Origin: Allokutzneria sp. NRRL B-24872
GTDB taxonomy: Bacteria > Actinomycetota > Actinomycetes > Mycobacteriales > Pseudonocardiaceae
Direction of reading: 5' to 3'
Length of the DNA stretch: 64,000 nt
NCBI RefSeq assembly: GCF_002155965.1
Contig: NZ_MUMH01000169.1
Span: 1 to 64,000 of the forward strand
Made by a program: the position numbers and the translations under genes. The notes under the pieces are model-generated. The model saw only the letters and a list, made by a program, of their open reading frames with translations. It searched no databases and had not been told where the DNA came from. This document shows, piece by piece, positions 1 through 64,000 of this stretch (positions are counted from its first letter, which is position 1; each line of letters opens with the position of its first letter).

Positions 1-45
1 GGGTTGGGGGGCTTCAAGGCGGTCAAACCCCCTCGCTGGTCATCG

Positions 46-552
46 TTAAGTGTGCTGAACCCCGGAAGCGGCGTGGGTGGACATCACGTCGCGCGGAGCA
101 GGGGTTTCGCGGTGGGCGGCGATGGCCCAGGTCAGCATGCGGGCGGTGGTGAGCGCGCGGGTCGCGGACGGGCAGGCGTCGTCCGGGCGGGCGAGGCCGA
201 CGACCCTGCGGAACGCCGTCGCGGTTTCCGGCAGCGGGTCAGGGACCACGTAGCTCCACTGTGGACTGTCCACAAGGGATCGACGTGTGGTCAGGACCTC
301 GTTCAGCAGCAGGCGGATGGAAGTGCAGTGCGGAGGCGTGAAGCCGGTGTGCTCGCGCAAGAGCTGAACAGTGCGCGTGGGGTCCCACGCGGCGAGAGAG
401 CGGTCGGAGCACAGGGCGGGCAGGTGCGCGGCGGAGCTGGGGGGCAGCAGCCACGCGCCGGTGTGCGTGCCGTCCAAGCCGACGTGCCAGACCGCGACGC
501 TGTCGCCGCCGTCGTGCCCAGGACCCAGTCCGATCGCGACGTAGCCGATCAC
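46..552 (-). CDS. Hypothetical protein downstream of the exonuclease gene
   Basis: Not recognised. The predicted 168-residue protein starts at a GTG whose bases overlap the stop of the upstream exonuclease gene (GTGA overlap), so the two are probably translationally coupled. The N-terminus (IGYVAIGLGPGHDGGDSVAV) is followed by a mostly helical, Arg- and Leu-rich body. There is no signal peptide or membrane segment. A longer reading of the frame upstream of this GTG only runs antisense through the exonuclease and has the composition of a shadow frame. Linkage to a DEDD nuclease suggests a role in nucleic-acid metabolism, but this is guilt by association only. Confidence 0.6.
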   Translation of the reverse strand: MIGYVAIGLGPGHDGGDSVAVWHVGLDGTHTGAWLLPPSSAAHLPALCSDRSLAAWDPTRTVQLLREHTGFTPPHCTSIRLLLNEVLTTRRSLVDSPQWSYVVPDPLPETATAFRRVVGLARPDDACPSATRALTTARMLTWAIAAHRETPAPRDVMSTHAASGVQHT

Positions 553-1769
553 CGCTGATCCCGGTCGAGGGCGGCGAGCAGGCGGTGGAACGCGGCCTCG
601 GTGATCACCGGGACCCCGCGCTCGCGCGCCTGCCTGGCCTTGCCGGAGAGCGTGTCCGCGTCGGCCGCCACGACCAGGCGCGTCTTGCCGCTGACGTGAT
701 CCGGCCGCACGACCAGACCGGCCCGCACAGCGCGCTGCTCCCACTCCTCGCGCGGCAGCACGGTGTCGCCGGTGAACACCACCCTGTCGCCGGGTTGGAG
801 CCGGAAACCCCTGCGCGCCTGGGCTTTCCCGGAGCTCAGCGCCTGGGTCACGGCGTCGTCGGGCAGGCCGAGAATCCCGGCGACATCGCGCAGCTCGGCG
901 CGCTCGGACTCCCCGACCCAGCCGTCACGCCGCGCGGCAGCCGCGAGGGCTTCGAGGTAGCCCAGGTGCAGCCGCTCCACGGTCGCGCGGTCGAGGCCGA
1001 GCGTCGCGGCGACCTCGATCAGCTCGTCCTGCTCGCTCAGCGACACGTAGCGGTCCAGCATCGCCTTGTCGAGCACGGCCAGGTACGGCTCGGCACCGGC
1101 GGGCTCGTGCACACGGGGCAGCGTGTCCACCAGGCGCGCCAGGAAGTGCTCGGTCTCAGCACCGGCGACCGCGCGGCGCACGGGCCGCCGCCCCGGCTCG
1201 TCGAAGTGCGGCCACGGCAGGCTCGCGGCGGCGCTGAGCAGCGACGCCCACGGCTCCGGCCGCCCGCACCGCGCCAGGTACACCGAGAGCAGCCCGGCGG
1301 CGGCGTGCGCGTCGTGCAGCGCGGAGTGCGCGTGGTCCAGCACCACGCCCGCGACGCGGCAGCACGTGGCCAGCGACCGCGACGGCGAGTCCAGGTAGGT
1401 CTCAGCCAGCGCCATCGTGCACAGCCCGGACTCCAGCTCCAGCGGCGTGCTGACACCGACGCGGTCGAACTCGGCGGCGAGGAACCCCAGGTCGAAGGGC
1501 AGGTTGTGGGCGACGAGCACCCGCCCGGCCAGCTGCGCGGACAGCTCACCGGCGATCTGGTCGAAGGTCGGCGCCCTGCGCACCTCGGCGGCGGTGATCC
1601 GGTGGATGCGCTGCGGGCCGAGGTCGCGCAGCGGGTTGAGCAGGGTGCACCACTCGCCGGTCACCGCGCCGTCGGCGCCGAGGTGCACCACCGCGACCTC
1701 CACGACGCGGTGGTGCATGCCGGGGAGCAGTCCGGTGGTCTCGACGTCGACGACGGCGTAACCCTTCAT
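549..1769 (-). CDS. DEDDh 3'-5' exonuclease (DnaQ/epsilon-like) with C-terminal BRCT domain
   Basis: Predicted 406-residue nuclease. The DEDDh exonuclease motifs are in order: VDVETTGL (Exo I, Asp and Glu) near residue 8, LVAHNLPFDLGF (Exo II) near residue 87, and HSALHDAHAAAGLL (Exo III, His and Asp) near residue 145. The last 75-80 residues (GDRVVFTGDTVLPREEWEQ onward) look like a BRCT domain, as in the actinobacterial DEDD exonuclease family; a helical linker separates the two. This architecture fits proofreading or repair rather than the replicative epsilon subunit. I chose the ATG at 1769 because AGGAG lies just upstream; an upstream start would add 20 residues before the conserved core. 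A dyad (CGTTGTG-T-CACAACG, 1798-1812) sits about 29 bp upstream. Confidence 0.88.
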   Translation of the reverse strand: MKGYAVVDVETTGLLPGMHHRVVEVAVVHLGADGAVTGEWCTLLNPLRDLGPQRIHRITAAEVRRAPTFDQIAGELSAQLAGRVLVAHNLPFDLGFLAAEFDRVGVSTPLELESGLCTMALAETYLDSPSRSLATCCRVAGVVLDHAHSALHDAHAAAGLLSVYLARCGRPEPWASLLSAAASLPWPHFDEPGRRPVRRAVAGAETEHFLARLVDTLPRVHEPAGAEPYLAVLDKAMLDRYVSLSEQDELIEVAATLGLDRATVERLHLGYLEALAAAARRDGWVGESERAELRDVAGILGLPDDAVTQALSSGKAQARRGFRLQPGDRVVFTGDTVLPREEWEQRAVRAGLVVRPDHVSGKTRLVVAADADTLSGKARQARERGVPVITEAAFHRLLAALDRDQR

Positions 1770-1797
1770 GATCTCCTGTGTACCGGGGCAAGCTTTC

Positions 1798-1812
1798 CGT
1801 TGTGTCACAACG
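1798..1812. promoter_or_regulatory. 15-bp perfect dyad in the exonuclease/csbD divergent region
   Basis: CGTTGTG-T-CACAACG is a perfect 7-1-7 inverted repeat about 29 bp upstream of the exonuclease start and 108 bp upstream of the CsbD start. Its TGTG...CACA form suits a dimeric repressor or a CRP-like regulator. No regulator gene is adjacent, so the cognate factor is unknown. Confidence 0.35.
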
Positions 1813-1861
1813 AGAAGTGCTTCAGGCAACTACCTGGTCCAAGATTTTTCGGGAGTAACGC

Positions 1862-1886
1862 GTTTGGCGGTGTCGCGGCCGGGAAC
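1862..1886 (+). promoter_or_regulatory. Candidate SigB/SigF-type stress promoter of csbD
   Basis: GTTT at 1862-1865 and GGGAAC at 1881-1886 are separated by exactly 15 bp. This is close to the actinobacterial and Bacillus general-stress sigma consensus (GTTT, 14-16 bp, GGGTAT/GGGAAT). The gene downstream belongs to the CsbD family, whose founder is under SigB control in Bacillus subtilis. The start of transcription would lie near 1893, leaving a leader of about 27 nt that contains the Shine-Dalgarno GGAGG. Confidence 0.5.
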
Positions 1887-1919
1887 CCGATGTTCGACAC
1901 CACGAGCAACGGAGGCGAC

Positions 1920-2093
1920 ATGGGCGACTCGGACAAAATCGAGAACAAGGCCGATGAGCTCAAGGGCAAGGCCAAGGAGAAGGTCGGCGAGGCCACGGAC
2001 AACGAGCAGTGGCAGGCCGAGGGCAAGGGCGAGCAGGTGAAGGCGAACCTGAAGCAGGCCGCCGAGAAGGTGAAGGACGCTTTCCGCGGATGA
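1920..2093 (+). CDS. CsbD family stress protein
   Basis: A 57-residue, highly charged, probably mostly helical protein beginning MGDSDKIENKADELKGKAKE. It shows the KADELKGKAKEKVGEATD pattern typical of the CsbD/YjbJ family, an abundant small cytosolic stress protein of unknown molecular action. GGAGGCGAC precedes the ATG at good spacing. A longer open frame upstream is rejected because its composition is that of antisense to the exonuclease. The gene stands alone between a stress-type promoter and a strong hairpin, so it is probably monocistronic and induced by general or osmotic stress. Confidence 0.88.
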   Translation: MGDSDKIENKADELKGKAKEKVGEATDNEQWQAEGKGEQVKANLKQAAEKVKDAFRG

Positions 2094-2133
2094 CGGGATG
2101 ACCCTCCGCTCCCAGTCTTCCGCGACGAAATGA

Positions 2134-2168
2134 GAAAGGCCCGGCGCAGCAGGGGCGCCGGGTCTTTC
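2134..2168 (+). terminator. Intrinsic terminator after csbD
   Basis: AAAGGCCCGGCGC (2135-2147) and GCGCCGGGTCTTT (2155-2167) form a 13-bp stem with one mismatch and a 7-nt loop, ending in a short T-rich run. It lies 41 bp after the csbD stop. Confidence 0.75.
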
Positions 2169-2237
2169 TCCTGTCCGGGCAAATCCTGGCCGGGCAAATG
2201 CCGTGCCGCCGAGACGGCGGTGACGTAGCGTCCGCGC

Positions 2238-2747
2238 ATGAGCCAACGCAAGCGCCCCGCGTTCACCGCGGACGAGCGGACCCAGCTCGTCGGCTGGCTG
2301 GACATGCAGCGCGAGATCGTGCGCTGGAAGTGCGAAGGAGTCTCCGAGACCGACGCGCACCGCGCCGTCCTGCCCGCGTCGCCGAACATGACGATGGCCG
2401 GGTTGCTCTCGCACATGCGCTGGACCGAGCAGATGTGGTTCGAGGTCATGCTGCTCGACGCGCCGGCCGAGGGACCGCAGTTCGACGAATCCGACGAGGA
2501 CGCCGACATGAAGGTCGACGGCGTTCCGCTCACCCAGTTGCTCGACGAATACCAGCGGCAGTGCGGCAGGTCCAACGAGATCGTGGCCGGGCTTTCCCTC
2601 GACGACATCGGCAAGAACCGGAAGTGGCCGGTCGGACAGGCATCGGTGCGGTGGGTCCTCTTGCACATGCTGGAGGAGACAGCGCGCCACCTCGGTCACA
2701 TGGACGCCATTCGGGAACTGCTCGACGGCGGGACGGGCTATTACTGA
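2238..2747 (+). CDS. DinB/DUF664 family protein
   Basis: Predicted 169-residue four-helix DinB-fold protein. Histidines in LLSHMRWTEQMWF (helix 2) and HMLEETARHLGHMDAIREL (helix 4) match the metal-ligand pattern of DinB/YfiT-type thiol-dependent transferases, such as bacillithiol or mycothiol S-transferases, though many members have no assigned activity. There is no Shine-Dalgarno. TAGCGT at 2226-2231 lies six bases before the ATG, so the transcript is probably leaderless, as is common in actinobacteria. A second, divergent member of the family lies at 48.7 kb. Confidence 0.8.
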   Translation: MSQRKRPAFTADERTQLVGWLDMQREIVRWKCEGVSETDAHRAVLPASPNMTMAGLLSHMRWTEQMWFEVMLLDAPAEGPQFDESDEDADMKVDGVPLTQLLDEYQRQCGRSNEIVAGLSLDDIGKNRKWPVGQASVRWVLLHMLEETARHLGHMDAIRELLDGGTGYY

Positions 2748-2866
2748 GCGCCATTCGGCCCAGCTCGAAACACGATCGCGAGATTCCGATGTGGTGCGGG
2801 GTCTCGGGCGCGCGCGTGTCAACCTGCGAACGCAGGATTCGTGTTTGCGGGAAAGGGTCACTCGAT

Positions 2867-3196
2867 ATGCGCAAGATCTCCGCGTTCGCCGCCGCGACCG
2901 TTGTCGCCGCCGGGCTGCTCACCGCCGGGAGCGGCATCGCCTCGGCCGCCGGTTCGTGCACGGGCGTCGCCAACGCGGTGGCCGGGGTCCAGGTCGAGAC
3001 CGTGCGCGGCCTGGACTGGGTCTGCCGGGGCAAGGGCGGCCAGTTCAGCAAGGGCTCCACCGCCGCGACGGTCACCGCGTGCTGGGGCAAGTCTGGCTAC
3101 AAGCCGCAGCTCTACAACGGCTCCACCAAGATCGCCTGCCCCGCCCGGGGCAAGGAGGTCAAGAACTGGACCGGCTTCAAGGTCGTCAAGGCCTGA
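2867..3196 (+). CDS. Small secreted four-cysteine protein
   Basis: Predicted 109-residue protein. The N-terminal signal peptide (MRKISAFAAATVVAAGLLTA, then an ASA/AG cleavage region near residue 28) leaves a mature domain of about 80 residues. The mature part has four cysteines (GSC, WVC, TACW, IACP), suggesting two disulfides, and is basic and Gly/Lys-rich. No enzyme motif is seen. GAAAGGG lies about 12 bp before the ATG. It is followed by a perfect 14-bp hairpin and so is probably a single-gene transcript. The exported location is clear; the function is unknown. Confidence 0.75.
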   Translation: MRKISAFAAATVVAAGLLTAGSGIASAAGSCTGVANAVAGVQVETVRGLDWVCRGKGGQFSKGSTAATVTACWGKSGYKPQLYNGSTKIACPARGKEVKNWTGFKVVKA

Positions 3197-3206
3197 GCGA
3201 TCCGAT

Positions 3207-3243
3207 GTCGTGGTCAGGCCACCAGCGCGGGCCTGACCACGAC
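3207..3243. terminator. Perfect 14-bp terminator hairpin
   Basis: GTCGTGGTCAGGCC (3207-3220) and GGCCTGACCACGAC (3230-3243) are exact inverse complements with a 9-nt loop, directly after the secreted-protein stop and 27 bp before the next start. There is no clear T-run. Confidence 0.7.
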
Positions 3244-3270
3244 GCCGGATCAGCCGGATAAGGTCGACGA

Positions 3271-5853
3271 GTGAGCGTCGTCGGCCGGGAGCGCGAAAGC
3301 GCGCAGGTGCTCGGTCTGACGAGTGGGACCCTCGTCGTGACCGGAGAACCCGGGGTCGGCAAGAGCACGCTGCTCGACCTCGCCGCGCTCGCGCGCCCCG
3401 GCCGGGTGCTGCGCGTGGTGGGCGGCGAGAGCGAGACGAACCTTCCTTTCGCCGCGCTCCACCAGCTCGTACGGCCGTTGCTGACCGAGGTGGCCGATCT
3501 GCCGCCGAGGCAACGCTCCGCGCTGCTCGGAGCCTTCGGGATCGGCGAGGAGCACGCCCCGGACCGGCTGCTGATCAACGTCGCCGTGCTCACACTGCTC
3601 TCCGGGCACGCCGAGCGGGAACCGCTGCTGGTCGTGGTGGACGACGCGCAGTGGCTGGACCGCGGTTCGCTGGACGCGCTGACCTTCCTCGCGCGGCGCG
3701 TCGAGGACGAACCGCTGGCCGTGCTCGTCGGAACGCGTGATGGGACCGTGTTCCCCGGCTTCGACCACCTCGATCTCGCGCCGTTGGACCGGACCGCCTC
3801 GAACCGGCTTCTCGACGCGCAACCCCAAGTGCCGCAAGGACGAGCGCGCACGCGAATCCTCGACCAAGCCGCAGGCAACCCGCTCGCGCTGGTGGAGCTG
3901 GCCCGCACCGACGGCGCCGACCAGGACGTGCTGCCGCTGACCGACCGGCTCGAACGGATCTTCGCCGCGCACCTGGACGAGCTGCCCGACGCCACTCGCG
4001 ACGCCCTGCTGCTCGTCGCCGTGGACACCGCGGACCTGCTCGGAGCCCGCTACGCCGCCGACCTCGCGCCCGCCGAGCTGGCCGGACTCATCAAGATCAC
4101 CGAAGCCGGAGTGCGGTTCCGGCACCCGCTGGTGCGCTCCGCGATCCAGCACACCGCGCCGATGGAGCACCGCCTGCGCGCCCACCGCACGCTCGCTGAG
4201 CTGCTGCGCGAGGAGCCTGACCGCCGCGCCTGGCACCTCGCCGCGGCGAGCACCGGGCCGGACGAGCAGGTCGCCGAAGCCCTGGAGAGCACGGCCCGCC
4301 GAGCCCGCCACCGAGGCGGATATGCCGCAGCAGCAACGGCTTTGGAGCGCGCTGCCGAGCTGAGCCCCGACGCCCACGCGCGAGCCAGGCGCCTGGTCAA
4401 AGCGGCCGACATGGCGGCTCTGACAGGGCACGCGCGGTGGGTGGAGCAGCTTGCCGCGCAGGTCAGCGCGCTGACCGAGGACCCGGATCTGCGGGCGCGG
4501 GCGGCTCTGCGGCTCGGCCAGGTCCTGACGATGACCGTGCGCTTCCCCTCCGCCTACGAGCTGCTCATGCGCACCGCCGACGACGCGCCGGCCGAGCTGG
4601 CGAAGCAGGCGTTGGCCTCAGCGGCGACGCTGGTGTTCTACGCGGGCTCCGAGCAGTGGCGGCAGCAGGTGCGCGAGCACGCCGCCTTCGGCTACCCGGT
4701 GATCGCCTCCGTGACCGACCCGCACGAGAAGCGCGCCGAGCTCATCGCGGCGCTGCCGGAGCTGGTCACGGCCGCCAACGACAACCCCCGCGCGCTCAAC
4801 ACGCTTGGCGTGATGGCGTGGATGCTCGACGAGAACGCCACCGCGATGCGGATCTACGACGAAGCCCTGCACCGCCTGCGCGCGGCCGGGGACCTCCCCG
4901 ACGGGCTCGGGTGCTCGGCGAGCTGGGCCTACCTCGACGGAGGCCGCTGGGCCCAGGCGCGCCAGACCGCGACCAGCTCAGTGGCCGCTGTGGACGAAGC
5001 CGACGCGCCGCACCTCGTCGCGGGCACCTACACCCTCGAAGCCGTGGCCAGCGCCCTGCCCGGGAACGCCGCCGCGGCAAGGGAACTCGCGCTCCGCGCA
5101 CTGTCCATAGTGGACCCGAACCAGAACAGGGCGATCGGCGTGCGGGCGCGGTGGGCGCTCGGCATGGCCGCGGTGGTCGACGGTGATCACGAGGCCGCCT
5201 ACGAGCAGTTCCGGCAGCTCTTCACCGCCGAGGGCGATCCCGTGCACTACCACTGCTCCTACCCGGGCATCGGCGAGCTGGCCGCCTCCGCCGTGCGCGC
5301 GGGACGGCAGCGCGAGGCCGCCGAGGTCGTCGAACGGGCCGCGAAGCACCTCGAAGGCCAGTTCTCCGCGCGGACGAACGCGCTGGTCAACCGCGCGCGG
5401 GCGCTGCTGGCGGGACCTGAGGACGCGGAAGGCTTCTTCGAGGCGGCGCTGGCCGACCCGGCGGGGGAGCAGTGGCCGTTCGAACGGGCGCAGATCCTGC
5501 TGGACTACGCGGAGTGGTTGCGGCGCAGGCGAAGGATCACCGAAGCCCGACCGAAACTCAGCGCGGCCATGGAGGTCTTCCAACGCCTCGGCGCGCGGCC
5601 GTGGATCGAGCGCGCGCAGGGCGAACTGCGGGCGGCGGGCATCGAGGGCAACGCCGAGCCGAGCGCGCTGTCGGAGCTCTCCCCGCAGCAGCAGACGATC
5701 GTGCGGATGGCCGCGCGGGGGCTGACCAACAAGGAGATCGGCGAGCGGCTGTTCCTGTCGCCGCGCACGGTCAGCTCGCACCTCTACCGCAGCTTCCCCA
5801 AGCTCGGCATCACCGCTCGCTCGCAGCTGCGCGACCTCGTGGACTCCGGATGA
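3271..5853 (+). CDS. LuxR-family LAL-type ATPase transcriptional regulator (first of pair)
   Basis: Predicted 860-residue cytosolic regulator of the large ATP-binding LuxR (LAL/MalT-like STAND) class. The N-terminal NTPase has Walker A GEPGVGKST (residues 25-33) and Walker B LLVVVDDAQWLD (about 120-130). A long TPR-like helical middle follows, and a C-terminal LuxR HTH (LSPQQQTIVRMAARGLTNKE, then GERLFLSPRTVSSHLYRSFP, about residues 798-855). The length is normal for the class. The GTG start follows a hairpin at short distance. The stop overlaps the next start (ATGA), so both regulators are made from one message. Targets are not obvious, as no catabolic or biosynthetic cluster adjoins on the same strand. 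Confidence 0.88.
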   Translation: MSVVGRERESAQVLGLTSGTLVVTGEPGVGKSTLLDLAALARPGRVLRVVGGESETNLPFAALHQLVRPLLTEVADLPPRQRSALLGAFGIGEEHAPDRLLINVAVLTLLSGHAEREPLLVVVDDAQWLDRGSLDALTFLARRVEDEPLAVLVGTRDGTVFPGFDHLDLAPLDRTASNRLLDAQPQVPQGRARTRILDQAAGNPLALVELARTDGADQDVLPLTDRLERIFAAHLDELPDATRDALLLVAVDTADLLGARYAADLAPAELAGLIKITEAGVRFRHPLVRSAIQHTAPMEHRLRAHRTLAELLREEPDRRAWHLAAASTGPDEQVAEALESTARRARHRGGYAAAATALERAAELSPDAHARARRLVKAADMAALTGHARWVEQLAAQVSALTEDPDLRARAALRLGQVLTMTVRFPSAYELLMRTADDAPAELAKQALASAATLVFYAGSEQWRQQVREHAAFGYPVIASVTDPHEKRAELIAALPELVTAANDNPRALNTLGVMAWMLDENATAMRIYDEALHRLRAAGDLPDGLGCSASWAYLDGGRWAQARQTATSSVAAVDEADAPHLVAGTYTLEAVASALPGNAAAARELALRALSIVDPNQNRAIGVRARWALGMAAVVDGDHEAAYEQFRQLFTAEGDPVHYHCSYPGIGELAASAVRAGRQREAAEVVERAAKHLEGQFSARTNALVNRARALLAGPEDAEGFFEAALADPAGEQWPFERAQILLDYAEWLRRRRRITEARPKLSAAMEVFQRLGARPWIERAQGELRAAGIEGNAEPSALSELSPQQQTIVRMAARGLTNKEIGERLFLSPRTVSSHLYRSFPKLGITARSQLRDLVDSG

Positions 5854-8582
5854 GCGCGCTCGTCGGCCGCGCCGATGAGGCCGCGAAGATCGCCGAGACC
5901 GTGGACGCGGGCAGCGGAGCGCTCGTGCTGCGCGGCCCGGCAGGCGTCGGCAAGACCCGCCTCGGCCTCGAAGCGCTCAGCCGCGCGGAAGCGGCCGGGT
6001 TCCGCGCGTTCACCGGCAGCGGTCGCCCGCTCGGGCGCGGCCTGGCCTACGCGCCGTGGCTGGAGGCGCTTGGCCCGCACCTGCGCGGACTCCCGCCCGG
6101 GCTGCGCGCGCGACTGAGGGAGCTGCCCGAGCTGAGCAGGCTCTTCGGTGGGCTCGACCTGCCACGACCGGAGCCGCTGGCCGATCCCGCGCTGGAGCGC
6201 TCGCGCCTGTTCGAGGCCGTGTCGCGGCTGCTGGCCGTGCTGGAGCCGGTCGCGGTGTTCATCGACGACCTCCAGTGGGCCGACGACACCAGCGTCGAGC
6301 TGTTCGACTACCTCGCCCGAGGCACCGCCGGGCATCGCGTGCTGCTCATCGCCGCGCACCGCGAGGACGAGCTGGCCGTACGCCTGCCCAGCCTGGACGT
6401 GCGCACGCTCGACGGCGACGGAAGCACTGCACTGCTGCGTGAACTGCTCGACGGCGGCGATCCTCCGAACGCGCTCGTCGAGTTGGCGAGTGCGCGCGCC
6501 GGTGGCCTGCCGTTGTATCTGGTCGAGCTGGTCAGCCAGCTGCGCGCGGACGGTTCGCTGACCCGCAGCGGCGGCGGTTGGGTGCTCAAACCAACCGCCG
6601 AGCCGACGACGCCGCAGCAAGTCCGCGACGTGGTCGCGACCCGCCTCGGCACGCTGAGCCGCCCGGAGCGCGTGCTGCTGGAGGTCGTCGCCGTCGCCGG
6701 TGAAGCCGCCACGCACCCCGTCGTGCGCGCCGCATCCGGACTCGACGAGGACGCGGTGATAAAGGCTGTGCTCGCCGCGCGCGATCGCGGGCTGATCAGC
6801 GAAGACGTGCTCGCCGGAGAAGTTCGGTACCGGCCGTCGCACCCCATGTACGGCGAGGTCGCCTACGCCGAGCTGGCCGCTGTGCGCCGCCAGCAGCTGC
6901 ACCTCGCGGTCGCGGAAGCGTTGGAGGACAACGACGTCGACCTGCTCGCCAAGCACCTGCGCGGAGCGGGCGCGCTCGCCGACCAGCACCGGGCGCTCGC
7001 GGTGTGCCGGGCGGCCGGGAAGCACGCGTTGGAGCTGCGCGCGGGTGATGCCGCCGTGCAGCACCTGGTCGCCGCGCTCGGCCTGGCCAACCGGCTCGAC
7101 CGCGCTGACCTGGTGCCTGAGCTGCGCGAAGAGCTGGCGCTGGCCTACGACCTCGCCGGGCGCTCAGTGGAGGCCGCAGACGCCTGGCGGGCCGCGGCGC
7201 GGGCGACCGACGGCGTGCGCCGGAGCCACTGCCTGCGCCGGGTCGCGTTGCTGGCGTGGGACAACGGCGATTTCGCCACCGCCATGTCCACATTGGGCTC
7301 CGCTGCGGAGGCGCTGCCTCGGGACGCGGCGCCGGAGGACATGCTGCGGCTGCACGAGACGCGGATCAGCCTCCAGTCCCGGGCCAGCCTCGTGCCGGAG
7401 ATGATCGCCGCCCGGGCCGAGGTCGCCGCATTGCCCGGAGCCCGCGCGGAGGCGCTGACCGGCATGCTCGACACCGTCGCGCTGCTCGCCGCCACCGACT
7501 ACCCAGGCGCGCACGCGGCCGCTACCAGGGCGATCGCGAGCGCCAGGCAGACCGGGGACCCGCTGTTGGAGGAGTTCGTGTCCCGGCCGATCACGCTGAT
7601 CAACATGCTCGTCTTCGGCGTCGACGCCGCGCGGACCTCGGCCGAGCGCGGTCTGCTCGCGGCGCGCTCCTCCGGGGTGCCCGCGCTGGAGAGCTCCGCC
7701 CGCTTCGCGCTGGTCATCGCCGACTACTTCGGCGGGCACTGGCGCCGAGCCCGGGAAGCCGCCGCTGACCTCGTCGCCTTCGGCCACCGCGTCGACCAGC
7801 CCCGGATGATCACCGTCGGGCTCGCCAGCCGCGCTCTGGTCGCCATTGGCGCTGGTCAGCGCACCGAGGCCACCGCGCTGCTGAAGGAAGCGACCGCCGG
7901 GTACACGGCCGGGGAGCGGGTGGACGCGCGCGTGCGGCAGCTGACCGGCTGCGTGCGGGTCCTGCTGGCGCGGCAGTCCGGCGACCACGCGACGGCGATC
8001 GCCCTCGCCGAGGAGCTGGCCGCCCCGGACGCCACGACGTTCCCGCCATATGGCCTGGTCCTGCTGGGTGAAGCCAAACGCGATGCGGGCGATGCCGACG
8101 GCGCGCTCGCGGTCGCGCGGCGGCTGGACCGGATGACCCCGGGCTCGCCGTACCTCTCCGCCTACGCCGCCCGCCTGCGCGGAGACCTGACCGAAGCCGC
8201 CGCGCGCTTCGAGCAGGCGGGGATGCGCATCGAAGCCGCCCACGTCCGCCTCGACCTCGCGGAGTCAGTGGAGTCACTGCGCACCGTCTTGGACCTCGCC
8301 GAGGCCGAGGACGCGGACTCGCTGGCTGATCGGGCGAGGAAAGCCTTGCGCGACAAGGGAATTCGAACCCTGGGGCGAGAGCGGCCGAGCGGGGCGCTGA
8401 CACGGCGCGAGATCGAGGTGGCCCGGCTCGTCGCGGAAGGGCTCTCCAACGCCGAGATCGCCGAACGGCTGTTCCTGAGCCGCCGCACAGTGACCACCCA
8501 CCTCCAGCACGCCTACGCGCGGCTCGGCGTGTCCTCGCGCGCCGCGCTCACGCACTACGTGATGGAGAACGGCCTGCTGTAG
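5850..8582 (+). CDS. LuxR-family LAL-type ATPase transcriptional regulator (second of pair)
   Basis: Predicted 910-residue regulator with the same layout as its upstream neighbour: Walker A GPAGVGKT (residues 29-36), Walker B VAVFIDDLQWADD (about 137-150), a TPR-like middle, and a C-terminal LuxR HTH (LTRREIEVARLVAEGLSNAE, then RLFLSRRTVTTHLQHAYARL). The ATG overlaps the stop of the first regulator. The two proteins share architecture but differ clearly in the ATPase domain, so a recent duplication is unlikely. The 3' end overlaps the convergent small membrane gene by 28 bp. Confidence 0.88.
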   Translation: MSALVGRADEAAKIAETVDAGSGALVLRGPAGVGKTRLGLEALSRAEAAGFRAFTGSGRPLGRGLAYAPWLEALGPHLRGLPPGLRARLRELPELSRLFGGLDLPRPEPLADPALERSRLFEAVSRLLAVLEPVAVFIDDLQWADDTSVELFDYLARGTAGHRVLLIAAHREDELAVRLPSLDVRTLDGDGSTALLRELLDGGDPPNALVELASARAGGLPLYLVELVSQLRADGSLTRSGGGWVLKPTAEPTTPQQVRDVVATRLGTLSRPERVLLEVVAVAGEAATHPVVRAASGLDEDAVIKAVLAARDRGLISEDVLAGEVRYRPSHPMYGEVAYAELAAVRRQQLHLAVAEALEDNDVDLLAKHLRGAGALADQHRALAVCRAAGKHALELRAGDAAVQHLVAALGLANRLDRADLVPELREELALAYDLAGRSVEAADAWRAAARATDGVRRSHCLRRVALLAWDNGDFATAMSTLGSAAEALPRDAAPEDMLRLHETRISLQSRASLVPEMIAARAEVAALPGARAEALTGMLDTVALLAATDYPGAHAAATRAIASARQTGDPLLEEFVSRPITLINMLVFGVDAARTSAERGLLAARSSGVPALESSARFALVIADYFGGHWRRAREAAADLVAFGHRVDQPRMITVGLASRALVAIGAGQRTEATALLKEATAGYTAGERVDARVRQLTGCVRVLLARQSGDHATAIALAEELAAPDATTFPPYGLVLLGEAKRDAGDADGALAVARRLDRMTPGSPYLSAYAARLRGDLTEAAARFEQAGMRIEAAHVRLDLAESVESLRTVLDLAEAEDADSLADRARKALRDKGIRTLGRERPSGALTRREIEVARLVAEGLSNAEIAERLFLSRRTVTTHLQHAYARLGVSSRAALTHYVMENGLL

Positions 8583-8983
8583 AGCACCGCGCCCACCACC
8601 CACACCACGGCCGCGACCTCGGGCGCCGGCCACAACGGTAGCTCCGTGGTGAGGGCGGGCACGGCGTAGGCCACTACCGGTATCCACGCGCGCTCCGACC
8701 CCAGGAACACCGCTGCGACCAGCGCCAACCCGAGGAGTCCGACACCAGTGGCCCCCGTCGGCGCCAACAACACCGACGCCACCAGCACGTGGGTCAGCCG
8801 CCACCACCGCCACGGCACGGCGGTGGTGCGCTCCAACGACGCGTCGGCGCCGCCCAGCGTCGAGCCGAGGAGAGCCACCGCTCCCACCACCGCCACCCAC
8901 CAGCCGGTCAGCGCGGCGACACCGAGCACCACGGACGGCAGCGCGGCTCCCCGCGCGCGCAGGTGCAACGACAGCAGCTTCAC
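8555..8983 (-). CDS. Small membrane protein closing the ECF/ABC operon
   Basis: Predicted 142-residue protein with about four hydrophobic segments (for example LPSVVLGVAALTGWWVAVVG and VGLLGLALVAAVFLG). The GTG start overlaps the stop of the preceding permease gene (GTGA), marking it as the last cistron of the operon that begins at 13511. It is probably an accessory membrane subunit of the ABC exporter or part of a split permease. No family was recognised. Its 3' end runs 28 bp into the convergent LuxR regulator gene. Confidence 0.65.
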   Translation of the reverse strand: MKLLSLHLRARGAALPSVVLGVAALTGWWVAVVGAVALLGSTLGGADASLERTTAVPWRWWRLTHVLVASVLLAPTGATGVGLLGLALVAAVFLGSERAWIPVVAYAVPALTTELPLWPAPEVAAVVWVVGAVLYSRPFSIT

Positions 8984-10221
8984 CGGAAGCTCCTCAGGTC
9001 GGCGGGATGGCAGACGCGGAGTGCGCTCAACGCGCGGCCCACCCACGCGTTCTGCTCCGCCACGGGGAGCTGCTTCAGCCGGGCGAGCCGGGCGACGACC
9101 CGCTGTGAAGCCTTCTTCGGCGAGATCTCCCCGATCCACCATCCCTCCACGACAGCGGGCAGCGAATAGGTGTCGACCCTGGCACAGGGGGAGTACAGGA
9201 GCTCGGAGATCATCGAGCGGCGCAGCTCGGTGTCGTTGTGGCGGACGCGCCCGCTCCACGTGCGCACGTCGTCCGGCACCGACACCGGCAAGGACATGCC
9301 CGCCCGCGTGCTCGGCAGTGCCTCCACCGGGGCACCCGGCACGTCGGCGACCCGGTCCAGCATCCGCCGCGCCGCGTCGGTGACCAGCGGCAACAGGTCC
9401 GCGTCCGCTCGCGTGACGCACACCCTCGGCACGCACACCAGCTCCGAGGCCCGCATGTCCTGCCCGATGACCTCCGCCACCGGGACCAGGGCCAACACCG
9501 TCCCGAGCACCGCGGTCACCGCGGTCGGCGCGACGAGCCGCCTCGCGCGCCGGACCGCCACGGCCGCCAGCAACAGCACGATCAGCGAGGCGAACCACGC
9601 CAGCTGGAGCAGTTGGGTGGAGGCCCACACCTGAATCGGCGGCCCGAGCAGCCGTGGGAAGTACGGCAGTGTGACGAGCTGGCCGGTCCCTCCGCCCAGT
9701 GACATCACCATCGGCTCGAACACCACGACCAGGCCCAGCCCGAGCGCCGGGCCGAGCAGCCGCACCGGCAGCGCCGATCCGAGCGCGACGCCCAGCGCCG
9801 TGTGCACCCCGATCCCGACGAACGTGCCCGCGATCGTCCACGGCCACCCGCCGCCCGAGTAGCTGCCGTGCGGCGCGATCACCGCGACGTTGACCGCCAC
9901 CGTGACCAGCATGCCGAGCCAGGCCGCGCCCGTGACCGAACACCACGTGATCGCCACCCGCCGCCACGGCGCTCGCGCGGTGCTGGTCAGCAGCTCGTCC
10001 ACCCCGTGGTGGCGGTCCCGGCCCGCCTGCCACGCGGCGAGCGCCACCACGACCGGGCCGACGACGAGCAGCATGGCGCGGAAGTTCATCGCGAAGCGCA
10101 TCCACGGACCGGGCCAGTCGACGCCCCCGTCGTAGAGGAACAGCAGGCTCACCACGGCGGTGACCCCGGTGATCACCGGCCCGGCTCCGCGCCGGTACTC
10201 CGCCCACAGGACCCGGGTCAT
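8980..10221 (-). CDS. ABC-2 type permease-like membrane protein (second copy)
   Basis: Predicted 413-residue polytopic protein that starts MTRVLWAEYRRGAGPVITG. Six or so transmembrane segments are followed by a C-terminal non-membrane domain with a paired-cysteine motif (ELVCVPRVCV) and PGAPVEALPSTRAG. It is clearly paralogous to the gene just upstream, which shares the EYRRGAGP start, the AAWQAxRxRR motif and the ELVC/VCV pair, so the two arose by tandem duplication and may form a heterodimeric permease. The ATG overlaps the upstream stop. The substrate is unknown; the sigma/anti-sigma context suggests an envelope-stress or peptide-antibiotic exporter. Confidence 0.72.
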   Translation of the reverse strand: MTRVLWAEYRRGAGPVITGVTAVVSLLFLYDGGVDWPGPWMRFAMNFRAMLLVVGPVVVALAAWQAGRDRHHGVDELLTSTARAPWRRVAITWCSVTGAAWLGMLVTVAVNVAVIAPHGSYSGGGWPWTIAGTFVGIGVHTALGVALGSALPVRLLGPALGLGLVVVFEPMVMSLGGGTGQLVTLPYFPRLLGPPIQVWASTQLLQLAWFASLIVLLLAAVAVRRARRLVAPTAVTAVLGTVLALVPVAEVIGQDMRASELVCVPRVCVTRADADLLPLVTDAARRMLDRVADVPGAPVEALPSTRAGMSLPVSVPDDVRTWSGRVRHNDTELRRSMISELLYSPCARVDTYSLPAVVEGWWIGEISPKKASQRVVARLARLKQLPVAEQNAWVGRALSALRVCHPADLRSFR

Positions 10222-11357
10222 CTCAGGACCGCCAACGCCGCGGTGTCGCAGCGGCGCGCCGCGCTGAGGTAGTCGGCGAACCATCTGCGCTGAGCCTCAG
10301 GCGAGAGCCGTTCCACCCGAGAGGCACTCCCGTCGCCCGTCCACCACGCGGCCGCTGCGTCGGACAGCTCGTTGCGGTCGGCGCAGCGGGGGCTGACCAC
10401 GGCATCGATCATGGTGCGCCGGTAGATGCGGTCGCCCACGTCGTAGAGCTGTTCGCCGCGCCAGTTCATCATCATGCCGGTGACCCACAAGTTCGCGCCG
10501 GTCCTGGTCGGGCTCGCGGTCGTCGGGGCGCCCGGGATGCCGGAGACCTTGTCCAGCAACGGCTTGGCGATCGCGAACACCGCGTCGAGCTGGTGCGCGG
10601 ACGCGCGGTCGACGCACACGGATTCGCGGCAGACCAGCTCGGCGCCGCGTTCGTCCACCCGCCAGAACGAGATCGTGCCGGTCGCGACGACCACGTACGC
10701 CAACACGGCCGGGACCGCCAAGAAGATCGCTCTGTTCGCCGCGGCCACCGCGATCAGCACGACCACGCCGAGCGCGAGCGCCACGGCGTTCAGCGCGAAG
10801 GCGCCGGGCTCGGGCGCCCAGGAACCGCCGTCCGGAGACTGCCACTTGAGCAGGCCGTACCCGTCGCTCGCCGCGACGTAGACCGTGATGCCGAGGACGA
10901 TCCCCACCAACGGAGCATCGATCACCACACCGACCAGCAGGCCCAACGCCGCGTGGAAGCCGACCGCGAACACGGTGGTGAGCAACGGCCACCACCACCC
11001 GGGCGCCGGGTAGGCCCCGTGCACGACCATCAGCACAGCTCCCGCGACGAACGGGACCAGCACGCCGAGCAAACCGCCGAGAACCACCGAAGCCCAGGTC
11101 AGCCCCCTTCTCCGCCACGTGGCCCGCGCGGAGGACGCCAGCTGGTCGCCCATGTCGCGGCGGCGTTCCCGGCTGGCCTGCCAGACCGCGGCGGCGAACA
11201 CCAGCGGAGGGATCGGCACCGCCTGGATCGTGGCTGTCAGCCGCAACCACGGTCCGGTCAACCGCCAGTCCAGCCCGAACAGGCTCAACCAGGTCACGAC
11301 GGCGACGGCCAGGGTGAGCAGCGGCCCCGCTCCGCGCCGGTACTCGACGAGCAGCAC
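10218..11357 (-). CDS. ABC-2 type permease-like membrane protein (first copy)
   Basis: Predicted 379-residue polytopic protein beginning LLVEYRRGAGPLLTLAVAVV. It has about six hydrophobic segments, then a soluble, probably extracytoplasmic tail with ELVCRESVCVD and PGAPTTASPTRTG. The GTG start directly follows the stop of the ATPase gene with no spacer, which implies coupled translation. It is paralogous to the next gene; together with the ATPase they make a complete exporter. The paired cysteines shared by both permeases are a marker for this subfamily and could form a disulfide outside the membrane. Confidence 0.72.
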   Translation of the reverse strand: MLLVEYRRGAGPLLTLAVAVVTWLSLFGLDWRLTGPWLRLTATIQAVPIPPLVFAAAVWQASRERRRDMGDQLASSARATWRRRGLTWASVVLGGLLGVLVPFVAGAVLMVVHGAYPAPGWWWPLLTTVFAVGFHAALGLLVGVVIDAPLVGIVLGITVYVAASDGYGLLKWQSPDGGSWAPEPGAFALNAVALALGVVVLIAVAAANRAIFLAVPAVLAYVVVATGTISFWRVDERGAELVCRESVCVDRASAHQLDAVFAIAKPLLDKVSGIPGAPTTASPTRTGANLWVTGMMMNWRGEQLYDVGDRIYRRTMIDAVVSPRCADRNELSDAAAAWWTGDGSASRVERLSPEAQRRWFADYLSAARRCDTAALAVLR

Positions 11358-12110
11358 TCAGCTCGCCGCCCGGAAGGCGCGCAGCACGCTGGTGTAGCCG
11401 CGCTCCACCGGGGTGTCGCCGTCGTCGTTGGCGTCACCTGCGGCGATGAGCTGCGCGGGGGTGCCCTGGAACACCGACTGCCCGGCGTCGATCAGGGTCA
11501 CCGCCGTGCACGCGGCTGCGACGTCCTCGATGAGGTGGGTGCTGGTGATGACGCAGTTGTCCCGGCCGATGTCGCGCAGCAGCGCCCGGAAGTCCATCCG
11601 CTGCTCCGGGTCCAGGCCCGCCGTCGGCTCGTCCAGCAGCAGCACCTCGGGGTCGTTCACGATCGCCTGGGCGATGCCGACGCGCCGGAGCATGCCGCCG
11701 GAGAGCGTCTTGAGCCGGTCGTCGGCGCGGTCGCTCAGCCCGACGCGCTCGATCGCCCGGTCCACCGCGTCGGTGAGCAGCCCACGGGGCACCTCCTTGA
11801 GCCACGCGAAGTACTCCACGAACTCGCGCACGGTGAAGCGCGGGTAGAAGCCGAAGCTCTGCGGCAGGTAACCGAGGCGCCTGCGCACCGACCGCAGACC
11901 CGCCTCCGAGCTGAGCGGGTCACCCAGCACGGTGAGCGTCCCCGAGTCCGGCCGGTTCACCGTGGCCAGCATGCGCATGAGCGTGGTCTTGCCCGCGCCG
12001 TTCGGCCCGAGCAGCCCGTGCACCCCGGTGCCGAAGCTCAGCGTCAGCCCCTTGATCACCTGGCGCCTGCGGTGGCCGAAGACCAGCTTGTGCGTCTTTA
12101 CCTGCGGCAT
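11358..12110 (-). CDS. ABC transporter ATP-binding protein (DRA/bacitracin-exporter class)
   Basis: Predicted 250-residue nucleotide-binding subunit. Walker A GLLGPNGAGKTTLM, signature LSGGMLRRVGIAQAI, Walker B VLLLDEPTAGLDPEQR and the switch His in TSTHLIEDV are all present. The leading family is the BcrA/CcmA-like ATPases that energise ABC-2 permeases. I chose the ATG at 12110, with GGAG upstream and a 7-bp gap to the anti-sigma stop; a TTG seven codons earlier is possible but unlikely. It pairs with the two permeases downstream. Confidence 0.9.
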   Translation of the reverse strand: MPQVKTHKLVFGHRRRQVIKGLTLSFGTGVHGLLGPNGAGKTTLMRMLATVNRPDSGTLTVLGDPLSSEAGLRSVRRRLGYLPQSFGFYPRFTVREFVEYFAWLKEVPRGLLTDAVDRAIERVGLSDRADDRLKTLSGGMLRRVGIAQAIVNDPEVLLLDEPTAGLDPEQRMDFRALLRDIGRDNCVITSTHLIEDVAAACTAVTLIDAGQSVFQGTPAQLIAAGDANDDGDTPVERGYTSVLRAFRAAS

Positions 12111-12117
12111 TGCGGCC

Positions 12118-12963
12118 TCAGCTCCTGACAAGGTGCGGCGCGTAGGTGAACGAGCGCCGGCGCAGCAGCACCGTCGCCGAGGACAGGACGATCACTGGCA
12201 GCCACACCACCGGCATCGGCGAGGCGAGCACCTGCGGCACCGACTGCACCAGCAGCGGCACCGCGCACGCGGTCAGCCACCCGCCGCCGATCACCATGGC
12301 GGCGTGCCGCAGTTGGATCACCGAGCCCAGCGCCAGCGTCAACGAGGTCAGCCCGAGCCCCGGCAGCAGCGTCAGCACCGGCGTGCCGCGCTCGGTGAAG
12401 AGGCCGACGACCAGCGTCGCGGGCACCACCGCGACCAGCACGAGCAACGTCCTGATCAACAGCAACCGCAGTCCGCCCAGTGGGGCGCTGCCGGTCATCT
12501 CGTGACAGGGGTCGATCCACGGCCCGTAGGACAGCGCCACCCCGGCGATCTGCAACAACGGCGCCACCAGCACGACGTAGGAGCCGTGGGCGAACCACCA
12601 CGAACCCGGCTCGCCGAAGCCCCTGGACAGTGGCGAGGCGTCCAGCAGGCTCGCCGCGACCAGCACGAACGCCAGCGCCAGCAGCCAGCTCGACCGCGCT
12701 CCGGGTGCGCCGCGCAGCACCAGGAGGAACTGCCGCAGCCAGCCCATCGGCGCGCGCTGCGCGGGCAGGTCCAGCGCGATCCGCTCGCGCACCAGGTCCA
12801 CCGTCGCCGCCGCGGGGGTGCCCGCACTCGCCCTGGTCAGCGCCGCCCGGCACTCGGCGCAGGTCACCAGGTGCGCCTCGACCGACCAGCTGTCCACGTC
12901 GGGCAGGTCCTCGACGGCGTAGGCGACCAGCGTCGGCTCGGGAACGTGCCACTGCCGACTCAT
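12118..12963 (-). CDS. Membrane anti-sigma factor with zinc-binding (ZAS) motif
   Basis: Predicted 281-residue protein. Near the N-terminus it has His31, Cys35 and Cys38 (AHLVTCAECRA), the H-x3-C-x2-C zinc anti-sigma signature that holds the cognate ECF sigma factor. After a linker come about six transmembrane segments (from SSWLLALAFVLVAA to the C-terminus), more than the single segment of most anti-sigma factors. The start overlaps the sigma stop (ATGA). The inference is that it keeps the sigma factor at the membrane and releases it on an envelope signal, perhaps sensed jointly with the ABC transporter. Confidence 0.82.
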   Translation of the reverse strand: MSRQWHVPEPTLVAYAVEDLPDVDSWSVEAHLVTCAECRAALTRASAGTPAAATVDLVRERIALDLPAQRAPMGWLRQFLLVLRGAPGARSSWLLALAFVLVAASLLDASPLSRGFGEPGSWWFAHGSYVVLVAPLLQIAGVALSYGPWIDPCHEMTGSAPLGGLRLLLIRTLLVLVAVVPATLVVGLFTERGTPVLTLLPGLGLTSLTLALGSVIQLRHAAMVIGGGWLTACAVPLLVQSVPQVLASPMPVVWLPVIVLSSATVLLRRRSFTYAPHLVRS

Positions 12964-13511
12964 GACATTGCCTCCCTCAGGCTTCCCCTGGCCCGCCGGG
13001 CCCTCGTCTTGACCGTTCCCTCCGGGATGCCCAGCAGCACCGCGGCCTCCTTCGAGGTCAGACCGTCGAGCACCGTCGCCTGGAGCACCTCGCGCAGCTC
13101 AGGGGCCAAGCCCTTGAGCGCCGCGGCCAGCCTGGCGTCGTAGAGCGGCACCATCGCCTCGTCCTCGGCGGAGGGGGTGGTGAGCACGTCTTCATGCGGC
13201 TCGCCGACCGACTCCACCCGGCGCGAGCGCCTGCGCACCGCGTCGATGAGCCGGCTGCCCGCGATCGTCCACAGCCACCCCGCGACCTCGCCGCGCCCAG
13301 CATAGGAACCCGCCGAGCGCCACACGGTGAGGAAGGTGTCCTGCAACGCCTCGGCGACCAGGTCCTCGTCGCGGGTGCGTCTGCGCAGGCGCAGGGTGAT
13401 CCAGATGGCGTGGCGGCGGTACAGCTCGTCGAACGCCGCGCGGTCACCCCGCACGACCCCGCGCAGCAGCACGGCGTCGTCAGCGGTGGTGACGTCGTGT
13501 CGATCCCTCAC
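12960..13511 (-). CDS. ECF-type RNA polymerase sigma factor
   Basis: Predicted 183-residue sigma factor. Region 2 (DELYRRHAIWITLRLRRR through AEALQDTFLTVWRSAGSY, then GWLWTIAGSRLIDAVRRR) and region 4 (LTSKEAAVLLGIPEGTVKT, then RARRARGSLREAM) are clear, with no extra C-terminal domain. The GTG at 13511 gives the normal ECF length; a longer open frame upstream runs antisense to the PEP phosphotransferase gene. First gene of a six-cistron operon (sigma, anti-sigma, ATPase, two permeases, small membrane protein). A possible self-recognised promoter lies at 13522-13547. Confidence 0.9.
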   Translation of the reverse strand: MRDRHDVTTADDAVLLRGVVRGDRAAFDELYRRHAIWITLRLRRRTRDEDLVAEALQDTFLTVWRSAGSYAGRGEVAGWLWTIAGSRLIDAVRRRSRRVESVGEPHEDVLTTPSAEDEAMVPLYDARLAAALKGLAPELREVLQATVLDGLTSKEAAVLLGIPEGTVKTRARRARGSLREAMS

Positions 13512-13521
13512 GTCAGGTGTG

Positions 13522-13547
13522 GACGTACGTGACGGCCGCGCCGGTTC
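13522..13547 (-). promoter_or_regulatory. Possible ECF-type promoter of the sigma operon
   Basis: On the minus strand GAACC (plus 13543-13547) is followed after 17 bp by CGTC (plus 13522-13525), resembling the GGAACC/CGTC pattern of many autoregulated ECF promoters. The start of transcription would lie only a few bases before the GTG. The motif is short, so this is tentative. Confidence 0.3.
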
Positions 13548-13556
13548 TCGGTGTTG

Positions 13557-13649
13557 TGCGGGACACCCGCACCCGGTCGGCTCCGCCGTGCAGGAAAGGC
13601 ATCGCACGGCAGAACCTCGGCGACCTGCGGGACACCCGCACCCGGTCGG
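13557..13649. repeat. Two 24-bp direct repeats each holding a 15-bp dyad
   Basis: An identical 24-bp unit occurs at 13557-13580 and 13626-13649 (69 bp apart), between the divergent ECF operon and the PEP phosphotransferase gene. Each begins with the perfect inverted repeat TGCGGG-ACA-CCCGCA and continues CCGGTCGG. Two identical dyads in a divergent control region suggest paired operators for a dimeric regulator. No such regulator is adjacent. Confidence 0.6.
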
Positions 13650-13703
13650 ATACGTACTCCGACCGATGGGCGTGCGTGCCCCTGACCGGCGATCGTGGTC
13701 GTC

Positions 13704-16094
13704 ATGGTCAACGAAGGTCCCACTCCGCTCGCCGAATGCCTCGCCGTGTCCCGCGATCGGGTGGGAGGAAAAGCGGCGACGCTCGCGGTGCTGCTGGCGG
13801 CCGGGCTGCCCGTTCCGGACGGCATGGTGCTGCCTCCCGGCACCGAACCCACCGCTGAGCTGGCCGAACGCCTTCTCGTAGCGCTTGGCGACCGCCCGCT
13901 GGCCGTGCGCTCCTCCGGCGTGGAGGAGGACGGCGCGGACAGCTCGCACGCGGGCCAGTACCGCACGGTCCTCGGCGTCACCGGCGCGCAGGAGCTGATC
14001 ACGGCGATCAAGGAGTGCCAGGAGTCCGCCCGCACCGCGCAGGTCAGCAGCTATCGCGCCGCGCAGGGCTTGTCGGAGAGCGGCGAGATCGCGGTGCTCG
14101 TCCAGCGCCAGGTGCCCGCCGACGCCGCCGGGGTGGCCTTCACCGCCAACCCCGTCACCGGCGCTCGCGACGAGATCGTCGTCAACGCCGTGCACGGCCT
14201 GGGGGATCGGCTCGTGGACGGCGTCGCTCAGCCCGAACAGTGGGTGATCGGCGACCAAGCCCCGGTCGGAGAGTCACGAGGGGTGCTCTCCGCCCGTCAG
14301 GTCCGCATGGTCGCCGACCTCGCGCGCCGCGTCGCCGCTGAGCTGGGCGGACCGCAGGACATCGAGTGGGCTCTGGTTGGCGACACCTGCTGGCTGCTCC
14401 AAGCCCGGCCGATCACCACCTTGCCGGAGCCGTCCCCGCCGCTGGTCCCGGTGCCCGTGGAGGTGCCACCAGGCTTCTGGGCTCGCGCCGCCCTGCACGC
14501 GCCCCTGCCGTCGACGCCGCTCAACCGCACGGTCACCGACGCCCGCGACGCCGCGTTCGGGCGCCTGACGCCGGAGTTCGGCCTGCTGCTGGACTTCGCC
14601 TTCGCCGACATCGGCGGCTGGAGCTACATGTCGATCAGCCCGGCGGGCGGTCGGCAGGGCCCACCTCCGCCGAAGTGGCTGATGTGGCTGCTCGTGCGGA
14701 TCACCCCAGCGGCGCGGCGGCGGACGAAGGCGGCTGAGCAAGTCCTGCGCTCCGACCTGCCCGGACGCCTTGTGACGCGGTGGAACGAGCAGTGGCTTGA
14801 GGAGTTCTCCGAGCGCTGCGGAGCGCTGCTGGACACCGATCTCGGCGGACTGTCCGACGAGGACTTCATCGCGCACCTGGACCGGGCCGCGAAGCTGATG
14901 CACGACTGCTCCTACGCCCACTTCATCCTGCACGGCGCGGTCGGCATGGCGCTGTTCGAGCTGGTCGGCTTCTGCGAACGCGAGCTGGCCTGGCCCGAGG
15001 CGCGCGTCTACGACCTGCTCGGCGGCCTGTCCTCGCGCTCCACCGAGCCCGCCCGCGAGCTGGCCGCGATCGCCGCCCTGGTTCGCGAGCGCGCTGAGCC
15101 GTTGGAGGTGCTGGCCGAGCAGGACCCGGTGATCAGCGCGCGGATCACCGAGTACCGCACGCGCTTCGGGCGGCGCGCGCTGCGCTACGAGATCGCCGAA
15201 GCGACCCTGGCCGAGGAGCCGCAGCTGCTCATGCGCCTGCTCACCGACCAGGTCACCAGCGAGTTCGACCCGGCGCGGCTGTCCGAGGCGGACGGTCAGC
15301 GGGCCTCGACAGAGCGGGAGGCGCTGGCCGGGCTGCCCGCGTCGCGGCACGCGGAGTTCACGCGGCTGCTGGAGCGCGCGCAGGCCGCCTACCCGGTCCG
15401 CGAGGACAACGAGTTCTGGACGGTCAGCTGCCCGATCGCGGTGCTGCGCTACGCCGCGCTCGAAGCCGGTCGGCGCCTCGCCGGACGCGGTCAGATCGGT
15501 GCCCGCGAGGAGGTCTTCCACCTCTACCCGGAGGAGGTCCGCGCGGCGCTGCGGGACGGCTCCGACCGCGCCGCGCTGGTCCGGCGGCGCCAGGGGGAGC
15601 GCGCGTGGATGCTCGCCCACCCCGGCCCCGACAGCTACGGCAAGGACCCCGGACCGCCCCCGTCGATGGCCGCGCTCCCGCCGGCCGCGCGGCACGTCAA
15701 CCAGATGCTGGTGTGGCTCTCCGACCGCGCCGCGCAGGGCAACCCCGGCAGTGGTGACGGCCTGCCGCTGTCCGGGGTCGCGGGCTCGCCCGGCAGCTAC
15801 ACCGGGCGAGTGCGCGTCGTGCTGGACGAGAGCGAACTGGGCCGCATCGAGCCCGGTGACGTGCTGGTCTGCCCCGTCACCGCGCCCGTGTGGTCGGTGG
15901 TCTTCCCCAGCATCGGAGCCCTCGTGACCGACGTCGGCGGGATGCTGGCCCACGGCGCGATCATCGCCCGCGAGTACCGCGTCCCCGCTGTCCTTGGCAC
16001 CGGCGTCGGCACCTCCGTACTGCGCGACGGAGACCTCGTGACGGTCGACGGCACCACCGGAACTGTCACCGCAGCTGTAGTACCACAGCCGTAG
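13704..16094 (+). CDS. PEP/pyruvate-binding phosphotransferase, rifampin phosphotransferase-like
   Basis: Predicted 796-residue cytosolic enzyme. The N-terminal ATP-binding part of the PEP synthase/PPDK type shows VGGKAATLAVLLAAGLPVPD, AVRSSGVEEDGADSSHAGQY, GVAFTANPVTGARDEIVVNA and WLLQARPITTL, ending near residue 235. A large middle domain of about 450 residues follows, and then a C-terminal swivelling phosphohistidine domain with GGMLAHGAIIAREYRVPAV, where His is the phosphate carrier. This three-part order and length match the rifampin phosphotransferase class rather than PEP synthase, which lacks that middle domain and has a PEP barrel. The actual acceptor is unknown. I chose the ATG at 13704; a GTG at 13695 is in frame. 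Confidence 0.75.
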   Translation: MVNEGPTPLAECLAVSRDRVGGKAATLAVLLAAGLPVPDGMVLPPGTEPTAELAERLLVALGDRPLAVRSSGVEEDGADSSHAGQYRTVLGVTGAQELITAIKECQESARTAQVSSYRAAQGLSESGEIAVLVQRQVPADAAGVAFTANPVTGARDEIVVNAVHGLGDRLVDGVAQPEQWVIGDQAPVGESRGVLSARQVRMVADLARRVAAELGGPQDIEWALVGDTCWLLQARPITTLPEPSPPLVPVPVEVPPGFWARAALHAPLPSTPLNRTVTDARDAAFGRLTPEFGLLLDFAFADIGGWSYMSISPAGGRQGPPPPKWLMWLLVRITPAARRRTKAAEQVLRSDLPGRLVTRWNEQWLEEFSERCGALLDTDLGGLSDEDFIAHLDRAAKLMHDCSYAHFILHGAVGMALFELVGFCERELAWPEARVYDLLGGLSSRSTEPARELAAIAALVRERAEPLEVLAEQDPVISARITEYRTRFGRRALRYEIAEATLAEEPQLLMRLLTDQVTSEFDPARLSEADGQRASTEREALAGLPASRHAEFTRLLERAQAAYPVREDNEFWTVSCPIAVLRYAALEAGRRLAGRGQIGAREEVFHLYPEEVRAALRDGSDRAALVRRRQGERAWMLAHPGPDSYGKDPGPPPSMAALPPAARHVNQMLVWLSDRAAQGNPGSGDGLPLSGVAGSPGSYTGRVRVVLDESELGRIEPGDVLVCPVTAPVWSVVFPSIGALVTDVGGMLAHGAIIAREYRVPAVLGTGVGTSVLRDGDLVTVDGTTGTVTAAVVPQP

Positions 16095-16097
16095 TAA

Positions 16098-16799
16098 TCA
16101 GTCCCTGAGCAGCACTAACGTCTCGTTCTCGTTGGGGTCGCTCGTCCCCGTCACGGTGAGCACCCGCGACCGGACCCCCTCGGCGGCGAGGGTGTCCAAC
16201 AGCTCCTCCAGCCTCGGATAGGGCACGCCGGAGGAGTCGGTGAGCGGGTGCAGCCGGACCTCGCGGGCCACGCGGAGCAGCTCCCGCAGCGCCGCGAGGT
16301 GGAAGGCGTGGTCGAACTGGTCGGCGTAGGTGAACAACAGGAAGCCCGACAGCGCCAGCGCGAAGCTGTCGTCCTCGAAGGGGAGCTCGGGCAGCAGCGC
16401 CGCGCGGTAGTGGTCGGTGCCCTCAGCGCGGTCGCGGGCGAAGTCGGCGAGGAACCGCTTCGCCGAGTCCTCCCACACCGGCGAGTGCTCCCAGACGCCG
16501 TCCTCGTCGAAGCTGAAGCGGCCGGGCTGCGTCCTGGCCCACTCGATCACCTGGGTGCGGCCCGCGTCGATCGTGGCGGTCAACTCGTCGACGGAGAGGT
16601 CGTACGAGGGGTCCACGCTGACCGCCCGGCCTCCGCGCGCACGCAGCTCGGAGGCGAAGTCGGCGGCGCCGCCGGGGCAGTCCAGCACCGGACCGGCCAG
16701 CAGGTCGGCCTCGGTGACGGCGAACTGGCTCAGGTAGTTGGCGAAGGTGCGCGAGCTGATCAGCACCGGGCCCACCAGCGACCGGGGTTCCTGTGTCAT
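16098..16799 (-). CDS. Class I SAM-dependent methyltransferase-like protein
   Basis: Predicted 233-residue protein. The Rossmann motif I region (PVLDCPGGAADFASELRARG, then AVSVDP) lies near residue 40, and a post-core strand (DDSFALALSGFLLFTYADQF) resembles methyltransferase motifs IV-V. The LDCPGG variant replaces the usual D-x-G-x-G. The gene converges on the PEP phosphotransferase gene (3-bp gap) and diverges from the EndoQ/UvrD fusion over 55 bp. The substrate is unknown, and a diverged or non-catalytic member cannot be excluded. Confidence 0.65.
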   Translation of the reverse strand: MTQEPRSLVGPVLISSRTFANYLSQFAVTEADLLAGPVLDCPGGAADFASELRARGGRAVSVDPSYDLSVDELTATIDAGRTQVIEWARTQPGRFSFDEDGVWEHSPVWEDSAKRFLADFARDRAEGTDHYRAALLPELPFEDDSFALALSGFLLFTYADQFDHAFHLAALRELLRVAREVRLHPLTDSSGVPYPRLEELLDTLAAEGVRSRVLTVTGTSDPNENETLVLLRD

Positions 16800-16854
16800 G
16801 GGCGAGATCCTGCCAGCACGCGGCGCTGTCAGACCCCTCTGCGAAGATCACCGC

Positions 16855-19931
<3,077 letters not shown>

Positions 19932-19932
<1 letters not shown>

Positions 19933-20231
19933 TGGACTTCCTGGTCGACGTGATCACCTCGGGCACCGTGCGGGGCGCTGACGCGTACTGCACGCCCGAG
20001 GAGGTCACGGCGATCCTGGGCTCGGACTTCTTGGTTGACCGCAGCCGCCGCGCGCTGACCCACGGCTACCCGATGGTCGAGTTCTCGTGGACCCGCCGCA
20101 CACCGCGGGACCCGTGGACCGGTTGGACGTTCAGCGTCGTTCCCGCCGAGAAACCGCTGCTCACCGACGTGCGCTCGGCAGTCGCTGAGCGCGGCTTCTC
20201 CCTGCGGCACCTACCCGACGGCTCGTGGTAG
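19932..20231 (+). CDS. Small protein coupled to the EndoQ/UvrD gene
   Basis: Predicted 99-residue protein, not recognised with certainty. The GTG shares one base with the upstream stop (TAGTG), so it is translationally coupled. The pattern (YCTPEEVTAILGSDFLVDRS, YPMVEFSWTRR, DPWTGWTFSVV, GFSLRHLPDG) is that of a compact alpha/beta protein, like small unnamed actinobacterial proteins found beside toxins and helicases. No catalytic motif is visible. Coupling suggests an accessory to the repair fusion protein or simple hitchhiking. Confidence 0.5.
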
Positions 20232-20246
20232 CAGCCCGAGTCCGGC

Positions 20247-20773
20247 GTGCTGATCGTTATCACGGGCGATCACGTCCGTGGTGCATGGGCTCCCCACCAG
20301 CCGCGCCCCGCCAAGCAGTTCCCGAGCCTGAACAAGCAGGCCGTCACCCACCTCCGCTCCGCGACCCCCGCCGAGCGCGAATAGTGGCTGGCCAACCGCC
20401 GTCCCGCCCCGGAGGACTCCGCCGAGTGGTGGCGAACCCTGCTCGCCACGATCCGCGTCCGCGAGCAGGAGCGCCACGGTCCCGCGTGGCCGTGGCTGCC
20501 GCTCTACCGCTGGGCCCTCGACCACGCCGACCTCCCCGCCCACGAACGCGCCCTGCTGCTCGCCGACATCGCTCCCGCCGAGGCCGCACCGCTGTGCCAG
20601 GCCGCCCTGCCACCCATCACCACCGGCACCACCCCTTCAGCGATCCGCGCCACCCGCATCCGCCGCGCCCTCCAAGCCGCACTCCGCCACACGCCCCGCA
20701 CCTCACCAGCTAGAATCCCCTCATGCATCCCTCCCTCCCGCTCGCCTCATCGCGCGCCGGCGTGGTCTAGGCC
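20247..20773 (+). pseudogene. Decayed gene interrupted by an in-frame TAG
   Basis: A frame opening at GTG 20247 (VLIVITGDHVRGAWAPHQ, then QFPSLNKQAVTHLRSATPAE) meets TAG at 20382-20384. It continues in the same frame for over 100 codons with protein-like content: WLANRRPAPEDSAEWWRTLL, HGPAWPWLPLYRWALDHADL, ALLLADIAPAEAAPL. The tail becomes Ser/Pro-rich and runs into the palindromic element at 20776. Amphipathic, Trp-rich helices on both sides of the stop suggest one former coding sequence. No start or Shine-Dalgarno rescues the second half. Function and family unknown; the exact limits are uncertain. Confidence 0.4.
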
Positions 20774-20775
20774 TT

Positions 20776-20838
20776 CCCGTTTCGTACTCATAGCGGGATT
20801 TGGGAGCGCTCTCTTTCCCAAGTTGAGTACGAAACGGG
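20776..20838. repeat. Dispersed palindromic element, copy 1
   Basis: CCCGTTTCGTACTCA (20776-20790) and TGAGTACGAAACGGG (20824-20838) are a perfect 15-bp inverted repeat. Inside, TTGGGA and TCCCAA form a second stem around GCGCTCT. The same arms occur at 52449-52509 (complete) and 47149-47163 (left half only). This copy lies between converging reading directions and may also act as a bidirectional terminator. Confidence 0.75.
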
Positions 20839-20905
20839 TTTTGGCGTGCCTGGCGGGCGTTGAGGTGAGCGTGCGGGCGCCGGTTTTGGGGTGGTTGGGG
20901 ATGTG

Positions 20906-21721
20906 TCAGATCGGGGCGCCCAGCGTCAGCTCGCGGGTCACTACGGCGTGGAAGGTGTTGGGGGCACGGCCGGTGACGCGGTGGACGGTGTCGGTGGTGT
21001 AGTCCTCGCAGCCCTCAGCGATGGCGCGATCCAGGTCGGCGAGCAAGGTGGCGAAGGGCAGGGGGAGTTCCGCGGCCATGTGATCGCGGAGTTGTGCGGG
21101 AGTCACCGCGCGGTGGACGACAGGGCGGCCGGTGACCGCCGCAACGGTGGCGGCGATGTCGTCGTAGGTGAGCGTCTCGGGACCGGTGAGCACGAAGTCG
21201 GTGTTCGGCGCGCGCTCGGCGGTGAGGGCGTGCACGGCGACGGCCGCGATGTCGTCGGCGTCGACGAAACCGACGCGGCCCCGACCGGTCGCGGTGAGGA
21301 CGACGCCCTGGTCGCGGATGCTGCGGGCATGGACGTGTTCGCCGGTGAAGTTCTGCATGAACCACGTGGGCCGCAGCACCGCCCACTCGGCGAAAAGGCC
21401 AGGTAGCGCCGCGTGCACGATTCCTGCGACCGGGCCGCCTTCAGGCGTCACGGAGGCGCTGAGCAGCACGGCGCGGCGCACTCCGGCATCGCGCGCCTGC
21501 TGGAGGAACGGCAGCATGACCGCGGCCGGATCGAGGTCGCCGACGGGCGGGACGAGGTAGGCGCGGTCGGCTCCGGTGAGGACGTCGGCGTAGGTGGTGG
21601 GCTCGTACCAGTCGAAGCCGGTGCGGCGGCTGGCGGGGTTGACGTCGTGACCGGCCGCGCGGAGCTGAGCGGTGACGCGGCTGCCGGTGGTGCCTGTGGC
21701 TCCGATGACCAGAACGCTCAT
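20906..21721 (-). CDS. NmrA-like NAD(P)-binding SDR family oxidoreductase
   Basis: Predicted 271-residue atypical SDR of the NmrA/TMR (YtfG-like) type. The dinucleotide-binding motif GATGTTGSRV follows the first strand (MSVLVIGATGTTG). The rest shows the family layout (RAVLLSASV, AVLRPTWFMQNFT, DDIAAVAVHAL, VLTGPETLTYDDIA). The catalytic YxxxK of classical SDRs is absent, as usual for NmrA, so it may reduce quinones or act as a redox sensor. The ATG overlaps the SnoaL stop upstream; the pair is divergent from a TetR gene and presumably under its control. Confidence 0.8.
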   Translation of the reverse strand: MSVLVIGATGTTGSRVTAQLRAAGHDVNPASRRTGFDWYEPTTYADVLTGADRAYLVPPVGDLDPAAVMLPFLQQARDAGVRRAVLLSASVTPEGGPVAGIVHAALPGLFAEWAVLRPTWFMQNFTGEHVHARSIRDQGVVLTATGRGRVGFVDADDIAAVAVHALTAERAPNTDFVLTGPETLTYDDIAATVAAVTGRPVVHRAVTPAQLRDHMAAELPLPFATLLADLDRAIAEGCEDYTTDTVHRVTGRAPNTFHAVVTRELTLGAPI

Positions 21722-22122
21722 CGCGCACCCCCGGTGAAGTCGGGGACGCCGAGCGGGTTCCAGTAGTCGCGGCAGGCGGTGATCTTGCCGTCGAGCACGG
21801 TCACGACGTGGACGTAGTTCATGTCGTAGGTGGTGTCGCTCTGCACGAGGCGGCCGACTCCGCGCAGCTCGACGATGATCGTTGTCGGGTCAGTGGTCTC
21901 GTGGAAGCGCACGTCGGGGAAGTCGTGCAGCTCGATGTGGTCGGGGTAGCCGCTCAGGTACTCGGCGAGCGCCTTCCTCCCGTCCAGCCGTTTCGGCCAG
22001 CCCGGTGGCGCGAACGGGAACTCCATCGCGCAGTCCTGCGCCCACAGCTCGACCCATGCGGCGAAGTCGTTGGCCCGCAACAGGCTCAGCCCGTGCCGGT
22101 ACAGCTCGACCGGTGTGGTCAT
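21718..22122 (-). CDS. SnoaL-like nuclear transport factor 2 family protein
   Basis: Predicted 134-residue cone-fold protein: ELYRHGLSLLRANDFAAWVE, MEFPFAPPGWPKRLDG, IIVELRG and DGKITACRDYWNPLG are characteristic of SnoaL-like proteins, which include polyketide cyclases, isomerases and many unassigned enzymes. I chose the ATG at 22122 because GGAG lies 6 bp upstream; an ATG at 22134 has no such site. It begins a two-gene operon with the NmrA-like gene (ATGA overlap). Two 15-bp palindromes upstream face the TetR gene. A relative with the same motifs lies at 47.2 kb. Confidence 0.8.
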   Translation of the reverse strand: MTTPVELYRHGLSLLRANDFAAWVELWAQDCAMEFPFAPPGWPKRLDGRKALAEYLSGYPDHIELHDFPDVRFHETTDPTTIIVELRGVGRLVQSDTTYDMNYVHVVTVLDGKITACRDYWNPLGVPDFTGGAR

Positions 22123-22145
22123 GACCGTCTCCATCCCTTACGATT

Positions 22146-22190
22146 CGGACCCGAGGTCCGTTTCAGCCGACAATACGGACCCGGGGTCCG
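22146..22190. promoter_or_regulatory. Paired TetR operators
   Basis: CGGACC-CGA-GGTCCG (22146-22160) and CGGACC-CGG-GGTCCG (22176-22190) are 15-bp dyads with identical 6-bp arms, exactly 30 bp apart (about three helical turns). They fill the gap between the SnoaL/NmrA operon and the divergent TetR gene, the expected place for autoregulation. Confidence 0.7.
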
Positions 22191-22210
22191 GATCGCAACG
22201 GAGGAGTCGC

Positions 22211-22813
22211 ATGACCGAGCCCAGCGCCGGGCGCAGGCCGCGCAAGGACGCCACCCGCAACCGGGCGGCCCTGTTCGCCGCCGCCGACGAGCTCTTCCTC
22301 CGCTGCGCGACCCCGGAGGAGGTCACGATGGCCGACATCGCCACCGCCGCCGGGGTCGGCAAGGCCACGCTCTTCCGCGCCTTCGGTGACCGCACCGGGC
22401 TCATCCAGGCCCTGCACGCCGCGCGCATGGAGCCGTTGCGGGCCGCCATCGCCGAGGGGCCACCGCCACTGGGGCCGCAAACACCGCCCGCACAACGTGT
22501 TCCGGCGCTGTTGGACGCGGTGTTGTGCTTCAAGCTCGACAACCGCCACCTCGCGCTCGCGCTGGAGCAGGCCGGTAGCGGAAGTCCTTACAGCGCCGAG
22601 CACTACGAGCACTGGCACACCCTGCTGCGCGAACTGCTGGAGCAGATCCCGGCCGTGGACGACGGGGACTTCACCGCGCACGCGCTGCTGGCCGCCACGC
22701 GCGCCGACCTGGTGGAGTACCTGGCCGGGGCCAAAGACGTTCCACGGGAACGGATGCGCACGCAGCTGGCGTCCTTGGTGGGACAGTTGATCACGCGGGG
22801 GAGCGGGACGTGA
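22211..22813 (+). CDS. TetR/AcrR family transcriptional regulator
   Basis: Predicted 200-residue repressor. The N-terminal HTH (VTMADIATAAGVGKATLFRA FGDRTGL) is typical, preceded by the basic leader GRRPRKDATRNRAALFAAAD. The C-terminal ligand domain has no recognised class. GGAGGAG lies before the ATG. It faces the SnoaL/NmrA operon across two near-identical 15-bp palindromes, so it very probably represses both itself and that operon and is released by a small aromatic or quinone-like ligand; that ligand class is a guess. Confidence 0.85.
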   Translation: MTEPSAGRRPRKDATRNRAALFAAADELFLRCATPEEVTMADIATAAGVGKATLFRAFGDRTGLIQALHAARMEPLRAAIAEGPPPLGPQTPPAQRVPALLDAVLCFKLDNRHLALALEQAGSGSPYSAEHYEHWHTLLRELLEQIPAVDDGDFTAHALLAATRADLVEYLAGAKDVPRERMRTQLASLVGQLITRGSGT

Positions 22814-23020
22814 TCCAGCCACGAAACGCTAACGAACAGGTGTTTCCGCTTCGGTAACCGCCGGCGCCCGGCGCATGCTTGTTTCGGCTTCAACAACAAG
22901 CGTCCCGGGAAGTCCACTGTGGACTTGCCGGTCGGGTTGTCACGATGACGACAGCAGGGTGCGGCAGGGGCGCCCTCCTGGCGTTTGCGCCATTGGTGGG
23001 GCGTGATCGTGGCACCACTC

Positions 23021-23070
23021 CGACCGTTCGGGCCCCCTTCTCGTGTCGGGTAAGGGGGCCCGAACGGTCG
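23021..23070. repeat. Perfect 19-bp inverted repeat in a 358-bp gene-free stretch
   Basis: CGACCGTTCGGGCCCCCTT (23021-23039) and AAGGGGGCCCGAACGGTCG (23052-23070) are exact complements around a 12-nt loop. The stretch 22814-23171 holds no credible gene. The hairpin lies 208 bp after the TetR stop and 102 bp before the small gene at 23172; neither side has a T-run, so a role other than simple termination is possible. Confidence 0.6.
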
Positions 23071-23171
23071 TGCGTAAGGGGTCGTAAGGCCCGAAGCACG
23101 TGATCGTCCGATGTCCAGCCCCATGCCTTACGGCAACTCTGGTGACCACACCGAGAGCGAAGGGGTCCGAG

Positions 23172-23300
23172 ATGGACATGTGGAACCAGGAACAGGTCAA
23201 GGCCGAGGTCGCCTACCGCCGCGAGCGCGCGCTGCGCACCGGCCGCCGCGTCCGCGTCGCCGCCAAACGGCGTTGGTGGGTGCGGGGGAAGGCCACCTAG
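23172..23300 (+). CDS. Small basic protein (42 residues)
   Basis: The 42-residue product is MDMWNQEQVKAEVAYRRERA followed by a strongly basic tail with RVRVAAKRRWWVRGK. Small proteins of this shape, with an N-terminal amphipathic helix (AEVxYRRER) and a basic Trp-containing tail, are frequent in actinobacteria and unassigned. AAGGGG lies about 9 bp before the ATG, and a strong terminator with a T-rich tract follows directly, supporting a genuine one-gene transcript. It could bind nucleic acid or the inner membrane face. Confidence 0.65.
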   Translation: MDMWNQEQVKAEVAYRRERALRTGRRVRVAAKRRWWVRGKAT

Positions 23301-23322
23301 CGCGTCTGACCGCGCACCACCC

Positions 23323-23360
23323 GGCCGCTGGGGAAGATCGGGCCCCAGCGGCCATTTTCT
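23323..23360 (+). terminator. Strong intrinsic terminator
   Basis: GGCCGCTGGGG (23323-23333) and CCCCAGCGGCC (23343-23353) make a perfect 11-bp stem with a 9-nt loop, followed by ATTTTCTT. It lies 22 bp after the small basic gene and 40 bp before the convergent LysR gene end. Confidence 0.85.
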
Positions 23361-23399
23361 TGTGCCCGGCGTTGCGTAACCAATGCCACATCGGGTCGT

Positions 23400-24386
23400 T
23401 CAGTCCGCGCTGAGGAGGTTGAGGGGCGCATCACTCGGAGGCGGAGGGGCCGATGTCTTTGCTCGCGTCGTGGGGGTGAGGAAGTCGCTGGCCACGGCCT
23501 CGCACGCGGCGGTCAACGCGGCGAGCGCCGGAGGCAGCAGCGGGTTGGTGTTGGCGGTGCGGTGCAGCGCGAGGACGGTGCGCCGCACGGGATCGCCTGC
23601 TGGTCGAAGCGCACGGACCGCGGAACCGGCTTGGTGCCCCAACGCGGGCACGAGCGCCACGCCGACGCCTGCGGACACCAAGCCCTGGACGACGTCGTAG
23701 TCGTTGCTGCGGTAAGCGATGCGCGGCACGAAATCGTGGGCGGCGCACAACCGCAGCAAGCACGTCGAGCCCGCTGAGCCGTCGCGGCTGGCGATCCACG
23801 TGGCCTCGCGCAAAGACTCCAGCGGCACCCGCGAGCCCTGGGCCGCAGAGTGCGAGGCGGGCAGGAGAACGACGAGGGATTCCTCCAGCAGCGCGGTCGC
23901 GGTCAGCTCATCCGGCCAGCTGCGCGGCACGAGGTCGTAGGCGTAGACCAAAGCGATGTCGAGGTCTCCGCGCAGCACGGCGGGCAGGCAGTCGTCGGGC
24001 TCGTTCTCATCGAGCAGGATCTCCGCCTCAGGCCGCTCATGGGTCAGGTTGGCGATGGCGTGCGGAACGACGCGCGCGCCGGCGGTGGGGAAAGTGCCCA
24101 GCCGAAGCCGCCCGAGCCGCCCGGAGGTGAACGCGCGGAGCTCCTCCTCCAAGCCCTCCAAGGCGGCGAGGAGTTCGGCGCCGCGCTCGGCGATGAAGTG
24201 GGCGGCGTCGGCGGTGCGGACGCTGTGCGCTGACCGCTCGAACAGCGGGATGCCGATGGCTCGCTCCAGCGCGGAGATCTGCTGGGACACCGCCGACGGG
24301 GTGTAGCCGAGTTCGCGTGCGGCCTCGGCGAAGGACCCGGTGCGCACCACGACGGACAGCGTGCGCAGGTGCAACGGGTTGAGCAT
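23400..24386 (-). CDS. LysR family transcriptional regulator
   Basis: Predicted 328-residue LTTR. The N-terminal winged HTH (HLRTLSVVVRTGSFAEAARE LGYTPSAVSQQISALERAI) starts at residue 4, and a periplasmic-binding-like effector domain follows. A Pro/Ser-rich tail (TTRAKTSAPPPPSDAP) extends past the usual end. ATG 24386 gives the standard LTTR N-terminus; a GTG two codons earlier is possible. The gene is divergent from the aldehyde dehydrogenase operon across about 100 bp with a dyad, and probably activates that lysine/pipecolate operon in response to a pathway amino acid. Confidence 0.88.
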   Translation of the reverse strand: MLNPLHLRTLSVVVRTGSFAEAARELGYTPSAVSQQISALERAIGIPLFERSAHSVRTADAAHFIAERGAELLAALEGLEEELRAFTSGRLGRLRLGTFPTAGARVVPHAIANLTHERPEAEILLDENEPDDCLPAVLRGDLDIALVYAYDLVPRSWPDELTATALLEESLVVLLPASHSAAQGSRVPLESLREATWIASRDGSAGSTCLLRLCAAHDFVPRIAYRSNDYDVVQGLVSAGVGVALVPALGHQAGSAVRALRPAGDPVRRTVLALHRTANTNPLLPPALAALTAACEAVASDFLTPTTRAKTSAPPPPSDAPLNLLSAD

Positions 24387-24431
24387 CAGCACAACTTACG
24401 CTCAAGGACACCAGCTCGCGGTCTGCTCCCT

Positions 24432-24459
24432 CTTGGCGTGGCCGGGCTCCACCGCCAAG
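24432..24459. promoter_or_regulatory. Candidate LysR-type binding dyad
   Basis: CTTGGCGTGG (24432-24441) and CCACCGCCAAG (24449-24459) form an inverted repeat with a one-base bulge, 30 bp upstream of the operon start and 45 bp upstream of the LysR gene. The position suits an LTTR activation site. Confidence 0.35.
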
Positions 24460-24489
24460 GTGGGGTGAGGCCCCCAGGAAGGACTCTTC

Positions 24490-26034
24490 GTGTCTCGTCT
24501 TGCCTCCGTTGTCGCAGGCGCCCCCGTGTCGGGCAGCTCCGTCTACCGCTCGACCAACCCGTCCGACACCGCTGACCTGGTCGCGGAGGTCGAGCTGGGC
24601 GACGCGGGCACCTTCGTGAAAGCGGCGGAGGCGGCCAAGGCTGCGCAGCGGGAGTGGGCGCGGGTCCCGGCTCCGGTGCGCGGCCAGGTGATCGCCAACA
24701 TCGGCCGCTTGGTGTCGGCGAACGCGGACGCGCTGGCGCGGCTGGTGACCCGCGAGATCGGCAAGCCGCTGGCGGAGGCACGCGGCGAGGTGCAGGAGAT
24801 CGTCGACACCTGCGACTTCTTCCTCGGCGAGGGCCGCCGCATGTACGGGCAGACCGTGCCGTCGGAGATGCCGGACAAGCAGCTGTTCACCTTCCGCGCG
24901 CCGGTCGGCGTGGCGGCGGTGATCACGGCGGGGAACTTCCCCGTGGCGGTGCCGTCCTGGTACCTGGTGCCCGCGCTGCTCTGCGGCAACGCCGTGGTGT
25001 GGAAGCCCGCCGAGTACGCCTCGGCGAGCGCGAAGGCGGTGTTCGACCTGTTCACCCGTGGCGGCCTGCCCGAGGGGGTGCTGAACCTGGTCTTCGCCGA
25101 CGGGTCGGAGACCTTCAGCGGCCTGGAGCGCTCGCTGGAGCACGGGTTGGTGCAGAAGGTCGGCTTCACCGGGTCGAGCGAGGTGGGTTCACGCGTCGGT
25201 GAGCTGTGCGGGCGTCACCTCCAGACGCCGTGCCTGGAGCTGGGCGGCAAGAACCCGATGGTGGTCACCGAGGACGCGAACCTGGAGTTGGCGGTGGAGG
25301 GCGCGCTGTTCTCCGGCTTCGGCACCGCCGGGCAGCGCTGCACCTCGCTGGGCACCGCGATCGTGCACGAGTCGGTGCACGCTGAGTTCCTGGACCGCCT
25401 GGTCACCGCGACCGAAGCGGCGCGCGTGGGCGATCCGGCGCAGGACGTGCTGTTCGGGCCGTTGCTGGACGCGCGTTTCGCGGAGAACCACGAGCGGCAC
25501 CTGGGGTGGATCGGCGAGCACCACCGCGCGCTGGGCTCCACGGGCACGGGCCGGATCACCTCGGCCAACCCGCGCAAGGACTTCGTCGGTGATCCCGAGG
25601 CGGGGCTGTTCTACCACCCGGTGATCGTGGACGGGGTGCGCTCCGACGACCGGATCTTCCTGGAGGAGACCTTCGGCCCGCTCATCGGCGTGACGACCTA
25701 CCGCGAGCTTGACGAGGCGGTTGAGCTGGGCAATCTTCCGGGCTACGGCCTGTCGTGCTCGATCTACACGACCGACCCGGCGAAGGCGTTCCGCTTCCGG
25801 GACGGCATCGGCGCGGGCATGGTGAGCGTGAACAACTCGACCTCGGGCGCGGAGGCGCACCTGCCCTTCGGCGGCAACGGGCGTTCGGGCAACGGCTCGC
25901 GGCAGTCCGGGGTGTGGGTGCTGGACCAGTTCACCCGCTGGCAGTCGATGAACTGGGACTACTCGGGCAAGTTGCAGAAGGCGCAGATGGACGTGCTGGA
26001 GGTCTCCGCCGACCTGGACTTCCGGTTGTCCTAA
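24490..26034 (+). CDS. ALDH7-family alpha-aminoadipate semialdehyde dehydrogenase
   Basis: Predicted 514-residue NAD(P)-dependent aldehyde dehydrogenase. The cofactor loop GFTGSSEVGSRVGELC, catalytic Glu in LELGGKNPMVV and catalytic Cys in GTAGQRCTSLG are present. The GTAGQRCT motif and the C-terminal NNSTSGAEAHLPFGGNGRSG region, followed by DQFTRWQSMNWDYSGKLQ, are the ALDH7 (antiquitin/Pcd/AmaB) pattern; that family oxidises 2-aminoadipate 6-semialdehyde (in equilibrium with piperideine-6-carboxylate) to 2-aminoadipate. Start is GTG behind AGGAAGGA. First gene of a four-gene operon; the next gene starts on the base after its stop. Confidence 0.8.
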   Translation: MSRLASVVAGAPVSGSSVYRSTNPSDTADLVAEVELGDAGTFVKAAEAAKAAQREWARVPAPVRGQVIANIGRLVSANADALARLVTREIGKPLAEARGEVQEIVDTCDFFLGEGRRMYGQTVPSEMPDKQLFTFRAPVGVAAVITAGNFPVAVPSWYLVPALLCGNAVVWKPAEYASASAKAVFDLFTRGGLPEGVLNLVFADGSETFSGLERSLEHGLVQKVGFTGSSEVGSRVGELCGRHLQTPCLELGGKNPMVVTEDANLELAVEGALFSGFGTAGQRCTSLGTAIVHESVHAEFLDRLVTATEAARVGDPAQDVLFGPLLDARFAENHERHLGWIGEHHRALGSTGTGRITSANPRKDFVGDPEAGLFYHPVIVDGVRSDDRIFLEETFGPLIGVTTYRELDEAVELGNLPGYGLSCSIYTTDPAKAFRFRDGIGAGMVSVNNSTSGAEAHLPFGGNGRSGNGSRQSGVWVLDQFTRWQSMNWDYSGKLQKAQMDVLEVSADLDFRLS

Positions 26035-27177
26035 GTGGACACAGCGCGGGTGGTGATCGTCGGCGGCGGGGTGATGGGCGTGAGCATCGCCTTTCACCTC
26101 GCCGAGGCCGGGGTGCGCGACGTGCTGCTGCTGGAGCGCGCCGAGCTGGGGTCGGGCTCGACGTGCAAGGCGGCGGGCGGGGTCCGTGCCCAGTTCTCCG
26201 ACGAGATCAACATCGCGCTGGGCGCGCGCAGCCTCGCCGCGTTCGCCCGCTTCGCCGAACGCCCAGGTCAGCAGATCGACCTGCACCGCGACGGCTACCT
26301 CTTCCTGCTCTCGCGGCCGGAGGACGTGGCCGCGTTCGAGCGGAACGTGGCGTTGCAGAACTCCCTCGGCGTGCCGAGCCGCATGATCGACGTCGCCGAA
26401 GCCCGTCGCTTATCGCCGCTGATCGACACCGACGGACTGCTCGCGGCGGCGTTCTCTCCCGAGGACGGGCACTGCACGCCGGAGTCGGTGGTGCTCGGCT
26501 ACGCCACGGCCGCGCGGCGGCTTGGAGCGCGGCTGCGCACGCACGTCACGGTGACCGGCATCGAGACCGCTGGTGGCGAGGTGCGCGCGGTGCACACCGA
26601 CCAGGGCCCGATCACCACGGACACCGTGATCTGCACGGCGGGCGCATGGTCGCGCGAGGTCGGCGCGATGGTAAGCGTTGATCTGCCGGTGACGCCGTTG
26701 CGGAGGCAGATCCTGGTCACCGAGCCGATCTCCGACCTGCCGCCGGAGCTGGCGTTCACCATCGACTTCGCGAGCACCTTCTACTTCCACCGCGAGGGCC
26801 GCGGCCTGCTCATGGGCATGTCCGATCCCGACCAGGAGCCCGGCTTCCACCTGCACCGCGACGACGCCTGGCTGCCCGGGCTCGCCGAGGCGATGCGGCG
26901 GCGCGCGCCCGGCCTGCTGGACGTGGGCGTGGCCTCGGGCTGGGCCGGGTTGTACGAGGTCACCCCCGATCACAACGCGCTGATCGGCGAGGCCGCCTCG
27001 GTCGGCCGATTCCTGTACGCGACCGGTTTCTCCGGGCACGGGTTCCTCCAGGGGCCCGCGGTCGGCGAGGTGGTGCGCGATCTCTACCTCCAACGAACTC
27101 CGGTGATCGACGTGGCGAGCCTGAGCGCCCAGCGCTTCGGCTCGGACGAGCACCGGCCCGAACTCAACTGCGTGTAG
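26035..27177 (+). CDS. FAD-dependent amino acid oxidase (DAO family), probable pipecolate/imino acid oxidase
   Basis: Predicted 380-residue flavoprotein. The N-terminal dinucleotide-binding motif VVIVGGGVMGVSIAFHLAE and a GSTCKAAGG segment place it in the DAO/sarcosine oxidase family. The C-terminal GWAGLYEVTPDHNALIGE and GFSGHGFLQGPAVGEVV complete the FAD site. Family members oxidise secondary or D-amino acids. Between an ALDH7 enzyme and downstream oxoadipate-type genes, L-pipecolate oxidase (giving piperideine-6-carboxylate) is the best reading, though sarcosine- or proline-type substrates fit the fold too. GTG 26035 follows the upstream TAA with no gap, which implies coupling. Confidence 0.72.
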   Translation: MDTARVVIVGGGVMGVSIAFHLAEAGVRDVLLLERAELGSGSTCKAAGGVRAQFSDEINIALGARSLAAFARFAERPGQQIDLHRDGYLFLLSRPEDVAAFERNVALQNSLGVPSRMIDVAEARRLSPLIDTDGLLAAAFSPEDGHCTPESVVLGYATAARRLGARLRTHVTVTGIETAGGEVRAVHTDQGPITTDTVICTAGAWSREVGAMVSVDLPVTPLRRQILVTEPISDLPPELAFTIDFASTFYFHREGRGLLMGMSDPDQEPGFHLHRDDAWLPGLAEAMRRRAPGLLDVGVASGWAGLYEVTPDHNALIGEAASVGRFLYATGFSGHGFLQGPAVGEVVRDLYLQRTPVIDVASLSAQRFGSDEHRPELNCV

Positions 27178-27185
27178 GAGTGGTG

Positions 27186-28517
27186 ATGGCGGAGTTCATG
27201 TGGGAGTTGCAGCCTCGGGCGGAGGCACTGGTCGACGAGCTGGTCGACGCGGCGGTGCTCAACAGTCCGAGGTTGTCGGCGCTCGCGCGGAGCCTGGGCG
27301 CGCGGACCTCGACGCGGTTGCAGGACTGGCTGGACCACATCGGCGGCCCAGTCACCGACGAGCAGCTGACCGAGGTCGGCTACGCCGAGGTGCAGCCCGA
27401 CCTGTGGCGGCACCCCGGCGCTCAGCTGCCCGCGATCGTGCCCAGCGACCGGCGCCTGGTGGCGTTGCGGGTGGACGACGCGGGGGTGTTCGCGGTCGCG
27501 CAGGGCTCGGCGGCCGGTGTGCAGGGCAGCCCGCGCTCAGGCTTCCGCAGCGCGGTGGTCTCGGGCTCGGACGCGGTGGTGATCGCGGGTGTGGAGCGGC
27601 GGTCGTGGTCGTGCGGGGTGACTCCGCAGGAGTTCGATCCGGGCGAGGTGCTGCGCTCGGCGCAGGCGTGGCGGCTGCTCGCGGAGCGCCCGCGCGGCTC
27701 CGGCGGAGCCGAGGAGGTGAGCGCGGCGACGGAGCTGATGGGCCAGGTGGTGAAGCTCGTCGGCGCGGACCTGGCGGCGAGCTACTTCCTGGAGTTGGAG
27801 CGGCAGTACTGGCAGCGCCGCAACACAGCCGCGGTGCTCCAGCACTCGCGCCAGGACCGCCTCGGCCTGGGCTGGGGCAACAACGACCACCACACGTTCC
27901 GGTCGAGCCGGGCGTGCTTCGATCGGTTGATCACCCTGCTCACGACCTTGGGTTTTGCTGTCAGGGAGCGCTTCTACGCTGGCGCCGAGGCGGGGTGGGG
28001 CGCGCAGGTCCTGGAGCACCCCGGCTGTGGTGGAGTGATCTTCGCCGACGTCGATCTCAACCCCGCCGACGTGGATCTGGACTTCGCTCACGTGGAGTTG
28101 GCCGAGGGCGGCAAGCTCGGGACGGTCGGCCTGTGGTGCGCGCTGCACGGCGAGTCGATCCTGGCGGCGGGCATGCACCACCTGGAGGGCCAGTTCGACT
28201 TCGACCGGCTCCGCGAGGACCTCGGTGTGCTCGGCGTCGGGCACATGAAGCCCTTCTCCGACTTCCCGCACCTGCGGCAGGCCTTCACCGAGGCGGAGCG
28301 GTGGCCCGTGCGGCAGCTGCGGCTGGCGGAGCTGGTCGCGGCCGGGCAGATCAGCGAGGAGACCGCCGAGGAGTTCGGCAGGCTCGGCGCGGCGGGCTCG
28401 CACCTGGAGAACCTGGCCCGGCGCGGCGGCTTCAAGGGCTTCAACCAGCACAACGTCTCCACGACGATGCGCGCGACCGATCCCCGGATCTACCGGCCCG
28501 TGAACGCGGGTGAGTGA
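27186..28517 (+). CDS. Probable DUF1338/VOC-type 2-oxoadipate dioxygenase/decarboxylase (HglS-like)
   Basis: Predicted 443-residue cytosolic protein. The HH-T-F-R element in WGNNDHHTFRSSRACFDRL matches the His-x3-Arg spacing of a DUF1338 metal/substrate motif, and AHVELAEGGKLGTVGLWCA could supply the Glu ligand of a VOC-like fold. HglS turns 2-oxoadipate into D-2-hydroxyglutarate in lysine breakdown, which fits the ALDH7 enzyme two genes upstream. The match is by motif and context, and the C-terminus (GFKGFNQHNVSTTMRATDP) departs from the HglS form I know. ATG 27186 has AGGAG 5 bp upstream; GTGs at 27180 and 27183 are in frame. Alternative: an unnamed metalloprotein of the same pathway. Confidence 0.5.
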   Translation: MAEFMWELQPRAEALVDELVDAAVLNSPRLSALARSLGARTSTRLQDWLDHIGGPVTDEQLTEVGYAEVQPDLWRHPGAQLPAIVPSDRRLVALRVDDAGVFAVAQGSAAGVQGSPRSGFRSAVVSGSDAVVIAGVERRSWSCGVTPQEFDPGEVLRSAQAWRLLAERPRGSGGAEEVSAATELMGQVVKLVGADLAASYFLELERQYWQRRNTAAVLQHSRQDRLGLGWGNNDHHTFRSSRACFDRLITLLTTLGFAVRERFYAGAEAGWGAQVLEHPGCGGVIFADVDLNPADVDLDFAHVELAEGGKLGTVGLWCALHGESILAAGMHHLEGQFDFDRLREDLGVLGVGHMKPFSDFPHLRQAFTEAERWPVRQLRLAELVAAGQISEETAEEFGRLGAAGSHLENLARRGGFKGFNQHNVSTTMRATDPRIYRPVNAGE

Positions 28518-28520
28518 GCC

Positions 28521-29666
28521 GTGTTCGAGCTGATCGACGAGTGGGGCCCGGAGAAGGTCGTCGTCGTGTCGGACTCGCGCACCGGGATGCGCGGAGCGCT
28601 GGTGATCGACAACACCGCGCGCGGCATGGGCAAGGGCGGCACGCGGATGTCCCCGACGGTGTCGGTGGCCGAGGTGGCGCGCCTGGCCCGGGTGATGACG
28701 TGGAAGTGGGCCGGGGTCGACCTGTTCTACGGCGGTGCGAAGGCCGGTATCCGCTTCGACCCGGCCTCGCCGGACAAGGAGGCGGCGCTGCGGGCGTTCG
28801 TGCGGCGGCTGTCCAACGAGGTGCCGCGCGAGTACGTGCTCGGCCTGGACATGGGCTTGACCGAGCGTGACGCGGCGATCGTGCAGGACGAGCTCGGTGA
28901 TCGCGGTGCGGCGGTCGGCACGCCCGCTGAGCTGGGCGGAGTGCCCTACGACGAGCTGGGCGTCACCGGGTTCGGGGTGGCGGAGACGGCGTGCGCGGCC
29001 TCAGCGGTGATCGGTGTGTCGCTGGCCGGGGCGCGGGTGTCCATCCAGGGCTTCGGCGCGGTCGGGTGGGCGGCGGCCAAGCGCTTCGCGGAGCTGGGCG
29101 CCTCGGTGGTCGCTGTGTCCACTGTCGAGGGTGTGCTGCACGATCCGTCCGGTTTGGACGTCGCGCGGTTGCTGGAGCTGCGCGCGGTGGATGGCGATGC
29201 GGTGGTGCGCTCCTACGGTGGCTCGGTGCTTGCGCCGGGCGAAGAGCTGCTGGTGGACGCGGAGGTGCTGGTGCCCGCCGCCGTGCAGGACGTGCTCTCC
29301 GAGGAGCTGGCCGGGCAGGTGAAGGCCCGCTTGGTGGTGGAGGGCGCGAACCTGCCGACCACGCCCGCCGCGCAGCGGGTGCTGGCGGAGCGCGGGATCG
29401 CGGTGGTGCCGGACTTCGTGGCCAACGCCGGTGGTGTGGTGGCGGCGGGGTTCGCGATGGACGCGCGCTACTCGGCGTTTCGCCCGGAGCCCGCCGAGAT
29501 CTTCGCGACGATCTCGGCGAAGCTGCGTGCCAACACCGAGCTGGTGCTGGTCGAGGCGGCTCGGCAGCGGTGCACGACGCACGTGGCGGCGCGGGAGCTG
29601 GCTCAGGGCCGGGTTCGCACCGCCATGGAGCTGCGCGGACGGCTCAGTAGGCGCACTGGAGGGTGA
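28521..29666 (+). CDS. Glu/Leu/Phe/Val-type amino acid dehydrogenase, probably for 2-aminoadipate
   Basis: Predicted 381-residue NAD(P)-dependent amino acid dehydrogenase. The N-terminal domain has RGMGKGGTRMSP and the catalytic-Lys motif FYGGAKAGIRFDP; the NAD domain begins at VSIQGFGAVGWAAAKRFAEL, and VEGANLPTTPAAQRVL and PDFVANAGGVVAAGF follow. The protein is shorter than hexameric GDH and closer in length to leucine/phenylalanine dehydrogenases. In this operon oxidative deamination of 2-aminoadipate to 2-oxoadipate is the missing step between the ALDH7 and HglS-like enzymes, so that is proposed; no residue proves it. GTG start 3 bp after the previous stop. It overlaps the next convergent gene by 23 bp. 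Confidence 0.75.
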   Translation: MFELIDEWGPEKVVVVSDSRTGMRGALVIDNTARGMGKGGTRMSPTVSVAEVARLARVMTWKWAGVDLFYGGAKAGIRFDPASPDKEAALRAFVRRLSNEVPREYVLGLDMGLTERDAAIVQDELGDRGAAVGTPAELGGVPYDELGVTGFGVAETACAASAVIGVSLAGARVSIQGFGAVGWAAAKRFAELGASVVAVSTVEGVLHDPSGLDVARLLELRAVDGDAVVRSYGGSVLAPGEELLVDAEVLVPAAVQDVLSEELAGQVKARLVVEGANLPTTPAAQRVLAERGIAVVPDFVANAGGVVAAGFAMDARYSAFRPEPAEIFATISAKLRANTELVLVEAARQRCTTHVAARELAQGRVRTAMELRGRLSRRTGG

Positions 29667-30168
29667 AGTCGTCCAGTCGGACCCATTCGCCGTCGAAGCC
29701 CCGGTTATTGTCCTGGAGCTCGTAGCGGACTCTCAGCGTCTTGTAGCCCTGGATGTTGATGTTGTTGACGGTGATGGGCTCGTAGCCGCTGCCGTAGGTC
29801 AGCCACGCGTGCATGGTCGTGTACAGGTGGCCTTCTGAGTCGCTGACCACGACGCGGTCGATCTCGGTGCTGCGGTTGTTGAGCGCGTTGGCGTAGACGC
29901 GGGCGGTGCAGGTGCTCGGCCCGTTGGTGCCGGTCGCGACCTCGATGTCGACGGCGGGGTTGCCCAGCGCTCGGTCGGTGTGCAGCCACGCGTTGTTCTG
30001 GCCGGTCCTGGCGTTGCCGAGGTTGATGTCGAACCCGGCGTGGTTGATCGCGCGCCACTTGGTCGCGGGGGAGCCCTCGAAGCCGTCCTGGAACTGGCGC
30101 ACTCCGGCGTGCGCGGTCCCGGTGAACAGCAGCAGTGCGGTGGCGAGGGCGATGGCCGTGATCTTCAT
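29644..30168 (-). CDS. Secreted protein, beta-rich, unknown function
   Basis: Predicted 174-residue exported protein. A signal peptide (MKITAIALATALLLFTGTAH ending AHA/GV near residue 21) is followed by a beta-strand-rich domain with many Asn, Gly and Tyr residues (FQDGFEGSPATKWRAINHAG, TEIDRVVVSDSEGHLYTTMH, NNINIQGYKTLRVRYELQDN). One Cys lies mid-domain (STCTAR) and one near the C-terminus (LQCAY), probably a disulfide. It resembles a carbohydrate-binding-type sandwich, but no family was recognised. Its ATG overlaps the stop of the upstream monooxygenase gene (ATGA). Confidence 0.65.
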   Translation of the reverse strand: MKITAIALATALLLFTGTAHAGVRQFQDGFEGSPATKWRAINHAGFDINLGNARTGQNNAWLHTDRALGNPAVDIEVATGTNGPSTCTARVYANALNNRSTEIDRVVVSDSEGHLYTTMHAWLTYGSGYEPITVNNINIQGYKTLRVRYELQDNNRGFDGEWVRLDDFTLQCAY

Positions 30169-31490
30169 GCCTCCAGGCTGGCCCGCGGTTCGCGCGCTGC
30201 CAATGGGCGAAGGTGCAGCCTTAGGTGCCGCAGGTAGTCGTGGACCTCGCCGAGGTCGTTGGTGCTGATCGCGACGTGGCGGTCGGGGCGGACCAGGACG
30301 TAGTGCTCGCGCAGCGGGTGGTCGGCGTCCAGGGTGAGCAGCGTGAAGTCGGGGCCGTGGACGGGCGCGGGGACGCGGTCGCCGCCGTGCTCACCACGCG
30401 CGAGGGAGCTGCCCCGGTAGGTGATGTGCAGTTGTTGGGTCGCCTTGCCGCGCTTGAGGCCGCCTTCTTCCTGGCGGACGTTCTTGCCGAGCAGATCAGT
30501 GCTGAGGCCGAGCACATCGGCGGCTACGGGCAGGCGCTCCTCCTCGTAGGTGTCCAGCAGTGCCTCCGGGGAGCCGTTGAGGACGGCGGCGAGCTTCCAT
30601 CCGAGGTTGTAGGCGTCCTGCACGCCGGTGTTGAGGCCCTGGCCGCCGGTGGGCGGGTGCACGTGCGCGGCGTCTCCGGCGAGCAGGACGCGGCCGGCCC
30701 GGTAGGTGTCGACCATGCGCGCGTTGGAGCGGTAGACCGAGGTCCACGTGGGGTCGGTGAGGGTGACCTCCGTGCGGCCGGTGCGCTGGTGAAGGGCTTC
30801 ACGCAGGTAATGCTCGGTGATGTCGGGGTGCTCGTCCGGGCGGAGGCCGAGCATGAGCTGGAAGCGGTCGGGGGCGCCGGGCAGGGGGCACATGCCGATC
30901 ATGGTGGGCTGTGCCTGGGGCCAGATGTGCCAGCGGTCGCGGTCCAGGCCGCGGGAGGTGACGTCGGCGATGACCATGCGCACGTCCTCGACCGGGTGGC
31001 CGAGGAAAGCGACGCCGAGGTGCTTGCGCACGAAGCTGTGCCCGCCGTCGGCACCGATCAGGTAGTCCGCGTGGACCTCGGTGCCGTTGACGGTGGCGGT
31101 GACGCCGTCCTCATCTTGGGTGAATCCGGTCAGCTCTGAGCGAAGTTCGACGTGCACGCCGTGGGTGGCCAGGCGGGCGCGCAGGATCGCCTCGAACTCG
31201 CCTTGGCCGAGCATCCAGGGCTTGGCGGCGTCGGCTTCGTGCATCGAGCGGTCGACGTGCCCGTCGGGGCCGTGCACGCGCAGCAACGGGTAGGGACAGC
31301 CTGCTGCGAGGACGTCCCCCAGGACGCCGAGGTCGGCCAGGACTTCGAGGGTGCGGGGCTGGAGTCCCTTGCCGCGCGAGCCGACGAAGTGGTGCTCGGC
31401 CTTGTCGATGACGCGCACGTCGACGCCGCGCCGGGCGAGGTCGATCGCGAGGGTGAGGCCGGTGGGCCCGGCTCCGCCGACGAGGATCAC
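30165..31490 (-). CDS. FAD-dependent aromatic hydroxylase/monooxygenase (PheA/TfdB-like)
   Basis: Predicted 441-residue class A flavin monooxygenase. The GXGXXG-type FAD motif lies at the N-terminus (ILVGGAGPTGLTLAIDLARR), the DG motif at DYLIGADGGHSFVRKHL, and the second FAD site at RVLLAGDAAHVHPPTGGQGL followed by NTGVQDAYNLGWKLA. It is shorter than full phenol hydroxylases because the C-terminal thioredoxin-like part is reduced. Relatives act on phenols, polyketides, tetracyclines and rifamycins. GTG 31490 is the first codon. It faces a TetR gene whose effector domain resembles the tetracycline repressor, so inducible detoxification of a polycyclic aromatic compound is plausible. Confidence 0.8.
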   Translation of the reverse strand: MILVGGAGPTGLTLAIDLARRGVDVRVIDKAEHHFVGSRGKGLQPRTLEVLADLGVLGDVLAAGCPYPLLRVHGPDGHVDRSMHEADAAKPWMLGQGEFEAILRARLATHGVHVELRSELTGFTQDEDGVTATVNGTEVHADYLIGADGGHSFVRKHLGVAFLGHPVEDVRMVIADVTSRGLDRDRWHIWPQAQPTMIGMCPLPGAPDRFQLMLGLRPDEHPDITEHYLREALHQRTGRTEVTLTDPTWTSVYRSNARMVDTYRAGRVLLAGDAAHVHPPTGGQGLNTGVQDAYNLGWKLAAVLNGSPEALLDTYEEERLPVAADVLGLSTDLLGKNVRQEEGGLKRGKATQQLHITYRGSSLARGEHGGDRVPAPVHGPDFTLLTLDADHPLREHYVLVRPDRHVAISTNDLGEVHDYLRHLRLHLRPLAAREPRASLEA

Positions 31491-31500
31491 GACACGCTCC

Positions 31501-31529
31501 TTAACGTCGTTAAATCTAACGGCGTTAAG
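31501..31529. promoter_or_regulatory. Operators between monooxygenase and TetR genes
   Basis: TTAAC-GTC-GTTAA (31501-31513) and TAACG-G-CGTTA (31517-31527) share the core AACGNCGTT with centres 15 bp apart; a weaker half-site, GTTAAG, follows at 31544-31549. AT-rich dyads in this GC-rich region are distinctive and suit the adjacent TetR-class repressor. Confidence 0.65.
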
Positions 31530-31581
31530 GGTGACTTGAATGCTGTTAAGGTGTCAAGCCCCGAGCCTGTGAGGACCGCGA

Positions 31582-32186
31582 ATGGCCCTGGACCGCGACA
31601 CCGTGGTGCGCACGGCGCTGCGCGTGCTCGACGAGGTCGGCGTCGACAACCTGACGCTGCGCCGCATCGCCACCGAGCTCAACGTCCAGGCCCCCGCCCT
31701 GTACTGGCACTTCAAGAACAAGCAGGAGCTGGTCGACGAGATGGCCAGCACCGTGCTCGCCGAGGCTGTCGGTGCCGCCGAGTACGGTGACGACTGGGCG
31801 GAGCTGCTGGTCAACTACGGTCGGGCGCTGCGCGGGGCGCTGCTGAGCCACCGCGACGGCGCCAAGGTCTTCAGCGGCACCTACCTCACCCGAACCGACG
31901 TCTACAAGGGACAGGAGCAGGCGCTGCGCGTGATCACCGACGCCGGGTTCTCCCTGGCCGAGGCCGTCGCCGGGCTGATGACCGTGCACTGCTACGCCAC
32001 CGGCCACGCGGTGGAGGAGCAGGCGAGCACCGGCGACCCGCGCTACGACCCGCAGGCGCGCGCCGACCGCGTCGGTGCCGAGCTGCCCCTGGCCCAGGCC
32101 GCAGGCGAAGGACTCTTCGAGAAGCCGGACGAGCGCTTCGAGCGCGGTCTGGCCCTGATCGTGAACGGAATGCGGAAGGCGAAGGT

Positions 32187-32190
<4 letters not shown>
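31582..32190 (+). CDS. TetR family regulator with tetracycline-repressor-type C-terminal domain
   Basis: Predicted 202-residue repressor. The HTH (LTLRRIATELNVQAPALYWH FKNKQELV) is followed by a C-terminal domain whose ALLSHRDGAKVFSGTYLT segment closely matches class-type TetR proteins (ALLSHRDGAKVHLGT in TetR, from memory). This marks it as TetR_C rather than a generic AcrR. It faces the monooxygenase gene across AT-rich dyads. Its stop overlaps the start of the SNF2 gene (GTGA), an unusual coupling of a drug-type repressor to a chromatin-type helicase. Confidence 0.85.
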
Positions 32191-34999
<2,809 letters not shown>

Positions 35000-35003
<4 letters not shown>

Positions 35004-36217
35004 ACGCCGCGCGCGGCTTCCCCGCCTTCGGCCGCATTCCGCGCAAGCTCGGCCCGATCGCCGCCACGGCGTGGGGCAAGGCGTGGAACGCGACGCTGGA
35101 GGAGCTCGACCTCGACGAGAAGCCGCTCAAGGACGGGCGCAAGCTCGCCCACACCGGCGTCCTCGGCCCGATCACGCTCAGCCCCGGCCGGGTCAGGGCG
35201 GAGATCGGCGACAGCGGCGAGCTGCTGTCCACGCTGATCCAGCTGCCGACGTTCACCGACCGCACCTGGAAACTGGTGCTGGACCAGATCGCCACCCGCG
35301 CCGGGCACGTCGCCGCGCTGCTGGACGGCGAGCTGCCGGAGGAGCTGCTGGGCGAGCTGGCCGACGAAGGTCTGCCGCTGATCCCGTTGGCGGCCGAGCT
35401 GGAGCCGGAGTGCGACTGCGACATGGGCTTCGAGGTCCTGTGCAAGCACGGCGCCGCGCTGGGCTACCAGGTGTCGTGGCTGCTGGACACCGAACCGTTC
35501 CTGCTGGTGCTGCTGCGCGGCATGGACCAGCAGGAGCTGACGCGGCGGCTGAGCTCGCGCAAGATCACCGCCCCGCGCGCCAAGCCGACGGGTGGCACGT
35601 CGATCGCCGCCGCCTACGCGCGGGAGCCGGGACCGCTGCCGGAGATCTCGGCCGAGCCGCCCACCGGCCCGTACCCCCAGGTCGACATCGAGCCCCCGCC
35701 GGGACTGCCGCCGCACCTGGTGCCGCGCATGGTCCGCAACGCGATGTGGCACGCCCGGGAGCAGTTGGCCGACCTCGTCAACCCCGACCCGGCGCCGTGG
35801 CTGTCGATGTACGAGGACAACGTGCGCCTGTCGGTGATCTATCCCGAGCTGATCGCCGACCACCTGGGAACGCACGCGACCGCGGCGGCCTGGCGCTACG
35901 GCGGCCTGGCGGGTTTGGCGGTGGAGAAGGGCAAGCGCACGCTCACCCCGCTGGAGCTGGCCAGGGCGCGGGCCGCGCTGGAGGCCGCTGAGCTGGGCGA
36001 GTTCGAGTTCGACAAGGGGTGCCGCTTCACCCTCACCGGGCAGCGCTGGCAGCTGCGCCTTGGCGAGGACGGCCTCTGGTACCCCTTCTACGACATGCTG
36101 GCCGAGCACGGGTGGCTGATGGCTGGTCCGCCGCACTCGGACCCGGCGGTGGCCTTCGACGTGCCACCGCCGGAGAAACCCAAGCGCCGCCGCAGGAAGC
36201 GCATGCCCGACTGCTAG
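35000..36217 (+). CDS. SWIM zinc finger protein paired with SNF2 helicase
   Basis: Predicted 405-residue protein. The SWIM-type zinc motif C-x-C-xn-C-x-H is visible as PECDCDMGFEVLCKHGAALG near residue 145. The N-terminus (FGRIPRKLGPIAATAWGKAW) is typical of the bacterial SNF2-associated SWIM family. A Pro-rich linker separates it from a C-terminal helical domain ending in a basic tail (KPKRRRRKRMPDC). The ATG overlaps the SNF2 stop, and the pair surely works together, with the SWIM protein probably giving DNA or protein binding to the motor. Confidence 0.85.
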
Positions 36218-36238
36218 CGGCTCGATCAGGCGGTTCGG

Positions 36239-37096
36239 TCAGGCGGCGAAGTCGTGCACGTGGTCGCGGACCCAGTCGCGGAAGGACAGCGGCGCGGTCC
36301 CGGTCAGCTCGGTGACGGTGGGGGAGACGCGCGCGGGCTGGCGTTCGAAGCCGTCCCAGGCGCCGAGCAGTCCGTCCGCGAACTCCACCGGCCACCCGTG
36401 GTCGATCATCCGCTGCCGCGCCGCGACCGGGCTCAGCTCCTCGAAGCGCACGTCGCGGCCCAGGACCTCGCCGATGATCCGCGCCTGCTCGGCCTGGGTC
36501 ACCGGCTCCGGCCCGGTCAGCACGTAGCTCGCTCCCGCGTGCCCGTCCTCGACGAGGACCTTCGCGGCGACCGCGGCGAGATCGCGCTCGTGCACGACCG
36601 CGCGTGCCGCGGCGCCGTGGGCTTCGCGGACGGTGGCGCTGGCGCGGATCTCCTCGGCCCAGCCGAGCGCGTTGGCGGCGAAGGTTCCCGCGCGCAGCAT
36701 CGTCCACTCCGCGCTCGATGCCCTGATCGCGCGCTCGACGGTGAAGTGCAGTTGGTTGATCGGGTCGCTCTGCTTCTCGGCGTCGTCGTCCACGCCGAAG
36801 GAGGACAGGTACACCAGCCGCCGCGTTCCCAGCGCCCCGACGGCCGCCTCGATGCCGTCCGGTGACAGGAACGGCCACATCAGGAACACCGCGTCGGTCC
36901 CGTCCGCGGCCTTGGCGAGACTGGCGGTGTCGTGCAGGTCGCCCACGGCCAGCTCGACCCCGTCCGGCACCTCGGCGCTGGCTGCGTCGCGGACCAGCGC
37001 GCGGACACCGACACCGCGCTGCTGGAGTTGGCGCACCACGCTCCCGCCGACGTTGCCGGTCGCGCCGATCACCAGGACCTTGTTGTTCTCGCTCAT
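36239..37096 (-). CDS. NmrA-like NAD(P)-binding oxidoreductase
   Basis: Predicted 285-residue atypical SDR. The N-terminal KVLVIGATGNVGGSVVRQLQ is followed by RALVRDAASAEVPDGVELAV, LVYLSSFGVD and SYVLTGPEPVTQAEQARI; no YxxxK catalytic pair is seen, as usual for the NmrA/TMR group. ATG 37096 is preceded by TAGCGT at the -10 distance, so the message is probably leaderless; an in-frame GTG lies 9 bp earlier. The promoter carries a MerR-type dyad between -35 and -10. It shares the fold, but little local sequence, with the NmrA gene at 20.9 kb. Confidence 0.8.
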   Translation of the reverse strand: MSENNKVLVIGATGNVGGSVVRQLQQRGVGVRALVRDAASAEVPDGVELAVGDLHDTASLAKAADGTDAVFLMWPFLSPDGIEAAVGALGTRRLVYLSSFGVDDDAEKQSDPINQLHFTVERAIRASSAEWTMLRAGTFAANALGWAEEIRASATVREAHGAAARAVVHERDLAAVAAKVLVEDGHAGASYVLTGPEPVTQAEQARIIGEVLGRDVRFEELSPVAARQRMIDHGWPVEFADGLLGAWDGFERQPARVSPTVTELTGTAPLSFRDWVRDHVHDFAA

Positions 37097-37103
37097 GGTG
37101 ATC

Positions 37104-37134
37104 ACGCTAGAAACTCAACCTCGGTTGAGGTCAA
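37104..37134 (-). promoter_or_regulatory. MerR-type promoter with 19-bp spacer
   Basis: On the minus strand TTGACC (plus 37129-37134) and TAGCGT (plus 37104-37109) are separated by 19 bp. The over-long spacer contains the perfect dyad CTCAACC-GA-GGTTGAG read in minus sense (plus 37114-37129). A 19-bp spacer with a central palindrome is the hallmark of SoxR/MerR-activated promoters. No MerR gene lies in the window. Confidence 0.6.
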
Positions 37135-37243
37135 GTCCCGTCAGCACGCATTCGCGCCAGGAACTGCTCGTTGTAGCGCGGCTTGGGGAACTCCAGCTCC
37201 GCTGTCCTGGCCCAGTTGACGTGCTCAGGACCCAGTTGACGTG
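37131..37243 (-). other. Gene-tail remnant with 20-bp-period duplication
   Basis: Between the NmrA promoter and the hydrolase stop, a minus-strand frame of about 30 codons reads VNWARTAELEFPKPRYNEQF then LARMRADGT and a stop at 37131. It has no start of its own. CCCAGTTGACGTG occurs at 37211-37223 and again at 37231-37243, a tandem duplication spanning the hydrolase stop. It looks like the worn 3' end of another gene, joined by slippage or recombination. The family is unknown. Confidence 0.3.
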
Positions 37244-38127
37244 TCCTGTCTCGGCGAAGCTGGTGATGTTTCTGCGCCGCGCAACGCATCCAGGATGTGT
37301 GGCCACGCGGCCTCCCCCAAGGCCAAGTCGTCGGCGTCGGTCCCCCCGTAATGAAGGTGCGTCGAGGGGCTGGCGGGTGCCTCTCCTGGAAGGCGGGGGC
37401 GGTGGCCGGCAGCGTGCCGCTCGATGAGCACGGTGGGAAGCCCGGCGGCCAGTCGACGGTCTCTCAGCGCCCGCGCGGAGGAGTGGGACGGCCAGGTCCG
37501 GTCGTCTCCGCCGGCGACCAGGACGAGTTGCGCCGTGGTGGTCTCCACAGGGATGGCCGCGGCCTTGTACTGGTCGGGATAGAGCTCGCCGCTGCGTTCG
37601 TACCAGCTTCGCAGGGACACGAGTCCGTCCTCACGTTGTTCCGGCTCCCAGGTCTCATCGCGCGGCACGAACGGCAGCGGCTCGCCCTGCCAGGTCCAGG
37701 ACGAGCGCCAGGGCCGGTTCCGCCCGTCTGTTCCTGGCCCGAGATTCGCCCATGTCACCGAAGGTGGCGACAAGGCCACCGCGGCTGCTGTGCGCTGGTC
37801 GAGAATGGACAACCACAGAGCGGCCTCAGCCCCCTTGGACAGACCGAGGACGGAGAGCCGTTCGGCGCCTTCGGACTGAAGCAGGTCCAGTCCACGGCTG
37901 AACGTCTCCACCGGGATCTCGCAGATTCCCGGTGCCTGGCCCTCGCCGCCGTACCAGCGCATCCCGAACGCCACCAACCCGGCGTGCGCCAAGAGCCGGC
38001 ATCGCTCCAGCGTGCCGGGTCCGTAGGACCCGTGGAGAACGAGCACCCCAGCTCGGCTTCCGGCAGCAGGGCGGACAAGCACCCCCTCCAGAGCGCCGCC
38101 AGTGATCTCCTGTTCGACGATGTCCAC
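37225..38127 (-). CDS. Alpha/beta hydrolase, acyl-CoA thioesterase (BAAT C-terminal)-like
   Basis: Predicted 300-residue hydrolase. The early strand GVLVLHGSYGPGTLERCRLL is followed by the nucleophile elbow LSVLGLSKGAEAALWLS (GLSKG, Ser), LVLVAGGDDRTWPS (acid region) and a late His (IERHAAGHRP). The GLSKGAEAAL and WPS features are those of the BAAT/acyl-CoA thioesterase C-terminal family. I chose GTG 38127, with AGGGGG close upstream; the frame stays open to 38241. The C-terminus ends in a region with a tandem duplication and may not be the ancestral end. Confidence 0.7.
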   Translation of the reverse strand: MDIVEQEITGGALEGVLVRPAAGSRAGVLVLHGSYGPGTLERCRLLAHAGLVAFGMRWYGGEGQAPGICEIPVETFSRGLDLLQSEGAERLSVLGLSKGAEAALWLSILDQRTAAAVALSPPSVTWANLGPGTDGRNRPWRSSWTWQGEPLPFVPRDETWEPEQREDGLVSLRSWYERSGELYPDQYKAAAIPVETTTAQLVLVAGGDDRTWPSHSSARALRDRRLAAGLPTVLIERHAAGHRPRLPGEAPASPSTHLHYGGTDADDLALGEAAWPHILDALRGAETSPASPRQDTSTGS

Positions 38128-38260
38128 GATCCCCCTAGTCTCTCCGGGAGATCCTGCCACCAGATGACGGGACACCTCGCCGCTGGCCTCCGCAGATGCC
38201 AGGTGCGCTGTCCTGTCGGTCGCGGGGTTCTGTGCACCCAACCCTCGCCGCCGAGGTGTT

Positions 38261-38303
38261 CAACGTCGGCAAACCCCGTTGTGTGGTGGGTTTGCCGACG
38301 TTG
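38261..38303. terminator. Perfect 16-bp terminator hairpin
   Basis: CAACGTCGGCAAACCC (38261-38276) and GGGTTTGCCGACGTTG (38288-38303) are exact complements with an 11-nt loop. It lies 12 bp past the aminopeptidase stop (minus strand) and upstream of the hydrolase gene, so it insulates the two. Confidence 0.75.
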
Positions 38304-38314
38304 GTGACGTGGGG

Positions 38315-40828
38315 CTAGGCGTTCTGGGCGCGCAGCGTGCGCTTCAGCTCGTCACCGCATTCGAGCACCAGGCGCCGCAACCACCACGGCGGAGCGGCCT
38401 CGGCGAGGTAGGCCTCCGTGCTTGCCAAGGTCTCCTGCGACACCGCCGACGACGGATACCCCGCCTTCGCCAGCACGCGCGTCAACTCGGTCGGCCACAC
38501 CTCCGACACCGCCCGCAACGCCGCGAAGTACTCCTGCGCGTAGGGCTCCAGCACCTGAGCGTCAGCGACGTCCTGGAAGCCGTCGAGCACCGAGCGCAGG
38601 ATCTCGTTGGACAGCTCGCCGGACACCACGCGCTCCCACGCCGCCGCCTTCGCCGCAGCCGTGCTCACGGCCGCACGGCACGCGGCGGCGCTGCGCTCAC
38701 CACTGGCGGTGGCATCACGCTGAAGCTCCTTGTCGATCTCCGCCTCACCCACGCGCCCGTGCACCACCAAGCGCCGCAGCAACGACCAGCGCAGATCGGT
38801 GTCCACGGCCAACCCGTCCAGCACGGTCGACCCGTCGAGCAGCCCGGCCACGACGTCCAATTGCTCGGCGGAGCACGCCACCGACGCGAAGGACTGCACG
38901 TACGCCAGCTGCTCCTCACCACCGGCCTCGGCCTCGCGCGCCAAGCGGAGCACTCCCTCGGCCAGCGCGCCCACGACCTCGGCGCGCGTGGACCGCGAGG
39001 TGTACTGCTGCGCGGCGGAGCTGGCCTGGTTGAGCAGGGTCCGCAGGATCGTGACACCGACCGACAGCGCCCCGGAGAGCACCAACCGCACGTAGTCCCG
39101 CGCGGGGAGATCGGCGTCGCGGGTCATGTCCCACGCGATGGACCAGCACACCGCCTGCGGCAGCGGATCAGTGAGCTCACCGATCCCGCCGAGCACCGCC
39201 GCCAGGGACTCCGGGTCGAGGCGGATCTTGGCGTAGGTGAGGTCGTCGTCGTTGAGCAGCACCAGCTCCGGCCGCGCCACCCCGAGCAGCTCGGCGACCT
39301 CGGTGCGCTCACCGGAGATCTCCAGCTCCACCCGACGCTGCCGGTTCCCCTTGTCGTACAAGCCGATCGCGATGCGGTGCGGCCGCAACGCCGGGTAGTC
39401 CTCAGGGGCCGTCTGCACGACCGCGAACGAGCTGAACCGGCCGTCACCGTCCACAGTGAACTCCGGGCGCAGCGTGTTCGGCCCCGAGGTGCGCAACCAC
39501 AGATCGGCCCAGTCCGACAGATCGCGCCCGGACTTCTCCTCCACCGCGCGCAGCAGGTCCGCCAGCGTCGTGTTGCCCCACGCGTGCCGCTGGAAGTACA
39601 GCCGCAGGCCCGCCAGGAAGTCCTCCAGGCCGATCGAGGACACCAGCTGCTTCAGCACCGAAGCGCCCTTGTGGTAGGTGATCGCGTCGAAGTTCACCTC
39701 CATCGAGGTGATGTCCACGATGTCGGCGACCACCGGGTGCGTGGAGGGGAACTGGTCGGCCTGGTAGGCCAATCCCTTGTAGCGGTCGGCGAAACTGGCC
39801 CACCCGTTGTCCCACCGCGTCGCCGACACCAACGCCAGCGAGGCCGCGTAGGTCGCGAAGGACTCGTTCAGCCACAGGTCGTCCCACCACCGCATCGTCA
39901 CGAGGTCGCCGAACCACATGTGCGCCATCTCGTGCAGGATCGTGGTCGCGCGCCGCTCGTAGTCGGCATCGGTGACCTTCGACCGGAAGACGTACTGCTC
40001 CCGGAAGGTCACGCAGCCCGGGTTCTCCATCGCCCCGAAGTTGAACTCCGGCACGAACACCTGGTCGTACTTGCCGAAGGGGTAGCGCATCTCGAAGGCG
40101 CCCTCGTAGAAGCCGAACCCGCGCCGCGTCACGTCGAAGATCGCCTCGGCGTCCAGGTGCTCGGCCAGCGAGGCCCGGCACAGCAGCCGCAGCGGGATGC
40201 GCCCGTCGTAGTCATCGTCGGCCACCACGTGGTACGGCCCCGCGCACACCGCCGCGAGGTAGGTCGAGATCCGCTCAGAAGCGGGGAAGCTCCACCGCCG
40301 AGCTTCGCCCTCAGCCGAAACCGAAACCGACGACGAGGCCGTGTTGCAGACGACCTCCCAGTGCGCGGGCGCGATGACGGTGAACGCGAACGCGGCCTTG
40401 AGGTCCGGCTGGTCGAAGCAGGCGAGCACCCGGTGCGCGTCGGCGGTGGCGAACTGGCTGTAGAGGTAGACCTCGCCGTCGGCCGGATCGGTGAAGCGGT
40501 GCAGGCCCTGCCCGGAGCGCGAGTACGCGCAGTCAGCCACCACGCGCAACTCGTTGTCCTCTGCCAGCCCCGTCAGCGGGATGCGCCCCTTCTCCGCGTC
40601 GTAGCGCGCCGGATCGACGGGGGAGCCGTTCAACGTCACCTCGCGCACGACCGCGTCGGCGAGGTCGCAGAACACCTCACCACCGCTCTCCGAGCTGCGG
40701 AAGCGCGCCACCGTGGTGGAGGAGAAGTGCTCAGACCCCGTGGTCAGATCGAGTTCGACCGCGTAGGAGTCGACGGTGAGCAGACGGGAGCGCTCCAGCG
40801 CTTCGTCCCGCGTCAGATTTCCAGCCAT
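38315..40828 (-). CDS. pepN: Aminopeptidase N (M1 family)
   Basis: Predicted 837-residue cytosolic zinc metallopeptidase. The exopeptidase motif GAMEN (FNFGAMENPGCVTF) and the zinc site HEMAHMWFGDLVTMRWWDDL followed by WLNESFA (HExxH plus 18 residues plus Glu) are intact, and a catalytic Tyr lies later (ITYHKGASVLKQL). An ERAP1-like helical C-terminal domain completes the usual actinobacterial length. It removes N-terminal amino acids during peptide turnover. The ATG is preceded by a region without a strong Shine-Dalgarno. It is divergent from a small hydrolase gene and appears monocistronic. Confidence 0.95.
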   Translation of the reverse strand: MAGNLTRDEALERSRLLTVDSYAVELDLTTGSEHFSSTTVARFRSSESGGEVFCDLADAVVREVTLNGSPVDPARYDAEKGRIPLTGLAEDNELRVVADCAYSRSGQGLHRFTDPADGEVYLYSQFATADAHRVLACFDQPDLKAAFAFTVIAPAHWEVVCNTASSSVSVSAEGEARRWSFPASERISTYLAAVCAGPYHVVADDDYDGRIPLRLLCRASLAEHLDAEAIFDVTRRGFGFYEGAFEMRYPFGKYDQVFVPEFNFGAMENPGCVTFREQYVFRSKVTDADYERRATTILHEMAHMWFGDLVTMRWWDDLWLNESFATYAASLALVSATRWDNGWASFADRYKGLAYQADQFPSTHPVVADIVDITSMEVNFDAITYHKGASVLKQLVSSIGLEDFLAGLRLYFQRHAWGNTTLADLLRAVEEKSGRDLSDWADLWLRTSGPNTLRPEFTVDGDGRFSSFAVVQTAPEDYPALRPHRIAIGLYDKGNRQRRVELEISGERTEVAELLGVARPELVLLNDDDLTYAKIRLDPESLAAVLGGIGELTDPLPQAVCWSIAWDMTRDADLPARDYVRLVLSGALSVGVTILRTLLNQASSAAQQYTSRSTRAEVVGALAEGVLRLAREAEAGGEEQLAYVQSFASVACSAEQLDVVAGLLDGSTVLDGLAVDTDLRWSLLRRLVVHGRVGEAEIDKELQRDATASGERSAAACRAAVSTAAAKAAAWERVVSGELSNEILRSVLDGFQDVADAQVLEPYAQEYFAALRAVSEVWPTELTRVLAKAGYPSSAVSQETLASTEAYLAEAAPPWWLRRLVLECGDELKRTLRAQNA

Positions 40829-40910
40829 CCCAGCACCCTAATCGGGGCGGCCGTTCCGCTGACGGCGGAACCGGCACCCCCCCAGGCCGCCACGCTCCTA
40901 CGGTTGCCGC

Positions 40911-41708
40911 ATGACGACTCCGATCTCGGGCACCGCCGCTGGCGTGCCGTTCACCGCCCTCGCCCCGGCAGGCGGCGGGCCCGCGCCGCTGATCATCAGC
41001 TGGCACATGCTCGACGCACCGCGCTCGGACCCCGCCTTCGCCGCGGCGCTGCCGATGCACGGCCTGCCCGCGTGGCGGGTGCACCTCGGGATGCCGATGT
41101 GCGGGGCGCGCATGGTCAACGGCTCCATGGACGCCGCTCTGGAGCTGGTGCACAAGGACCCGCTGATGGCCTACCTGCACCCGTTCGTCGAGCAGGCCGC
41201 AGGGGAGTTCCCCGCCGCGCTGGCCGCCGTCCGCGAGCAACTGCCCGTGGGTGACGGCCCGATCGGCGTGCTGGGCGGCTCCCTCGGCGGAGCCGTCGCG
41301 TTGCGCGTGCTCGCCGACACCCAGACGCCGATCTTCGCGGGAGCGCTGGTCAACGCCGCGATCCGGATGCGCTCGGTCGTGGACCTCTTCCCGGGCCAGT
41401 ACCCCTACGACACCGACTCCGACAAGGCCGTGGACAGCCTCGACTTCCTCGCCAAGGCCGACGTCCTGGCCGAGCGCGCGCCACTGCTGGTCGTCAGCGG
41501 CGAGCAGGACCACCCCGGGCTGCGCGCCGACGCGATCAGCCTCGCCGAGGCGATGGGGGAGCGCGCGCAGCTGCTGTCGATCCCCGACATGGCGCACCCG
41601 TTGGCCGAGGAGCCCGGCATCGAGCCCGCGCCGCAGCTGCCGCACGCCCGCGCCGTCGACGACGGTCTCATCGCGTGGTTCGGCCGCCACCTGCGGTCAC
41701 TGGGGTAA
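40911..41708 (+). CDS. Alpha/beta hydrolase
   Basis: Predicted 265-residue hydrolase. The nucleophile elbow is [18 protein letters not shown] (G-G-S-L-G), the acid region [13 protein letters not shown] and the His [13 protein letters not shown], a complete Ser-Asp-His set typical of dienelactone-hydrolase-like or peptidase S9-like enzymes. TACGGT at 40899-40904 stands six bases before the ATG with no Shine-Dalgarno, so the mRNA is probably leaderless. Its C-terminal coding segment (41607-41655) is nearly identical to a linker segment in the EndoQ/UvrD gene. Substrate unknown. Confidence 0.8.
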
Positions 41709-42116
41709 GGCCTCCGCGCTGTACTGGTCGACGAACTCGCCCGTTGGCGGGATCGGGGTGATCACGTCGATCAGCACGCCGTTGGGGTCGGCGACGATGA
41801 AGTGCCGCTGCCCGAACGCCTCGCTGCGCAGCGACCGCGCCAGCGGCAGTCCCGCTTCGGTGACCAGGCGCTCGTACTCGGCGTCCACGTCGCCGACCTC
41901 GAAGTTGAGCAGCAGTCCGGCCACCGGCGCGCCGTAGCCGTCGGGGATGGTCGGATGCGCCGGGTCGAGCACCGCGAGCTCGTAGGTGCCGAGCTGGAGG
42001 CTGATGTACCAGTCCGCCTCGAAGGTCACCTCGAAGCCGAAGTGCTTCACGTAGAAGTCCCGCGTCTCGGTCAGCTTGGTCGTCATGATCACCGGGTAGA
42101 AGCTGGTCAGAGTCAT
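41697..42116 (-). CDS. VOC (glyoxalase/bleomycin-resistance-like) family protein
   Basis: Predicted 139-residue protein with the paired beta-alpha-beta modules of VOC proteins: [60 protein letters not shown] and [20 protein letters not shown]. Metal-binding His/Glu positions are not all obvious, so it could be a binding (resistance) protein rather than an enzyme. ATG 42116 is chosen by family length. It faces a TetR gene across two palindromes and overlaps the convergent hydrolase end by 12 bp. Confidence 0.82.
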
Positions 42117-42137
42117 GGTGTCCGCCCTAGATCGACA

Positions 42138-42188
42138 ATACCGACTGTCGGTATGTATTATCGACCATAAGAAACCGACCGACGGTAT
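42138..42188. promoter_or_regulatory. Paired TetR operators (VOC/TetR pair)
   Basis: ATACCGAC-T-GTCGGTAT (42138-42154) is a perfect 8-1-8 dyad; AAACCGAC-C-GACGGTAT (42172-42188) is the same site with two changes, 34 bp on. Both lie between the VOC gene and the TetR gene, the second ending 20 bp before the TetR start. Confidence 0.72.
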
Positions 42189-42208
42189 GTCAACAGGGGG
42201 CGCCACCC

Positions 42209-42793
42209 ATGGCCACCAAGCGCGAACAACGCGAACAGACCAGCGCCGCACTGCGCACCACCGCGCGGCGCCTGTTCGCCGAACACGGCTACGCCCACGT
42301 CGGCCTCGAAACCATCGCCCAGGCAGCGGGCGTCACCAAAGGCGCCCTCTACCACCACTTCAGCAGCAAAGCCGTCCTCTTCCGGCACGTCCTCGCCGAC
42401 GTCCAGAACGAGGTGGGGGAGCAGGTCCAGCGCGTCGCCGAAGCCCAACCCGACTGCTGGAGCTACCTCGTCGAAGGCTGCCGCGCCTTCCTCGACGCCA
42501 GCACCCACCCCGACATCCAGCGCATCATGCTCATCGACGGCCCCGCCGTCCTCGGCTGGAACGACTGGCGCGCACTCGACGAACAGTCCTCCGCCCGCCT
42601 GCTCACCGAAGCCCTCACCACCCTCATCGCCGCCGGCACCATCCCGCCCCAACCCGTCGAACCCCTCGCCCGCCTGCTCTCCGGCGCCGTGAACGAGGCC
42701 GCGCTCTGGCTCGCCCAGTCCGGCAACACCGCCACCGACCGCGACGCCACCATCGCCGCCCTCACCCGCATGCTCGACTCGCTCCGCGAGTAA
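42209..42793 (+). CDS. TetR family transcriptional regulator
   Basis: Predicted 194-residue repressor. The HTH ([29 protein letters not shown]) follows a typical helix 1 ([15 protein letters not shown]). The C-terminal domain ([42 protein letters not shown]) is of the common AcrR-like type with unknown ligand. AGGGGG lies about 9 bp before the ATG. It is expected to repress itself and the VOC gene through the two 17-bp dyads upstream. Confidence 0.88.
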
Positions 42794-42932
42794 GGTGACG
42801 CCCGACCGATCGCCAGAACCCGCGAGGGAGGTGGGAACCCATGTCCGCACCAGCAGGACGGGCGCTCACCCCCACCCCCACGCCGTAGGGGCCACGCGAG
42901 CGCCCGTGGGACACCCCCGAAAGGCACTCGAC

Positions 42933-43700
42933 ATGCCACACCAAGCGATCATCACCCGGCTCCGCGCCGCCGGCTGCGTCTTCGCCGAAGACGAAGCCCA
43001 GCTGCTCACCACCGCCGCGACCGGCCCCACCCACCTCGACGCCATGGTCGACCAACGCGTCGCCGGACTCCCGCTCGAACACATCCTCGGCTGGGCCGAG
43101 TTCCACGGACTCCGCATCACCGTCACCCCCGGCGTCTTCGTCCCCCGACGCCGCACCGCACACCTCGTCACCCACGCCACACCACTGCTGCGCCCGCACG
43201 CCGTCGTACTCGACCTCTGCTGCGGAACAGGCGCACTCGGCGCCGCACTCGCCACCGCCGAGCCCCGCATCCACCTCCACGCCGCCGACATCGAACCCGC
43301 CGCCGTCGCCTGCGCCCACCACAACATCACCCCGCACGGGGGAGCGGTCCACCACGGCGACCTCTACGACGCCCTGCCCAGCGCACTGCGCGGCCGCATC
43401 GACCTCATCGTCGCCAACGCCCCCTACGTCCCCACCGACGCACTCGCCCTCATGCCACCCGAAGCACGAGAGCACGAACCCCGCGTCGCACTCGACGGCG
43501 GCACCGACGGACTCGACCTCCACCGCCGCATCGCCGCCGAAGCACCCCACTGGCTGGCACCCGACGGCCACCTGCTCGTCGAAACCAGCCGACGCCAAGC
43601 CCCGCACACCGCGGAAGCCCTCTCCGCCAACGGCTTCCGCCCCGCCACCCACCACGACGACACCCTCGACGCCACCCTCATCCACGCCACCCGCCCCTGA
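42933..43700 (+). CDS. Putative protein-(glutamine-N5) methyltransferase, PrmC-related
   Basis: Predicted 255-residue SAM methyltransferase. LEHILGWAEFHGLRITVTPG and VFVPRRRT resemble the HemK/PrmC N-terminal part, motif I is VLDLCCGTGALGAALA, and the PrmC NPPY motif is replaced by NAPYVPTDAL. The NAPYVPTDA form marks the PrmC-related subfamily of unknown substrate. The true PrmC that methylates release factors should be elsewhere in the genome. I chose the ATG at 42933, preceded by AAAGG; an open frame upstream starts inside a His/Pro-rich stretch unlike the family. Confidence 0.78.
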   Translation: MPHQAIITRLRAAGCVFAEDEAQLLTTAATGPTHLDAMVDQRVAGLPLEHILGWAEFHGLRITVTPGVFVPRRRTAHLVTHATPLLRPHAVVLDLCCGTGALGAALATAEPRIHLHAADIEPAAVACAHHNITPHGGAVHHGDLYDALPSALRGRIDLIVANAPYVPTDALALMPPEAREHEPRVALDGGTDGLDLHRRIAAEAPHWLAPDGHLLVETSRRQAPHTAEALSANGFRPATHHDDTLDATLIHATRP

Positions 43701-43726
43701 CCCAGACACACCCCGGGAGGGGTCAG
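43697..43726. terminator. Possible terminator between convergent genes
   Basis: CTGACCC (43697-43703) and GGGTCAG (43720-43726) can pair around an inner CCCC-GGGA-GGGG hairpin. The element overlaps the PrmC-like stop and lies before the convergent ATPase gene. The structure is short, with no T-run. Confidence 0.4.
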
Positions 43727-43779
43727 ACCACGGCCACGCGCGAAGAGGGGAGCGGGCGCGTGACGTGCACGGACGGACT

Positions 43780-44970
43780 CTAGACGAGCTTCTCGATGCG
43801 GCCCTTGATCACGATGTACGGCGGCAACAGGGGATCGCGGAACCGGTACCGAAAACGCCGGGACGACCCGATCCGCTGCAGAATCCCACCCCGCGACCCC
43901 TCCGACGAGAAGTTCTTCAAGTGCACCGCGAACGCCGGGATGTCATAGGCCTTCCCCGTGATCAACCGCAACTTCTCCCGCACGTCAGGCGCACCGAAAG
44001 ACCCCAGATCATCCTTCTCCGCCACCGCGCACGCCAACAACACCTCCTTGTACAACGTCTCCCGATTGCTCTGCGTCGCCCGGTGGTACCGCTCCCGAAC
44101 ACTCTGCGACGCCGCGTCCAACGCATCGGTCAACGCGTCCTCGAAGTCCGCCCGCTTCACCAACTCCCGCCCGGCCTCCAACGCCCGCGTCGTCCCGTAC
44201 TGCCCCAACAGGTGCGTGTAGTGCGGCAACCCCTGCGACATCTCCGCCACCGCGTCCACGAACTTCGGCTGCGCCTGCATCGACAACGCCCGCACACCCC
44301 GCCGCACGATCTCCCGCAACTCCTCATCGGTCATCCGCGGCATCTGCACCTGCACCAACGACCGCTGGATCGAAGCGTGCTCACTCACCAACTCGTCCAC
44401 CGTGTCCGCGACACCCACCAGCACCACGGTCGCCTCGACCGACCGATCCGCCAGGATCTTGATCGTGTCCGCGATCAACGTCCGCACCCGCTGATCCCTC
44501 GGCCGGTCGAACTCATCGATCAACACCACGATCGACACGCTCTCGCACAACATCGCCAGCACCCGCACCACCGAATGCGGCGTCACCCGCCCCGGCAACA
44601 ACTCCGTCCCCGACTGCAACACCCGCCGCGCCGAGTGCCCGAACCCCATCCGCGCCTCCTGCGTCAGGATCGGGATCTGCTCGAACACCCCCGTCCAGAT
44701 CGACTTGAAGCTGTCCTCGGAATTGCACACGTAGTACGGCGCCACCACCGTCTCCGGCAACAGGTTCTGCGTCACCCGCGCCAACGACGTCTTCCCGACC
44801 CCGCGCTCCCCGTAGATCAACGCGTGCTGACCCCGCTGCGCCGCCACCCCGGTCAACGTCCGCAACTGCGACTTCCGCCCGGCGAACAGATCCCGGTCCA
44901 TGATCGGAGCCGCCGGGCTGAACGCCCGCCCGACCGCGCTCGCCCGCTCCACGTACTCGCTCTCGTCCAC
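43780..44970 (-). CDS. AAA/P-loop ATPase
   Basis: Predicted 396-residue ATPase of the ORC/Cdc6-like or AAA_16 fold. Walker A LIYGERGVGKTSLARV lies near residue 53, Walker B SIVVLIDEFDRPRDQ near residue 148, a sensor strand ATVVLVGVADTVDEL follows, and MPRMTDEELREIVRRGVRAL is the helical lid. The C-terminal part (YDIPAFAVHLKNFSSEG, GSSRRFRYRFRDPLLPPYIV) resembles a winged helix. GGAGG precedes the GTG. The gene lies 103 bp downstream of a frameshifted gene on the same strand, probably its former operon partner. The role (signalling or transport ATPase, or a defence or replication factor) is open. Confidence 0.72.
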   Translation of the reverse strand: MDESEYVERASAVGRAFSPAAPIMDRDLFAGRKSQLRTLTGVAAQRGQHALIYGERGVGKTSLARVTQNLLPETVVAPYYVCNSEDSFKSIWTGVFEQIPILTQEARMGFGHSARRVLQSGTELLPGRVTPHSVVRVLAMLCESVSIVVLIDEFDRPRDQRVRTLIADTIKILADRSVEATVVLVGVADTVDELVSEHASIQRSLVQVQMPRMTDEELREIVRRGVRALSMQAQPKFVDAVAEMSQGLPHYTHLLGQYGTTRALEAGRELVKRADFEDALTDALDAASQSVRERYHRATQSNRETLYKEVLLACAVAEKDDLGSFGAPDVREKLRLITGKAYDIPAFAVHLKNFSSEGSRGGILQRIGSSRRFRYRFRDPLLPPYIVIKGRIEKLV

Positions 44971-45073
44971 GGTGATCGCCTCCGACCGGTCGTGGTACCC
45001 CGAACCCCCGACTATCCCGAACCATGATCAGCGTCCAAGTTCGTTCCGGTCACGGTTCGCACCCGTCACCCAC

Positions 45074-46531
45074 TCAGCACACGGGGGAGGGCACCGACCC
45101 CCGCACCACGAACACGCACGACGGCACCTGAGCCAGAACGTGCAGATCCGACACCCGCAACACCGACACCGCCCGCGCCTCACCCGTCCGCGACCCCGCG
45201 AACTCCACCGGACCCGACGCACCCTCGAACGACCGCAACTCCCGGATCTCTCGACCCACCGCGACCCGCTGCGCCGCGGGCACCCGCACCGCCTCCGCGC
45301 GTCCGCACCGAACACCCGCGAAGCGTTGTCGCTGTAGCCGACGCACTCCTTGATCCCGTCCAACCACCGCAGCTCGACACCGGGGGAGAAGGGGCGCAGG
45401 CAGTCGTGCCGCCACCGCAGGTACAACCCGTCACCCGCCGCGAGCACCCCGGCCGTCAACACCGCCACCACCAACGGGACGAAAACCAGCTTCCGCGCCA
45501 GCAACGGCGGCCGCCGCGCCTCGAACACCACCACCGCATCGCCGTCACCAGCAGCACCCTCCGGCAGCTCCAAGAACAGCAACCGCGCGTCCGGCCGCAA
45601 CGTCTGCCGCCCGGCGGGGAGCCATTCCCGCCACTCCTCGAACGCCTCCTTCGCCTCAGCCACCGGAGCCGACACCGTCGCCACGATCAGCAGCGGGCCG
45701 TGCTCCGTCGACTCGTTCCGGATGTCGTTGACCAGCCGCAACAACCGCCAGCCACCGTTGTCCTCGGACACGTTCTCCAACAGCACCGGCACGTACGAGG
45801 TCCGCCGCCACCTCCGCAACCGCACCGCACGAGGCCGGTACTCCGCGCGCAGGTCCTGGAGGAAGGCGTGCGCCAGCAGCTTCTCCAGGTTCTCCGTCGA
45901 CCGCCCGCTGCGCGTCAGCCGCTCAGCGAAACCGACGAACCCCGTCGAGTGCCCGGGCACCATGAAAGGCTGGCGCATCAACCACTTCGGCTCCCGCCCG
46001 AACACGCACCACAGCCACGCGCGCACCGGCCGGCGCCACACCGCGAGCAAGGTCAACAACCAGGAAGGCTGGGGGAGAGCACCGTCGAACCCGCCCGAGG
46101 CCGGTCGGTTCTCCGGATCGACGGGCCGCCGGTACCCAGTCCTGCAACCGCCGGAACATGTCCCGGTGCCCGTCGTCGCCCGGCGCCAGCGACTGCGAGC
46201 TCAGCCAGTCCACCAGCCCGTAGTGCCGGAACCGCCGCAAACCGTTCCTGCTGAACCTGTTCACCTTCAACTGCGTCGCCAGCTCGTCCAGCAACGGCAA
46301 CAGCGGCAGCGAACCTCGGCGCGCCGGCTCCCAACGCCGCGCGCAGGCCTCGTCAGCGCCATCGGCGTCGATCCTGGCGAAGTCGTGGTCGTCACCCGAG
46401 GCGTTCTTGATCAAGCAGATCACGGGGAGCGGGCGGTCGCCGCGGATCGCCTTGTCCGGCCGACGCCACCACCTCGGGCGGTCGACGAGCTCGCGGAAGA
46501 CCGCCAGCAACGCGCCAAGTCCGTTCGCCAC
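45074..46531 (-). pseudogene. Frameshifted P-loop/transmembrane protein gene, partner of the AAA ATPase
   Basis: The coding signal starts at ATG 46531 (MANGLGALLAVFRELVDRPR) and continues in three frames. Removing one G from a GGG run (plus CCC at 46136-46138) joins FRRLQDW to YRRPVDPENRPASGGFDGAL. A second shift in a GCGCG run near 45302 joins VFGADA to EAVRVPAAQRVAVGREIREL, ending VSVLRVSDLHVLAQVPSCVF then VVRGSVPSPVC. The middle has one transmembrane segment (VFVPLVVAVLTAGVLAAG). The DGIKECVGYSDNASRVFGAD part resembles the entry to a periplasmic-binding-type domain, most of which seems missing. Two indels plus a probable internal deletion suggest decay; sequencing error at the two runs cannot be excluded. 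Confidence 0.6.
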
Positions 46532-46608
46532 CGAACCTCACCCTCTGTGCGCCGACAGCTGCGGAGGGGAGTATCACCAGAGGCCGACGGGACGGGTCCC
46601 GAACGCTT

Positions 46609-46636
46609 AGTTGACATAATGTAGATTATCGGCGTT
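46609..46636 (-). other. dif: dif chromosome dimer resolution site (XerC/XerD)
   Basis: Read on the minus strand the 28 bp are: left (XerC) arm AACGCCGATAA, 6-bp centre TCTACA, right (XerD) arm TTATGTCAACT. The layout of 11-6-11 and the arm ends ATAA/TTAT are those of bacterial dif sites. From memory, the B. subtilis dif right arm is TTATGTAAACT (one difference) and the E. coli right arm is TTATGTTAAAT. It lies 78 bp upstream of the frameshifted gene, in a 660-bp gene-free stretch. XerC and XerD recombine sister chromosomes here at cell division. An integrated element borrowing Xer is the main alternative. Confidence 0.72.
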
Positions 46637-46845
46637 TTGCCGACCTGGGCGGATACGTCTGAGAGGGGCTTCGAACGCCTGGTGTGCCGAGCTTCCGCGG
46701 CTGGTCGCACAGCCCGCGGATCGCTGACTGCCGCACGCGCTGCTCATGCGCGCTTCGCTGTGCCGCCCGCTCGTCGTGCTGCGACGGGGTCCGCGAGGTG
46801 CGGAGGCGGCCACCGGGCACTGAGGGGCCTCCAGGGGCTCGCCCA

Positions 46846-46912
46846 CCGACGTCCGGACACCTTCCCTCGTTTCGTCACAGTGACGCATATGGGCATGGTG
46901 TCCGGACGTCGG
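46846..46912. repeat. Large nested inverted repeat near dif
   Basis: CCGACGTCCGGACACC (46846-46861) and GGTGTCCGGACGTCGG (46897-46912) are perfect 16-bp complements separated by 35 bp. Within the spacer CGTCAC-A-GTGACG (46873-46885) is another perfect dyad. No gene spans the region. Confidence 0.7.
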
Positions 46913-47004
46913 CACGGAAGCGAGAATGCGCACCCCGGCAAATTCGGGGATCATTCCCGCACTCCCCGTGTGGACTCAGGAGAAACGACCGACCCCCATC
47001 CGTA

Positions 47005-47034
47005 TTTGGTGGATAACAGTAATTATCCACCAAA
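47005..47034. repeat. Symmetric recombinase-site-like palindrome near dif
   Basis: TTTGGTGGATAA (47005-47016), centre CAGTAA (47017-47022), TTATCCACCAAA (47023-47034). The arms are exact complements around a 6-bp centre, and they end in ATAA and begin with TTAT like Xer sites. It is AT-rich against the surrounding sequence and lies 368 bp from dif. It could be a tyrosine recombinase core site or a regulator dyad. Confidence 0.6.
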
Positions 47035-47148
47035 CTGGCAACGGTGGTTACTCGCGCGATCAATTCTTCCCGCAGGCGCATCACCCTGGACAAGAACGCG
47101 CGCGACTCTCTCCCATGGGCGAAGGAGCTGCTCAGCGGGTCGTAGAAT

Positions 47149-47163
47149 CCGTTTCGTACTCAT
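47149..47163 (+). repeat. Dispersed palindromic element, half copy
   Basis: CCGTTTCGTACTCAT is identical to the left arm at 52449, and the following AGCGGGA matches the copy at 20776; the right arm is absent. A small hairpin AGCGG...CCGCT follows directly. It lies just past the end of the convergent SnoaL-like gene. Confidence 0.6.
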
Positions 47164-47194
47164 AGCGGGAAATGAGACCGCTCCCCTGGCGACG

Positions 47195-47635
47195 CTAGGC
47201 GGCGGCAAGGGCGTTGATGAGGTCGGGAGTGCGGCCGAGCATTCGGGTCAAGGCGATCGGGTCCATGTAGTCGTCGTAACGCACGATCTTGCCCTCGCGG
47301 ATGCGCAGGACGCCCAGCGCGGTGAACGAGTATGCCTCGCTGGGCGCCTTGGCCCAGCCGTGGTGGGTGATCTCGATGACGATCACCTCGGGGTCGGTGC
47401 TCTGGTGTGTGACCAGGCCGACCTCGTGGACGTCGATCAGCTCACGGTGCACCGCCGCGGCGCGCCGGTTCGCGCGGATGGCGTCCTGGCCGACGAGTTC
47501 CCTCGTCATCGTCGGCGGGGCGAACGGGAAGGTCATGACGCCGTCCGGGGCGAAGAGGTCGGCGAAGTCGACGTGCTCCCGGCCTTCGACCATGCGCCGG
47601 ACCTGCTCTGCGACCTGCTGGTTCGTTGCGCTCAT
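47195..47635 (-). CDS. SnoaL-like nuclear transport factor 2 family protein
   Basis: Predicted 146-residue cone-fold protein: ADLFAPDGVMTFPFAPPTMT, TDPEVIVIEITHHGW and REGKIVRYDDYMDP are the SnoaL-like pattern. It resembles the SnoaL protein at 21.7 kb in the MxFPFAPP, TxDPxxIxxE and GKIxxxxDYxxP motifs, so the two are paralogues. It faces a TetR gene as does that relative. No catalytic residues can be assigned; small-molecule binding, cyclisation or isomerisation are family possibilities. Confidence 0.78.
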   Translation of the reverse strand: MSATNQQVAEQVRRMVEGREHVDFADLFAPDGVMTFPFAPPTMTRELVGQDAIRANRRAAAVHRELIDVHEVGLVTHQSTDPEVIVIEITHHGWAKAPSEAYSFTALGVLRIREGKIVRYDDYMDPIALTRMLGRTPDLINALAAA

Positions 47636-47644
47636 GGGCGCTCC

Positions 47645-47687
47645 TCGTAGAATCGGAACGGTGACTCCGCTTCGACTATACGGAACG
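47645..47687. promoter_or_regulatory. Direct repeats between SnoaL and TetR genes
   Basis: TCG-N6-CGGAACG occurs at 47645-47660 and 47672-47687, exactly 27 bp apart, in the short divergent region. Unlike the other pairs in this window the copies are direct rather than palindromic; they may be the TetR operators. Confidence 0.35.
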
Positions 47688-47706
47688 CACGCCCCGGTTG
47701 GTAGCC

Positions 47707-48261
47707 GTGGCTGAGCGTCCGCTGCGCGCCGACGCTCGGCGCAACCGGGAACTGGTGCTCAAGGCGGCGAAGGAGGTGTTCGCGGCCTCCGGCTTCGGGG
47801 TGCCGCTGGACGAGATCGCCGCGCGCGCTGGCGTGGGGCCGGGCACGGTCTACCGGCACTTCCCCACCAAGGAGGCGCTGTTCGAGGCCGTGGTGACGGC
47901 GCAGGTGCAGGACCTGGTGGCCGGGGCCAGGGAGCGGGCCGGGGACGAGGACCCCGGCGCCGCCTTCTTCGGCTTCCTGGCGCGGCTGGGTGAGCAGGCC
48001 GTGTCGAAGCGGGACCTGACGGATGCGATCGCGGTGCCGAGCGCGGTGCGCGAGGAGCTGCACGAGGTGCTGGGTGAGCTGATGCGGGGCGCTCAGCGGG
48101 TGGGTGCGGTGCGCGCTGATCTGGAGACGGCGGATGTGGTCGTGCTGTTGAAGGGGGTGCTGGCCGGGCTGCACGACTCGTCGCTCGGCGAGGTGTCCGC
48201 GGAACGGGCTGCGCGGTTGTTCGGGGTGTTGAGCGCGGGTCTGCGCGGGTCAGGCGGGTGA
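47707..48261 (+). CDS. TetR family transcriptional regulator
   Basis: Predicted 184-residue repressor. The HTH (VPLDEIAARAGVGPGTVYRH FPTKEALFEAVV) and helix 1 (VLKAAKEVFAASGFG) are canonical; the C-terminal part (SKRDLTDAIA, LGELMRGAQRVGAVRADLET, VLLKGVLAGLHDSS) matches the common SbtR-like class. GTG 47707 is the best start; a TTG three codons earlier is in frame. It is divergent from a SnoaL-like gene and overlaps the convergent SnoaL-like gene at 48250 by 12 bp. Confidence 0.85.
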   Translation: MAERPLRADARRNRELVLKAAKEVFAASGFGVPLDEIAARAGVGPGTVYRHFPTKEALFEAVVTAQVQDLVAGARERAGDEDPGAAFFGFLARLGEQAVSKRDLTDAIAVPSAVREELHEVLGELMRGAQRVGAVRADLETADVVVLLKGVLAGLHDSSLGEVSAERAARLFGVLSAGLRGSGG

Positions 48262-48702
48262 GCTGGCGCCGGGTGGGAGGCGGTCGATGTCGAAGGACGT
48301 GGAGATCTCGCGGTAGGTGATGCGCCAGACGCCGTCGCGGCGGGTGTAGACGTCGCGGTAGGTGCCGCCGCCGCGGACCCAGGAGCCGTCGGGGAACTGG
48401 ACGGAGATCTCGGCGTCGGCCTCGCCGCTGGCGCGGTCGCCGTCGAGGGTGATGACGTGGTTGGCGGTCCAGTGGTGCATCTGCTGGTACTTCTGCCACT
48501 CGGCCTTGATGCCGGCGCGGATGGCGTCGAGTCCGTCGTGGCGGCGGCCGGGGGTGGGTGCCCAGACGGCGTCCTCGTGCCAGATGGCGGTGAAGCGGTG
48601 CAGGTCCTGCTTGTCGGCGCCGTGGCAGTACTCGTGGACGAGCCGCTGGATGGCCAGTTCGCTCTCGACTCGGTGGAGGCGGTCGGCCAGATCATCTGTC
48701 AT
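48250..48702 (-). CDS. SnoaL-like ring-hydroxylating-dioxygenase-beta-type protein
   Basis: Predicted 150-residue protein of the SnoaL_4 type: the helix VESELAIQRLVHEYCHGADK is followed by DLHRFTAIWHEDAVWAP, MHHWTANHVITLDGDRASGE and YTRRDGVWRITYREIST. This group includes bile acid 7-alpha-dehydratase-like and dioxygenase-beta-like proteins; the HEDAVW and HHWTANH motifs are typical. ATG 48702 gives family length. It stands between a TetR gene and a DinB gene (divergent over 34 bp), with no obvious own regulator. Confidence 0.78.
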   Translation of the reverse strand: MTDDLADRLHRVESELAIQRLVHEYCHGADKQDLHRFTAIWHEDAVWAPTPGRRHDGLDAIRAGIKAEWQKYQQMHHWTANHVITLDGDRASGEADAEISVQFPDGSWVRGGGTYRDVYTRRDGVWRITYREISTSFDIDRLPPGASSPA

Positions 48703-48736
48703 ACCGGCGACTCTAGGCGCGTCTAGCCTCAGCGGA

Positions 48737-49267
48737 ATGGCGAATGAGGTGTGGGGGCTCGACGGTGTTGCCCGATCGTGGCCGACGGAGCTCGCTGAGG
48801 ACGAGCTGCGGTTGCAGTGGGAGTTCCTGGGGTTCTTGCGGGCGACGGCGGTGAACAAGGTGGTGGGTGTGGCGCCGGAGCTGGCGGCGGCGACTCCGTG
48901 GCCGACGTCGCCGTTGATGAGCTTGTTGGGTGTGGTGAAGCACCTGACCGCGGTGGAGCGGTTCTGGATGTCGCGCGTCGGTGGTGGGTTGGACGTGCCG
49001 TTGCTGTGGGATTCGGAGGACGAGTGCGCGGAGTTCCGCCTCTCCCCCGCTGACACTCCGGAGGCGGTGTTGTCGGCGTACCAGGCGGAGTGGGTGCGGT
49101 CGGAGGAGGCGTTGGCGGGGTTGGGGCCGGACGACCTGGCGCTGCGCGAGGTCGGTGGTGATCGGACGGTGCGGTGGGTCTTGGCGCACGTGGTGCAGGA
49201 GACGGCTCGGCACGTGGGGCACCTGGATGTGTTGCGGGAGTTCGCTGACGGGTTGGTCGGCGAGTAA
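48737..49267 (+). CDS. DinB/DUF664 family protein
   Basis: Predicted 176-residue four-helix protein. LMSLLGVVKHLTAVERFWMS carries the first His and WVLAHVVQETARHVGHLDVL the other two, the DUF664 DinB metal pattern also seen in the protein at 2.2 kb. A transferase using a low-molecular-weight thiol is the family expectation. TAGCCT at 48724-48729 lies seven bases before the ATG and there is no Shine-Dalgarno, so initiation is probably leaderless. The next gene follows after 30 bp. Confidence 0.8.
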   Translation: MANEVWGLDGVARSWPTELAEDELRLQWEFLGFLRATAVNKVVGVAPELAAATPWPTSPLMSLLGVVKHLTAVERFWMSRVGGGLDVPLLWDSEDECAEFRLSPADTPEAVLSAYQAEWVRSEEALAGLGPDDLALREVGGDRTVRWVLAHVVQETARHVGHLDVLREFADGLVGE

Positions 49268-49297
49268 TCCGGTTGCCGGTGTCGGCAGGATCGTGGC

Positions 49298-49687
49298 ATG
49301 GGTGTTGAGCTTGTTCGTGGTGTGAAGCTGAGTGATGTCGCGGAGTACGCGTACGCGTCGGTGGCCAACGGTGTGGTGTTCACGGCGGGTGCGTGTCCGT
49401 TGGACGCGGAGGGGCGGACGGTCGCGGTCGGCGATTTCGTGGGGCAGGCGCGGCAGGTGATGGAGAACCTGGAGGTCGCTCTGCGTGCGGCGGGGTCGTC
49501 GTTGGCGGGGGTGGCGAAGTCGACGGTGTACGTGCGGTCGTCGGAGCAGGCGGATCTGGTGGCGGTGTGGGAGGTCGTGCGCGCGGCGTTCGGTGACCAC
49601 GATGCGCCGAGCACGTTGCTGGGTGTCGCGGCGCTGGGTTATGACGACCAGTTGGTCGAGGTCGAAGCGGTGGCGGTGCGGGGCTGA
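49298..49687 (+). CDS. RidA family protein (YjgF/YER057c/UK114)
   Basis: Predicted 129-residue protein with the Rid fold: YAYASVANGVVFTAGACPLD, VGQARQVMENLEVALRAAGS, VAKSTVYVRSSEQADLVAVW and LLGVAALGYDDQLVEVEAVA. The Arg that binds the carboxylate of imine substrates in true RidA (the usual PxRxxxxV before the end) is not evident, since LGVAALGYDD occupies that region, so it may be a non-deaminase Rid subgroup. The next gene starts two bases after its stop. Confidence 0.82.
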   Translation: MGVELVRGVKLSDVAEYAYASVANGVVFTAGACPLDAEGRTVAVGDFVGQARQVMENLEVALRAAGSSLAGVAKSTVYVRSSEQADLVAVWEVVRAAFGDHDAPSTLLGVAALGYDDQLVEVEAVAVRG

Positions 49688-49688
49688 G

Positions 49689-49988
49689 GTGGCTCAGGTG
49701 GAGGTTGTCCTGCTCTGGCACGTGCGGCACGCGAGGAACCTGGACGGCTCGATCGATCACGTCGACGATGAGGGCGAGCTGGCCTTGGACGAGGAGGAGG
49801 GCGATGACCTCAAGCTCCTCGGTGTCTATTCGTCGGAGCGGCGTGCTCAGGAGCGGATCGAGCGCGCGCGGGAGCTTCCTGGTTTCGCTGATGAGCCTGA
49901 CTGCTTCTTCACGTCCAGCTGCGTCGTGGACGAGGACCAGTGGGCGGACGGGTTCTTCACGGTGTGGCGCGGGGTGAGCGATGGGTAG
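49689..49988 (+). CDS. DUF7336-like small protein
   Basis: Predicted 99-residue acidic protein: VEVVLLWHVRHARNLDG, DDLKLLGVYSSERRAQERIE, ARELPGFADEPDCFFTSSC and DEDQWADGFFTV. The LLWHV...KLLGVYSSE..A...LPGF..EPDCF....DEDQWADGF layout matches a widespread small family (DUF7336 as I recall it) of unknown role, often in polymorphic-toxin immunity neighbourhoods. GTG 49689 is one base past the RidA stop, and its 3' end overlaps the next start by 8 bp. Confidence 0.65.
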   Translation: MAQVEVVLLWHVRHARNLDGSIDHVDDEGELALDEEEGDDLKLLGVYSSERRAQERIERARELPGFADEPDCFFTSSCVVDEDQWADGFFTVWRGVSDG

Positions 49989-50466
49989 TTCGTTCGGGCG
50001 GTCTCGGGCCGACGCGGAGCATGGGTTGTACCTGTCGAACGGGGGCACGGAGGTGTTCCTGGACGTGCTCGCGCTGGCGGCGTGCGATCTGGCGGCGTCG
50101 GAGTGGGAGGTGCGGTTCGCGTTGCTGTGCTGCAACTCCCGCATCGGTGGGGGCAACGACGGGTTCGATCTGGACGAGCTGCCGTGGGGTGAGGCGGAGT
50201 GGCCGGTGCAGCGGGAGTTCCTGCTGCGGGTGGTGGACACGGCGTTGGGTCGGCACCGGTGGGAGGTGTTGGGGTACGACCCGCCTGCGGCGTTGGGCTA
50301 CCTGCGGCGGTATCGCGAGGTGGTGCGCGGGTACGTGCCGGCCCCGCCGTTGTCGTCGGTGGTGGGTTGGTGGGAGTACGAGCGCGATGAGGCGCATCTG
50401 CGGCGGTGTGGGCGGCACGGGTTGTTCGTGGGTGTGTTCGAGGACTGTCGTCTGTGCGCGGGTTGA
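49981..50466 (+). CDS. Hypothetical protein
   Basis: Not recognised. The 161-residue protein starts at ATG 49981 inside the previous gene. It has a Trp/Arg-rich, mainly helical make-up (GGTEVFLDVLALAACDLAAS, EWEVRFALLCCN, VQREFLLRVVDTALGRHRWE, GYDPPAALGYLRRYREVVRG). Paired cysteines close the C-terminus (RRCG...DCRLCAG), which with FALLCC gives five in all. It belongs to a tight three-gene run with RidA and the DUF7336-like gene. Confidence 0.55.
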   Translation: MGSSFGRSRADAEHGLYLSNGGTEVFLDVLALAACDLAASEWEVRFALLCCNSRIGGGNDGFDLDELPWGEAEWPVQREFLLRVVDTALGRHRWEVLGYDPPAALGYLRRYREVVRGYVPAPPLSSVVGWWEYERDEAHLRRCGRHGLFVGVFEDCRLCAG

Positions 50467-50470
50467 GTGC

Positions 50471-50690
50471 TCAGCAGTGCAGTTTCGTGACGATGAGCAT
50501 GTCGTAGCAGTGGATTTGGTGCCGCTGGCTTTGCGCGGTAGGTCGACGCCGTCGTAGTCCAGTGCTCGGAGCGTGGACTGGCCGGGGCGGAGTGTGCGGC
50601 GGCTCCTCGTGCCCCAGCTCTTGATCGCCTTGATGGTCTTGTTCGTTCTGTTGCTGACCCAGCGGAGGGGTGGCCCAGTCGTTTGCGGCA
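50471..50690 (-). pseudogene. Decayed small secreted-type protein fragment
   Basis: The 340-bp gap 50467-50805 has no intact gene. On the minus strand one frame reads RWVSNRTNKTIKAIKSWGTR and SRRTLRPGQSTLRALDYDGV, then DLPRKASGTKS. Changing frame gives HCYDMLIVTKLHC and a stop at 50471. The pattern (VSNRTxKTI...RTLRPGQST...C) recalls small secreted actinobacterial proteins, but no signal peptide or start is present. It is presumably a truncated, frameshifted remnant. Confidence 0.3.
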
Positions 50691-50805
50691 GGGTGCAAAG
50701 CAAGCCGATTACCTGCTGGTAACGGGTTGTGACGAGCGGGTGTGGGTGGCGTGGGCCGTGACGTAGCGTCGCTGGCCTTACCCCCTGTTGGACCAGGGAG
50801 GACCC

Positions 50806-52356
50806 GTGACCGCCTCCGCGTTGCACCCGCTTTCCCGCGTGCTGGAGTTCACCGCGCGTGGTTGGTGGGGGCCGGAGACGGTGGACGGGTTGTTCCGGCG
50901 GCAGGTGCGGGAGCGGCCGGGTGCGCTGGCGGTGGTGGACTCCCCCGAGAAGGTGGAGCTGACGGGGATCGCGCCGCACCGGTGGAGTTGGGCGCGGTTG
51001 CACGTGGAGGTGGACCGGCTGGCGGCGCTGTTGCAGCGCAACGGTGTGGGGCCGGGCGACATCGTGGGTGTGCAGTTGCCGGGCTGCGTGGAGCTGGTCG
51101 CGACGTTCCTGGCGGTGGTGCGCCTGGGTGGTGTGGTGTGTCCGTTGCCGGCGCGGTACCGGGAGTACGAGCTGCGGGCGCTGTTGCCGTTGGCTGGTGT
51201 GCGGACGTTGGTGACGGCGACGCGGATCGGTGGGCGGCGGCCGGCGGGGGTGGCGCGTCAGGTGTGCGGTGACGTGGTGACGGTGTTGGCGTTCGGGCCG
51301 AAGGTGCCGCGTCGGGTGGTGGCTGTGGACGCGGCGGAGCGGGCGGTCCCGGTCGGGGGTTATGAGGCCGATCCGAACCATTGCGTGTCGATCTGCTGGA
51401 CGTCGGGGACCGAGGGGACGCCGAAGGCGGTTCCTCGGGCGCACTACGACTGGTTGGCGATCGCGCGGGCGTGTGCCGGCGCGGTGGCGTTGGCGGCGGA
51501 CGATGTGATCGTGAATGCGTTTCCGCTGGTGAACGTGGCGGGGATCGCGGGTGCGGTGTTGCCGTGGTTGTTGTCGGGATGTCGGTTGGTTGCGGGGCAG
51601 CCGGTTGATCTTGTGCGGCAGATCTCGGCGGAGCACGTGACGTGTGCGGTGGTGCCGCCCGCGTTGTTGGCGTCGTTGGTGCGGCGGGAGCTGCCGTCGG
51701 TGCGCGCGATGGTGGGTTCGGGGTCGCTCTCCCCTGGTGTGGTGCGGGAGTGGCAGGAGCGGCGTGGTGTGCCGGTGGTGAGTTTCTTCGGGTCGTGCGA
51801 GGGGACGGTGCTGTTCAGCACGGCGGCCGATGTCGCTGATCCGGAGGCGAGGGCGCGGTTGTTCCCGCGTGGGGCGTTGCGGATGCGCTTGGTCGATCCG
51901 GTGTCGGAGCGGGAGATCACTGAGCCTGGCCGCGTGGGTGAGCTGCGGGTGGCGGGTCCGACGGTGTTCCCGGGCTATCTGTTGGGGACCGGGGACGATC
52001 CCTTTGATGAGCTGGGGTTTCTGCGGACGGGTGATCTGTTCGAGTTCGTCGGGCCGTTGCTGCGCTATGTCGACCGCGTACGGGATGTGATCGTGCGGGA
52101 CGGGGTGCGGGTGGTGCCGTCTGCGGTGGAGTCGGCGTTGGCGGAGCACCCGTTGGTTGCGGAGGCCGCGGTGGTGGCGTCGCCGGAGGGCGAGGTGTGC
52201 GCGTTCGTGGTCGCGGACGTTCTCGACGACGAGGCTGTGCGTGAGCACCTGCGGGGGCGTGGTGTGGCGGTGCCGGATCGGTTCGAGATGGTCGACGCTC
52301 TCCCCCGCACCTTCGCGGGGACGTTGGTGCGGCGGGAGTTGCGTCGTCGTCTCTAG
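50806..52356 (+). CDS. AMP-forming acyl/aryl ligase-like protein (ANL superfamily) lacking the A10 lysine
   Basis: Predicted 516-residue adenylate-forming enzyme. Motif A3 is ICWTSGTEGTPKAVPRAHYD, A5 is VVSFFGSCEGTVLFS, A7/A8 are GFLRTGDLFEFVGPLLRYVD and RVRDVIVRDGVRVVPSAVES. In motif A10 the usual PRTxxGKxxRREL reads PRTFAGTLVRREL, so the catalytic Lys for adenylation is Thr. Other parts look intact, so this is unlikely to be decay. Such enzymes may use preformed adenylates or act in ring or acyl transfer; the substrate is unknown. GTG start behind GGGAGG. It is a lone gene, not in a biosynthetic cluster. Confidence 0.75.
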   Translation: MTASALHPLSRVLEFTARGWWGPETVDGLFRRQVRERPGALAVVDSPEKVELTGIAPHRWSWARLHVEVDRLAALLQRNGVGPGDIVGVQLPGCVELVATFLAVVRLGGVVCPLPARYREYELRALLPLAGVRTLVTATRIGGRRPAGVARQVCGDVVTVLAFGPKVPRRVVAVDAAERAVPVGGYEADPNHCVSICWTSGTEGTPKAVPRAHYDWLAIARACAGAVALAADDVIVNAFPLVNVAGIAGAVLPWLLSGCRLVAGQPVDLVRQISAEHVTCAVVPPALLASLVRRELPSVRAMVGSGSLSPGVVREWQERRGVPVVSFFGSCEGTVLFSTAADVADPEARARLFPRGALRMRLVDPVSEREITEPGRVGELRVAGPTVFPGYLLGTGDDPFDELGFLRTGDLFEFVGPLLRYVDRVRDVIVRDGVRVVPSAVESALAEHPLVAEAAVVASPEGEVCAFVVADVLDDEAVREHLRGRGVAVPDRFEMVDALPRTFAGTLVRRELRRRL

Positions 52357-52448
52357 CGCCGGTCCTGCGCGTGGTTGAGCCGCGTCTGCCGGCGTCGGCG
52401 CCGCCCCAGGCCAACGCCCACTCCACGTCTCCCAGGCGCGCCAAGATT

Positions 52449-52509
52449 CCGTTTCGTACTCATGACGGCCTTTGGGAGCGCTCTATTTCCCGTTATGAGT
52501 ACGAAACGG
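52449..52509. repeat. Dispersed palindromic element, copy 2
   Basis: CCGTTTCGTACTCAT (52449-52463) and ATGAGTACGAAACGG (52495-52509) are perfect complements. The internal segment TTTGGGAGCGCTCT-A-TTTCCC is nearly the same as in the copy at 20776. It sits between the convergent ANL and SRPBCC genes. Confidence 0.75.
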
Positions 52510-52611
52510 GGGTTTCCAGACCACCGCGAGGCGCGTTGAGGGGGTGCGGGCGGTGGGGTGCACGGGGAAGAGTCTACGTGGCTGGCGCGGAGCGGGGTCT
52601 GGTGTGGATCT

Positions 52612-53100
52612 TCAGAGGTCGGCGAGGAGTTCGTCGAGCTTCTGGTAGCCCTCGACGACGCCGGTCTCCATGCCGCTGGCGATCATGGCGTCGCGGGCTT
52701 CCATGGTGTCGACGACGGAGAGGCCGACGATGCGGCTGCGGCCGTCGCCGAGGTCCTCGAAGGTCATGGTCTCCAGGCTGACGCCGTCGGGGTAGCCCTC
52801 GTAGGTGAAGGTCTGGACGATGCGCTCGCCGTCGCGGACCTCGTGGAAGGAGCCGTAGAAGGAGGCCAGCAGTTCGCCGTCGCGGGAGTTGGTGAAGCGG
52901 TAGCTGCCGCCGGTGCTGGCGTCCCAGTCCTGGATGTCGGTGGTGACGCTGCGGGGGCCGATCCACTTGGCGTAGAGCTCGCGGTCGGTGTAGGCGCGGA
53001 AGACCTTGGCGGCGGGGGCGTCGAACTCGCGGGTGATGCGGATGGTCGGCAGGTTCGGGTCGGCTTCGATGGTGGTCTCGTTGCTGGTCCTGGTGCTCAT
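52612..53100 (-). CDS. SRPBCC/AHSA1 family protein
   Basis: Predicted 162-residue START-like protein of the AHSA1/CalC type: IRITREFDAPAAKVFRAYTD, ELYAKWIGPR, GGSYRFTNSRDGELLASFYG, SFHEVRDGERIVQTFTYEGY and VVEGYQKLDELLADL. The fold binds hydrophobic ligands. The pairing with an upstream ArsR gene (ATGA overlap) is a common, conserved arrangement in which the ArsR represses both. ATG 53100 gives the family length. No enzyme activity is assigned. Confidence 0.88.
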   Translation of the reverse strand: MSTRTSNETTIEADPNLPTIRITREFDAPAAKVFRAYTDRELYAKWIGPRSVTTDIQDWDASTGGSYRFTNSRDGELLASFYGSFHEVRDGERIVQTFTYEGYPDGVSLETMTFEDLGDGRSRIVGLSVVDTMEARDAMIASGMETGVVEGYQKLDELLADL

Positions 53101-53471
53101 GACGCTGCTCCTTCGGTGTCTTCGCGTGCGTCTTCGGTGTCGTCCATGGCCGCCAGGAGGGCGTCGAGGCGGGTGAACCGCTCCTCTGCCTGGCGGCGGT
53201 AGCGCTCGATCCACTTGGTCATGAGGTCGAACACCTCCGCTTCGAGGTGGCACGGCCGTTTCTGGGCGTCGCGGCTGCGGCTGACCAGTCCGGCGTCTTC
53301 GAGCACTTTGAGGTGCTTGGAGACGGCCTGGGTGGAGACCTCGTAGGGCTCGGCCAGCTCGCCCACGGTCGCGTCGGCGACGGAGAGCCGGGCGACGATG
53401 TCGCGGCGGATGGGGTCCGACAGTGCCGCGAAGACCCGGTTGAGCCGGTCGTCGGGTTGGGGCGCGGTCAT
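53097..53471 (-). CDS. ArsR family transcriptional regulator
   Basis: Predicted 124-residue winged-helix repressor: RLNRVFAALSDPIRRDIVAR, ATVGELAEPYEVSTQAVSKH, LKVLEDAGLVSRSRDAQKRP and an acidic tail (DDTEDAREDTEG). The metal-binding Cys residues of true ArsR/SmtB are absent, so it is the non-metal subgroup typical of SRPBCC operons. It leads the two-gene operon and has two matching dyads around its own promoter, so autoregulation is very likely. Confidence 0.9.
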   Translation of the reverse strand: MTAPQPDDRLNRVFAALSDPIRRDIVARLSVADATVGELAEPYEVSTQAVSKHLKVLEDAGLVSRSRDAQKRPCHLEAEVFDLMTKWIERYRRQAEERFTRLDALLAAMDDTEDAREDTEGAAS

Positions 53472-53493
53472 CGGGTCACCTCCAGCTCGTTTG

Positions 53494-53553
53494 CAACCAT
53501 TTGGTTGAGCAAGACTGTAGGAGCCGCCCCCGGCGTTGTCAACCTAATGGTTG
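53494..53553 (-). promoter_or_regulatory. ArsR operon promoter with two operators
   Basis: On the minus strand TTGACA (plus 53537-53542) and TACAGT (plus 53514-53519) have a 17-bp spacer, a near-consensus housekeeping promoter. CAACCA-TT-TGGTTG (53494-53507) lies downstream of the -10 and CAACCT-AA-TGGTTG (53540-53553) covers the -35, with centres 46 bp apart. Their placement suits repression by the ArsR protein. Confidence 0.7.
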
Positions 53554-53580
53554 CGCAAGTGCCTTGAGCTGCGCACGAAG

Positions 53581-53610
53581 CGGCCCCCGCCCAGGTTCGG
53601 GCGGGGGCCG
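53581..53610. terminator. Terminator of the RND gene
   Basis: CGGCCCCCGCCC (53581-53592) and GGGCGGGGGCCG (53599-53610) are exact complements with a 6-nt loop, 15 bp past the RND stop (minus strand). Confidence 0.75.
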
Positions 53611-53625
53611 CTGGCAGCGCGAGGA

Positions 53626-56600
53626 TCAGAGGCGGGCGTGCTTGGGCATCGTCTCGGTCACCGGGTCGATCTCCTCGGGCCTGCGCCCGGTCAGCTTGTC
53701 CACCACCGCGTACAGCACCGGGACCACCACCAGCGTCAGCAGCGTCGAGCTGACCAGGCCGCCGATCACCACCACGGCCAGCGGCTGCGAGATGAACCCG
53801 CCACCACCGGTCAGCCCGAGCGCCATCGGCGTCAGCGCGCCGATCGTGGCCAGCGCGGTCATCAGGATCGGGCGCAGCCGGTGCCGCCCGCCCTCCACGA
53901 TCGCCTCCGTGGCGCCCATGCCCTCGGCCCGGTAGTGGTTGATCAGGTCGATCAGCACGATCGCGTTGGTCACCACGATCCCGACCAGCATCAGCAGACC
54001 GATCAGCGCGGGAACGCCCAGCGGGGTGCCGGTGATCAGCAGCAGGCCCAGCGCGCCGGTCGCGGCGAAGGGCACCGACACCAGCAGGATCAGCGGCTGC
54101 ACCAGGCTGTGGAAGGTCGCCACCATCACCAGGAACACCAGCACGATCGCGGCGACCAGGGCCACGCCGAGGTCGGCGAAGGCGTCCTGCTGCTGCGAGG
54201 TCGCTCCCCCGATCTCGTAGGAAGCACCGGCGGGCAGCTTCAGCGCCTGCAACCGCTTGGCCAGCTCCGCGCTGGTCGCGCCGAGGTCGGAGCCGGTGGC
54301 CGTGGCGGTCACGGTGGCGCTGCGGGTGCCGTCGGTCCTGGTCAGCTGCGTCGGGCCGGTCGAGGTCTTCACCTCGGCGATGCTGTCCAGGCGCACCGGG
54401 CCCGCCAGGGTCGGCACCTGCATCGCCTTGAGGCCGTCCACGCTGGACGGAGTGCCGGAGCCGCGCAGCACGACCTCCTGCTCGGTGCCGTTGACCACGA
54501 CCTTGCTCAGCGTGCTCCCGCGCAGCGCCTCGCCGACGACCTGGCCGACCGCGGCCTCGGTCAGCCCGGCGCGCGCGGCGGCCTGGCGGTCCACCTTCAC
54601 GTCGACCAGCGGGGCGTCGGCGGTGAGGTTGCTCGCCACGTCCGTGGTGCCGGGGGTCTCGGCGACGGTGCGGCGGACGTCCTCGGTGGCCTTGGCCAGC
54701 GCGGCGTCGTCGGGGCCCTGGACGACGACCTCCAGCTTGGAGCCGTCGAAGCCACCACCGGCGGCCTGCACGCTGACCTTGCCGACCTCCACCAGGGAGG
54801 TGATCCGGGTGCGCAGGTCCTTCTCGATCGCGGCCTGGTCGGCCTCCACGTCCGTGGTGACCGAGAACGTCGCGGAGGTCGCGCCGCCCGCCGGGCCGCC
54901 GAGCCCGGGGAAGCCGCCCCCGCCGCCGATGGTGGCCTGGTAGGACTGCACGCCCTTGACCTGGCCGAGCACCTTCTCGATCTTCTTCGCCGCGGCGTCG
55001 GTGGCCTCGAGGCTGGTGCCGACGGGCATCTCCTGCTTGACCGAGAGGGTGTTCTGGCCGTCGCCGCCGATGAAGTTGGTCTTGAGCTGCGGCACCAGGG
55101 CCAGCGTGCCGAGGAAGATGCCGAGCGCGACGAGCAGGACCGTGGCGCGGTGGGTGACCGACCACCGCAGGACCGGCACGTAGCTGCGCTGGAGGAAGCC
55201 GTTGCGCTCCTTCTCCTCAGCTTCCTCGCGGTCGACGGTGGAGGGCTTGAGGAACCAGTACGCCAGCACCGGCACGATCGTCAGCGACACCACCAGCGAG
55301 GCCAGCAGCGCCACGGTGACGGTGAGGGCGAAGGGCGCGAAGAGCTGGCCGACCATGCCGCCGACCACGGCGATCGGCAGGAACACCGCGACGGTGGTGA
55401 TCGTGGAGGAGGTCACCGCGCCGGCCACCTCGCGGACGGCCGTGGTGATCGCGACGCCCTTGGGTTCGCCGTAGCCGAGGTGCCGCTTGATGTTCTCCAG
55501 CACCACGATGGAGTCATCGACCACCCGGCCCACCGCGATGGTGAGCGCGCCGAGGGTCAGCATGTTCAGCGAGTACTCCCCCATCCACAGCGCGATCAGC
55601 GCGATGAGCACCGACAGCGGGATGGAGACGGCGGTGACCAGGGTGGAGCGCACGGAGAACAGGAAGACCAGGATCACCAGGACGGCGAAGACCAGGCCGA
55701 GCAGTCCTTCGGTGGTCAGGCCCTCGATGGAGCGCTCGACGAAGGGTGCCTGGTCGAAGACGACGGTCAGCGCGGCGCCCTGGCCGAGCGCGGTGCGCAG
55801 CTGCGGGAGCTTGTCGTTGACCGCGTGCGAGATCGCCACGGCGTTGCCGTCGGGGCCCGCGGTGACGCCGACGCCGAGGCTGGGGCGGCCGTTGGTCCTG
55901 GTCAGCGTGCTGGCCTCGGCCAGTCCCTGATCGACGGTGGCGACGTCGCTGAGCTTGACAGTCGTGCCGGGGCGGGTGGTGGAGGTCAGGGGCAGGTTCT
56001 TGAGGTCGTCGACGGAGGAGAAGGCGCCGCCGACGGAGACCGAGGAGGACTTGCCGTCGTCGGTGAGGGTGCCGCCGGGGATGGCGATGCCGTTGGCCTT
56101 GAGCGCGTTGCTCACCGACAGCGAGGTCATCCCGGCGCGCAGCATCTTCGCGGTGTCCGGGGTGATCGTGATCTGCGGATCGCGGGCTCCGGTCAGGGCG
56201 GCCTCGCGGACGCCCTCGATGCCCTGGAGCTCGGGCAGCACGTTCTGCCGCAGCGCCTTGGCCAGCGCCTGTTCGTCGGAGCCGCCGCTGGCGGCCAGCT
56301 GCACCACGGGCAGGTCGCTGGTGGTGCCCGCCACCACGCGCGGGGTGACGTTCTCCGGCAGCTGCGCGGAGATCCGGCTGACCGCGCGCTCCACCTCGCC
56401 GGTGATGTCGGAGACGGCGGTGCCGTAGTCGAAGGTGATCTGCACGGTCGCCGAGCCGGAGCGGGAGAACGCGGTCGTCTCCGTCACCCCCTGCACGGAG
56501 CGCACTGCGCGCTCGATCGGGACGGTGACCTGGGATTCCACGATCGCCGGCGCGGAGCCCGGGTAGGGCGCGACCACGGAGATCGTGGGCAGTTGCAGAT

Positions 56601-56718
56601 CGGGCAGCATCTGCTGCTTGAGCGCGGGCACGGCCCACGCGCCGAAGCCGGTGATCGCGATCGCGATCAGCGCGATGAGCCCGCGGTTGGCGAGGCTGAG
56701 CCGGGCCAGTGCTGACAT
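53626..56718 (-). CDS. RND efflux transporter (HAE1/AcrB-like)
   Basis: Predicted 1030-residue inner-membrane antiporter with twelve transmembrane segments in the RND order: TM1 (GLIALIAIAITGFGAWAV), a large loop with PYPGSAPAIVESQVTVPIER, TM2-6 with the TM4 acidic pair in GRVVDDSIVVLENIKRHLGY, a second large loop (KEQEMPVGTSLE-like, SYEIGGATSQQQDAFADLG), then TM8-12 (GLLMLVGIVVTNAIVLIDLI). It is an AcrB/SwrC-type protein rather than MmpL. No membrane-fusion or outer channel gene adjoins, as usual in Gram-positives. A palindrome GGTCTC-TG-GAGACC (56744-56757) lies in its leader. Substrates unknown. Confidence 0.92.
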   Translation of the reverse strand: MSALARLSLANRGLIALIAIAITGFGAWAVPALKQQMLPDLQLPTISVVAPYPGSAPAIVESQVTVPIERAVRSVQGVTETTAFSRSGSATVQITFDYGTAVSDITGEVERAVSRISAQLPENVTPRVVAGTTSDLPVVQLAASGGSDEQALAKALRQNVLPELQGIEGVREAALTGARDPQITITPDTAKMLRAGMTSLSVSNALKANGIAIPGGTLTDDGKSSSVSVGGAFSSVDDLKNLPLTSTTRPGTTVKLSDVATVDQGLAEASTLTRTNGRPSLGVGVTAGPDGNAVAISHAVNDKLPQLRTALGQGAALTVVFDQAPFVERSIEGLTTEGLLGLVFAVLVILVFLFSVRSTLVTAVSIPLSVLIALIALWMGEYSLNMLTLGALTIAVGRVVDDSIVVLENIKRHLGYGEPKGVAITTAVREVAGAVTSSTITTVAVFLPIAVVGGMVGQLFAPFALTVTVALLASLVVSLTIVPVLAYWFLKPSTVDREEAEEKERNGFLQRSYVPVLRWSVTHRATVLLVALGIFLGTLALVPQLKTNFIGGDGQNTLSVKQEMPVGTSLEATDAAAKKIEKVLGQVKGVQSYQATIGGGGGFPGLGGPAGGATSATFSVTTDVEADQAAIEKDLRTRITSLVEVGKVSVQAAGGGFDGSKLEVVVQGPDDAALAKATEDVRRTVAETPGTTDVASNLTADAPLVDVKVDRQAAARAGLTEAAVGQVVGEALRGSTLSKVVVNGTEQEVVLRGSGTPSSVDGLKAMQVPTLAGPVRLDSIAEVKTSTGPTQLTRTDGTRSATVTATATGSDLGATSAELAKRLQALKLPAGASYEIGGATSQQQDAFADLGVALVAAIVLVFLVMVATFHSLVQPLILLVSVPFAATGALGLLLITGTPLGVPALIGLLMLVGIVVTNAIVLIDLINHYRAEGMGATEAIVEGGRHRLRPILMTALATIGALTPMALGLTGGGGFISQPLAVVVIGGLVSSTLLTLVVVPVLYAVVDKLTGRRPEEIDPVTETMPKHARL

Positions 56719-56743
56719 CTCGGGATCGTCTCCTCGCTGCGGG

Positions 56744-56757
56744 GGTCTCTGGAGACC
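56744..56757. promoter_or_regulatory. Dyad in the RND leader
   Basis: GGTCTC-TG-GAGACC is a perfect 6-2-6 palindrome 26 bp upstream of the RND start codon, between it and the divergent DUF1963-type gene. It could be a repressor site; no regulator is adjacent. Confidence 0.3.
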
Positions 56758-56883
56758 AGCTGAGCACTCCAGCCCGAAGGACAGCTCGAACGAACCTGGA
56801 AGTCCGCTGAAAAATTGTCGCGACCTGCGTCACCACCGGCACCGTCGAACGGCACTGTCAGACCGGCCAGGCAGGATGCGCGC

Positions 56884-58049
56884 ATGGGTTTCACCACGCC
56901 GGACAAGCCGGTCGACATCGTGGCGCTGTTCCCCGAGCTGACCGAGTCCGCCCGCACCGCGGTCCGACTGCACCCCCGCGAGGGCGCGACCACCGCGCAC
57001 GAGTCCTCACTCGGCGGGCCGCTGCTGTGGCCCGCCGAGGAGCCGTGGCCGGTGTGCACGATCGACCACGACGACCCCCGGCCGCTGACCAGCGCTGAAT
57101 GGCAGGTGCTGGAACAGCGCAAGAACGCGCTCAACGACGAGATGAACGCCCTCATCGGCGTTGGCAACCACGGCGACGTGACGCCGATCTATCGCGAGTT
57201 CGAAAGGTGCAGGCGAGCATCCGGGAACTGCGGCGCGTGGAGTACGCCGACGATCCGGCTGCCTCGTTGCCGATGGTGGCCATCGCGCAGTTCTACGCGC
57301 GCGACATTCCGGAACTGCCTTTCCCCGAGGGCACCGACGTGTGCCAGGTGCTGTGGTGCCCGGTCGACCACGAGCCGCACTACGCCCCTCGACCCCAGGT
57401 GTGGTGGCGGGACAGCTCGACGGTGAAAGAGCTGGCCACAGCGCTGGAGCCGCACGAGGACAGCGAGCCCGGCTGCCTTCCGAAGCCGTGCCGGATCGCA
57501 CCAGAACGCGTGGTGGAGTTCCCCGACAGCGACGAGCTGGACTCCGAGGAACTGCGGGACCGGATCGCCGAATGGGAACAGGACCAGACGTGGAAGTACG
57601 GCCCGCACTTGTCGGCAGCGCCGGGAACGAAGGTCGGCGGATGGGGCTACTGGATTCAGGACATTTTTCAGCCGGAATGCGCGCAAGGGCACCGGATGGA
57701 TCTCCTGCTGACCGTGGCCAGTGCCGAGCACGGTGACGTCGGCGCGTGGATGGCGCAGGAGACGGCGGCGGAGCTGGACTTCCAGAAGGAGGTGCGCTTC
57801 ACCCTGACCAACGGTTCCACCGGCAACACCTGGATCGGGAAGGACGAGGAGTTCGACGCCGCCGGGTTCTCCCTGTTCGGCCACGGCGTGCAGCCGGGGT
57901 CGGTGATCATCTCGGACAAGCTCGTCCCCGCCCACAACAGCGCGCCCAGAGGAATGGACCTGATGATCGGCGACGTCGGCAGCGTCTACCTCTTCGTGTG
58001 CCCCACGTGCCCCGACCGGCCCACGGCCGTGGAGTTCCAGTGCTGCTGA
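56884..58049 (+). pseudogene. DUF1963 (YwqG-like) family gene with frameshift
   Basis: The first frame starts at ATG 56884 (MGFTTPDKPVDIVALFPELT, HESSLGGPLLWPAEEPWPVC) and is protein-like to IYREFER near 57207. Protein-like sequence then continues in another frame (RKVQASIRELRRVEYADDPA, PMVAIAQFYARDIPELPFPE, GTKVGGWGYWIQDIFQPECA, DLMIGDVGSVYLFVCPTCPD) to 58049. LGGxxLWPxxEPWP and GGWGYWIQ are typical of DUF1963. About one base is missing, or two are extra, between 57195 and 57210. Repaired, it would give about 387 residues, the usual length. There is no slippery site, so decay or a sequence error is more likely than programmed shifting. Confidence 0.65.
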
Positions 58050-58231
58050 AACCGTGGATTCCCACCGAGACAGCGGCCGAGATGACCTTCCGGTCTGCCG
58101 GAGGAGAAGGCGTCCCGGACTACGCGACCGCGCCCAAGGGGACGGAACTGATGCTCGGCGACTCGGGAGGTCTCTTCTTCGTGTGCCCACCTGCTCCGAC
58201 CGGCCCACGGCTGTCGAGCTCCAGTGAGGTG
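58039..58231 (+). pseudogene. Truncated, frameshifted copy of the DUF1963 gene 3' end
   Basis: Directly after the DUF1963 stop a short frame reads AEMTFRSAGGEGVPDYATAP then KGTELMLGDSGGLFFVCP. Inserting one base at the CCC near 58190 restores TCSDRPTAVELQ and a stop at 58231. This parallels the end of the gene before it (RGMDLMIGDVGSVYLFVCPT, then CPDRPTAVEFQCC). It is therefore the 3' remnant of a tandem paralogue, left by deletion or recombination. Confidence 0.6.
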
Positions 58232-58330
58232 AGCGCCGCGCTTTGAGGTGATATTCAGGAACCGGTCAGGCTGCTTGCAGGCTCGTGCGCCAAGCTGCGC
58301 CCACACGCGACACGGGAGGAGACCGGCGGG

Positions 58331-59041
58331 GTGAGCGCCCAGGAGAAGACGCGGCTGCTCGTCGTCGACGACGAGCCGACGATCACCGCGCTGCTGAGCA
58401 CCAGCCTGCGCTTCGTCGGCTTCGACGTCCGCACCGCCGCCTCCGGTACCGAGGCGCTGGCTGTGGCCGCGGAGTTCCAGCCCGAACTGCTGGTGCTCGA
58501 CGTGATGCTGCCCGACCTGGACGGTTTCGAGGTGACCCGGCTCCTCCGCTCGCGCGGGGTGAAGGCGCCGGTCATCTTCCTGACCGCCCGCGACACCACC
58601 GATGACAAGATCACCGGGCTGACCATCGGCGGCGACGACTACGTCACCAAGCCGTTCAGCCTGGAGGAGGTCGTCGCCCGCATCCGGGTGGTGCTGCGCC
58701 GTGTCGGCGGCGGCGAGGACGAGGCCGACCAGCCACGCCCGGTGCTGCGCTTCGCCGACCTGGAGCTGGATGAGGAGACCTGCGACGTGCGCAGGGCCGG
58801 GCGGATCGTGAAGCTCTCCCCGACCGAGTACAAGCTGCTGCACTACCTGCTGCTCAACGCGGGCAAGGTGGTCAACAAGGCGCAGATCCTGGACCACGTG
58901 TGGCGCTACGACTTCACCGGTGACGCGCGGATCGTGGAGTCCTACATCAGCCTGCTGCGCCGCAAGGTCGACATCGTCGAACCGTCGCTGATCCACACCC
59001 TGCGCGGTTTCGGCTACAGCCTGAGGCTGCCGCAGGCATGA
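58331..59041 (+). CDS. OmpR/PhoB family response regulator
   Basis: Predicted 236-residue two-component regulator. The receiver has TRLLVVDDEP (acidic pair), the phosphoacceptor Asp in LLVLDVMLPDLDGFE, Thr in IFLTARD and Lys in DDYVTKPFSLEE. The C-terminal winged helix (residues about 135-236) shows ELDEETCDVRRAG, LSPTEYKLLHYLLLNAGKVV, QILDHVWRYDF and IHTLRGFGYSLRLP. GTG start behind GGAGGAG. Its stop overlaps the kinase start (ATGA), making a standard pair. Confidence 0.93.
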   Translation: MSAQEKTRLLVVDDEPTITALLSTSLRFVGFDVRTAASGTEALAVAAEFQPELLVLDVMLPDLDGFEVTRLLRSRGVKAPVIFLTARDTTDDKITGLTIGGDDYVTKPFSLEEVVARIRVVLRRVGGGEDEADQPRPVLRFADLELDEETCDVRRAGRIVKLSPTEYKLLHYLLLNAGKVVNKAQILDHVWRYDFTGDARIVESYISLLRRKVDIVEPSLIHTLRGFGYSLRLPQA

Positions 59042-60510
59042 AGCTGCTCAACCGCACCACGACCCGGCTGCGCAGGCTGTCCCTGCGGGCGCGACTGCTC
59101 ATCGGCACCCTGGTGGTGGCCGGGTTCGGGCTGCTCATCGCGGCGGCCGCGGCGGCGAGCCTGCTCGGCACCTACCTCACCGCGCGCATCGACGAGCAAC
59201 TGCGGGTCGTGCACGAGGCGCTGATCCACCTCGAAGAGACCAACGACCCGTTCAACCCGCCCCCCAACGCCGTGCGCGTTGAGGGCTTCCCGCACGAGTA
59301 CGTGATCGAGTACCGCAAGCCCGACGGCGCGCTGGGCAGGCGTTTCGCCGCCGACGAGCGCCCGCGCACCCTGCCGGAGCTGCCGCCGCTGGACCTGGAG
59401 TCCGCGCGGGCGCGCGGCGGGCAGCCCTTCGACGTGAAGGCGCTCGGCGGGCAGCGGCACCAGGGCTACCGCGTCAGCGTCCGCGTGATGGCCGGTGACC
59501 GGGGCCTCGCGGTCGTCGCCTTCGACACCACCAGCCGCGCCGAGACCCAGGGCAGCCTCGCGCTGATCGAGCTGGGCGTGGCGATCGTGGTGCTGATCGT
59601 GCTCACCGTGCTCGGCATCGCCGCCGTGCGCGTCGGGCTGAAACCCCTGGAAGACGTCGAAAGGACAGCGGAGTCGATCATCGCGCGCGGTGACCTCTCC
59701 CGGCGCGTGCCGGTGCGCAGCGCGCCGGGCACGGAGATCGGGCGCCTGGCGATGACGCTGAACACGATGCTCACCCAGATCGACGGGGCCTTCCAGCAGC
59801 GCGCGGAGTCCGAGGCGCGGTTGCGGCGCTTCGTCGCCGACGCCTCCCACGAGCTGCGCACCCCGCTGGCCGGGATCAGGGGGCTCGCGGAGCTGCACCG
59901 GCAGGGCGCGGTCACCCCGGAGGAGGTGACGCACCTGCTCAGCCGGGTGGAGGCGGAGTCGCGGCGGATGAGCGTGCTCGTGGACGACCTGCTGCTGCTG
60001 GCGCGCCTGGACGAGGAGCGCCCGGCGGATCGCCAGCCGGTGGACCTGATCCCGGTCGCGGCCGAGGCCATCGAGTCGGTGCGCGCGCTGGACCCCGAAC
60101 GCCCGGTCAGCCTGGTGATCCTGCCCGAGGACTCGCCCGACGACGTTCCCCCGCCGCTGGTGCTCGGCGATGAGCAGCGGCTGCACCAGGTCGCGGCGAA
60201 CCTGCTGGGCAACGCCTTCGCGCACACCCCGCCCGGCACGCCGGTGACGGTGCGCGCCGGGGTGTCGCCGGACGGGGCGCATGGGCTGCTGGAGGTCATC
60301 GACCGCGGCCCCGGGCTCACCGCTGACCAGGTCGAACACGCCTTCGAACGGTTCTACCGAGGCGATCCCTCGCGTACCCGCAGCACCGGTGGCTCCGGGC
60401 TGGGCCTGTCGATCGTGGCTGCGATCGTGGACACCCACGACGGCACCGTCGAGCACCTCCCCACCCCCGGCGGCGGCGCGACGTTCCGGGTCCTGCTCCC
60501 GCTGCTCTAG
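59038..60510 (+). CDS. Sensor histidine kinase
   Basis: Predicted 490-residue membrane kinase. TM1 (ARLLIGTLVVAGFGLLIAAA) and TM2 (LGVAIVVLIVLTVLGIAAV) flank an extracytoplasmic sensor of about 130 residues with no known domain. HAMP follows TM2 (RVGLKPLEDVERTAESIIAR), then the phosphoacceptor His in RRFVADASHELRTPLAGIRG, and the ATPase domain with N box (LHQVAANLLGNAFAHTPPGT), DRGPGL and GGSGLGLSIVAAI. It is the typical partner of the regulator just upstream. The signal is unknown. Confidence 0.92.
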   Translation: MKLLNRTTTRLRRLSLRARLLIGTLVVAGFGLLIAAAAAASLLGTYLTARIDEQLRVVHEALIHLEETNDPFNPPPNAVRVEGFPHEYVIEYRKPDGALGRRFAADERPRTLPELPPLDLESARARGGQPFDVKALGGQRHQGYRVSVRVMAGDRGLAVVAFDTTSRAETQGSLALIELGVAIVVLIVLTVLGIAAVRVGLKPLEDVERTAESIIARGDLSRRVPVRSAPGTEIGRLAMTLNTMLTQIDGAFQQRAESEARLRRFVADASHELRTPLAGIRGLAELHRQGAVTPEEVTHLLSRVEAESRRMSVLVDDLLLLARLDEERPADRQPVDLIPVAAEAIESVRALDPERPVSLVILPEDSPDDVPPPLVLGDEQRLHQVAANLLGNAFAHTPPGTPVTVRAGVSPDGAHGLLEVIDRGPGLTADQVEHAFERFYRGDPSRTRSTGGSGLGLSIVAAIVDTHDGTVEHLPTPGGGATFRVLLPLL

Positions 60511-60548
60511 GGTGTCCGCACCCCGCTCGTCGAAAGGGGGTGGTCGCG

Positions 60549-61763
60549 GTGATCAGCTGGCCGCTGCTCGGGCACCTGCCTGCCATGGCGCGCGGGCCCT
60601 TCGCGTTCCTGGCTTCGCTGAGCCGGCGCGGCGACCTCGTGCGCGTCGACGTCGGCACCCTGCCGGTGTACGCGGTGACCAGCCCGGAGCTCATCCACCA
60701 GGTGCTGGTCACCGACGCCCGCGACTACACCAAGGGCAGGCTCTTCGACCGCGTCCGCCCGCTGCTGGGCTCCGGCCTGGTCACCGCCGACCGGGAAACC
60801 CACCAACGCCAGCGGCGGCTGATGCAACCCGCCTTCCACCGCGCCCGCATGCCCGGATACGCCGAGGTCATGCGCCGCCGAGCCGCCGCGCTCGCGGAGT
60901 CCTGGCGAGCGGGGCAGACCGTCGCGGTGGACAAGGCCATGCACGAGCTGACCCTCGGCGCGGTCACCGAGACGATGTTCTCCTCCGAGCCCAGCGCGGC
61001 CGCGATCGCCGAGATCCACCGCTCCCTGCCGGTGATCTCCCGCAACACCGCGATCCGCGCGCTCGCCCCGAAAGCGCTCGACCGCCTGCCCATCCGCGCG
61101 CACCGCGACTTCGACACCGCCTCCCGACGGCTGCGCGCGGTGCTGGAGGAGATCATCGGCTACTACCACGCTCGCGGCATCGACCACGGTGACCTGCTGT
61201 CGCTGCTGCTGAGCACGCCGATGAGCGACGTCCAGGTCCGAGACGAGCTGATCACCATCCTGCTCGCCGGGACCGAGACCTCAGCCGCCGCGCTGAGCTG
61301 GGCCTTCCACCACCTCGGCCAGCATCCCGAGAGCGCCGCGCGCATCCGCGAGGACCCGCCGTACGCCGAGCGCGTGCTGAACGAAGTGATGCGCCTGCAC
61401 TCCGTGCCGTTGGTGATGCGGCGCGCGCTGGTGCCCGTGCGCTTGGCCGGACAGGATCTGCCTGTGGGGACGGAGCTGGTGATCAGCCCCTACGCCCTGC
61501 ACCGCGACCCGAAGTGGTACTCCGAACCGGAGCGCTTCGACCCCGACCGAGAGCCGCCTCCGGCCGGTGCGTTCCTGCCGTTCGGGGACGGCGCGCGCAA
61601 GTGCATCGGCGACACCTTCGCCCGCACCGAGATGACGATCGTGCTCACCACCGTCCTGCGACAGTGGCGCCTGGACCCCGTGCCCGGTCACCGCGTGCGC
61701 GAGGTCTTCGCCGGGGTCCCGCACCCGCGCTCGCTGCCGATGACCGTGGCTCAGCCCTTGTAG
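60549..61763 (+). CDS. Cytochrome P450
   Basis: Predicted 404-residue P450. The I-helix oxygen motif is ITILLAGTETSAAALSW, the ExxR is NEVMRLHSVPL, PERFDPDREPP forms the meander, and the haem loop is FLPFGDGARKCIGDTFARTE with Cys as ligand. The protein is soluble-type, with no membrane anchor. The FxxGxxxCxG form with Lys before Cys (RKCIG) is seen in CYP102/110/CYP4-like bacterial P450s. I chose GTG 60549 because AAAGGGGG is 8 bp upstream; an earlier GTG overlaps that site. It follows the two-component genes by 38 bp and may be co-transcribed. Substrate unknown. Confidence 0.9.
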   Translation: MISWPLLGHLPAMARGPFAFLASLSRRGDLVRVDVGTLPVYAVTSPELIHQVLVTDARDYTKGRLFDRVRPLLGSGLVTADRETHQRQRRLMQPAFHRARMPGYAEVMRRRAAALAESWRAGQTVAVDKAMHELTLGAVTETMFSSEPSAAAIAEIHRSLPVISRNTAIRALAPKALDRLPIRAHRDFDTASRRLRAVLEEIIGYYHARGIDHGDLLSLLLSTPMSDVQVRDELITILLAGTETSAAALSWAFHHLGQHPESAARIREDPPYAERVLNEVMRLHSVPLVMRRALVPVRLAGQDLPVGTELVISPYALHRDPKWYSEPERFDPDREPPPAGAFLPFGDGARKCIGDTFARTEMTIVLTTVLRQWRLDPVPGHRVREVFAGVPHPRSLPMTVAQPL

Positions 61764-62347
61764 CAGCGCGCCGCGGCGGTGATGCGCGGGTGCTTGCGGA
61801 CGATCGCGTTGCGCAGGGTCACGTCGTTGTCGATCACCACGACCGTGCCCATCTCACCGGTGAGCTTGGCCAGCCGATCGGTCGGCTCCGCTGACGGCAG
61901 CCGCTTGCCGACGCTGTGCGAGCCCAGGATCGCGCGCATCACGCCGTTGTCCGCGTCGACCCCGGTCACGTACAGCAGGAACGTCAGCCCGGGGCCGTCC
62001 TCGACCTGCGGCACCGGGTTCGGGTTGCCCGGCTCGGCGGTGATCAGCGTGATCTCGGGGTTGAACACGAACGGCTCCGCGCCGAAGAACGCCTCCGCGA
62101 CCGTGTGCATCCACGGCTGGTCGAAGGCCCACTTCAAGGACGCGCCCTCGGCACCGGTGTTCTCCCGGCGCAGCACCACCCGGTCGCCGTGCGCGTGCGT
62201 CAGGTTCCTGGCCTCGCGGAACAGCCGCTTCCGCTCGTCGCCGTTGACCTGCTCGACCAGCAGCGCCACGCCGTACTTCGACACCTGCTCCACGACCTCG
62301 GCCGGGTCGGTCTCGTACAGCTCGTACGGGAGGAAGTCGTCGTACAC
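61751..62347 (-). CDS. Phytanoyl-CoA dioxygenase-like cupin protein, metal site changed
   Basis: Predicted 198-residue protein. The PhyH-type core reads FNPEITLITAEPGNPNPVPQ, DGPGLTFLLYVTGVDADNGV and MRAILGSHSVGKRLPSAEPT. In active Fe(II)/2-oxoglutarate enzymes an HxD precedes the LT..xxxxDxxxxNGxxxxxxGSH segment; here that spot is QVED, so the iron site looks incomplete. The C-terminus (GEMGTVVVIDNDVTLRNAIV, then RKHPRITAAARCYKG) ends the barrel. AGGAG precedes the GTG at 62347. It overlaps the convergent P450 gene end by 13 bp. Possibly a non-haem halogenase or lyase-like relative, or inactive. Confidence 0.6.
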   Translation of the reverse strand: MYDDFLPYELYETDPAEVVEQVSKYGVALLVEQVNGDERKRLFREARNLTHAHGDRVVLRRENTGAEGASLKWAFDQPWMHTVAEAFFGAEPFVFNPEITLITAEPGNPNPVPQVEDGPGLTFLLYVTGVDADNGVMRAILGSHSVGKRLPSAEPTDRLAKLTGEMGTVVVIDNDVTLRNAIVRKHPRITAAARCYKG

Positions 62348-62440
62348 AGCCGCTCCTGTTCTCCGAGAAAACCTCGGCGGATTCGACCACAGCGCGCTGC
62401 CCGGATGGCGGAGCCGCGCCAGGCACGAGATGGTGAAGCG

Positions 62441-62881
62441 ATGACTACCCAGGTACCCAAAGCACCCGTGTGGTCGGAAGTGGCGCTGGTCGGAGCCGGT
62501 GCGCTCATCACGTGGTGGGCCGTCGGCGACCAGTCCGCACAGATGCCACCGGGCACACGCCTCGACTACTACTACCAGCTGCCCGCCTACCACCCCGCTG
62601 TCGACGTGGCCCTGGGCGTCGCTGGCGTCATCATCGGCGTCGCGGTGTTCGTGCGCGCCAAGGGCCTGTGGCGGCTTCCCTTCGCCGCAGCGCTGCTGCT
62701 CGGCGCCGTGCTGGGCTTGTTCGGACGCGTCCTCACCGCGGGCGGCATCGGCGCGAACATCGGTGTCGGCATGGTCTTCATGATCGGCCTGCCGCTCACC
62801 GCGCTGTGCCTCATCGGCCTGCTCACCGGCAGCAAGCTCCGCGCCCGCGCCGCGTCCGAACCCGCCCAGCACTCACACTGA
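62441..62881 (+). CDS. Four-helix membrane protein
   Basis: Predicted 146-residue integral membrane protein. Four hydrophobic segments are seen: VALVGAGALITWWAVG, VALGVAGVIIGVAVFV, FAAALLLGAVLGLFGRVLTA and GVGMVFMIGLPLTALCLIGL. A Tyr-rich loop (DYYYQLPAYHPA) lies between the first two. Short charged tails end at EPAQHSH. No family was recognised; small actinobacterial membrane proteins of this size are usually unassigned. A perfect bidirectional hairpin follows. Confidence 0.6.
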   Translation: MTTQVPKAPVWSEVALVGAGALITWWAVGDQSAQMPPGTRLDYYYQLPAYHPAVDVALGVAGVIIGVAVFVRAKGLWRLPFAAALLLGAVLGLFGRVLTAGGIGANIGVGMVFMIGLPLTALCLIGLLTGSKLRARAASEPAQHSH

Positions 62882-62890
62882 GCAGAAAGC

Positions 62891-62922
62891 AGTGAACCCC
62901 CGCGCTGAGGCGGGGGTTCACT
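62891..62922. terminator. Bidirectional terminator hairpin
   Basis: AGTGAACCCCCGC (62891-62903) and GCGGGGGTTCACT (62910-62922) are exact complements with a 6-nt loop, 10 bp past the membrane gene and 5 bp before the end of the convergent ABC gene. Confidence 0.8.
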
Positions 62923-62927
62923 GTCGT

Positions 62928-63899
62928 TCAAGCGCTGGCGGCTCGGGCGGCCGCGACGTGGCAGGCGACCTCGGTCTCCTCACCGCCGGTGAGGATGGGC
63001 ACGTCCTGCGTGCGGCAGCGGCGCTCCATCTCCTCCGGCAACCCGGCCGCCACCAAGGGACAGCGCGGGTGGAAACGACACCCGGCGGGGATGCGCGTCG
63101 GGTCCGGCGGCTCACCGGAGAGCACGATCGGCTCCTCGGTCTCCGACAGCACCGACAACAACGCCTGCGTGTACGGGTGCTTCGGCGCGGTGAGGACTTC
63201 CTCGACCGGGCCGACCTCCACGAGCCTGCCCAGGTACATCACCGCGACCCGGTCGGCGATGTTCCACGCCAGGCCCAGATCGTGCGTCACCACCAGCGCC
63301 GCGAGATCCAGGTCCTGCCGCAGCTTCAGCAGCAGAGCCAAGATCTCCCCGCGCACGGAGGCGTCCAGCGAGGCCACCGGCTCGTCGGCGATGAGCAGCT
63401 TCGGCTGCAAGGCCAGCGCGCCCGCGATCACCACGCGCTGCCGCTGCCCGCCGGAGAGCTCGTGCGGGAACGCCAGGAAGTACCGCTCCGGCGGCCGCAA
63501 ACCCGCCCGGGACAAGGCATCGGCGACCAGCTCGCGCTCATCGCCGGGCACCTTGTGGATGCGCAGCCCCTCGGCCACCGCCTCGTAGACGCTGTGCCGG
63601 GGGTTGAGCGCGCCCGTGGGGTCCTGCAACACCAGCTGCGCCTGCCTGCGGTAGGCCTTGAGGCCCTTCGCGGTGGTCGGCAGCGGCTCACCCTCGAACC
63701 GGATCACGCCCTGCGCGGGCTGGACCAGGCCCAGCAGCGAGCGGGCGAGCGAGGTCTTGCCGCAGCCGGACTCGCCGACCAGCGCCACGATCTCGCCCTT
63801 GCGCACCGTCAGGCGCACACCATCCACCGCGCGCGCCGTGGCACCACCGCGCGCGGTGAACCGCACCGACAGGTCCTCAGCCCTGATCAGCTCGCTCAT
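62928..63899 (-). CDS. Oligopeptide/dipeptide ABC transporter ATP-binding protein (OppF/DppF-like)
   Basis: Predicted 323-residue ATPase. Walker A is VGESGCGKTSLARSLLG, Q-loop VLQDPTGALNPR, signature LSGGQRQRVVIAGALAL, Walker B LLIADEPVASLDASVR and switch VVTHDLGLAWNIADR. The C-terminal oligopeptide extension has GCRFHPRCPL and RRCRTQDVP, whose Cys residues may bind an iron-sulfur cluster as in DppD/F. ATG 63899 overlaps the stop of the upstream paralogue gene, the usual DppD-DppF order. The permeases and binding protein should lie beyond the window. Confidence 0.92.
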   Translation of the reverse strand: MSELIRAEDLSVRFTARGGATARAVDGVRLTVRKGEIVALVGESGCGKTSLARSLLGLVQPAQGVIRFEGEPLPTTAKGLKAYRRQAQLVLQDPTGALNPRHSVYEAVAEGLRIHKVPGDERELVADALSRAGLRPPERYFLAFPHELSGGQRQRVVIAGALALQPKLLIADEPVASLDASVRGEILALLLKLRQDLDLAALVVTHDLGLAWNIADRVAVMYLGRLVEVGPVEEVLTAPKHPYTQALLSVLSETEEPIVLSGEPPDPTRIPAGCRFHPRCPLVAAGLPEEMERRCRTQDVPILTGGEETEVACHVAAARAASA

Positions 63900-64000
63900 A
63901 CCGGCTCCCCCGCAGGCTCTTCGATCCGCACGCACGCTGCCTGGTGGCCCGGTTCTGCTTGGCGCAGAAGCACATCCGTGCTCTCACACTCCACAGTGGA
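63896..64000 (-). CDS. Oligopeptide/dipeptide ABC transporter ATP-binding protein (OppD/DppD-like), C-terminal end only
   Basis: The window ends inside this gene. The visible 34 codons read STVECESTDVLLRQAEPGHQ and then AACVRIEEPAGEPV before the stop that overlaps the downstream ATG. The EPGHQAACVRI motif is the common C-terminal end of OppD/DppD-type ATPases, after their Cys-rich region. With its overlapping neighbour it forms the ATPase pair of a peptide importer. Confidence 0.7.
   Translation of the reverse strand, partial: STVECESTDVLLRQAEPGHQAACVRIEEPAGEPV

Follow-up and report, generated by a model that had tools for sequence, protein, structure and literature searches.

The contig analysed here, from a draft genome of 8.19 Mb (475 contigs, 95% complete), is 71 kb long, and the window comprises its first 64 kb (64,000 nucleotides). 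The window holds a stretch of 663 bp in which no ORF has a Pfam match, in line with the ~660 bp without a credible gene described in an earlier sequence-only reading. A dif site, a short palindrome and a dif-like dyad lie within this stretch, and copies of the heptamer GGGGGAG point toward it from both sides (Table 1). On its left flank, two overlapping ORFs of the minus strand (45028-46059 and 45923-46531) resemble one frameshifted gene, which may be real or due to a draft-assembly error. The stretch 45088-46515 is missing at this place in both same-genus relatives. Of the decayed genes reported around the site, this probable frameshift is the one that was recovered; nothing connects it to the terminus, which had been held to explain it.

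Table 1 Features of the gene-free stretch and its surroundings (window coordinates)
Feature	Position	Strand	Remarks
Gene-free stretch	46532..47194	.	contains dif, palindrome and dyad
dif site	46609..46636	minus	28-bp core match, single copy, kept in relatives
dif XerC arm AACGCCGATAA	46626-46636	minus	
dif centre TCTACA	46620-46625	minus	
dif XerD arm TTATGTCAACT	46609-46619	minus	
Palindrome CGTCAC-A-GTGACG	46873..46885	.	conserved dif-linked element, always on the XerC side
dif-like dyad TTTGGTGGATAA-N6-TTATCCACCAAA	47005..47034	.	proposed Xer3 site
Region left of dif	5463..46077	plus	14 GGGGGAG on plus (nearest 46071) vs 1 on minus (37312); toward dif
Region right of dif	49042..63911	minus	6 GGGGGAG on minus (nearest 49042) vs 0 on plus; toward dif

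The sequence-only reading had proposed an 11-6-11 dif site at 46609-46636, to be checked by its copy number and its conservation. The minus strand gives AACGCCGATAA-TCTACA-TTATGTCAACT at exactly these positions, that is, 28 bp with a core typical of the phylum. At up to 3 mismatches, the core occurs once in the genome and has no match in 100 dinucleotide shuffles of the window, while its backward control has no match in the whole 8.19 Mb. The XerD arm is one base off what we take to be the XerD arm of B. subtilis, TTATGTAAACT. In relatives, the core was found in 109 of 120 genomes, almost always as a single copy. It also agrees with the candidate dif of Frankia alni, CACGCCGATAATGCACATTATGTCAAGT, used as the actinobacterial seed by Kono et al. 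2011 (PMC3025954). The site shares with the predicted actinobacterial XerC/XerD-dif system (PMC3025954) its 28-bp 11-6-11 organization, core, single copy and place near the terminus. XerC, XerD and FtsK-gamma are likewise all encoded in the genome. No essential difference from that system was found, the outer arm bases AAC...ACT being genus-specific here. As a separate observation, the match of this genome's XerC (G000:C450:31916-32692, L098) to the XerC model starts only at model position 38, unlike in same-genus relatives; a truncation, a frameshift or an assembly error is possible.

The place of dif on the chromosome was read from complete relatives. In G002, a complete genome of the same genus with synteny to the window on either flank of dif, the distance between dif and dnaA is 0.498 of the chromosome; in 18 genomes of the family that are complete or nearly so, its median is 0.486. 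The GC-skew flip that had been expected at the terminus has the right sign, with arm means of +0.014 and -0.009 in G002 (p = 0.012), but the signal is weak. Within the window it is swamped by local noise, and GC skew was set aside as a terminus marker.

An FtsK-orienting motif that changes strand at dif had also been anticipated. Among the 6-, 7- and 8-mers around dif in G002, a scan for leading-strand bias singled out GGGGGAG as the sole clear winner. Within 200 kb of dif, 54 forward and 4 reverse copies lie to the left, 0 and 76 to the right; for the 8-mer CGGGGGAG, the count is 83 vs 0. The density of GGGGGAG in G002 is higher close to dif than in sampled distant stretches. A strand switch of this candidate motif at dif is seen in G002, in G001 (31/31 polar, with the switch between -758 and +192 bp of dif) and in the window's contig (21/22), three counts drawn from partly orthologous DNA. 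Less dependent evidence is given by ten further genera of the family, with a polarity of 104 vs 5, and by five further families of the order, which also support it. The E. coli KOPS GGGNAGGG is not polar here, and neither GAGAAGGG of B. subtilis nor GAAGAAG of L. lactis switches strand cleanly. Base composition was rejected as the source of the polarity because polarity is lacking in most other heptamers made of six G and one A (GGGGAGG, partly polar, is an exception) and because the leading strand near dif is C-rich in other genera. GGGGGAG thus shares leading-strand bias, enrichment near dif and the strand switch at dif with the polar motifs known as KOPS or AIMS (PMC5357621, PMC5993296), although its sequence is unlike GGGNAGGG. 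We regard it as a KOPS candidate, presumably read by FtsK. For these bacteria, it offers a concrete candidate FtsK-guiding motif and a means of finding the terminus in draft genomes.

Overall, dif lies opposite oriC at the polarity switch, as judged from complete relatives and from the motif switch in the contig itself. The half-chromosome distance from dnaA in relatives, the strand switch and the conserved single-copy site together support the terminus reading, and 46609-46636 is confirmed as a real dif of the ordinary kind. The noisy GC skew of the window would fit a chance match or a decayed site with the real terminus elsewhere. We give this hardly any credence, since it is contradicted by the single copy, the conserved position, the distance from dnaA in relatives and the sharpness of the GGGGGAG switch.

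The large dyads mentioned in the sequence-only reading also exist, and one is a separate conserved element. The suggestion that the terminus explains the dyads is not supported, since this one is a second site in its own right, specific and linked to a recombinase of its own. Its centre lies 397 bp from that of dif, on the XerC side. Read in the orientation of dif, the dyad is TTTGGTGGATAA-TTACTG-TTATCCACCAAA, and it is perfectly kept when the gene-free stretch is aligned between three same-genus genomes. At up to 3 mismatches, 11 of 120 genomes have it, each as a single copy, at ~350-610 bp from dif in ten of them and at 3.3 kb in one. Inspection of 93 oriented dif loci gave a more general form, TTT[GC][AG]TG[GC]ATAA-N6-TTAT..., with a spacer of constantly 6 bp. 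The distance to dif is usually 0.26-1.0 kb, and in the window's family the dyad nearly always stands on the XerC side. Beyond 1.5 kb from dif, the same 93 loci showed no strongly symmetric dyad.

The two arms covary. Positions -5, -8 and -9 are symmetric in 52, 47 and 42 of 56 dyads, where 30, 29 and 28 would be expected if the arms were independent. None of the 56 spacers is palindromic. The dyad shares its 11-6-11 layout and its inner ATAA/TTAT with Xer sites like dif. The polar motif is scarce between dyad and dif, with 3 copies vs 17.2 expected in the window's order and 1 vs 26.4 in the other order. Part of this scarcity is due to dif itself, since a milder one (4 vs 9.4 expected) is seen beside dif in loci that have no dyad.

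Clustering of the reading frames near the dyad revealed a tyrosine recombinase distinct from both XerC and XerD, hereafter named Xer3. In this genome, its gene lies away from the window (G000:C54:599-1567). With the G002 orthologue (P0001) as query, strong orthologues were found in 40 of 120 genomes. Xer3 and the dyad occur together in 37/37 of the inspected dif loci that have either, and neither is present in the other 56 (Fisher p ~8e-27, uncorrected for relatedness, so that the counts overstate independence). The remaining three Xer3 genomes (G019, G085, G106) also carry the dyad. Among 395 sampled genomes of the class, Xer3 was found in 26 genomes of one family in another order; 25 of these have the dyad exactly once by a whole-genome pattern, with zero matches for the controls, and in the remaining one a variant lies close to Xer3. 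In total, all 66 genomes found with Xer3 have the dyad, vs 0 of 56 inspected dif loci without Xer3.

Xer3 matches the Pfam Phage_integrase family, and its catalytic set R158, K184, H260, R263, H286 and Y295, the R-K-H-R-H-Y set of the tyrosine recombinase superfamily, is invariant in 63 aligned sequences. Its scores fall far below the equivalog cut-offs of XerC (150 bits vs 335) and XerD (143 vs 330), as well as those of XerS and XerA. In the tree, Xer3 forms a clade apart from XerC and XerD, within which families cluster. Xer3 is under purifying selection, with dN/dS of ~0.12 within the genus. Its phage relatives are distant, with at most 36% identity among the matches listed. In many genomes xer3 adjoins the dyad. 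In the window's clade, xer3 lies 143 kb from dif in G002 and ~1.5 Mb in G014 and G053, while the dyad remains beside dif. The dyad is therefore not merely an operator of xer3.

Seven genomes of one Xer3 subclade have no dif near the dyad and none recognisable genome-wide, and keep both Xer3 and the dyad. There, GGGGGAG converges on the dyad in 18 of 19 cases (left 10 and 1, right 0 and 8), small numbers that come from 2.4-3.9 kb read per locus.

From these data we propose that, beside the dif of the terminus at 46609-46636, Xer3 and the dyad probably form a second dimer-resolution system, with a single recombinase and a Cre/loxP-like site. On the dif of this presumably circular Pseudonocardiaceae chromosome, XerC and XerD would each occupy one arm. 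Convergent GGGGGAG would steer FtsK so that two dif copies are brought together and XerD is activated, and recombination by XerCD would then convert chromosome dimers to monomers at division. Both like arms of the dyad would be bound by Xer3, as third Xer-family tyrosine recombinase, and strands would be exchanged in the 6-bp centre, by analogy with Cre/loxP and XerH/difH. Dimers would then have a second route to resolution within the convergence zone that also holds dif.

In Cre/loxP of plasmid P1, a single tyrosine recombinase acts on symmetric arms around an asymmetric spacer and resolves replicon dimers. The proposed Xer3/dyad system would be alike in all these respects. On the other hand, the dyad spacer is of 6 bp as in Xer sites, whereas loxP is laid out as 13-8-13, and Xer3 resembles XerD. 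Single-recombinase Xer systems are also known, namely XerH/difH, XerS/difSL and archaeal XerA/dif (review PMC5357621). The proposed system would share with them one enzyme and a dif-like site near the terminus, and co-occurrence and layout link the dyad to Xer3 as a dedicated site of recombinase type. However, those systems replace XerCD, whereas Xer3 and the dyad mostly stand beside an intact XerCD/dif. Since most bacteria manage with XerCD/dif alone, a second system calls for a reason, and this counts against our proposal.

An accessory role is another way to read the pair: Xer3 would bind the dyad and aid or restrain XerCD at dif without recombining the dyad itself, much as accessory proteins act at plasmid cer and psi sites. 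The fixed nearness of the dyad to dif, mostly on one side, and the scarcity of the polar motif between them are what such a control element would give. Nevertheless, the seven genomes without recognisable dif keep dyad and Xer3, the active-site residues of Xer3 are invariant, and related pairs on plasmids (see below) mostly have no dif-like site, so that we hold this role to be unlikely. An integrase reading, in which Xer3, domesticated or still mobile, would use the dyad as attachment site in an insertion-tolerant terminus, is similarly improbable. Related recombinases do occur on plasmids and the gene often adjoins the dyad, but there is a single dyad per genome rather than a pair flanking an element, families cluster in the Xer3 tree and dN/dS is low. 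Moreover, gene and site are apart in the window's clade, yet both are kept.

The dyad could finally be an ordinary operator or a DnaA-type binding site, with no tie to recombination, since it stands just upstream of xer3 in some genomes and TTATCCAC resembles a DnaA box. This is very improbable. The flanking genes vary between genera and xer3 is far off in the window's clade, which excludes the operator of a conserved neighbour gene, and the TTATGCATG variant is not a DnaA box. In addition, the constant 6-bp spacer and the inner ATAA/TTAT are those of Xer sites, and the polar motif converges on the dyad where dif is missing. A second dimer-resolution system is favoured over a dif accessory element or a domesticated integrase.

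Distant relatives of Xer3 (~31-38% identity) are found on large plasmids of Mycobacterium, Mycolicibacterium and Rhodococcus. A symmetric ATAA-N6-TTAT dyad, for example GTTCATGCATAA-CAGCTA-TTATGCATGAAC, lies 35 bp to 5 kb from the recombinase gene in 8 of the 9 plasmid loci read, a set chosen without plasmids that possibly bear mycolactone genes. The one exception is a 704-kb linear Rhodococcus plasmid, on which no dyad was found. On the M. vanbaalenii plasmid, the dyad is ~5 kb from the gene. Shuffled sequences gave no such dyad. These recombinase/dyad pairs, mostly without a dif-like site, fit a replicon-resolution cassette and suggest an origin for the chromosomal Xer3/dyad system. As a side observation, ~260 bp separate a symmetric dyad from a dif-like site, ATTTCGCCGATAATAGCGATTATGGTCAACAT, on the M. 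vanbaalenii plasmid (L289:2698-2990), which also encodes an Xer3-like recombinase.

More generally, we see an even chance that several actinomycete families have at their terminus, besides XerCD/dif, an independent Xer3/dyad system with a symmetric site, probably plasmid-derived, which has replaced a lost dif in one lineage. A third Xer recombinase or a second dif in actinobacteria is not described in the searchable literature, which excluded most subscription papers, and the novelty of Xer3/dyad is thus provisional. If the proposal is true, chromosome dimer resolution in many filamentous actinomycetes would depend on more than XerCD/dif. The terminus would be shared by a third recombinase that has a site to itself, and the lineage without recognisable dif would be a natural test of replacement. 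A single-copy site of 30 bp and a short gene make deletion and in vitro tests simple.

Other elements recur around dif. Of the 93 genomes of the order that were inspected, 49 have the palindrome CGTCAC(N)GTGACG to the XerC side of dif, whether Xer3 is present or not. Within 1.2 kb of dif, 59 copies are on this side and 0 on the other; in the 800 kb sampled of G002, the only copy is the dif-linked one. Finally, a gene set that recurs next to dif, on its XerC side, in some two dozen genomes of the family (e.g. G016, G026, G054), most of them without Xer3, includes, as judged by eye, a glycerophosphodiester phosphodiesterase-like protein.
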